DNA of 26,600 bases from a virus. The stretch covers positions 1 through 26,600 of the IMG/VR virus record IMGVR_UViG_3300042519_000922. The stretch is one strand, 5' to 3'. Positions 1-26,600 of this stretch are shown one piece after another (the stretch's first letter is position 1; each line of letters opens with the position of its first letter). A model generated the notes under the pieces. It did not search any database and was not told the DNA's origin. It worked only from the letters and a program-made list of their open reading frames with translations. The translations under genes were made by a program, and so were the position numbers.

Positions 1-46
1 TATAAGTAAATGGTGGTTGAATACATAGGATCCTCAAAACGTATTT

Positions 47-424
47 ATGGGTAATAACATCTTTGAAAAACTGGCGGAAAAATATCCCTTTATAACTCTT
101 TGCGTTTATGCCAGCAACGAGTACATTGGAGTAGTTCAAAACAGAGACGATGCTGTTACAACCATCTACGACTTTGGTGCTGTTCTTACACAAGATGACA
201 AACTGGAATTCTTAGATTTGGCCAACACTTGGTGGTGGGAAAGCAATAGGAGCATACCCATCAACATATTCTTGCGTGGGGATTGGGAAAAGTTTCGTTT
301 TACCCTGCGTACATTCAGCAACAAAGACTTGGAAATCTTACACGGGCCTGTGTGCAGCCTGGTAGATATTGCTCGCAAAAAGAGCAAACGCAAATCAATT
401 ACCCTAGTTCGTCGTATTGAGTAA
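47..424 (+). CDS. Conserved hypothetical phage protein, 125 aa
   Basis: Not assigned to a functional family. The 125-residue product is soluble-looking, with a Trp-rich patch (TWWWES near residue 61) and a strongly basic C-terminus (ARKKSKRKSITLVRR) that could contact nucleic acid or a protein partner. It resembles small conserved proteins of marine T4-like phages as I recall them, without a known role. It is the only + strand gene in the left part of the window and converges on the DnaE-like gene, whose stop lies inside its last 21 bases. I see no good Shine-Dalgarno sequence; the start is the first ATG in a frame with good coding character. The opposite strand over the same stretch has a 75-residue shadow frame with no coding look. 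Confidence 0.75.
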   Translation: MGNNIFEKLAEKYPFITLCVYASNEYIGVVQNRDDAVTTIYDFGAVLTQDDKLEFLDLANTWWWESNRSIPINIFLRGDWEKFRFTLRTFSNKDLEILHGPVCSLVDIARKKSKRKSITLVRRIE

Positions 425-974
425 GTTCATGTGCAAGGCCACCAAGGCAGCATAACTCACAGCGTGTGACTTTTTAAAAGTATATCCACGCGATTCATCC
501 CCGTCCCACACACTCGCAAACACTTCATCCCAGGGCCGACGTTGTAAATGTGCTTTGCCCGGTCTAATGATTGAAATAAAAGCAGCCATCCTGGGTATCG
601 AGTCAGGTTGCATAGCCACCATTAAATCCACGTAGTTGCCCACGTGAACCAACTGAGAGGCCCAGGGTTGGTCTGTCCATAGTCTTGACCATGGAGGTGC
701 AGCTGACAACATGGTTTCATAGTGTGAGGGATCTTGGATCAACTGATACACACTCATGTTCAACAGGTCAATTTTGAAGTAGCCACGCTGTTCTGCTGTC
801 TCATAATCAATAGCAGCACAACCGTGTTCAGGATCTTGCGGAATGTCTTGTGATGTAGATACCAGAGTTATGTTTACGCGGTTTGCCGTCCACTACCTGT
901 CTAGCAGGGGTGTGCTGGATCAGTTCTAGTATCTTAGATCGATCCGGAACGTCAATATCAATGTCTGCACTCAT
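404..974 (-). CDS. Compact DnaE (Pol III alpha)-like protein, split by a +1 frame change
   Basis: Two overlapping minus-strand frames together read as one protein of about 189 residues. The first starts at ATG 974 (ATGA overlap with the upstream stop) and ends at TGA 828-830; the second is open from about 892 and ends at 404. Motifs appear in the order of bacterial DnaE: ADIDIDVPDR (compare PDFDVDF, catalytic Asp pair), RKHNSGIY (compare GKHAGGVVI), GYFKIDLLN (compare GLVKFDFLG, third catalytic Asp), PDSIPRMAAFISIIRPG (compare PDxFEDMIALVALFRPG) and FKKSHAVSYAAL (compare FNKSHSAAYALV). The PHP, fingers and beta-binding parts of a real DnaE (over 1100 aa) are absent, so processive synthesis is unlikely. 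It may be a degenerate or regulatory relative. The frame change may be a sequencing or assembly error, a real mutation or programmed frameshifting. The call rests on remembered motifs, not a search. Confidence 0.6.
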
Positions 975-1330
975 ACTCTACACAATGCCACAACCATTTT
1001 CAATTGCTGTTCAGCCTCACGAACAGCACCCATGGCATCAGCCACAGCAGGATACTGTTCGGCCATGGCACGTGCTTCCTTTTCTTCTTCCATCTTTTTC
1101 ATCGCCCAGTCAATGGCTGTTTCGGCTGGACCAGTGAGTCCCACAGTGGCCTGTGCCATAGTAAATGTTTGCCAAGTCTGGCCGTTGTAGAATTCAATCT
1201 GTTGAGTGCTGGTGTTGAATCGTAGGTCGCCCACTCCCATCATGCCGCTACCGTTATTGATGTAGTTGCTGGCACTGTTGCCACCACCCACTATTACGTG
1301 CTTGCCCATTGACATTATTGATTTGATCAT
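971..1330 (-). CDS. Hypothetical phage protein with fibre-like N-terminus and helical tail, 119 aa
   Basis: The N-terminal half is Gly/Asn-rich (GGGNSASNYINNGSG) followed by GDLRFNTSTQQIEFYNGQTWQTF, a beta-type pattern often seen in phage fibre or capsid-decoration proteins. The C-terminal half (from about residue 65) is charged and helical (KKMEEEKEARAMAEQYP), likely a coiled coil. I do not recognise a defined family. Its stop overlaps the ATG of the DnaE-like gene (ATGA, 971-974), which suggests translational coupling, and the next gene upstream ends 2 bases before its ATG. A small structural or assembly protein is a guess. Confidence 0.75.
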   Translation of the reverse strand: MIKSIMSMGKHVIVGGGNSASNYINNGSGMMGVGDLRFNTSTQQIEFYNGQTWQTFTMAQATVGLTGPAETAIDWAMKKMEEEKEARAMAEQYPAVADAMGAVREAEQQLKMVVALCRV

Positions 1331-1331
1331 G

Positions 1332-2021
1332 TTACCATCCTGCTTGTTTCAATATTAGTTTTGCGTATTCAGCATCTGCGGCATAGTCTGAAAACTTCTT
1401 TTGCCATATGTCTGAGTCTATGTAAGGCCATATCATTGAGACTTGGTCTGCTGTGAGTTCACCTAGGAACTTTTGTCCTGACTCACAGTTGTAAATCACC
1501 CAAGGACTGATGCGTCCTGTTGTGACAGCATAGCACATGGCATGTGTGCTGCCATAACGCAAACAATCATTGGCGGGTGCTGAATGTTTTTCACTCCAGT
1601 CTATACCAAACTCCACTGCTCGTGCCAAGGCATCTGCCACTGCTTCCACTTTCAAATAGTCCAACAAATACTCAGTGTAGATTTTGTCCGAACCCCAGTT
1701 GTCAATTTTTTTGTTGTGCTTTAACAACCAGGCTGTGAACTGTGCAGGATTGATTGCTTTTGTAGCCACACAGTATCTGCCAAACTTTACAAAGGCCTTG
1801 TAATAAGGGCTGTCTGCAAAGTCATCGAATGTTTTTAGTTTTGCCGAACCTTGTGCAATTTCATAGAACCGCAAGTAGGATTGAAAGCCCAATTCAACGC
1901 CACGTTCACTGCGTTCTTGACGTCGTCGTTTGGGTTCGCACAAATGCACCACAAGACTTTCGGCACGCCTGAATGTTTTCTTGCAGTAGCCGCAAGTGAG
2001 TTCACTTAGTGTCTCGACCAT
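1332..2021 (-). CDS. Zinc-finger-bearing conserved phage protein, 229 aa
   Basis: The protein opens with a single finger-like motif: C10-x2-C13-x12-H26-x-C28, followed by a basic stretch (KRRRQERSER). This is a C2HC arrangement of the classic C2H2 size. The remaining 190 residues look alpha-helical and contain aromatic patches (SYLRFYEIAQ, YYKAFVKFGRYC). Proteins with this finger-plus-helical layout are, to my recollection, conserved in marine T4-like phages with no known function. A DNA/RNA-binding or transcription-modulating role is inference from the finger and the basic segment. The start ATG (2021) lies 20 bases inside the upstream gene; its stop is 1 base from the next start. Confidence 0.75.
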   Translation of the reverse strand: MVETLSELTCGYCKKTFRRAESLVVHLCEPKRRRQERSERGVELGFQSYLRFYEIAQGSAKLKTFDDFADSPYYKAFVKFGRYCVATKAINPAQFTAWLLKHNKKIDNWGSDKIYTEYLLDYLKVEAVADALARAVEFGIDWSEKHSAPANDCLRYGSTHAMCYAVTTGRISPWVIYNCESGQKFLGELTADQVSMIWPYIDSDIWQKKFSDYAADAEYAKLILKQAGW

Positions 2022-2454
2022 GGTCTCTAATGTATTGATCTAGTTCTTTCTTTGTGGTCATTGTGGCCAGCATGGCTATTTCATCTTCTTTGTATGTGGG
2101 AAACAGTTCTGCCAACTGCTTTCTAATAGCACTTGCGCCAGTACCTGTTTCTTTTTTCTTGGGTGAGATCCAGTTGTGTCTGGGTGTGCCCATGTCTGGA
2201 CTCACTGTGGTGGCACACAACCATTGTAGTTCAGGATGCCGGTTAATATTAAAGAAGTGTTTGTTCAATCGTTCATTGGTGGAGATCAAATAGAACTCTT
2301 GCATTTCTCGGCTGCCTTCAACACAACTTGCCCAACGAATCATGAGATAGTTAGAGAATTTCTTGCGTTCCTCGTCTGTGAGTTCGCGATAGAAGTTTCT
2401 GTTTTTGCGATCCAGTTGTCGCATCTCGTTGGCAATGTTTAGTTTATCGCTCAC
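2002..2454 (-). CDS. Conserved phage protein of unknown function, 150 aa (GTG start)
   Basis: A longer open frame exists up to 2550, but the protein-like part begins at GTG 2454, which forms a GTGA overlap with the preceding stop (2451-2454). The upstream 32 codons are out-of-frame readings of the neighbouring gene. The 150-residue product is charged and mixed helical, with the segments LSNYLMIRWASCVEG-like and LQWLCATTVSPDMG, and ends in a small helical domain (AELFPTYKEDEIAMLATM). It resembles a conserved hypothetical of marine T4-like phages as I recall, but has no catalytic motif I can name. It is co-directional with six other small genes and likely part of one transcript. Confidence 0.75.
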   Translation of the reverse strand: MSDKLNIANEMRQLDRKNRNFYRELTDEERKKFSNYLMIRWASCVEGSREMQEFYLISTNERLNKHFFNINRHPELQWLCATTVSPDMGTPRHNWISPKKKETGTGASAIRKQLAELFPTYKEDEIAMLATMTTKKELDQYIRDHGRDTK

Positions 2455-2762
2455 TTCTCTACCTTGATTAACTTGTATATCATTATAGCACGTTCCAAGG
2501 CATCTTGTAAAGCAGGATTGGTCTTGGCCAGCTGCCGAATTTCGCCCCACATCTTACTTTCCTGGAGGTGATCAAACAAGGGCCTGCCATCTGATGTTCT
2601 GCTGTCGTAATCAACATGATGTCCAGTTACTGGATCATATGCATAGCCCATTAGTTGTCTGGTGCTAGGGTCAGCACCAGACTCACGAGCATACACTTCA
2701 TTGCCGTTTCGTTCGTAGATGTAAGTGGCACCGGGTTTAAGAGTTCCCATACTTGTAGCCAT
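2451..2762 (-). CDS. Conserved small phage protein, 103 aa
   Basis: The product has an N-terminal beta-like part (GTLKPGATYIYERNGNEVYARES), a central DPVTGHHVDYDSRTSDG segment, and a C-terminal helix (ALQDALERAIMIYKLIKVEK). I recognise no function. Two ATG starts are possible, 2762 (MATSMGT) and 2750 (MGTLKPG); both overlap the 48-codon gene upstream. The stop shares GTGA with the next gene. The pattern of a short beta domain plus a helical tail in a dense operon is typical of conserved accessory genes in T4-like replication regions. Confidence 0.75.
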   Translation of the reverse strand: MATSMGTLKPGATYIYERNGNEVYARESGADPSTRQLMGYAYDPVTGHHVDYDSRTSDGRPLFDHLQESKMWGEIRQLAKTNPALQDALERAIMIYKLIKVEK

Positions 2763-2883
2763 ATTGAAAATGTGCCCAGCGTAGGAATCGTTCTAGTCCT
2801 TCTTTATCCTCTGGATAACTTTCCAAGTAAATCTTGGACAAGCGATTGACGATTTCAAATATTTGGGGTTCAGTATAAGGCAT
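2737..2883 (-). CDS. Small conserved phage protein, 48 aa
   Basis: A short frame from ATG 2883 to TAA 2737-2739 encodes 48 residues beginning MPYTEPQIFEIVNRLSKIYL and ending GYKYGNS. It fills the otherwise empty 120 bases between its neighbours, follows the previous stop by 3 bases and overlaps the next start. The composition is that of a soluble amphipathic helical peptide (many Glu/Lys, with Trp and Tyr near the C-terminus). Function unknown. Support comes from gene spacing, matching overlaps and a sensible amino-acid pattern. Confidence 0.65.
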   Translation of the reverse strand: MPYTEPQIFEIVNRLSKIYLESYPEDKEGLERFLRWAHFQYGYKYGNS

Positions 2884-2886
2884 GTG

Positions 2887-3387
2887 TCACCATGATTTGT
2901 TGTAGTCTACTATCTCACAGTTGCGACTGATGTCTTTGACAAAGTACACGCAGTCTGGATCAGGATCATCGTTTAATGGCACAGCAAGCAACTGTCCATT
3001 CTTTAGCTTGGGTGCATACCAAGATACCTCATGATATACATCCAAGATTTCAATGTCTGGAAAACTGGGACGAAAACTTGTGAGTGGGTTGAATTGAAAC
3101 ACTCTAAAGCCACGGTCATTGATTGATGTCAACGGCAGCACTTCTAGATCACCTATCTCAGGCTCACCAATGAGTATTTGCCAGTCCATAGGCATCTTTA
3201 TGGTGTTCTCGCCAATGCGTAGCACCAGTGCAGGTGCATTGAAACTTTCCAAAAAGATCAGCGGAATGAAATGATAGTCTGGCTCTTGTGGGTTTGAGTT
3301 GTCTAGTATGGCAAATCGCATGTCATCTACTTCTTCAGGCAAATGATCTAGGTCGTAATGAATGTTGTCTAAGGTTAAAATTCGCAT
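2887..3387 (-). CDS. Conserved phage protein of unknown function, 166 aa
   Basis: The product is acidic and beta-rich, with runs such as PDYHFIPLIFLESFNAPALV, KMPMDWQILIGEPEIGDLEV and VPLNDDPDPDCVYFVKDI. I recall similar proteins near replication genes in marine T4-like phages, without an assigned role; no enzyme motif is visible. It has no Shine-Dalgarno sequence before ATG 3387. A promoter-like TTGACT-N17-TAAACT lies immediately upstream (3394-3422), which would start the transcript almost at the initiation codon. It is separated from the methyltransferase-like gene by a 23-base gap, the largest in this part, so it may begin a new transcription unit of seven small genes reading to position 404. 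Confidence 0.75.
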   Translation of the reverse strand: MRILTLDNIHYDLDHLPEEVDDMRFAILDNSNPQEPDYHFIPLIFLESFNAPALVLRIGENTIKMPMDWQILIGEPEIGDLEVLPLTSINDRGFRVFQFNPLTSFRPSFPDIEILDVYHEVSWYAPKLKNGQLLAVPLNDDPDPDCVYFVKDISRNCEIVDYNKSW

Positions 3388-3393
3388 GTGTTT

Positions 3394-3422
3394 AGTTTAC
3401 AGTGTTTGTGTCAATAAGTCAA
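3394..3422 (-). promoter_or_regulatory. Candidate sigma-70-like promoter (possibly leaderless)
   Basis: On the minus strand TTGACT (3417-3422) is followed after 17 bases by TAAACT (3394-3399). The -35 matches 5 of 6 and the -10 matches 4 of 6 consensus positions. Only 6 bases separate the -10 from ATG 3387, so a transcript would begin at or next to the start codon. The -35 overlaps the end of the upstream gene. Confidence 0.35.
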
Positions 3423-4310
3423 CCGCCAGTTGCGTATCTGAGGATCATAACGAAACACAATATCGTTTGTGGCTCCCATGATGTGTTTGGCGACGTTACC
3501 AAACCAAACATCTCTGCAATTCATTGTCACTGGGCCATATTCAGCTTGCCAAAACAACACCACATACATGCTTTGTCGAAATCGTCTAATGTCATTGAAA
3601 GGAATTGTAACAGTGAGATCTGAATCATTGTTTAGTTGATTCAAGTCAACTGTGATTGGTTGAGTTTGGTGATATTTTGTCAGTTTCAGATCAGTGAACT
3701 CTGGCAGCATTTTAAAAAATCTATTGAGTTGATTGGCTTGGTAACGTGTGTCCGCAAGGCTGTACTGTTGCTGAAAATCTTGATTGATAATGCTGGCAAA
3801 TGCAGGATCAACATCAATGTCAGGCTGATATTCAAATGCTTCTGACCCCGATTGATCGACCACAAATATTGGGTGCATTTGATACACTTCTGCGTGAATT
3901 TTAAATTGACCAGGTATAAACTCTCCACCGTGTCGCTGTGCATGGTTGGATAATTTTATTATATCTTCACCAAATATTTGTGTGTTGATAGTTTCTGACA
4001 CATACACATCTGCCTTGATGTCAAGGTTGAGAAAGTCCCCATGTATCAATTCAATGCGATCAGTCATCTGCAATTTTTCAATGATTGATTTGGTATATTG
4101 ATACCTTTGCAAATCTCTTTCAACTGCAATCACATGTTTTGCTCCAGCATGCACTGCCAGCACACTTAAGAAACCTGTGCCGGTGCCGATGTCACAAATT
4201 ACTTTTCCTGGTGCAGCTAACTCTAATGCAGTTTTGTAAAAAATATTACGTCCAGTATCATTCAACATGGGCATGAAGACCCCGTCGTCTTTCATAAAAT
4301 CTAAGCTCAT
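3411..4310 (-). CDS. PRMT-like class I SAM methyltransferase, 299 aa
   Basis: Residues 39-49 (CDIGTGTGFLS) form the SAM-binding motif I, with the acidic ribose contact at E64 (IAVERD). Residues 105-116 (SETINTQIFGED) carry two glutamates, E106 and E115, spaced 9 apart. This is the spacing of the double-E loop that holds the target guanidinium in protein arginine methyltransferases. The C-terminal 170 residues would form the beta-barrel; a clear THW loop is not seen, although LFWQAEYGP lies near the expected place. The likely reaction is SAM-dependent methylation of a protein arginine or similar guanidino group, but the substrate is unknown. ATGA overlap (4307-4310) couples it to the SGNH-like gene upstream. 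It is AT-richer by eye than the flanking core genes, suggesting later acquisition. Confidence 0.65.
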   Translation of the reverse strand: MSLDFMKDDGVFMPMLNDTGRNIFYKTALELAAPGKVICDIGTGTGFLSVLAVHAGAKHVIAVERDLQRYQYTKSIIEKLQMTDRIELIHGDFLNLDIKADVYVSETINTQIFGEDIIKLSNHAQRHGGEFIPGQFKIHAEVYQMHPIFVVDQSGSEAFEYQPDIDVDPAFASIINQDFQQQYSLADTRYQANQLNRFFKMLPEFTDLKLTKYHQTQPITVDLNQLNNDSDLTVTIPFNDIRRFRQSMYVVLFWQAEYGPVTMNCRDVWFGNVAKHIMGATNDIVFRYDPQIRNWRLTY

Positions 4311-5029
4311 TGTTTTATTTCTAAAATAATTTGATTTATTCTTTGTGCCATTAGTACCTGAGTTTCTGTGTCAGTATGATATGGATCATTTTCTGGCTTT
4401 CCTGTTTTGTAGTAGTTGAACATAGGTTCAGCAAAATTTGTGTCAGTGAGCTCAATTGGAGTTATTCCAGCATTGAGTATTTTTTGGTGCCAGTGTTGAA
4501 ACATCCACGAATCAACTTCATCTTGTAGTCCTTCGTGAAACAAATGCTTCAGATATGCATCTATGGCTTGCAATTGATCTTTTGATATATTCACTGTGGA
4601 ATTTTTATCAAGTCCTTGCCACACTGTGGAAAAAATTCCTGCGTTGTTGTCTGGTGTTCCAACGCCTCGATCTGTAACTATTTTACTATTGTGACCAACA
4701 TATTTACAATAAGTGCTTTCGTCTCCAGAAAATGGGTATATAAAATTTTTTAATCCATTCTCAACATTAAATGTCTGATTAACTATTAAATTTATTCTAC
4801 CAGACCATGTTTTATGATATGTCACGTAACGGCATCCAATACTAATTGCCTCCCTTATTTGAAAACAAATACCCAGGTTACTCATACTACCACGAGCTAG
4901 ATTTAATACTTTATAGCCAAATTGATCTTGTAAAATTTGACTGTAATGATCTCGTTCTCCAGTCTTGGGATTACCATTTTTTGGGGCACAACTAAAACTA
5001 TCGCCACATACTATAATATCGTATTTCAT
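4307..5029 (-). CDS. SGNH/GDSL hydrolase-like protein, 240 aa
   Basis: The start is ATG 5029, which makes an ATGA overlap with the uvsW stop; an in-frame ATG 15 bases further up is less likely. Block I, GDSFS (residues 9-13, Ser11 as nucleophile), sits right after the first strand. The block with NLARGSMSN (near 43-51) fits the Gly/Asn region, and DPYHTDTETQVLMAQRI near the C-terminus supplies the Asp-x-x-His pair. SGNH enzymes deacylate or acylate carbohydrates and lipids. In a phage rich in glycosyltransferases, a sugar O-acetyl (trans)esterase is the natural guess. No signal peptide or membrane segment is present, so it should act in the cytoplasm. Like its downstream neighbour it is AT-rich and appears to be cargo attached to uvsW. 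Confidence 0.6.
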   Translation of the reverse strand: MKYDIIVCGDSFSCAPKNGNPKTGERDHYSQILQDQFGYKVLNLARGSMSNLGICFQIREAISIGCRYVTYHKTWSGRINLIVNQTFNVENGLKNFIYPFSGDESTYCKYVGHNSKIVTDRGVGTPDNNAGIFSTVWQGLDKNSTVNISKDQLQAIDAYLKHLFHEGLQDEVDSWMFQHWHQKILNAGITPIELTDTNFAEPMFNYYKTGKPENDPYHTDTETQVLMAQRINQIILEIKQ

Positions 5030-6495
5030 AATATCTTCATCCAATCAAGTTTTTCTTGTGTAAAGGGATAGTTGGCTTCCTTGTAGAATTGTTTACGTTT
5101 GGTCAAGTGACGCTTGGCAAATTTACATGTGGAAGTTATGTCCCAGATTTGAACATGGTCTTTGTCTTCTGCTTTGCGTATTCCACGACCGATGCTTTGG
5201 ATAACACGTACAAAACTTTTGCCAGGCTCCACCAATACAAGATTAAAAATACGGGGAATATTGATGCCCACAGCAGCCACGCCATAGGTTGCCACAATAA
5301 TTTTATCTGTTGCTTCAGCCACTTCGTCATATTCTGCCTGCCTCTTTGATCCCTTGGTTGCACCCGACACAAACACTGCTTTGTCACCCAACCTTGCAAC
5401 CAGTTGTCTACCACACTCAGTACGGTCTACCAGCACTAGAGTGTTGCCTGTTTCGTTTACTTGACGCACCAAGTCTGCCATGGTGTCCAGTCTTCCAGAC
5501 TCTTCCAGCAAGTATTTGAGCTCGCTTTGATAGTCCTTGTACTCCACGTGATCAATCAACTGCACAATGTTCACATGGCAGTTGGCCAACACACCTTGTT
5601 GTTGCAGTTCACTGGCACTGAGCTTGCCAATAACAGGGCCAAGACTGACCAGCAGTGCTTGGCTTTCAAACTTTTCTTTGGGCACAGTTCCAGTCAAACC
5701 CCAGCGAATTGGCACTCTAGCCATTACGCCTGTTAACAAGGTTTTGAGTGCATCTGCCTTGGCCATGTGTACTTCGTCCACAATCACGCACACCACATCT
5801 TCAAGAAACTCACCTATGGTACAGTCGCCTACTCCAGCCTTGGTATTCTTCAACAAGTTGTTTAGACTCTGCCAAGTGCATATTGTGTGTGTGCGTCCGT
5901 ATTCTTTTCTGTCGCCAAAGTACACGCCAACATCTTGTTGCATGTTGATGTAGTCTGCTTCAGTTTGTGTTACTAAACTCTTGTTGGGCACAATAACAAT
6001 ACTGCGTCCATAAGGTGCCACAGCATTGCTCAAGGCTGCTGTCATAATGGTTTTGCCTGCACCTGTGGCCACTTCTTGTATGCACTGTGGGTTGGCCAAG
6101 AAGTTGTTGATGATTTCCACTTGGTAGTCACGCAACATGATAGGCTCACCTGCGGCCGGGTGTGTCTTAGGCCACTTCACATGTTCAAAACTTGTTTCAG
6201 TTACTGATTCAAAGTTAAATGTGTTCGAATAGTCACGCTGGTCATCCAGTTCAACATCATAGTCAAACTTTTCCAATATGGGCATGATCTCTGGCAACAG
6301 GTTCACATAGGTGCTGCCACCTAGTTGGAAGTATGCTACCTTGCCATCCCATCGTCCTAAACGAACTGCTGGCAAATAACGTGCGGCAGGGTTTTCATAT
6401 TTGAAAGCATTGACCAAGGCCTTGCGAGCATCCAAGTCCAGTCCTTCAATCTTGATGTTTACTTCGTCACGTATTTGTATTGTGCATCTTTTCAT
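5026..6495 (-). CDS. uvsW: UvsW-like superfamily 2 helicase, 489 aa
   Basis: The protein has an N-terminal nucleic-acid-binding part (residues 1-110, including LGRWDGKVAYF) and two RecA-like helicase lobes. Motif I is ATGAGKT (143-149), motif II DEVH (240-243), motif III LTGT (267-270) and motif VI QSIGRGIRKA (433-442). T4 UvsW is 503 aa and has the same layout; it unwinds and migrates branched DNA (R-loops, forks, Holliday junctions) and helps switch from origin-dependent to recombination-dependent replication. The open frame extends to 6603, but the extra 36 residues would read through the terminator hairpin, so ATG 6495 is the start. No Shine-Dalgarno is visible; a promoter-like sequence lies directly upstream. 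Its end overlaps the SGNH-like gene (ATGA). Confidence 0.92.
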   Translation of the reverse strand: MKRCTIQIRDEVNIKIEGLDLDARKALVNAFKYENPAARYLPAVRLGRWDGKVAYFQLGGSTYVNLLPEIMPILEKFDYDVELDDQRDYSNTFNFESVTETSFEHVKWPKTHPAAGEPIMLRDYQVEIINNFLANPQCIQEVATGAGKTIMTAALSNAVAPYGRSIVIVPNKSLVTQTEADYINMQQDVGVYFGDRKEYGRTHTICTWQSLNNLLKNTKAGVGDCTIGEFLEDVVCVIVDEVHMAKADALKTLLTGVMARVPIRWGLTGTVPKEKFESQALLVSLGPVIGKLSASELQQQGVLANCHVNIVQLIDHVEYKDYQSELKYLLEESGRLDTMADLVRQVNETGNTLVLVDRTECGRQLVARLGDKAVFVSGATKGSKRQAEYDEVAEATDKIIVATYGVAAVGINIPRIFNLVLVEPGKSFVRVIQSIGRGIRKAEDKDHVQIWDITSTCKFAKRHLTKRKQFYKEANYPFTQEKLDWMKIL

Positions 6496-6502
6496 GTAGT
6501 AT

Positions 6503-6531
6503 ATAGTAACACATGCACAAACAAAAGTCAA
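6503..6531 (-). promoter_or_regulatory. Candidate promoter for uvsW
   Basis: TTGACT (6526-6531) and TACTAT (6503-6508) are separated by 17 bases on the minus strand. The -35 overlaps the U-tract of the terminator. The predicted transcription start is next to ATG 6495, which would give a leaderless uvsW message. The -10 is only a 4/6 match. Confidence 0.35.
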
Positions 6532-6554
6532 AAAAACAGGGACCGAAGTCCCTG
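6530..6554 (-). terminator. Rho-independent terminator with UUCG loop
   Basis: On the minus strand a perfect 7-bp stem CAGGGAC/GTCCCTG encloses a TTCG tetraloop and is followed directly by seven T. This is a textbook intrinsic terminator. It closes the transcript carrying the AAA ATPase and the 30-residue membrane peptide, and lies before uvsW. Confidence 0.9.
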
Positions 6555-6562
6555 TTGTAAAG

Positions 6563-6590
6563 CCCGGGGCGGAGCCAACCAATCCCCGGG
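6563..6590 (-). other. GC-rich hairpin upstream of the terminator
   Basis: Arms CCCGGGG (6584-6590, read on the minus strand) and CCCCGGG (6563-6569) form a perfect 7-bp GC stem with a 14-base loop. It lies 8 bases before the terminator stem, after the stop of the 30-codon gene. It has no T-run of its own; it may protect the 3' end of the message or assist termination. Confidence 0.6.
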
Positions 6591-6599
6591 AAACTCCAC

Positions 6600-6692
6600 T
6601 CACTCACCAATCATCAAAATCACAAATGCCAACAATACTCCTAACACGGGGTGGCCAAAAAACACTAGCATTAATACGGCCACCCAAGCCAT
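6600..6692 (-). CDS. 30-residue predicted membrane peptide
   Basis: ATG 6692 follows the AAA ATPase stop (TAA 6694-6696) by one base and reads to TGA 6600-6602. The product begins MAWVAVLMLVFFGHPVLGVL and continues LAFVILMIGE: nearly all hydrophobic, long enough for one membrane span with a short Gly-His-Pro break near the middle. Translational coupling to the ATPase is implied by the TAAcATG arrangement. The gene sits before a terminator, so it is the last product of that transcript. Function unknown; possible roles are a membrane anchor, a small modulator of host membrane proteins, or superinfection-type inhibition. The reading frame has no internal stop and a composition unlikely by chance. 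Confidence 0.6.
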   Translation of the reverse strand: MAWVAVLMLVFFGHPVLGVLLAFVILMIGE

Positions 6693-6693
6693 G

Positions 6694-7722
6694 TTAGGCA
6701 CTCTTCATACATGTTGTCTCTGCAAGACGCTTCCAGTTGCCTGAAAAACTCTTACGCAAGTCTGCAATCTTCAATGCCATACGCAAGCTCATCTCACGCA
6801 AACGGTTCTGATTTGCTTCCATAAACTCAATGATCTCGTCCTGCACACAGGGTTCAAAATCATAGTCTGCAAACAACACACCGTCTTTGGCAATTTGTTT
6901 GATACGCAACACTTTGTCACGCATGGTGTCAAGTGTCAAGTCCAAGTAGTGACAGCGACTTTGCAGTGCATCTAAGTGATCACGCAATTTTTGCGACTTC
7001 ATCTGATCAAACTTCAAGTTGGTAATAAAAATTACACTGCCCTTGAACTCGAAACGATCTGGGATGCCTTCGCGACGCAGAGTGCTGGACTCACTCAACC
7101 ATGAAATGGTACGCTTCTTGCCTGAGTCTAATGCACCCTTCAGCAAGTTCAGTGCCACGTCATCCAACAAAATGCTGTCACAGTCATCAAACACCAACAC
7201 ACAATTATCGTCTGAATATTTGTACAGTGCTTGATACAAGCCAATGGGTGTTGCACTACCTTTGACAACTTCTGCACGAAGTCGCTTGCCTGCCAGTTTG
7301 TCAAACAGGGTGGCTTTTTCAATCTCTTGCTCAACACCAAACGATTTGCCAACTCCAGGAGGACCTGACACAATCATAGCACGGATGTCGCCGTTGACAC
7401 AGGCCTTTGTCATCTCATGCAAGATGTCAAAACGCTCACGAATACGTGTCATGATTTGTTCTTCTGTCTCTGCCTCCGCTTGGGGCTTGGCAAATGCCAC
7501 TGTATTTTCTTTGCTCACTGCATCTCCATTGACATACTCGATGTCGCTAATGTTGTTGACTTTGATACGGATGGTGTCGGGGCAGTTGGGAAATGCACCG
7601 TTGTTTTCTACTGTCACAAAATTACCTTTGGCACCAGATTGAAAACCTGACACAAGATTGAAAGCGATATTGCGAACGGGTTTGTTGCGATACACACCTT
7701 TAATAACACGAATTGCACTCAT
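6694..7722 (-). CDS. AAA-family ATPase, 342 aa
   Basis: Walker A GPPGVGKS spans residues 120-127 and Walker B VLVFDDCD 175-182, with a following ITNL sensor-1-like strand (GSVIFITNLKF) in the AAA lid region. The first ~85 residues form a separate N-terminal domain (VSGFQSGAKGNFVTVENNG) that I do not recognise. It does not read like T4 gp44, although a loader- or remodelling-type role cannot be excluded. A strong AAAGGAG Shine-Dalgarno precedes ATG 7722, and a consensus sigma-70 promoter lies 44 bases further up. The gene is therefore probably expressed early by host RNA polymerase. The message ends at the UUCG terminator after the 30-residue membrane ORF. Confidence 0.85.
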   Translation of the reverse strand: MSAIRVIKGVYRNKPVRNIAFNLVSGFQSGAKGNFVTVENNGAFPNCPDTIRIKVNNISDIEYVNGDAVSKENTVAFAKPQAEAETEEQIMTRIRERFDILHEMTKACVNGDIRAMIVSGPPGVGKSFGVEQEIEKATLFDKLAGKRLRAEVVKGSATPIGLYQALYKYSDDNCVLVFDDCDSILLDDVALNLLKGALDSGKKRTISWLSESSTLRREGIPDRFEFKGSVIFITNLKFDQMKSQKLRDHLDALQSRCHYLDLTLDTMRDKVLRIKQIAKDGVLFADYDFEPCVQDEIIEFMEANQNRLREMSLRMALKIADLRKSFSGNWKRLAETTCMKSA

Positions 7723-7765
7723 TGTTGGCTCCTTTGAAATGCGGTTGTTTACTGTTTATGTCTCT

Positions 7766-7794
7766 ATTATAGCAAAAGATGGATTATTGGTCAA
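7766..7794 (-). promoter_or_regulatory. Sigma-70 consensus promoter for the AAA ATPase gene
   Basis: TTGACC (7789-7794), a 17-base spacer and a perfect TATAAT (7766-7771) on the minus strand. The -10 is preceded by TTTTGC, the same bases as in the 8479-8507 promoter. The -35 lies inside the end of the 60-codon gene upstream. Confidence 0.85.
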
Positions 7795-7966
7795 CCGGGG
7801 CAAACATCTCTTGGCCTAGTTGCATAAAAACAACAAACGCCTTCATTGTGTTTTCGCCGTACATCATGCGACCATGTTTTTGAATGTCTTGCAGTGTTTC
7901 CAACAGGCCCATGCCCTGAAAGTCTGCTTCATTTTGAATTTGTTTGATTGCTGTTTCAATTTTCAT
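7784..7966 (-). CDS. Small early-type protein, 60 aa
   Basis: A 60-residue soluble, Met- and Gln-rich helical protein (starts MKIETAIKQIQNEADFQGMG). No family recognised. ATG 7966 is preceded by a strong AAAAAGGAGCC Shine-Dalgarno and a consensus promoter at 7997-8025. Its C-terminus contains the promoter of the next gene. Small proteins behind strong host-type promoters in T4-like phages are usually early proteins that alter host functions; that role is inference from position only. Confidence 0.8.
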   Translation of the reverse strand: MKIETAIKQIQNEADFQGMGLLETLQDIQKHGRMMYGENTMKAFVVFMQLGQEMFAPVDQ

Positions 7967-8043
7967 TGCTGGCTCCTTTTTGCTTTGTATGCCATTATTA
8001 TAGCATTTTGGGAATTATCGGTCAAGTACTACCAAAGTATTAC
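7964..8043 (-). repeat. Copy A of an 80-bp promoter/RBS direct repeat
   Basis: An 80-base stretch is repeated at 8446-8525. The first ~42 bases (start codon, AAAAAGGAG, leader, TATAAT) differ by one base, the next ~14 spacer bases diverge, and the last 24 (TTGACC and upstream) are identical. The repeat ends exactly at the stop codon of the upstream gene. Confidence 0.9.
7997..8025 (-). promoter_or_regulatory. Sigma-70 consensus promoter for the 60-codon gene
   Basis: TTGACC (8020-8025), 17-base spacer, TATAAT (7997-8002) on the minus strand. It lies in copy A of the 80-bp repeat, between the 69-codon gene and the 60-codon gene. Confidence 0.88.
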
Positions 8044-8249
8044 TTTTTGAACTGTTCAAAGAAGCGGGTGTTGATAATGTCCATTTCGTCCTGCTCCACG
8101 TAGAAGTCAGTAGTAGGATCGTAGTACTGGCCCTGTTTGTTGTCATAATACAACACACGACCTGAGAAGTTGAACGGGCCTTCCAGTCCCTTGCGAGCAC
8201 TGTATTTGTCACGCATGATGTCTATGGTGTCAACTACACGATATCCCAT
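8040..8249 (-). CDS. Small protein, 69 aa
   Basis: A Tyr/Asp-rich soluble protein starting MGYRVVDTIDIMRDKYSARK and ending FFEQFKK; no family recognised. ATG 8249 is chosen over an in-frame start at 8267 because AAGGAGCCAACA sits at the right distance before it. The TAA stop at 8040-8042 lies within the last bases of repeat copy A. It is co-transcribed with the 62-codon gene from the promoter at 8479-8507; there is no promoter of its own between them (10-base gap). Confidence 0.8.
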   Translation of the reverse strand: MGYRVVDTIDIMRDKYSARKGLEGPFNFSGRVLYYDNKQGQYYDPTTDFYVEQDEMDIINTRFFEQFKK

Positions 8250-8259
8250 TGTTGGCTCC

Positions 8260-8448
8260 TTAAACAAGTTCTATTTCTTCGATTTCGTAGACTACATCTG
8301 CCCGGTCCTGGCCGTCTTCTTCCCAGCCCACCAGCAGTTCCTCTACCAGTGCCTTTGCCTGCTCGGGTGTGCTACATGCACCCATATTATAAAACTCATC
8401 TTCTCTATCGCCCCAACCTTGCACTTGCACGATATACATTTTTCTCAT
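8260..8448 (-). CDS. Small acidic protein, 62 aa
   Basis: A 62-residue acidic protein, starting MRKMYIVQVQGWGDREDEF, with a likely beta-alpha-beta pattern and an acidic C-terminus (VVYEIEEIELV). Function unknown. It has a strong AAAAAGGAG ribosome-binding site and the consensus promoter at 8479-8507, and is first in a two-gene unit with the 69-codon gene. Its stop lies 11 bases from the next start, just beside that gene's Shine-Dalgarno. Confidence 0.8.
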   Translation of the reverse strand: MRKMYIVQVQGWGDREDEFYNMGACSTPEQAKALVEELLVGWEEDGQDRADVVYEIEEIELV

Positions 8449-8525
8449 TGCTGACTCCTTTTTGCTTTGTATGCCATTATTATAGCAAAAAGGTTATTTC
8501 TGGTCAAGTACTACCAAAGTATTAC
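8446..8525 (-). repeat. Copy B of an 80-bp promoter/RBS direct repeat
   Basis: Matches 7964-8043 base for base at both ends with a diverged spacer core. It lies directly downstream of the glycosyltransferase stop (8526-8528). The same segment holds promoter, leader, Shine-Dalgarno and start codon, so the unit is a ready-made expression cassette. Confidence 0.9.
8479..8507 (-). promoter_or_regulatory. Sigma-70 consensus promoter for the small early-gene pair
   Basis: TTGACC (8502-8507), 17-base spacer, TATAAT (8479-8484) on the minus strand, inside repeat copy B. It marks the border between the polysaccharide island and the early-gene/ATPase block. Confidence 0.88.
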
Positions 8526-9275
8526 CTAACACCAGTTGTTTGCAATCACAGGATCAGCAGTGCATTCGTGTGGTTTGGGCTTTCCGTGAAATACTAATAT
8601 GCTGGTATCACCACCAATGTATGCGTTGGAACCTGAGCCAGGTGCATTGGGTTTTCGTGTGGAAAAATTGTAACCGCCGTCTCTTACTTGCCATCGCCAA
8701 CTTTGTAAATGTTGTTGATCAAAATGTCTGCGTTGATTGGGATCAATGGCCACCTCCAGGTAATCTTGATCTCCAGGATATTTTACAACTGTTCTGTTGA
8801 TGTCTAATTGATCAAACTCGTGCCATACATGGGCAAACTTTGAAACGTTCCACCACATTACACTGCTGTTCATGCCCGAATAACTTTTGCGTTGAAGATA
8901 CCTAAAGTCTCTAATGGTCCAAAAGCATTCTGTACTCAACGCTGGGATCCAACTCAAATCATTTATGATCACACAGTCAAGGTCAAAGTACAACAAATTG
9001 CCCGAGTAGTGTTCAGGGTTGAACAACTGCATTTTGTACCACCATTCGCGTTTGGGTCCCGAAATGCCTGGCCATTCTTTTACAGCGTGTTTGATCATGT
9101 GTGGTGGCACTGATCTATCCTGCTCGGTGTACACATGAAAACGTATGCCATCAGGCAAATGTCTTGTCAACATATTGTACAGTTTTTCCACATACACCCA
9201 GTCGTAGCCAGTGCCATGTATCACACATGCACAATCAGTTATGTTGTCAAGGCGGGGGCGATTCTTTTTAGCCAT
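8526..9275 (-). CDS. GT-A-fold glycosyltransferase (GT8-like), 249 aa
   Basis: Residues 95-103 (LYFDLDCVI) carry the D-x-D metal/nucleotide-sugar site (D98, D100) after a conserved KREWWYKMQLF segment. SSVMWWN and the GDQDYLE block follow at about 137-174, and FHGKPKPH near 229-236 resembles the C-terminal His-Gly-Lys-Pro phosphate contact of GT8 enzymes. The predicted reaction is transfer of a hexose or similar residue from a nucleotide sugar; acceptor unknown. No signal peptide or membrane segment, so a cytoplasmic enzyme. It overlaps the KpsC-like gene by 37 bases and ends right beside the repeated promoter cassette. Confidence 0.75.
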   Translation of the reverse strand: MAKKNRPRLDNITDCACVIHGTGYDWVYVEKLYNMLTRHLPDGIRFHVYTEQDRSVPPHMIKHAVKEWPGISGPKREWWYKMQLFNPEHYSGNLLYFDLDCVIINDLSWIPALSTECFWTIRDFRYLQRKSYSGMNSSVMWWNVSKFAHVWHEFDQLDINRTVVKYPGDQDYLEVAIDPNQRRHFDQQHLQSWRWQVRDGGYNFSTRKPNAPGSGSNAYIGGDTSILVFHGKPKPHECTADPVIANNWC

Positions 9276-10090
9276 AGTCCTTCTCTTAGTTCTTCAACAG
9301 TGTATTCAGTGTGGCATATTTTTGCCAACCACAGTTCTCTATCTATCGTGTAAGGTTGTTCAATGTCAGGCATACCCACTGCAACAGGGTATGCCAGACT
9401 ACTGTGGGCTACAATGGGTCTGCATCCTGCAATACCTGCTTGTATGCCCGGTCCTGAATTGTGATTCACAACTGCATGGCAGTTGAAGTGCATGTCAAAA
9501 CTGTCGTAAGTGTTAGCCACGGGTCTAGCAACTTCCATTGTGGTATTCTCAGGCATGTATGGCATTCGCAGTGGACTACGTGGATGTGCTCGTATGCATA
9601 TGGGACGATCAGTTGAGTTGCGTAGTTGTTGAACTTGCATCAACACCCACGATTCCATGCTGCCTATGCCAGCAACTTGCAAACTGTTTCTGTGCTGTGC
9701 GGCAATGATGATTTCTGGTCGTGGATTAACTTGTGTGGCTAGACTTATTTGTAACTTTTTAGGGCGACTCATATCCAGATTGTGCTCATGTCCGTAATAG
9801 CCATCCCTGGTGATGTGATTTACTGCCAGTTTCCAAGTCTGTCCACGATACAATGCACCGATGTCTATCACAATCACAGGTTTATTTTGTTTGCGGTAGT
9901 GCTCATACACTGCTTGATTGGTTTTCATTCTGCCGTGCCACAACACTGACCAAATCACTGCGGCATCTGCAGTCATGGAATTCTCTTGTGTTTGTATGCC
10001 TGCGGATTGGCAACAATCTAAGAAGGCACTCATCACAGGCCGGCTGTTCATGGCACATTGGGCAGGAAAATAGGCTATGGATTTGATCAC
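9239..10090 (-). CDS. KpsC/KpsS-like (GT-B) transferase, paralogue 1, 283 aa
   Basis: Best start is GTG 10090 (IKSIAYFPAQCAMN follows); the open frame continues to 10126 but would run under the divergent gene. The C-terminal half has CIRAHPRSPLR, NHNSGPGIQAGIAGCRPIVA and a terminal Trp-Leu-rich helix. This pattern (His-Pro strand, Asn-Ser-x-x-x-x-x-Ala block, Gly-x-Pro strand) occurs in capsule-polysaccharide transferases of the KpsC/KpsS group and in CDP-glycerol-type GT-B enzymes. Likely role: adding a sugar or sugar acid in a surface glycan; the donor is unknown. It is one of five related genes in this island. A 13-base gap separates it from the divergent + strand gene, so no ordinary promoter fits between the two. 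Confidence 0.6.
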   Translation of the reverse strand: MIKSIAYFPAQCAMNSRPVMSAFLDCCQSAGIQTQENSMTADAAVIWSVLWHGRMKTNQAVYEHYRKQNKPVIVIDIGALYRGQTWKLAVNHITRDGYYGHEHNLDMSRPKKLQISLATQVNPRPEIIIAAQHRNSLQVAGIGSMESWVLMQVQQLRNSTDRPICIRAHPRSPLRMPYMPENTTMEVARPVANTYDSFDMHFNCHAVVNHNSGPGIQAGIAGCRPIVAHSSLAYPVAVGMPDIEQPYTIDRELWLAKICHTEYTVEELREGLWLKRIAPALTT

Positions 10091-10091
10091 T

Positions 10092-10098
10092 GTAAATA
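10092..10098 (+). promoter_or_regulatory. Candidate T4-late-type promoter element (GTAAATA)
   Basis: GTAAATA followed by 5 bases and ATG 10104. T4 late promoters use TATAAATA about this far before the transcript start. There is no Shine-Dalgarno before this gene. Same spacing as the element at 16438-16444. Short motif, may be chance. Confidence 0.3.
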
Positions 10099-10103
10099 CG
10101 CTT

Positions 10104-10886
10104 ATGAAATACACTGTAGTTACCACTTTTAACGCTGAAGGTTACAAGACTTACGGCCGCCGCATGATCGAAACTTTTTTGCAAACATGGCCCCGAGATA
10201 TACTGCTCAAAGTATACGCTGAGGGCTGCACTGTTACCGAAACTGCACCTAACTTGCAAGTGCTGGACCTAGAGGGTGCAAGTGCAGACTTGGTTGCATT
10301 CAAAAACAAATGGCGTAATGTGCCCAAAGCCAATGGTGATATTGGTCCTGGAAGCGAACGCAAAGCATTCAAATGGCAAGCAGTGCGCTTTGCTCACAAA
10401 GTGTATGCCATATTCCATGCCGCCCGTCACTGCACTACAGATTGGTTGATTTGGATGGATGCAGACATGGTGTGTCATAGTCCAATCACTGTGCAAAAGA
10501 TTTCCTCATTCTTTCCAGATGATAGAGAACTGTGTTATGCAGGCCGTAGCAACAAGTTTACCGAATGTGGATTGTACGGCATGAATTTGAAACGTGGCCC
10601 TGTACAAAAGTTCTTGGCAGAGTTCCAACGCATGTATGATGATGCTGACAACGGTATCTTTACGCTGAGCGAATGGCACGACAGCTATGTGTTTGACGAT
10701 GTCAAAAATCGCAGTGGCCTGGCAGAGCTCAACTGGAGTGCAGGCCTAATCAACGGTGAAGGTCATCCGCTTATAAACTGTGAATGGGGTGCATACATTG
10801 ACCATCTCAAAGGCAAACGCAAAGGCGATGGTCGTAGCAAACTCAAGGACCTTGTGGTCCGCCGCACTGAAAAATACTGGCAATGA
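10104..10886 (+). CDS. GT-A-fold glycosyltransferase-like protein, 260 aa
   Basis: After an N-terminal TVVTTFNAEGYKTYGRRMIETF strand-helix unit, the nucleotide-sugar site is WLIWMDADMV (D119-x-D121 metal pair). A GPGSERKAFKWQAVRFAHK segment precedes it and may hold acceptor or sugar contacts. The C-terminal part (INCEWGAYIDHLKGKRK) keeps a conserved His. Soluble; no membrane segment. It probably transfers a sugar to a phage- or host-derived glycan. A longer start at 10077 exists, but ATG 10104 gives the conserved-looking beginning. It is first of four + strand genes and couples to the next by ATGA (10883-10886). Confidence 0.7.
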   Translation: MKYTVVTTFNAEGYKTYGRRMIETFLQTWPRDILLKVYAEGCTVTETAPNLQVLDLEGASADLVAFKNKWRNVPKANGDIGPGSERKAFKWQAVRFAHKVYAIFHAARHCTTDWLIWMDADMVCHSPITVQKISSFFPDDRELCYAGRSNKFTECGLYGMNLKRGPVQKFLAEFQRMYDDADNGIFTLSEWHDSYVFDDVKNRSGLAELNWSAGLINGEGHPLINCEWGAYIDHLKGKRKGDGRSKLKDLVVRRTEKYWQ

Positions 10887-11686
10887 TATTTTTAAGCAAG
10901 AATGGCGATGACGAATACATTGACATGTATGCACATGGGCTCGGACTTGAGAGTACACCCTTAGAAACTTGGCGTTACGAAGACAGTGACGAGCCACTCA
11001 TGCTACGTGGCATTATGAAACACAAAATCATCAAGCAGTGTTGGGCAGATGATAGACCATTTAGATACATGGACTCGGGCTATTTGGGCAATCGCCCTGG
11101 CCATAAAAATCCTCACGGTTGGAAACACTGGCATAGGATTGTTCCCAACAATTTACAACACGATCAAGTTATCCCACGACCTAGTGATCGCTGGAATCAA
11201 CTCGGACTAGAAGTTGCCAATCGCCGACGTGGCAGTCATATATTGATTGTGGCACCTGACGAAAAGCCTTGCAAGTTTTACGACATAGAATTAGACACAT
11301 GGTTGGCAGAAACTGTAGCCACAATCAAACAGCATACAGATCGACCCATTGTTGTACGTGAACGCAACAAAAGTCGCATGGATAGAAAGACCAATCGTGT
11401 AGAAAAAGCCTTAGACGATGTACATGCCGTGGTAACGTTCAACAGCATAGCAGGCACAGAAGCTGTCTTAGCAGGTGTGCCTGTGTTTGCCATGGCACCC
11501 AGCAATGCTGCTAGACCAGTGAGCAACACTGACTTGACCCGGATAGACAATCCGTGGTTTCCCGATCGTGATCAAATATTGGACTGGGCATATCATTTGG
11601 CGTATGGCCAGTTTCACATAGACGAATTCAAGAACGGACAAGCAGAAAAGATACTTAAACAAACAGAGGAGATATTAAGTGCATGA
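10883..11686 (+). CDS. KpsC/KpsS-like transferase, paralogue 2, 267 aa
   Basis: Middle segments RYMDSGYLGNRPGHK and HRIVPNN, then PIVVRERNKSR, a HAVVTFNSIAGTEAVLAGVPVF block, and the C-terminal motif WAYHLAYGQFHIDEFKNG. Paralogue 4 (14024-14986) carries the same architecture with local identities (YIDTGYFGN, HRVTRND, FSSIAAGEALL, AYCQFTEAEM), so these two are the closest pair of the five. The FNSIAGTEA block fits the UDP/CMP-sugar site of GT-B-type capsule transferases. ATG overlaps the preceding TGA; its stop lies 8 bases inside the next gene. Probable cytoplasmic glycan-building enzyme; substrate unknown. Confidence 0.6.
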   Translation: MIFLSKNGDDEYIDMYAHGLGLESTPLETWRYEDSDEPLMLRGIMKHKIIKQCWADDRPFRYMDSGYLGNRPGHKNPHGWKHWHRIVPNNLQHDQVIPRPSDRWNQLGLEVANRRRGSHILIVAPDEKPCKFYDIELDTWLAETVATIKQHTDRPIVVRERNKSRMDRKTNRVEKALDDVHAVVTFNSIAGTEAVLAGVPVFAMAPSNAARPVSNTDLTRIDNPWFPDRDQILDWAYHLAYGQFHIDEFKNGQAEKILKQTEEILSA

Positions 11687-12329
11687 ATTTCAAGGGTGGT
11701 GGTTCCCAGATGCTGAATCACACTTTCCAAAGATGTTGAAGAAAAGCATAGACAAAGGCGGACCTGCTGAGTACCAATATCAAGTTCGAGACCGTAGTAT
11801 GACCTATGTTAAAAAACGTGGCATAGCCCTGGACATCGGTGCCAATGTGGGATTGTGGAGTCGCAGTCTTTGCAAAAATTTCAAAACTGTTGTTGCGTTT
11901 GAGCCAGTAGCCATGTTCAGAGAATGCCTAATACGAAATGTTGTTGCCAACAACCTGCAAATCAAAGACTTTGCATTGGGAGATACACGCACAACTGCCA
12001 CCATGATCATAACAGAAGGCAATACTGGGCACACGCACATTGATCCTGCTACACTGGGCACAGGCGAAACTGAGGTATACAGACTGGATGATCTGGACTT
12101 GGACACAGTAGACTATATCAAAATGGACTGCGAAGGCTACGAGTATCGTATCTTGCAAGGTGCAGAGGCAACTATCAAAAGATGTAGACCTGTTGTTGTG
12201 GTAGAACAAAAGCCACATGATGCATATAGTAGCCAGTATGGACAACACGCTGCCATTGAACTCATGCAGAGTTGGGGCATGGTGCGGTTAGACCAAGTCA
12301 AGGATGATTGGATCATGGGGTGGAAGTAA
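11679..12329 (+). CDS. FkbM-family methyltransferase, 216 aa
   Basis: LDIGANVGLWS (residues 51-61) is the SAM-binding motif I, E75 (AFEP) the ribose contact, and DYIKMDCEGYEYRILQGAE (145-163) the diagnostic FkbM motif. FkbM enzymes O-methylate sugars, polyketides or lipids; in this gene cluster methyl-capping of a sugar is the likely job. The start is GTG 11679, supported by AGAGGAG ending 8 bases upstream; an ATG four bases on is out of frame. It overlaps the previous stop by 8 bases and the next start by about 10. Full-length for the family. Confidence 0.82.
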   Translation: MHEFQGWWFPDAESHFPKMLKKSIDKGGPAEYQYQVRDRSMTYVKKRGIALDIGANVGLWSRSLCKNFKTVVAFEPVAMFRECLIRNVVANNLQIKDFALGDTRTTATMIITEGNTGHTHIDPATLGTGETEVYRLDDLDLDTVDYIKMDCEGYEYRILQGAEATIKRCRPVVVVEQKPHDAYSSQYGQHAAIELMQSWGMVRLDQVKDDWIMGWK

Positions 12330-13117
12330 AGTATGCATGGTCGCCAGCAGTCAAAGGGGATTTTGAAAAATGGACTTTGGAGCCGTGGCGGCGTAAGGGA
12401 CTAAAAACATTTGATCTAATAGAAGATATTCCCGAAGATCATGTGCTGGTAGTAAGCCACTTTGCTCCGTGGTGGAGCCCTCTCAAAGAATGGATTGCCA
12501 ACGAACGCCCTTGGATTGAAATAGAGTTTGGTTATTGGGGAGACAATGACCCCAGACGCAACACTCGACGGGTTACTTACTGTGGGCATCATAATCTCAA
12601 TATGCAAACTCGACCTTGGCCTAGATCGCAGTTGTTTAACGAACCACGTGCCATGCACAATTGGCGTACTACACCTGGTCAATACATTGTAATTCCCAAG
12701 CCTGTAAAAGAAATACTAAAACAGAGAACTGGAGAAGACATTGTAGAATGGTGTGAAAAAATGGAAAGCACAGTCAGGCAATACTGGGACGGCGAGATTG
12801 TATGGCGAAACAAAGGCGGCAGCAAACCTGGACGTTGGAACAGTTTTGTACGATTGTTGGATGATGCACATGCTGTGGTAGGAGATCGGACCATGGCCTG
12901 TGTGGAGGCTTGTCTAATAGGCGTGCCTGCTTACACTATAGATCATAGCATGACCAGCTTGCTCATGGGGGGAGTAGAAAACTTGAGTAGCATACAACAT
13001 CCCGATCGATCAGACTGGTGGGATCATATTTGCTGGAGTCAATTTCATATTTGGGAATTCACTGACTGTGGAAAGTCTGTGGCCGACTTGGTTGAATCGT
13101 ACCAGATTCACAAATAA
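12320..13117 (+). CDS. KpsC/KpsS-like transferase, paralogue 3 (divergent), 265 aa
   Basis: Contains a HAVVGDRTMACVEACLIGVPAYTI block and CWSQFHIWEFTDCG, equivalent to the FNSIA...GVP and AYGQFH...EF segments of the other paralogues, but lacks the His-Pro strand. The N-terminal half (SHFAPWWSPLKEWI, EFGYWGDNDP) differs from the others. Likely a transferase or an inactive relative in the same glycan pathway. The start is uncertain: GTG 12320 or TTG 12308, both overlapping the FkbM gene. Its end converges on the minus-strand paralogue at 13108 with a 10-base overlap, so no terminator lies between them. Confidence 0.55.
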   Translation: MEVKYAWSPAVKGDFEKWTLEPWRRKGLKTFDLIEDIPEDHVLVVSHFAPWWSPLKEWIANERPWIEIEFGYWGDNDPRRNTRRVTYCGHHNLNMQTRPWPRSQLFNEPRAMHNWRTTPGQYIVIPKPVKEILKQRTGEDIVEWCEKMESTVRQYWDGEIVWRNKGGSKPGRWNSFVRLLDDAHAVVGDRTMACVEACLIGVPAYTIDHSMTSLLMGGVENLSSIQHPDRSDWWDHICWSQFHIWEFTDCGKSVADLVESYQIHK

Positions 13118-14031
13118 GGCAAAAACTTTTGATAAACACGGCCGGCTCGTGCATCCGCATCGCTCCAATGTGCGGCTGCCAAATCATACATCCATTGCTC
13201 TCTAGAGAATATTTCTGGAGTTTCAATCTTATTCACATCCTTGTTGGCCACTGACCAAGCCACACAACTGGAATCATCTGCAAACACAGGAATACCTTCA
13301 CACACTGCTGCCACACTGGCACTGCTGTTGAAAAACACTGCCGAATGTGCGCCCTGCAAGTTGTCAATCAGTCGACTTTGAGTGGGCTCTAATATGACTA
13401 CATTTTGTCTTTTGCCCATTTTGCTGTTGTACATAGCAAAGTCTGTCATGTTGTATTGACCTGGATGTGGTCGAACATAAATTTGTCTACTGCTCACTGA
13501 TCTAATTTGATGTATTTTATCGTGCAACCAGGTCATTGGATCCAGAGTTTTCATTGCAAACCCACCGTCTCTTTGCATGCAAATCAAAACATGCCCGGCT
13601 TGATTGACTTGGGCTGGTTTTAACTGCACTCCCAAGGTGCGACTGATTTCCAACCATTTGGTAGCATCACTGTTGCGGTTGGCATACTCAGCACGGTCAT
13701 AAAATGGACCGTTGAGACTGTATCGCAAGTAATTGCCATGATCATCAAGATACTTCCAACATGACGCATCTATGCACATGGTTTGAAAACCCAGCCTTCG
13801 CTGTTCAGGAATGATTTGTTTGCGCAGTGTGATGTTACGACCACCAGTGTTTGTGGTAGCCCACCCCAGCATCACAGCCAACCGACTGGGAGTATATTTG
13901 TGTTCCCATTCTACCTTGACTGTGTGTCCTGTTGCTCGCACTCCATCAGCAAAACTTTCCAGGCATTGTATTTTCCTAGAATGTTTTTGTGGATTAGCAA
14001 CACTGCTAACGTAGACTACAACATCAACCAC
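13108..14031 (-). CDS. KpsC/KpsS-like transferase, paralogue 5, 307 aa
   Basis: The open frame extends upstream to 14241, but the first part is an out-of-frame reading of the preceding gene; GTG 14031 overlaps its stop by 8 bases and gives VVDVVVYVSSVANPQKHSRK. The C-terminal half has IYVRPHPGQYNM, HSAVFFNSSASVAAVCEGIPVFAD and an AAAHWSDADARAG tail, matching the His-Pro, FNS...A and Gly-x-Pro elements of capsule transferases. GGRNITLRKQ and a Cys/Trp-rich middle are specific to this copy. Probable sugar transferase of the same pathway. Acceptor and donor unknown. Confidence 0.6.
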   Translation of the reverse strand: MVDVVVYVSSVANPQKHSRKIQCLESFADGVRATGHTVKVEWEHKYTPSRLAVMLGWATTNTGGRNITLRKQIIPEQRRLGFQTMCIDASCWKYLDDHGNYLRYSLNGPFYDRAEYANRNSDATKWLEISRTLGVQLKPAQVNQAGHVLICMQRDGGFAMKTLDPMTWLHDKIHQIRSVSSRQIYVRPHPGQYNMTDFAMYNSKMGKRQNVVILEPTQSRLIDNLQGAHSAVFFNSSASVAAVCEGIPVFADDSSCVAWSVANKDVNKIETPEIFSREQWMYDLAAAHWSDADARAGRVYQKFLPYL

Positions 14032-14986
14032 CCTGAAGGATTCTCCATGCTGTGCCGTCACGCATTTCTGCTTCAGTAAACTGACAATACGCCATGTGTG
14101 CTGCCCAACGTTCCACTTCATCCAGTGTGGGAACATAAGGTTCGTTGATAGCATCCAAGGTCTGACTGCACAGGGCTGCGGCTGCATTGGGTCCCAGTGT
14201 GATAGCAGGTTTGCCATTGAGCAAGGCTTCGCCTGCGGCAATACTGGAGAATGTGACCAGGCAATGTATGTCTTGTTCTAGTGCATGTGCCATTGAGTCG
14301 TCGCTGGTTCTGGCAGTGCGGCCAGGTTTGCGGCGAACAACAACTTCTCGATCTGTTTTACCAGCAAGTTCTTTAAGCACATTGTCCAGCCACTGTTCTA
14401 GATCAATGTCATACAAGTTTAACAACTTTTGACTGGGCGGTGCCAACAATATCTTGCTGCCACGATAGAACTTGCGTGGTTGAAATCCTGTTGCCCCTAG
14501 TCTGTCTCTGGGCCTGTCTATAATAGGTCCAAAGTTTTGCACATCATTTCTAGTCACACGATGAAATGTTTTCTTCTTGCCGTTGCCAAAATAACCTGTG
14601 TCTATGTAGTAAAAGTCTCTACCAGCTTCTTTGCAAGCTCTCATCTCTTTGCGTTTGGTAATGCCACGCAGGATAACCGGTGTCATTGACTTTTCACTCT
14701 TGCTCCAAGTGGTTATTTGTCCACCTGCACCTATGGTAAAACTTTGTAAGATAGGATCAAACATTTTTCCCTTTTCTGCGTATCTAAATTCACTGTCAAT
14801 GGCATGCACCGCTTGATTATCCAATGCACGTATTTTTTCTGACAATGCTTCTATGCTCAATCCGTAGTAGTCGCCTGCTGGATCCACACGATACTTGATC
14901 AAATCTCTAAATAATTCAGCCAACTCCGGTGGCACCATATCCAATTCATGTCTCGGCAGCGGTGCTAGTTCTTGTTCATCGTCCAT
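14024..14986 (-). CDS. KpsC/KpsS-like transferase, paralogue 4, 320 aa
   Basis: ATG 14986 (MDDEQELAPLPRHELD) is preferred to GTG 15004. After an ~95-residue acidic N-terminal extension the protein matches paralogue 2 segment by segment: VILRGITKRKEMR, YYIDTGYFGN, HRVTRND, REVVVRRKPGRT, HCLVTFSSIAAGEALLNGKPAITLG and WAAHMAYCQFTEAEMRDG. The pair has kept gene order of domains but is on opposite strands, consistent with duplication and inversion. Role inferred as glycan transferase in the cytoplasm. Overlaps the GT-A-like gene upstream by 11 bases. Confidence 0.62.
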   Translation of the reverse strand: MDDEQELAPLPRHELDMVPPELAELFRDLIKYRVDPAGDYYGLSIEALSEKIRALDNQAVHAIDSEFRYAEKGKMFDPILQSFTIGAGGQITTWSKSEKSMTPVILRGITKRKEMRACKEAGRDFYYIDTGYFGNGKKKTFHRVTRNDVQNFGPIIDRPRDRLGATGFQPRKFYRGSKILLAPPSQKLLNLYDIDLEQWLDNVLKELAGKTDREVVVRRKPGRTARTSDDSMAHALEQDIHCLVTFSSIAAGEALLNGKPAITLGPNAAAALCSQTLDAINEPYVPTLDEVERWAAHMAYCQFTEAEMRDGTAWRILQGG

Positions 14987-15671
14987 GTTGTGTTCTCTGT
15001 TCACAATAATCAGTTAGCAATCTTTCCTTGTGCCAATCTTCTGCAAAGTTGCCTGCATCAGCAAACTCATGAAAGCATGGTGTACCTAGCGTGTAGTGTA
15101 CCAGTTTTGCCAAGGGATTCCATTCATACTCAACATCCAACCAGTTCCATTCTGGGGGCAGTTCACCAATGCGTTCATCTTCTAGCCAGGTGAATCTGTG
15201 CAGTTCTGCACCTGTTGATTTTTGCACGAACTCCGGTGTTAGTTTACGATTGGGAAAACTACTACAGTTCCACAATATCACACTTGACCAATTCTTGCGC
15301 GGATAGTCTTCGTTTTTGCTGCCAAGATACTTTTCAGTCATGCGTGTTTTGTAGTCATGTTTTACAACCATGACGTCTTTGTAAGGATTTTGTAACTTCC
15401 ATAGTTCTACGACATCGCCACGCAAAATCATGTCACCGTCAATGAATATGGCCCATCCTGAGTAGTCCATCAAGTGTGGCACAAGAAAACGGCTGTAGAT
15501 AAATTGATTGCTGCCATCAGTGTGTGTTTCATCATAGTCTCGGAACAAGTTCAATGCCACAGGAACGATGGCCACTGGCTGACTGGCATGTCTAATAATT
15601 GAGTTCACGCATGTATGATATGCAATAGCTTCTCTAGGATCATATCCTACAAATACTGGAATTGGTTTCAT
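14976..15671 (-). CDS. GT-A-fold glycosyltransferase-like protein, 231 aa
   Basis: Starts MKPIPVFVGYDPREAIAYHT, a phrase typical of small GT8-type proteins. Residues 75-82 (IFIDGDMI) give the D-G-D metal site, and SRFLVPHLM before it corresponds to the sugar-nucleotide-binding helix. VILWNCSSF and LEDERIGELPPEWNW follow, with a HYTLGTPCFHEF region as C-terminal His. Family members act on nucleotide sugars, acceptor unclear. ATGA overlap (15668-15671) with the cytidylyltransferase-cupin gene suggests the two proteins are made together: the fusion could make an activated sugar and this enzyme use it. Confidence 0.75.
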   Translation of the reverse strand: MKPIPVFVGYDPREAIAYHTCVNSIIRHASQPVAIVPVALNLFRDYDETHTDGSNQFIYSRFLVPHLMDYSGWAIFIDGDMILRGDVVELWKLQNPYKDVMVVKHDYKTRMTEKYLGSKNEDYPRKNWSSVILWNCSSFPNRKLTPEFVQKSTGAELHRFTWLEDERIGELPPEWNWLDVEYEWNPLAKLVHYTLGTPCFHEFADAGNFAEDWHKERLLTDYCEQRTQHGR

Positions 15672-16432
15672 TTACGTTCAATATCATCTTCAACACAGCG
15701 TTCACCGTATTGTATTTCAATCAACTTCAAAGGTTGATCAGTTTCGTTACACAGTTGATGCCACTCATTGACTTTGATAAATGTGTGCTCATGCATGGTC
15801 AGTTGGCATTTGACTTCTTGATCAGTGCTGGCCTCATCCAATGTGTATACCGTGGCTTCGCCCTCAGCCACAAACCAAAACTCTGCACGACTATCGTGTC
15901 GTTGCATGCTCAAGCATGTTTTGGGCATCACAGTGAGTTCTTTTAATTTTGTATTAGCACCAACTTCGTGCAACACACGATAGTAACCCCAGGCACGATC
16001 AGTTTTGGGTGTTTTCCACTCTGTGAGAATCCACGAACTTGAATTCATCTTGTGCTCGCCGCCTACACCAAATTGAAAGTCCACATCATCAAATACCATT
16101 TCGGGACAGTTGACAGCAGTACGGTCACCACCATTGGCAAATATAAATTTGGTTCGAGGCACAGTATAATGTGCTCGGGCAACACGGATAGCATCTATGG
16201 ATGTGTTGTCTGCATCATCAAATTCAATTACCTTGTCTACCATGCGTAGATTTTCGATGATGGCTCTTCGTTCGCTGGCAGACAAAAACGGTCGACCTTT
16301 TTTGCGTGTGAGCCAAGCGTCTGAATTAATACCAACCACAAGCCTATCTCCCAGTGCCCGAGCGGCTTCAAAATAGGCAATGTGCCCAGAATGTAGCGGA
16401 TCAAAGCCGCCTGTGACAATTACAATTTTCAT
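15668..16432 (-). CDS. Cytidylyltransferase-cupin fusion, 254 aa
   Basis: Residues 1-~130 are a nucleotidyltransferase of the HIGH/RfaE-type family: GGFDPLHSGHI (8-18, H14 and H17 as HxGH), GINSD (35-39), KKGRPF and GGDR (101-104). Residues ~145-250 are a cupin like the C-terminal half of type-II mannose-6-phosphate isomerases: RAWGYYRVL, SMQRHDSRAEFWFVAEG (H179, E184) and NEWHQLCN (H225) as likely metal ligands, then YGERCVEDDIER. The protein would join activation of a sugar phosphate by CMP transfer with isomerisation or sensing of a sugar phosphate. Bifunctional sugar enzymes are known, but I do not recall this exact pairing. No Shine-Dalgarno; an ATAAATA element sits 5 bases upstream of ATG. 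Confidence 0.78.
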   Translation of the reverse strand: MKIVIVTGGFDPLHSGHIAYFEAARALGDRLVVGINSDAWLTRKKGRPFLSASERRAIIENLRMVDKVIEFDDADNTSIDAIRVARAHYTVPRTKFIFANGGDRTAVNCPEMVFDDVDFQFGVGGEHKMNSSSWILTEWKTPKTDRAWGYYRVLHEVGANTKLKELTVMPKTCLSMQRHDSRAEFWFVAEGEATVYTLDEASTDQEVKCQLTMHEHTFIKVNEWHQLCNETDQPLKLIEIQYGERCVEDDIERK

Positions 16433-16437
16433 ACAGA

Positions 16438-16444
16438 TATTTAT
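16438..16444 (-). promoter_or_regulatory. Candidate late-type promoter element (ATAAATA)
   Basis: ATAAATA followed by 5 bases and ATG 16432 on the minus strand, embedded in a short inverted repeat (CAGATA/TATCTG, 16434-16447). Same spacing as the + strand element at 10092. Weak by itself. Confidence 0.3.
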
Positions 16445-16971
16445 CTGCGTATATTTTGATGCTCAAGTATCAACCGCAGTTCAGGGCTGCCATTGGGATT
16501 TTTTACTGGGTTAGCAGTAAAGTTCACAGACTCTGACCATGTAATGTTGCACTGATCAAACTGTTGTTGTATTTTTTGCAGCCACCAGTCTGCATTTTCT
16601 ATGATCAAGTGTGCATTGCGTCCGTCGGGCAAGCGTTTTTTTGCAGGATAACAAGCAATGATCAAGAAGGCTGCACGAGAAAACTTGCTTTGCATGAGCG
16701 TCAACGACTGATCTAATTGATCCGGTTCAAAGTGTTCTATCACATCACAACTGACCAGACAATCATAGGTGCCAGTAGGCACAACCATATAATCAGGATT
16801 GCCAGGATCATAGCCTCCCAGTTCTTGAATACTGGGGAAATCTTGTTCCACGCGGTTGAGAAGATTGCCATTTGCACACCCCCAATCTACTAGACTCCAA
16901 GGTTGGTATTTGGTTACAAAATTATGTACCAAGTCATACTTGGGCAAGAGTTCTTTGTACATTCCTGTCAT
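16441..16971 (-). CDS. Class I SAM-dependent methyltransferase, 176 aa
   Basis: ATG 16971 forms an ATGA overlap with the 40-codon gene; an earlier in-frame start is less likely. DWGCANGNLL (residues 29-38) is motif I, GYDPGNPDY follows as the acidic loop, and VSCDVIEHFEPDQL is the post-I motif typical of small-molecule methyltransferases (UbiG/methyltransferase-11 type). The C-terminal part is helical. Placed at the head of the sugar island, a sugar or lipid methylation role is plausible; the substrate is not readable. Its stop lies 8 bases before the nucleotidyltransferase-cupin start. Confidence 0.75.
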   Translation of the reverse strand: MTGMYKELLPKYDLVHNFVTKYQPWSLVDWGCANGNLLNRVEQDFPSIQELGGYDPGNPDYMVVPTGTYDCLVSCDVIEHFEPDQLDQSLTLMQSKFSRAAFLIIACYPAKKRLPDGRNAHLIIENADWWLQKIQQQFDQCNITWSESVNFTANPVKNPNGSPELRLILEHQNIRR

Positions 16972-17090
16972 AGTGTTATATATGATCGATGCACCAACCA
17001 CCAGAATGCTACCCAGGCTTCAAAGAAGAACAGCAACAAAAAGATTTCCATCTCTGCCAAATCCCGTTGCCAGCGTTCTTCATCAGTCAT
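16968..17090 (-). CDS. 40-residue predicted single-span membrane peptide
   Basis: ATG 17090 follows the uvsY-like stop (TAA 17092-17094) by one base; the frame ends at TGA 16968, overlapping the next ATG. An N-terminal polar segment (MTDEERWQRDLAEME) precedes one hydrophobic stretch, IFLLLFFFEAWVAFWWLV, ending HRSYITL. The charge pattern (acidic/mixed before, basic after) fits one membrane helix. The same TAA-C-ATG junction after a replication gene occurs at 6692-6696. Function unknown. Coupling on both sides argues that it is translated. Confidence 0.62.
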   Translation of the reverse strand: MTDEERWQRDLAEMEIFLLLFFFEAWVAFWWLVHRSYITL

Positions 17091-17091
17091 G

Positions 17092-17544
17092 TTATACCGT
17101 GATGTCTTCCATGCCTGCTGTGCGCAGTCTTACCACGTGACCCATTTGCCACTGCTTGGTGTCTAGGCCTTTCATTATGCCCAACCAACGATTGCGTAGC
17201 AGTGCCACTTCGTTGATGATGGTTTCAAAGTCCACAACTTCTTCTTCACCGTCCACGTACTTTTCAGCATCACGTGCGGTCAAAGCACGAGCATACCCTT
17301 CAAGATACTTCTTGAAATGTCGAGTACGTATCTTTCTCAATTGAATATTGAGAAAGTTCAACACAGCTTCAATCTCTTGTAACTGGTTGAACCTATGCTC
17401 AGTTATGCCTGGCAAGGCAGTGATGTTCTTTTCCACCAAGCCGCCAATTTTGCAGTCACGCTTGGCATCTGTGAGTTCTGACTCAAAGTGTGCAATGAAG
17501 TCAGGTATGTTACTAAGATCTGCTACAACTTTACTGTACCACAT
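17092..17544 (-). CDS. UvsY-like recombination mediator (tentative), 150 aa
   Basis: A 150-residue, mostly helical protein. Its C-terminal half (EKYVDGEEEVVDFETIINEVALL, then RNRWLGIMKGLDTKQWQMGHVV) lines up by pattern with the T4 UvsY C-terminal region (a D/V-rich turn, a long helix, then IKSRGFAIKHI). T4 UvsY is 137 aa, binds ssDNA and gp32 and loads UvsX. The central basic segment (NIQLRKIRTRHFKKYLEGYARAL) fits a DNA/gp32-binding role. Genomic context (near uvsX, 32 and uvsW) supports the call; sequence similarity by eye is weak, so it may be another conserved protein. Start ATG 17544, no Shine-Dalgarno; ends one base before the 40-codon peptide. Confidence 0.5.
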   Translation of the reverse strand: MWYSKVVADLSNIPDFIAHFESELTDAKRDCKIGGLVEKNITALPGITEHRFNQLQEIEAVLNFLNIQLRKIRTRHFKKYLEGYARALTARDAEKYVDGEEEVVDFETIINEVALLRNRWLGIMKGLDTKQWQMGHVVRLRTAGMEDITV

Positions 17545-17550
17545 GTGCGT

Positions 17551-19035
17551 TTACCCAATCTTTATATTCAATTTTAAATTATCAATTTCTTCTTTGAGAC
17601 TTGTTAAGTCTGCCCAACTTCCTGGGTATCTTAAATCCAGCAGGAGTATTTTTAATTCTAAATATCTTCTGAATCGTTCTTTTAAAGTTAGCGTGGGATT
17701 AGACGATATATCAAAAAAATGAGTTGCATAATTTTCATTGTGTATTCCCAACTCGTGTTTCATGAGATCCAGTGGTGTATTTTTTAACAATACATAAGGA
17801 TGTGCCAAGGTTACCCCAATTACAGTGTCATCTAATAGATATTTTTGATATCTTTTAAACATCTGTATATTGTCGTCATGATCTTCCAGCGTTTCGGTTG
17901 GATACGCAGTCATCATTAATAGTGCATTTTTAATCTTGTACTTTGAACACATTTCTAAATGATAGTCTATGTCTTGATTAGAAAACTTTTTACCAATATG
18001 TTCACGCACACGATTACTGCCTGACTCAATGCCAATTTGTATGTTGTTGCAGCCTGCGGCAGACATTTTTTGATATAGGTATTCATGATGTTGTGATTTA
18101 GGTCTAATAATAAACTGCCCTGAAAAAACAAGGTCTTCTAGTTGTTTATTTTTTGCCTTGAGATCAACTATTCGATCATTCAGATCTACAAATTGTTTTA
18201 ATGATCCATTGATCAGACTGTCCGTGAACACAAACTGTTTGATGCCGGTTTCTTCAAAATGTTGTTTGATTTCTTGTACAATGTTTTCAGCACTGCGATA
18301 TCTAAACTTTTTCCAGATATGCCCTACATCACAAAAACTGCATCGTCGTACACATCCTCGGCTGCCAGTTATGCCAATTGTGGGATTGATATTGATGCCT
18401 GGATTATAATTAGAAAAATTAATTTCTCGATATGTGGGGAATACACACCTATCTAAATTATCAATTTGCGGAGCCCAGGACTCACTAAGTGATAGATTAG
18501 AATTTAATCCTAGTTCGTTGTGTCCTTTAAAAAATCTGTCAAGTACGTATTCGCCTTCGCCTAATACATAGTAATCAACTAAATTCTGTTCTAAAAATAA
18601 TCTACCTACTGTTTTATTTTCTTCAATTTCATAAGATATGCCTGATCCACCTATGATTATTTTAACATTAGATTTTGATCTAATTTTTTGCAGTAACAGT
18701 TGAGTGATTAAAATTTGTTGGTAACTAAACAACGTTATAGCAATTAAATCAGCAGCTGAATCAGCCAGCATGGTTTCTACAGCCATGTCAATTAATGAAT
18801 CAATCTTGTCAAGAAGATCTGAATGTTCAGGATTTTTTAATATGGGTAAAAAAACATAGGCATGATTCCATACAGTATCGCCTAAGTGTTGTTTTAGAAA
18901 CACGTTCAAGTCAAATATGTTGTATTGTATCGAATTACTACGACATACACCTGCTATAAATCCAATAGCCGCAGGAGGCTTTTCAACGGTCAATAATCCT
19001 GACGAAACAATCAATACTTGCTTAGGTATCAACAT
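17551..19035 (-). CDS. B12-binding-type radical SAM enzyme, 494 aa
   Basis: The N-terminal ~170 residues look like a Rossmann B12-binding domain (VEKPPAAIGFIAGVCR, IIIGGSGISYEI, VLGEGEYVLDRFF), although no DxHxxG lower-ligand His is seen. The radical SAM core follows with GCVRRCSFCDVGH, C228-x3-C232-x2-C235 binding the 4Fe-4S cluster, then FVFTDSLINGS, NIQIGIESGS and a helical tail. Such enzymes methylate, ring-contract or cyclise unactivated carbons; the product here cannot be told. The gene is visibly AT-richer than its neighbours and stands between two core genes, so it is probably horizontally gained cargo. It overlaps the following beta-rich gene by 14 bases. Confidence 0.82.
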   Translation of the reverse strand: MLIPKQVLIVSSGLLTVEKPPAAIGFIAGVCRSNSIQYNIFDLNVFLKQHLGDTVWNHAYVFLPILKNPEHSDLLDKIDSLIDMAVETMLADSAADLIAITLFSYQQILITQLLLQKIRSKSNVKIIIGGSGISYEIEENKTVGRLFLEQNLVDYYVLGEGEYVLDRFFKGHNELGLNSNLSLSESWAPQIDNLDRCVFPTYREINFSNYNPGININPTIGITGSRGCVRRCSFCDVGHIWKKFRYRSAENIVQEIKQHFEETGIKQFVFTDSLINGSLKQFVDLNDRIVDLKAKNKQLEDLVFSGQFIIRPKSQHHEYLYQKMSAAGCNNIQIGIESGSNRVREHIGKKFSNQDIDYHLEMCSKYKIKNALLMMTAYPTETLEDHDDNIQMFKRYQKYLLDDTVIGVTLAHPYVLLKNTPLDLMKHELGIHNENYATHFFDISSNPTLTLKERFRRYLELKILLLDLRYPGSWADLTSLKEEIDNLKLNIKIG

Positions 19036-19555
19036 TTGACAATAATTTTTCTAAAATCTTTAAGTCATCTCTGAGAGATTGAATTTTTTTAGGATGAAAT
19101 ACTGACATTGCCCATTGTTTATTATCATTGTACTCTGACATAGTCTGCATTTTTAAATTTAATATCCAATCTATTATTGGATACTCAATTTGCAATGTCC
19201 AAAATCCGTTTTGTCCCCAGGTCAAGATTTGTGATCTTTTAACATCATCCACTTGATACACTCCAAGATATTTTATAAAATTGGGAATTGTCACGTTGTC
19301 AACTGTTATCAATTCAAGTGTTACCAACTGATCTTCAACAATTTTGTTGTCTGCCAAAATGGTATTACGTTGAGTCTTTCCGTAAAATTCAATTTTTATT
19401 TCGTGCAGACCTGACAATAAATCCAGTGGTAATTCAACTATTCCCGAACTAGCATTGAATTCGTAGTCATGATATAAATCGTCGTCGATAAAAAACTTTA
19501 ATTTTGGCCACCCATTGCATTCAGTAGCATTGAATTGAAACCCAAGAAGATTCAT
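19022..19555 (-). CDS. Beta-rich protein of unknown function, 177 aa
   Basis: The first ~110 residues are a beta-sandwich-like pattern: LKFFIDDDLYHDYEF, VELPLDLLSGLHEIKIEFYGKT, VEDQLVTLELITVDNVTIP. Such patterns occur in carbohydrate-binding or fibre-domain proteins, but I cannot name a family. The tail is helical (KKIQSLRDDLKILEKLL). It is AT-rich like the radical SAM gene downstream and couples to it by a 14-base overlap; its ATG overlaps the preceding TAA (TAATG, 19553-19557). It may bind the radical SAM enzyme's substrate or be an adhesin part; both are guesses. Confidence 0.65.
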   Translation of the reverse strand: MNLLGFQFNATECNGWPKLKFFIDDDLYHDYEFNASSGIVELPLDLLSGLHEIKIEFYGKTQRNTILADNKIVEDQLVTLELITVDNVTIPNFIKYLGVYQVDDVKRSQILTWGQNGFWTLQIEYPIIDWILNLKMQTMSEYNDNKQWAMSVFHPKKIQSLRDDLKILEKLLSNVDT

Positions 19556-19821
19556 TAATAGTCATCTTCTTTGTTGTAGTTGTCCTCGTCATCAAACTCT
19601 TCTTCTTCCTCTTCTTCTGCATAGTCCTTGTCATTGTCCAAGTATGCAGTTAGAGCTTTTTTAATGTCTGAATCACCTTTGAAGGCTTCCCGGATTTCTT
19701 CAACGTCATGGTCATGATCAATCAGGATAGACACAATGCTTTCGGCAGCATCTATACGATCTACCACGTTGACATATCTTTTTAATTCGCCCCAAATTTC
19801 GCTTGCTACTTCTGCTGACAT
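19555..19821 (-). CDS. Conserved small protein with acidic tail, 88 aa
   Basis: Residues 1-65 form a helical domain (SEIWGELKRYVNVVDRIDAA...DVEEIREAFKGDSDIKKALTAYLD) and the last 23 are nearly all Glu/Asp with a few Tyr/Asn. Such acidic tails mimic DNA or bind DNA-binding proteins; gp32 itself ends in an acidic region in this genome. Position directly downstream of uvsX with a 1-base gap, and helical domain plus tail, suggest an accessory of the recombination machinery. To my recollection similar proteins follow uvsX in marine T4-like phages. No family assigned. Confidence 0.72.
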   Translation of the reverse strand: MSAEVASEIWGELKRYVNVVDRIDAAESIVSILIDHDHDVEEIREAFKGDSDIKKALTAYLDNDKDYAEEEEEEEFDDEDNYNKEDDY

Positions 19822-19822
19822 T

Positions 19823-20878
19823 TTATTCCTCCGTTGCGTCGGCTGTACTTACCTCTGTCTTGATGTTCTTGAAATCTACCATGACTTTGTCCAAGCACCC
19901 ATCATCATTCTTTTCCCAGGCTTTGCGGAACTTCTTGATAATCTCGCCATCACTGGTGGTAAACACCAGGCTGTTGCCTTCACGCTTGAGCAGCTCTTTT
20001 TTCTCAATCAAGTCTACCAAGCCTGAGTACGGACTCATACCTGTGGTGTAAGGAATCTTGACCTGCACACCTTCAAACGGTTTGGCATAGCGTGTTTTCA
20101 TGACTTTACAGCCTGCACGAATACCGTTGACGTCACTCACTTTGTTACCGTCCTCGTCCTCTTTGAGCTTCATCTTCTTCATTGCAACAACGATACTACT
20201 GGCGTAAATGAAACCTTGACCTCCGGAGATTTTATCATCAGGGTCAAACATGTCCTGACTTGCGTATGTGTGGTTGGTACAAACCAAGCCTACGTTGTAT
20301 GAGCCAAACATGTTCACACAGTTACGCACCAATGCTGTGAGTGCCTTGGGTTTACGACCCAGGTCACCCTTCATTTCGCCAGCATCGAACTGGTTGACGT
20401 CTGTGGGAGTCAATAGCATGCCCAGACTGTCAATCACAAACATGACCTTGGGACGTTCGCCTTCGGGTAGTGCTTTGTAGTCGCTCATGAATGTGGAGAT
20501 GGTCTTGGCCACATCATCAATCATGGCCATGCTCAACTTCAGCAATTTGCTTTCGCTTGTGTCCACACCTAGTGCTTTGAGCCAGTCTTCATCAAGTGCG
20601 TTCTCCGAATCAATCAGCACCACAAAGATGCCTTGCTCTTGTGCGTTCTTCACAATATTGCCTGAGCAGATGTATGATTTGCCTGCACCCGAGTCGCCAG
20701 CAAACACTGTGACCTTGCCCAAGGGAATGCCTCGATTGAAGTCACCCGAGATCAAGTAGTTCAATGCATAGTTGCCTGTCGAGATCCAGTCTGTGGGATC
20801 GTTAAATCCTATTGACAACCCGTCAATGCTTTTTGTGATTTCCTTACGGAACTTGCTTACGTCAAATGGTTTTCCCAT
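19823..20878 (-). CDS. uvsX: UvsX RecA-like recombinase, 351 aa
   Basis: Walker A GDSGAGKS at residues 61-68, catalytic Glu92 in IDSENALD, Walker B KVMFVIDSLG at 144-153, and the GGQGFIYASS segment at 219-228 as the DNA-binding loop. These are in the order and spacing of T4 UvsX (391 aa); this copy is shorter at the C-terminus. UvsX forms filaments on ssDNA coated by gp32, helped by UvsY, and drives strand invasion for recombination and replication restart. An ATG at 20878 overlaps the twitch-type radical SAM gene by 17 bases, so cargo sits directly in front of it; a Shine-Dalgarno-like AAGGAAG lies 6 bases before the ATG. Confidence 0.95.
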   Translation of the reverse strand: MGKPFDVSKFRKEITKSIDGLSIGFNDPTDWISTGNYALNYLISGDFNRGIPLGKVTVFAGDSGAGKSYICSGNIVKNAQEQGIFVVLIDSENALDEDWLKALGVDTSESKLLKLSMAMIDDVAKTISTFMSDYKALPEGERPKVMFVIDSLGMLLTPTDVNQFDAGEMKGDLGRKPKALTALVRNCVNMFGSYNVGLVCTNHTYASQDMFDPDDKISGGQGFIYASSIVVAMKKMKLKEDEDGNKVSDVNGIRAGCKVMKTRYAKPFEGVQVKIPYTTGMSPYSGLVDLIEKKELLKREGNSLVFTTSDGEIIKKFRKAWEKNDDGCLDKVMVDFKNIKTEVSTADATEE

Positions 20879-22019
20879 AATTTTCTTCCTTGTATAAATC
20901 TTTAAAAATTGCTCTGCTGTCTAATTTACGACGTTGATCCATGTCTGCTATTTTTTCAAACGATCCTGTTAAATCTTTTTCAAAAGGCTGATCCAAATGT
21001 TTCAGCATGTTTTGATATCCATTTTCTAACAAATAACCCGGGTGTTTGGCAATACGGTCAGACAATATCTTCTTCACTGAGTTTAACACACTCTCTGGCA
21101 AATGTCTAATATTTAGGTATGGCGGTCCGATCAACGCACCAATTATAAAACTGTTGTTGTGGAACCCTTGACCGGACAAATAATCCACACATTCAAAAAT
21201 ACTAAAATGATTCAATAAGAAATGCAACATATTGAATGATATCTTATGGTCAAGTTGTTTGATAATGTTTAAATTGTTTACAAAATCTTGCCATACTCCG
21301 CCATACCTTATATATTCGTATTCGGATTCTATGGTCTCTGCACTCACAATCCAGTGTACATTTTTAAATTCACAAGCCAACCCAAATATGCGTGTGTCAA
21401 CTTTGCTGAGATTGGTGTTGATTCGGAGATTAACATTTGGATTGACTCGTTTTAATAGTTCAAGGAACTCTAAATTTTCTTTCATCAACAATGGTTCGCC
21501 GCCAGCCAAGTACACATGTTTCAACTGTGTTGCACGTTCAAAAATATATTGTTTAAACTTTTCAACTTGTTGATCCCTGGGAGTCAATATTAAAACTTCA
21601 TTCTCGCTGGCCCATTTGCTACTAAATTCTGGGCCGCAGTATACACAGGCAAAATTACACAAATTACTCCAACGTATGTCCACAGTATGCAAGTCAAAGT
21701 TGTTTGTGTCATACAATGTGTTGTCAACATCACGCAGTTCTTTGAGATAGAACACACGATCGCTGATGATGTTGAAATTGTTTTTGTCCGTTTCTAAATC
21801 ATAACAAGGATTGCATCGAGCAAACTTTTGTCCTGCTTGCATGTCTGCTTTGATCAGATAGTCACGGCCAAGTATTTGTTCTATGTCGTTGTCTTGTATG
21901 TTGCCAATGGGTTCAGCACTACGTATGCAATTTTTAACTGTGCCGTCAAAGTTGTACATGATACTGGTCCAGGGCACTGGACAAAATGCTCGATTGGTCA
22001 GATATTCTCGACTGTTCAT
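20862..22019 (-). CDS. Twitch-type radical SAM enzyme, 385 aa
   Basis: The radical SAM cluster is CNFACVYCGP (C121-x3-C125-x2-C128), with GGEP at about 168-171. Four further cysteines precede it, C13 and C31, then C69 and C72 (RCNPC), in the arrangement of a SPASM/twitch auxiliary iron-sulfur site placed before the core. I recall related phage proteins annotated as twitch-domain radical SAM; reaction unknown. SPASM/twitch enzymes usually modify peptides or sugars. ATGA overlap joins it to the short-chain dehydrogenase; the 3' end overlaps uvsX. Confidence 0.8.
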   Translation of the reverse strand: MNSREYLTNRAFCPVPWTSIMYNFDGTVKNCIRSAEPIGNIQDNDIEQILGRDYLIKADMQAGQKFARCNPCYDLETDKNNFNIISDRVFYLKELRDVDNTLYDTNNFDLHTVDIRWSNLCNFACVYCGPEFSSKWASENEVLILTPRDQQVEKFKQYIFERATQLKHVYLAGGEPLLMKENLEFLELLKRVNPNVNLRINTNLSKVDTRIFGLACEFKNVHWIVSAETIESEYEYIRYGGVWQDFVNNLNIIKQLDHKISFNMLHFLLNHFSIFECVDYLSGQGFHNNSFIIGALIGPPYLNIRHLPESVLNSVKKILSDRIAKHPGYLLENGYQNMLKHLDQPFEKDLTGSFEKIADMDQRRKLDSRAIFKDLYKEENYGKTI

Positions 22020-22564
22020 GGATAATTTACACCCAGTGATAACTCACTGACTTCTAAATTAGGGCCAGCAGTATCCAATATATGCACAACAGTTTTTGCC
22101 CATTCATCAACATCAGCATATGGTATGGGACTAACCTGCCCCGGTTGTGTAGCAACTGCACCCGGTCTGATTAAAACAAGTTTGGGCCAATCTTGCAAGT
22201 GTTGCAATTGATAGTGTGCTTGTTCTAATGTTACTTTTTGATTTCTGTATTCAATCATGTCCAATCCTGGCAGTGTACTCACTGGTTGCGAAGCCATAAT
22301 GGTGCTGATGTTTATGATACGTTTGCCTGCTTGGCCTTTCCACAATCTATACATTTCAAATAGCAATTCTGTTTGTGCAAATCCAGCCTGTGCATTGTTT
22401 ATGAACACATCACAAGGTTCAATATTCAACGCTATTTTAGGAATGTTTCTGATGTTGTGTCCATGTCGTTTGCTGAGACCAACAATTTCATGTCCTTGTG
22501 CCTGATACACTTTGGTTAATGCTTGCCCAATACCTGCACTGTGCCCAGTTATTGCTATTTTCAT
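22016..22564 (-). CDS. Short-chain dehydrogenase/reductase (SDR), 182 aa
   Basis: ATG 22564 overlaps the preceding stop (ATGA) and the gene ends in another ATGA. TGHSAGIGQ (residues 6-14) is the Gly-rich NAD(P) site, NNAQAG (near 55) the NNAG-like motif, ISTIMAS the strand with catalytic Ser, and YRNQK the Tyr-x-x-x-Lys pair. The protein is shorter than usual SDRs (240-260 aa), missing part of the C-terminal substrate region. It probably reduces a carbonyl or epimerises a nucleotide sugar together with the two radical SAM proteins that flank it. Confidence 0.82.
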   Translation of the reverse strand: MKIAITGHSAGIGQALTKVYQAQGHEIVGLSKRHGHNIRNIPKIALNIEPCDVFINNAQAGFAQTELLFEMYRLWKGQAGKRIINISTIMASQPVSTLPGLDMIEYRNQKVTLEQAHYQLQHLQDWPKLVLIRPGAVATQPGQVSPIPYADVDEWAKTVVHILDTAGPNLEVSELSLGVNYP

Positions 22565-23529
22565 CTGTAGTAATCCCATAATTTAATACCACGTAACTGA
22601 TCTTGTGCCAATGTAAATAATTGCAGTTCGACGGTGTTGTCCTTGCCCTGGGCCACAATAGATTTGAGTTGATCAGGAACGTCCGCAGTTCTTGTCAAAT
22701 GATTACTGTGCTTTACACTCAACACCGACGGATTTTCTAACAACGCCCAAGAATTTTTTAAATTATGTTGTTGTACATAAGAAAAAATATTCTTTAGATC
22801 ACCAATGTTCAATGCACTTACTGTGGTCCATGTGTTCAAATCTATGTTCATGCGTTGATATGTCAGCAAGTTGTGTTCAAACTCTTCCCACACAATAGGC
22901 CAGCGAATGTAATTGTGCTTTCGACCAATTCCGTCCAAACTCACTGTGACTGTGACTTGTATGCCGCGTTTAGATAATTCTTCAACTTCAGTCATTAATA
23001 CAGAACAGTTGGTGTTAATCCTGACACTGGCAACATTTTCTGGAATGTTTTTTAGTATGTGACGATAATTTTTACTGGCACTGGGTTCTCCACCGTTGAT
23101 GTCCAAATGCACCACACGATCCAAAGGCAGTGACCAAAAGTGATTACTGTTGTCGACCCGCACATAATCTCGAGACTGCAAACTGCCAATTTTTGTACTC
23201 AAATTTTCATTGCAAGTTTGGCATGCACTGTTACAAACATTGTCTAGCACACCTCCTACAGTCAAGTAGTCCTGGCGAGTTTGTTTTTGATCAAACTCCA
23301 CAGCATTGAGTCTGATGCTGATGTTGCTGACTTGTTCTGTTTGTTTGCATCTAACACATTCACTGGGCCAGATACCTTTGTGAAAACTCAATTTGGTATT
23401 TCTTAACCAAAGGCTTTGTTCCATTTCTTCCAATGAAGAAAATTCTGGTGCTTGAGTCATATGTCCACAGCGGCTCACTGTGCCGCTGGGGTTGAATCTT
23501 ACAAAATGATCAAGTCTTGGGCAATACAT
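22561..23529 (-). CDS. Twitch-type radical SAM enzyme, second copy, 322 aa
   Basis: Core cluster CNSACQTCN (C99-x3-C103-x2-C106) and GGEPSASK downstream, with an N-terminal C3/C21 and C58/C61 auxiliary pair. The layout parallels the first twitch enzyme (auxiliary cysteines before the core), so the two are likely homologues. Likely electron-transfer or peptide/sugar modification; substrate unknown. ATG 23529 lies 20 bases inside the sulfotransferase-like gene. The four genes from 24136 down to 20862 (sulfotransferase-like, this enzyme, SDR, twitch enzyme) overlap in series, so one pathway is plausible. Confidence 0.75.
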   Translation of the reverse strand: MYCPRLDHFVRFNPSGTVSRCGHMTQAPEFSSLEEMEQSLWLRNTKLSFHKGIWPSECVRCKQTEQVSNISIRLNAVEFDQKQTRQDYLTVGGVLDNVCNSACQTCNENLSTKIGSLQSRDYVRVDNSNHFWSLPLDRVVHLDINGGEPSASKNYRHILKNIPENVASVRINTNCSVLMTEVEELSKRGIQVTVTVSLDGIGRKHNYIRWPIVWEEFEHNLLTYQRMNIDLNTWTTVSALNIGDLKNIFSYVQQHNLKNSWALLENPSVLSVKHSNHLTRTADVPDQLKSIVAQGKDNTVELQLFTLAQDQLRGIKLWDYYR

Positions 23530-24136
23530 GTTTTATAATATCTGGATAGTTATCTTTGTAATATTGCATTAGTTCAGTCCAGGTCAATTCTTGTCCTGCT
23601 AGATTCAACAATATTTGATCTAAAAATAACCAAAAATCTAACTCTGAATTGTTTTCAAATAATTTTTTTATAAATTCTGGAGTTGGTCTAACAATATCAG
23701 CATCACTGTCAAACTCAACTATATTGGAGAAATCTTTAAAATTTCTAAAACGTATTTTTGCATCTTTGTGCAGGTATTGACTGAGATTTGCCAACCAATG
23801 AAATTGCGGTAAGTAATGCCGATTTAAAAATTTATACCGACGTGCAAACCAAAATGCAGTGTTGTAATCTAGTTCAGGATGATCTCGTTGAAGATGCTGT
23901 AGATAAGTGTTGACTCCGCTGATATATCTGGTTCGCGGGTTTCGTACATACACATCTACATAATCAAGATCTGTTATTTGTTCATTGAACATTGTCATGA
24001 GATTGTTCAATGCTCTTTGAACTCGTAAACTGCTGCTTCCGTTTTTTTGAATTAAGTAAACCCATTGATTGTGAAGTGGTACATGTACCACTTCACATAG
24101 TTCTGGAAACAGCTCTGTATCCAGAGCTGTCTTCAT
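23510..24136 (-). CDS. Sulfotransferase-like protein, 208 aa
   Basis: YLIQKNGSSSLR (residues 27-38) resembles the 5'-phosphosulfate-binding loop (PKNGSSSL) of carbohydrate sulfotransferases, and VRNPRTRYISGV (64-75) the 3'-phosphate-binding loop (R-x-P-x-x-R-x-x-S). The predicted reaction is sulfate transfer from PAPS to a sugar. The start of the gene overlaps the gp32 stop (TAATG), so it may be translated by coupling to that highly expressed gene. Two perfect inverted repeats lie within its first 70 bases. The gene is AT-rich compared with gp32, suggesting acquisition. Confidence 0.72.
   Translation of the reverse strand: MKTALDTELFPELCEVVHVPLHNQWVYLIQKNGSSSLRVQRALNNLMTMFNEQITDLDYVDVYVRNPRTRYISGVNTYLQHLQRDHPELDYNTAFWFARRYKFLNRHYLPQFHWLANLSQYLHKDAKIRFRNFKDFSNIVEFDSDADIVRPTPEFIKKLFENNSELDFWLFLDQILLNLAGQELTWTELMQYYKDNYPDIIKHVLPKT
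24070..24097. repeat. Perfect 28-bp palindrome inside the sulfotransferase-like gene
   Basis: Left arm TGTGAAGTGGTACA is the exact reverse complement of the right arm TGTACCACTTCACA with no loop. It encodes residues around CEVVHVPLHN. As RNA it would form a very stable hairpin; as DNA it could be a symmetric protein site. Confidence 0.92.
24109..24130. repeat. 9-bp inverted repeat next to the start codon
   Basis: ACAGCTCTG (arm) and CAGAGCTGT flank a 4-base loop (TATC on the plus strand). It begins 6 bases after the ATG, 11 bases before the 28-bp palindrome. No T-run follows, so it is not a typical terminator. Confidence 0.88.
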
Positions 24137-25131
24137 TACTTGGCTTGACGGCTACGGATCATGGCCAGGATGTCCTGGGCATTTTGTCCTGATGCTGCAG
24201 GCTTGGCCACTGGTGCGGCTGCTGTAGGTGTGTCGTCTTCGTCAAAGTCACTTGCGGGTGCGGGTGCAGCCACTTTGAGTGCAGGCTTGGCTGCTGGTGC
24301 AGGAGTGTCCTCATCCGCATGTGCGGCTCCGGCACCACCCGGTGCTTGAACACCAGCAGGACGGAAGTATTGACCCCAGCGTTCTGTGTCGTAAGGTTGT
24401 CCATCTACTGAAGCTTCAAACATCTCTTTGATCACCTTCAACTCCACGTCGCCGGGTTTCTTGGGCAAGAATGTGCTCAAGTCAAACAAGCCATGTGTGG
24501 CAATTGCCGCTTGTTCTGCTTCGGTCAATGCTGATTCCTTACGTGCCCACTTTGATGTTGAGTAGTCAGCAAAGCCACCTTTGGCAGTTTTACTAACTCG
24601 GAAGTCCAAACCACGCAGGGTGTCTGTGGGCATTTCTTCCAGTTCAGGATCCATCAGCGCACCTTTGATGGTGGCAAAGATTTGTGGTCCGATAATGAAA
24701 CGTCGGATAGGATTTTCCGGAGTCTTGTCTTCGCTTAGTGGGTTCTCACGCACAAAGCCTTGGAAGATGTAACTGCGTTTCTTCCAGTATTTGCGACCCA
24801 TTTCTTCAAGGCTCTTGTCCTTGAACCAGGTGCGTACTTCTGCCAAGATAGGACAGGCTTCGCCCCACATTTCCACACAAGGTACTTGCACGTACACTTG
24901 TTTGGAATCCCCTTCGCCTTTGATGCCAGCAAAAGGCAAACGAATCATTGCTCGTTCTTGCCAGAAAAATGTGTTTTTTGTATTTGCATCGGGAAGGAAT
25001 CGCAGTGTTGTACTTTGCCCTTCTTCCATGTTCCAATGTGGATAAATTGAATTGTCTCCACCGGTGGATTGCCCACCTTTGTTGCCCTCTGCTGCCTGTA
25101 GTCTTGCTCTGATTTCTGCTAATGATGCCAT
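24136..25131 (-). CDS. 32: Single-stranded DNA-binding protein (gp32), 331 aa
   Basis: The core resembles T4 gene 32 protein as found in marine T4-like phages: FFWQERAMIRLPFAGIKGEG, QVPCVEMWGEACPILAEVR and YWKKRSYIFQGFVRENP near residues 55-131. Only C85 and C93 remain where T4 has four zinc ligands (one His and three Cys), so zinc binding may be lost or altered. An Ala/Pro/Asp linker precedes the acidic C-terminal tail (residues 265-331, SDFDEDD), which usually contacts UvsY, UvsX and the helicase. It coats ssDNA in replication and recombination. A strong AAGGAG site, a long leader and a consensus promoter precede it. Confidence 0.93.
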   Translation of the reverse strand: MASLAEIRARLQAAEGNKGGQSTGGDNSIYPHWNMEEGQSTTLRFLPDANTKNTFFWQERAMIRLPFAGIKGEGDSKQVYVQVPCVEMWGEACPILAEVRTWFKDKSLEEMGRKYWKKRSYIFQGFVRENPLSEDKTPENPIRRFIIGPQIFATIKGALMDPELEEMPTDTLRGLDFRVSKTAKGGFADYSTSKWARKESALTEAEQAAIATHGLFDLSTFLPKKPGDVELKVIKEMFEASVDGQPYDTERWGQYFRPAGVQAPGGAGAAHADEDTPAPAAKPALKVAAPAPASDFDEDDTPTAAAPVAKPAASGQNAQDILAMIRSRQAK

Positions 25132-25224
25132 AGTTTTTTCTCCTTAATAAGTTGCCTATGTTATGTTGCCTATCTAAATGTTTAGATCTTAGTTGCCTGT
25201 GACACAAACAAAAAAACGCAAACA
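25132..25224 (-). promoter_or_regulatory. gp32 5' leader with repeated AGGCAAC elements (candidate autoregulatory operator)
   Basis: On the minus strand the leader holds AGGCAAC three times (25192-25198, 25165-25171 and 25151-25157 on the plus strand as GTTGCCT), a 16-bp near-palindrome ATCTAAA-TG-TTTAGAT (25172-25187), a T-rich stretch near 25208-25220, and AAGGAG (25140-25145). T4 gp32 represses its own translation by binding its unstructured A/U-rich leader beside a pseudoknot; a comparable role is inferred here. No coding frame was found in this gap. Confidence 0.55.
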
Positions 25225-25231
25225 CTGTAGT

Positions 25232-25260
25232 AGTATATGCGCTTTTTGTCTACGTGTCAA
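25232..25260 (-). promoter_or_regulatory. Sigma-70 promoter for gene 32
   Basis: TTGACA (25255-25260, perfect), 17-base spacer, TATACT (25232-25237, 5/6) on the minus strand. The expected transcript start near 25225 gives a leader of about 95 bases. The spacer and -10 also lie in an imperfect CGCA...TGCG inverted repeat followed by T-runs on both strands, which might act as a weak terminator for the gene upstream. Confidence 0.8.
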
Positions 25261-25263
25261 GTG

Positions 25264-25270
25264 TATTTAT
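25264..25270 (-). promoter_or_regulatory. Candidate late-type promoter element (ATAAATA)
   Basis: ATAAATA upstream of the gene-32 promoter on the minus strand, as in T4 where gene 32 has both early/middle and late starts. Single short motif, so only suggestive. Confidence 0.3.
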
Positions 25271-25271
25271 G

Positions 25272-26600
25272 TCATCTGAGCAAAGCCAGTGATTTTATTC
25301 TTGCCAGAAGTGCATCGCCTTCTTGTGATTGGGTTTCTTTGCCTTCGTAGTAGGCACCGGTCATTGCACTGTTGCTGTTAATTGGATCATCGTTGCTGTT
25401 TTCTGCCATGTTGCCACGGGTTCGGTTTCTCAACTGTGCCAGTTGCTGGAATATAGATGATTTCTGATTGCGAGTATCTATTTGATCTGATGGTGCTGGA
25501 ACTTCTGCAGATGGTTCTGGTCTAAAGTTAGGCAATCTTGCACTTGGGCTTGATCCCAGTTTTGCTCGAGGCAAAGAATAATCTACTCCGGGTTCGGCTG
25601 CTACATCTGCTGGAGCATCAGGTGCTGTTGGTGCTGTTGGTGCTGTTGGTGCAGTAGGTGCTGTTGGCGTGATTTGTTGTGTGCGTCTTTTTACAAAAGC
25701 CACTGGATCTTGTTGATATTCTAGATCCGTGAGTTTGTCTTGCAAGTACTGTTGATTACGCTTTTCTAAATCAGCATCCAGTGCAGCCTTACGTGCCACA
25801 TAGCCTGTTTCTGCATCTTTTTTCAGTGCAGGCAATTTGGCCATGTCTGCAGGTGTGTTGAGTCCGTGCTTGCTGGCTAGGAATCGTTGACGCATCAAGT
25901 CATCTTGACTCATGCCCGATTTGCTCAACAAATCTTCTAGTTCGTCAAATTCGTTGTTGTATCCACCTCTGTAGTCTGGATCATACACACCTTCGTCCAT
26001 GGTTAGATCAACATGAGCCACTGGGGAATGTGAGGTACTGTCACCAGGCTCAAGTGGAGACAACTCATTGTGCTTACGTGGCTGCATTGGATTGATTAGT
26101 TTTTTTCCTGCTGGCAAATCTTCAAAGTCAGGACCAAAGCCACGGATTTCAACATGTGGAATACTATCACCCATGCTGTTTGCTGGTGCTGGATTTACAA
26201 CACCTCGACCTGAACCTGCAACGCTTTTGGTGCGTGGCGTATCCAGATTCTGGACCGGACGAGACGGACGAGACGGACGAGGTGGTACAGTTTGCGATCT
26301 GCTATCCTCATACATGCCGCCACATTCAGCCAGGCCGTGTTCTGGGCAGTAAGAACCTTCCATGGTCATGTTGCATGAACCTTCGCTCACAGGCATGATA
26401 ATTGGACTGATTAGATTTTCATTGATGCCAAGATCACTGGCAAATCTATCTGCTACCCACTCATGAGGATCGCCTGTGCGAGCCTTCTTTGTACCATAGG
26501 GCATGTCATCAAAGTAATAGTCATACAACACATCATACAAATCGTCACTCATGTCTCCAGTTTCGGTAAAATCTTTGATGTCCCGACGGAAACGATCTTG
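25272..26600 (-). CDS. Long low-complexity phage protein, 5' end beyond the window
   Basis: The minus-strand frame is open to the right edge; ATG 26552 is in frame, but the preceding residues (DRFRRDIKDFTETGD) look like protein, so the real start is probably outside. It shows an N-terminal conserved-looking part (LYDYYFDDMPYGTKKARTGDP), a Cys/His cluster (C-x8-C-x2-H-x4-C, in GSCNMTMEGSYCPEHGLAEC), long Pro/Ser linkers, a charged helical section (QRFLASKHGLN...KKDAETGYVARKAALDADLEKRNQQYL), five Thr-Ala-Pro repeats and a short C-terminal helix. The layout suggests a multidomain scaffold with flexible linkers; function unknown. At least 426 residues. Confidence 0.7.
   Translation of the reverse strand, partial: QDRFRRDIKDFTETGDMSDDLYDVLYDYYFDDMPYGTKKARTGDPHEWVADRFASDLGINENLISPIIMPVSEGSCNMTMEGSYCPEHGLAECGGMYEDSRSQTVPPRPSRPSRPVQNLDTPRTKSVAGSGRGVVNPAPANSMGDSIPHVEIRGFGPDFEDLPAGKKLINPMQPRKHNELSPLEPGDSTSHSPVAHVDLTMDEGVYDPDYRGGYNNEFDELEDLLSKSGMSQDDLMRQRFLASKHGLNTPADMAKLPALKKDAETGYVARKAALDADLEKRNQQYLQDKLTDLEYQQDPVAFVKRRTQQITPTAPTAPTAPTAPTAPDAPADVAAEPGVDYSLPRAKLGSSPSARLPNFRPEPSAEVPAPSDQIDTRNQKSSIFQQLAQLRNRTRGNMAENSNDDPINSNSAMTGAYYEGKETQSQEGDALLARIKSLALLR
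25621..25665 (-). repeat. Five 9-bp repeats encoding (Thr-Ala-Pro)5
   Basis: Unit GGTGCTGTT three times, one variant GGTGCAGTA, then GGTGCTGTT on the plus strand. Likely a flexible linker in the low-complexity protein; prone to length variation. Confidence 0.85.
26257..26283 (-). repeat. Three 9-bp repeats encoding (Arg-Pro-Ser) units
   Basis: Unit GGACGAGAC twice, then GGACGAGGT on the plus strand. Gives the RPSRPSRP linker. A second repeat tract in the same gene. Confidence 0.8.

Follow-up and report, generated by a model that had tools for sequence, protein, structure and literature searches.

Organization of the Glycan Island

The window, i.e., the whole analysed stretch of 26,600 nucleotides, is a 26.6-kb viral record assigned to a T4-like phage by the presence of homologues of UvsW, UvsY, UvsX, and gp32. 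A glycan island occupies positions 8526–17001, between uvsW and uvsY; it ends at 17001 and not at 16971, because gene K opens at 17001. Its products are three glycosyltransferases with DxD sites (A, C, and I), five GT-B proteins homologous to one another (B, D, F, G, and H), two methyltransferases (E, of the FkbM family, and K), and one protein in which a nucleotidyltransferase is fused to a cupin (J). Genes C–F lie on the plus strand, and A, B, and G–K on the minus strand. The gene inventory given in the preliminary description is thus confirmed by profile matches, motifs, and BLASTP, as is the placement of the five GT-B paralogues on both strands (D and F plus; B, G, and H minus). The island genes and the two conserved flanks are the following:

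5026–6603, minus: UvsW-like helicase, left conserved flank (phrog_16, DNA helicase, E = 1.6e-70; synteny)
8526–9275, minus: A, GT-A-like glycosyltransferase, DxD motif YFDLD (phrog_1962, E = 1.4e-22)
9239–10090, minus: B, KpsC-fold GT-B of the HP type, with Q and RAHP, without the Asp of QxxxD (family membership, motif census, own clade)
10104–10886, plus: C, GT2-like GT-A glycosyltransferase, DxD motif WMDAD (PF00535, 7.8e-06, over cut-off)
10883–11686, plus: D, KpsC-fold GT-B of the non-HP type (AlphaFold model; PDB matches KpsC/WbbB/KrkA)
11679–12329, plus: E, FkbM-family methyltransferase (PF05050, 3.9e-20; TIGR01444, 1.5e-25)
12308–13117, plus: F, KpsC-fold GT-B of the non-HP type, the fifth paralogue, located in a variable slot (F–D BLASTP, 6e-16)
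13108–14031, minus: G, KpsC-fold GT-B of the HP type, QRDGG and RPHP invariant (AlphaFold model, VIA, motif census)
14024–15004, minus: H, KpsC-fold GT-B of the non-HP type (D–H 38% identity, E = 1e-49)
14976–15671, minus: I, GT8-type GT-A glycosyltransferase, DxD motif FIDGD (PF01501, 5.2e-06, over cut-off; phrog_28018, 6.5e-36)
15668–16432, minus: J, nucleotidyltransferase/cupin fusion (PF01467, 3.9e-15; PF01050, 9e-22)
16441–17001, minus: K, class I SAM methyltransferase (phrog_24759, 3.2e-23; PF13489 under cut-off)
17092–17544, minus: UvsY-like recombination mediator, right conserved flank (phrog_231, 1.1e-12; synteny)

The starts of B (GTG, 10090), C (ATG, 10104), and G (GTG, 14031) were set with the guidance of orthologues, and the apparent overlaps of the B/C and G/H open reading frames mostly disappear as a result; B and C are divergent, with starts 13 bases apart. 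The T4-type late promoter TATAAATA was not found in the window. No membrane-like segment was found in A–K. Many radical SAM proteins are encoded near the island.

Five Homologous GT-B Proteins

BLASTP with BLOSUM45 connects the five paralogues in pairs: D–H (38% identity, E = 1e-49), D–F (6e-16), D–G (6e-13), B–D (1e-8), B–G (2e-8), and F–H (3e-8). Given these E values the likeness is not due to chance, and at the sequence level B, D, F, G, and H are one family. Two shared segments had been proposed for them earlier. The first, FNSIA/GVP, is exact in D and varies elsewhere (FSSIA/GKP in H, FNSSA/GIP in G, HNSGP/GCR in B, and DRTMA/GVP in F); the second, YGQFH..EF, is the sequence of D, with clear variants in F and H only. 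None of the five proteins has a Pfam model over cut-off, and PHROG and NCBIfam profiles gave nothing useful; PF05159 (Capsule_synth, KpsC/KpsS) reached 11.6 bits at best against a cut-off of 20.

AlphaFold models were obtained for D (pLDDT 89, pTM 0.86) and G (pLDDT 88, pTM 0.85). In Foldseek searches against the PDB, the top 21 matches of D and the top 22 of G are all Kdo transferases, the best being the retaining enzymes KpsC, WbbB, and KrkA. VIA gave Z scores for D of 11.3 with WbbB and 10.9 with KpsC (next unrelated fold, 8.9), and for G of 14.1 with KpsC (next unrelated fold, 11.2), so that the margin over unrelated folds is real but modest. Both models thus display the modified GT-B fold of the Kdo transferases (GT99/GT107/GT140).

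Kdo transferases are defined by a QxxxD nucleophile and a [KR]xHP CMP-binding motif (PMC10148158, PMC12887879). The QxxxD nucleophile occurs in 0 of 419 aligned copies of B, D, F, G, and H. Q and [KR]xHP are retained in B (117/117) and G (79/79), with the aspartate four residues past Q never present. A proline replaces Q in D (126/126), F (18/18), and H (79/79), and the HP is gone as well: the [KR]xHP motif is found in none of the 223 copies of these three paralogues. Both motifs are retained in a podovirus protein (L087). The five proteins therefore resemble KpsC (GT107), WbbB (GT99), and KrkA (GT140) in the fold of D and G and in the Q and [KR]xHP of B and G, but differ from them in the missing QxxxD of all five and the missing CMP motif of D, F, and H. 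Because of these two differences they constitute a KpsC-fold family and are not KpsC. The earlier label 'KpsC/KpsS-like' holds for the fold and not for membership, in line with the PF05159 score. Judging from the [KR]xHP motif, B and G probably use CMP-sugars.

Other Enzymes of the Island

The acidic DxD motif is present in 97/97 orthologues of A, a protein with no Pfam match, and in 121/121 of C. The census is looser for I: all 62 orthologues fit the search pattern, but 28 of these matches fall on a different D.D stretch upstream. The FkbM assignment of E is firm by profile score (PF05050, 73.1 versus a cut-off of 22.7; TIGR01444, 90.3 versus 37.7), and its SAM motif D[IV]GANVG is found in 121/121 orthologues. 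K is accessory, being carried by only some relatives.

J consists of a HIGH-family nucleotidyltransferase (CTP_transf_like; residues 1–136, window about 16025–16432) and a mannose-6-phosphate-isomerase-type cupin (MannoseP_isomer; residues 144–253, window about 15674–16003). Both domains exceed the Pfam cut-offs (PF01467, 56.7 versus 21; PF01050, 77.9 versus 23.6), and the motifs FDPxHSGH and QxHxxRxE are kept in 63/63 sequences. The N-terminal domain comes closest to HldE domain II and glycerol-3-phosphate cytidylyltransferase, under the equivalog cut-offs; for HldE/RfaE domain II the score is 74.7 bits versus 181.5 (TIGR02199). The cupin is nearest to the isomerase part of ManC (TIGR01479, under cut-off). 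An ADP-heptose pathway was considered as a shared part and rejected, an HldE-kinase homologue being present in only 1 of 12 records searched, that of 331 kb. No counterpart of the fusion over 80% of its length was found in 50,697 phage records at E 1e-8.

Conservation and History

The order of genes from uvsW to uvsY is preserved in 68 full-span freshwater loci. Marine phages also carry the island between UvsW and UvsY, at 24–48% identity, and marine contigs retain J, A, E, I, D/H, G, C, and B there; the set was thus recovered in the marine T4-like phages where the preliminary description had advised looking for it. The block recurs in more than 100 viral contigs, and the same synteny in many contigs rules out host DNA joined by mis-assembly. 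One scan of bacterial and archaeal genomes, with patterns that catch close relatives only, returned a single match, a phage-like contig binned as an archaeon. No DNA-level relative of the window was found in the phage collection. Two known lineages were considered, and no link was seen to either the bS21 phages (GC 31–34% versus 44% here; PMC9723584) or the moraphages (PMC12619734).

In the phylogeny, the copies of each of the five paralogues group together in one clade, with support of 85/77 for H and 100/99 or 100/100 for the others (100/100 for B). The anticipated strong divergence is borne out: the paralogues are one family, not a collection of unrelated ones, and each of the five clades is old and has orthologues of its own, which rules out recent tandem duplication. 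The marine phage contig L089 carries three relatives, one on the B line, one on the G line, and one on the D/H line; at least three lines had therefore separated before the freshwater–marine divergence. We are unsure of the order of the splits and of the place of F, as the branches are long. Copies of B, D, G, and H are present in 11/11 large viral records, none of which has a paralogue outside the island. Of the 68 full-span loci, 13 have F as an additional, fifth copy; at other loci the slot is taken up by a gene for GT25, a methyltransferase, a radical SAM protein, or a second FkbM enzyme. Six loci have I and H fused into a single reading frame, which indicates that the two act jointly.

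The genes A–J, paralogues included, have dN/dS of 0.05–0.09 and are under strong purifying selection; hence all paralogues, even F, are maintained. Compared with the window, island genes average 72% identity and backbone genes 87%, and the island is lower at 71/71 loci; these loci were fetched by D, a bias that works against the difference. Taken together, this is a real, conserved, and functional glycan island.

Gene Context in Unrelated Phages

Parts of the set occur in phages of other kinds. In two SU10-like podovirus contigs (L164 and L166), C-like, methyltransferase, and G-type genes stand together between the genes of the SU10 major capsid protein and the SU10-type adaptor; L166 additionally has an I-like gene, the two-domain J fusion, a DegT aminotransferase, and a radical SAM protein. 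In a related contig (L163), the cassette directly precedes terminase. Caulobacter phage C1 carries two family members with an I-like gene, FkbM, and a GT9 gene, after the tail-fibre genes and before lysozyme. Pelagiphage Mosig has two family members with glycosyltransferase, methyltransferase, and sulfotransferase genes, in a cluster that adjoins ribonucleotide reductase and RuvC genes; this context is neutral as to the glycan target. The Caulobacter Dolichocephalovirinae, Mosig, and the SU10-like contigs thus resemble the island in that homologous KpsC-fold genes are accompanied by I- or C-like genes and by methyltransferase genes, but they have one or two KpsC-fold copies versus four or five here, at other genome positions.

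LPS clusters with many sugar genes are known from the T4-like cyanophages S-SSM7, P-SSM2, and S-SCSM1 (PMC3037559, PMC9602691). In S-SSM7, a gene beside uvsX encodes a homologue of the N-terminal domain of J alone (51% identity). In contrast to those clusters, the block described here is compact and fixed between uvsW and uvsY, and neither the J fusion nor the KpsC-fold family was detected in the cyanophage records.

Possible Functions

Glycosylation and methylation of virion proteins is the function that we consider most plausible, giving it about an even chance. The island would be a phage-borne glycosylation pathway in the cytoplasm. J may supply the activated sugar, its cupin interconverting keto- and aldose-phosphate and its HIGH domain attaching the nucleotide. 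The three DxD and four or five KpsC-fold transferases might then assemble a short hetero-oligosaccharide, probably from CMP-activated sugars in the case of B and G and presumably from another donor in that of D, F, and H. E, in some phages together with K, would O-methylate the oligosaccharide. We infer this order of enzyme action; the most likely acceptor would be a capsid or fibre protein of the virion. A methylated, fast-diversifying decoration could shield the particle or tune adsorption.

This reading is preferred because of the capsid/adaptor and tail-fibre gene context in unrelated phages. Against it, the island lies here among recombination genes, not virion genes, and the podovirus GT-B has no more than 22–27% identity to G. 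A likeness to the virion glycosylation systems of mycobacteriophages is that there, too, the transferases are encoded by the phage; they decorate capsid and tail proteins (as cited in PMC12619734). So far as is known, those systems are simpler than the island.

A doubtful but serious alternative is that the host LPS, capsule, or S-layer glycan is remodelled during infection via the carrier, flippase, and ligase of the host, excluding other phages or preventing rebinding of virions. Relatives of KpsC, WbbB, GT25, and FkbM work in surface polysaccharide pathways, GT25 'LPS biosynthesis' genes are among the cargo of the variable slot, the LPS clusters of T4-like cyanophages have been read in this way (PMC3037559, PMC9602691), and location in the replication block would fit with the genes being expressed ahead of virion assembly. 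However, the phage records searched yielded no lipid-carrier transferase, flippase, Wzy-type polymerase/ligase (Wzy_C), or Wzz. PF02397, PF01943, and PF04932 are absent from six phage records, most of them fragments but including one of 331 kb, and PF02706 is absent from four. Since these families and membrane-like segments are lacking, a self-sufficient surface polysaccharide pathway is disfavoured. For host remodelling the absence is only indirect evidence, as host export machinery could be borrowed; the lack of a membrane-anchored protein among A–K and the location of part of the set in virion operons of unrelated phages also speak against it. Both uses had been proposed at the outset: gene context favours the virion, and rebuilding of the host glycan is less supported, with no initiating, flipping, polymerising, or chain-length gene at hand.

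Less probable still, and in our opinion unlikely, is that the product is a soluble glycoside, or that a non-virion protein of host or phage is glycosylated, for instance to disable a host factor. The abundance of radical SAM proteins nearby would be compatible with such a role; the fast divergence relative to the backbone and the capsid- or fibre-linked relatives suggest instead an exposed surface.

Sugar hypermodification of phage DNA bases, in the manner of T4 and RB69, which glucosylate or arabinosylate hydroxymethylcytosine, seems very improbable. The island does sit among DNA recombination genes, and phage GT-B enzymes acting on DNA exist, but the thymidylate-synthase family, to which the hydroxymethylase belongs, is represented in 0 of 11 phage records (most are fragments, one is of 331 kb), and base hypermodification is disfavoured for this reason; moreover, the DNA-glucosylation systems described so far are not known to include FkbM or GT8/GT2 sets. 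The idea of functionless stuffer DNA or scattered unrelated morons, a role raised for the cyanophage LPS clusters (PMC3037559), can practically be dismissed in view of the low dN/dS, the gene order and catalytic motifs kept across freshwater and marine phages, and the I–H fusion.

Returning to virion glycosylation, a more far-reaching version of it may be put forward tentatively, as a proposal that we hold to be possible rather than probable. The five proteins would be a new, essentially phage-borne family of the KpsC/WbbB fold that does without double-displacement chemistry; D, F, and H would have changed their donor, the product would be a virion glycan, and unrelated tailed phages would pass the genes among themselves as a modular cassette. 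B and G would still bind CMP-sugars and, as the nucleophile is lacking, would then have to invert or use another retaining mechanism.

Significance

Sugar clusters of large phages are a known kind of locus; the present one stands out by a KpsC-fold family whose active sites are altered. Genes for sugar enzymes are frequent in large phages, and it is rarely known whether their target is the host or the virion. In the present case, a conserved locus in the replication block of T4-like phages from lakes and the sea shares pathway parts with capsid and tail operons of unrelated phages, so that the virion hypothesis can be tested on carriers in culture, namely the Caulobacter phages and pelagiphage Mosig. 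In addition, the paralogues form a natural series of KpsC-fold enzymes in which evolution has removed first the catalytic aspartate and later the CMP motif.

Three radical SAM proteins are encoded in the window, adjoining the genes for UvsY, UvsX, and gp32.

17551–19035, radical SAM protein
20862–22019, radical SAM protein matching the twitch-domain model NF033640 (5e-71)
22561–23529, radical SAM protein

The 331-kb relative encodes at least 12 such proteins. It also carries, judged by its sequence alone, an S-adenosylmethionine synthetase-like gene between its island and uvsY (record positions 30973–32142; 10973–12142 of stretch L136), whose predicted product could possibly feed the methyltransferases and the radical SAM enzymes. 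For two hypothetical proteins of the window (23510–24136 and 4307–5044), family searches gave no convincing match; by eye only, they appear sulfotransferase-like and SGNH-hydrolase-like.

Two TctC/Bug-like periplasmic binding proteins are found in the 331-kb phage (about 5502–6554 of stretch L143 and about 12620–13540 of stretch L146). This family is common in Burkholderiales, a hint at a betaproteobacterial host. PAOW01000003.1, a marine contig with relatives of the island's KpsC-fold glycosyltransferases, is binned in a Euryarchaeota MAG, and its gene content includes UvsW and this same phage island; the contig is probably viral contamination of that bin.

Stretch L146 of the 331-kb record (9010–11231) encodes an HldE-like adenylyltransferase and a heptose-7-phosphate kinase as split genes, together with an HldD-like epimerase. 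The kinase had no match in the 11 other records searched. This gene set probably constitutes a phage ADP-heptose pathway.
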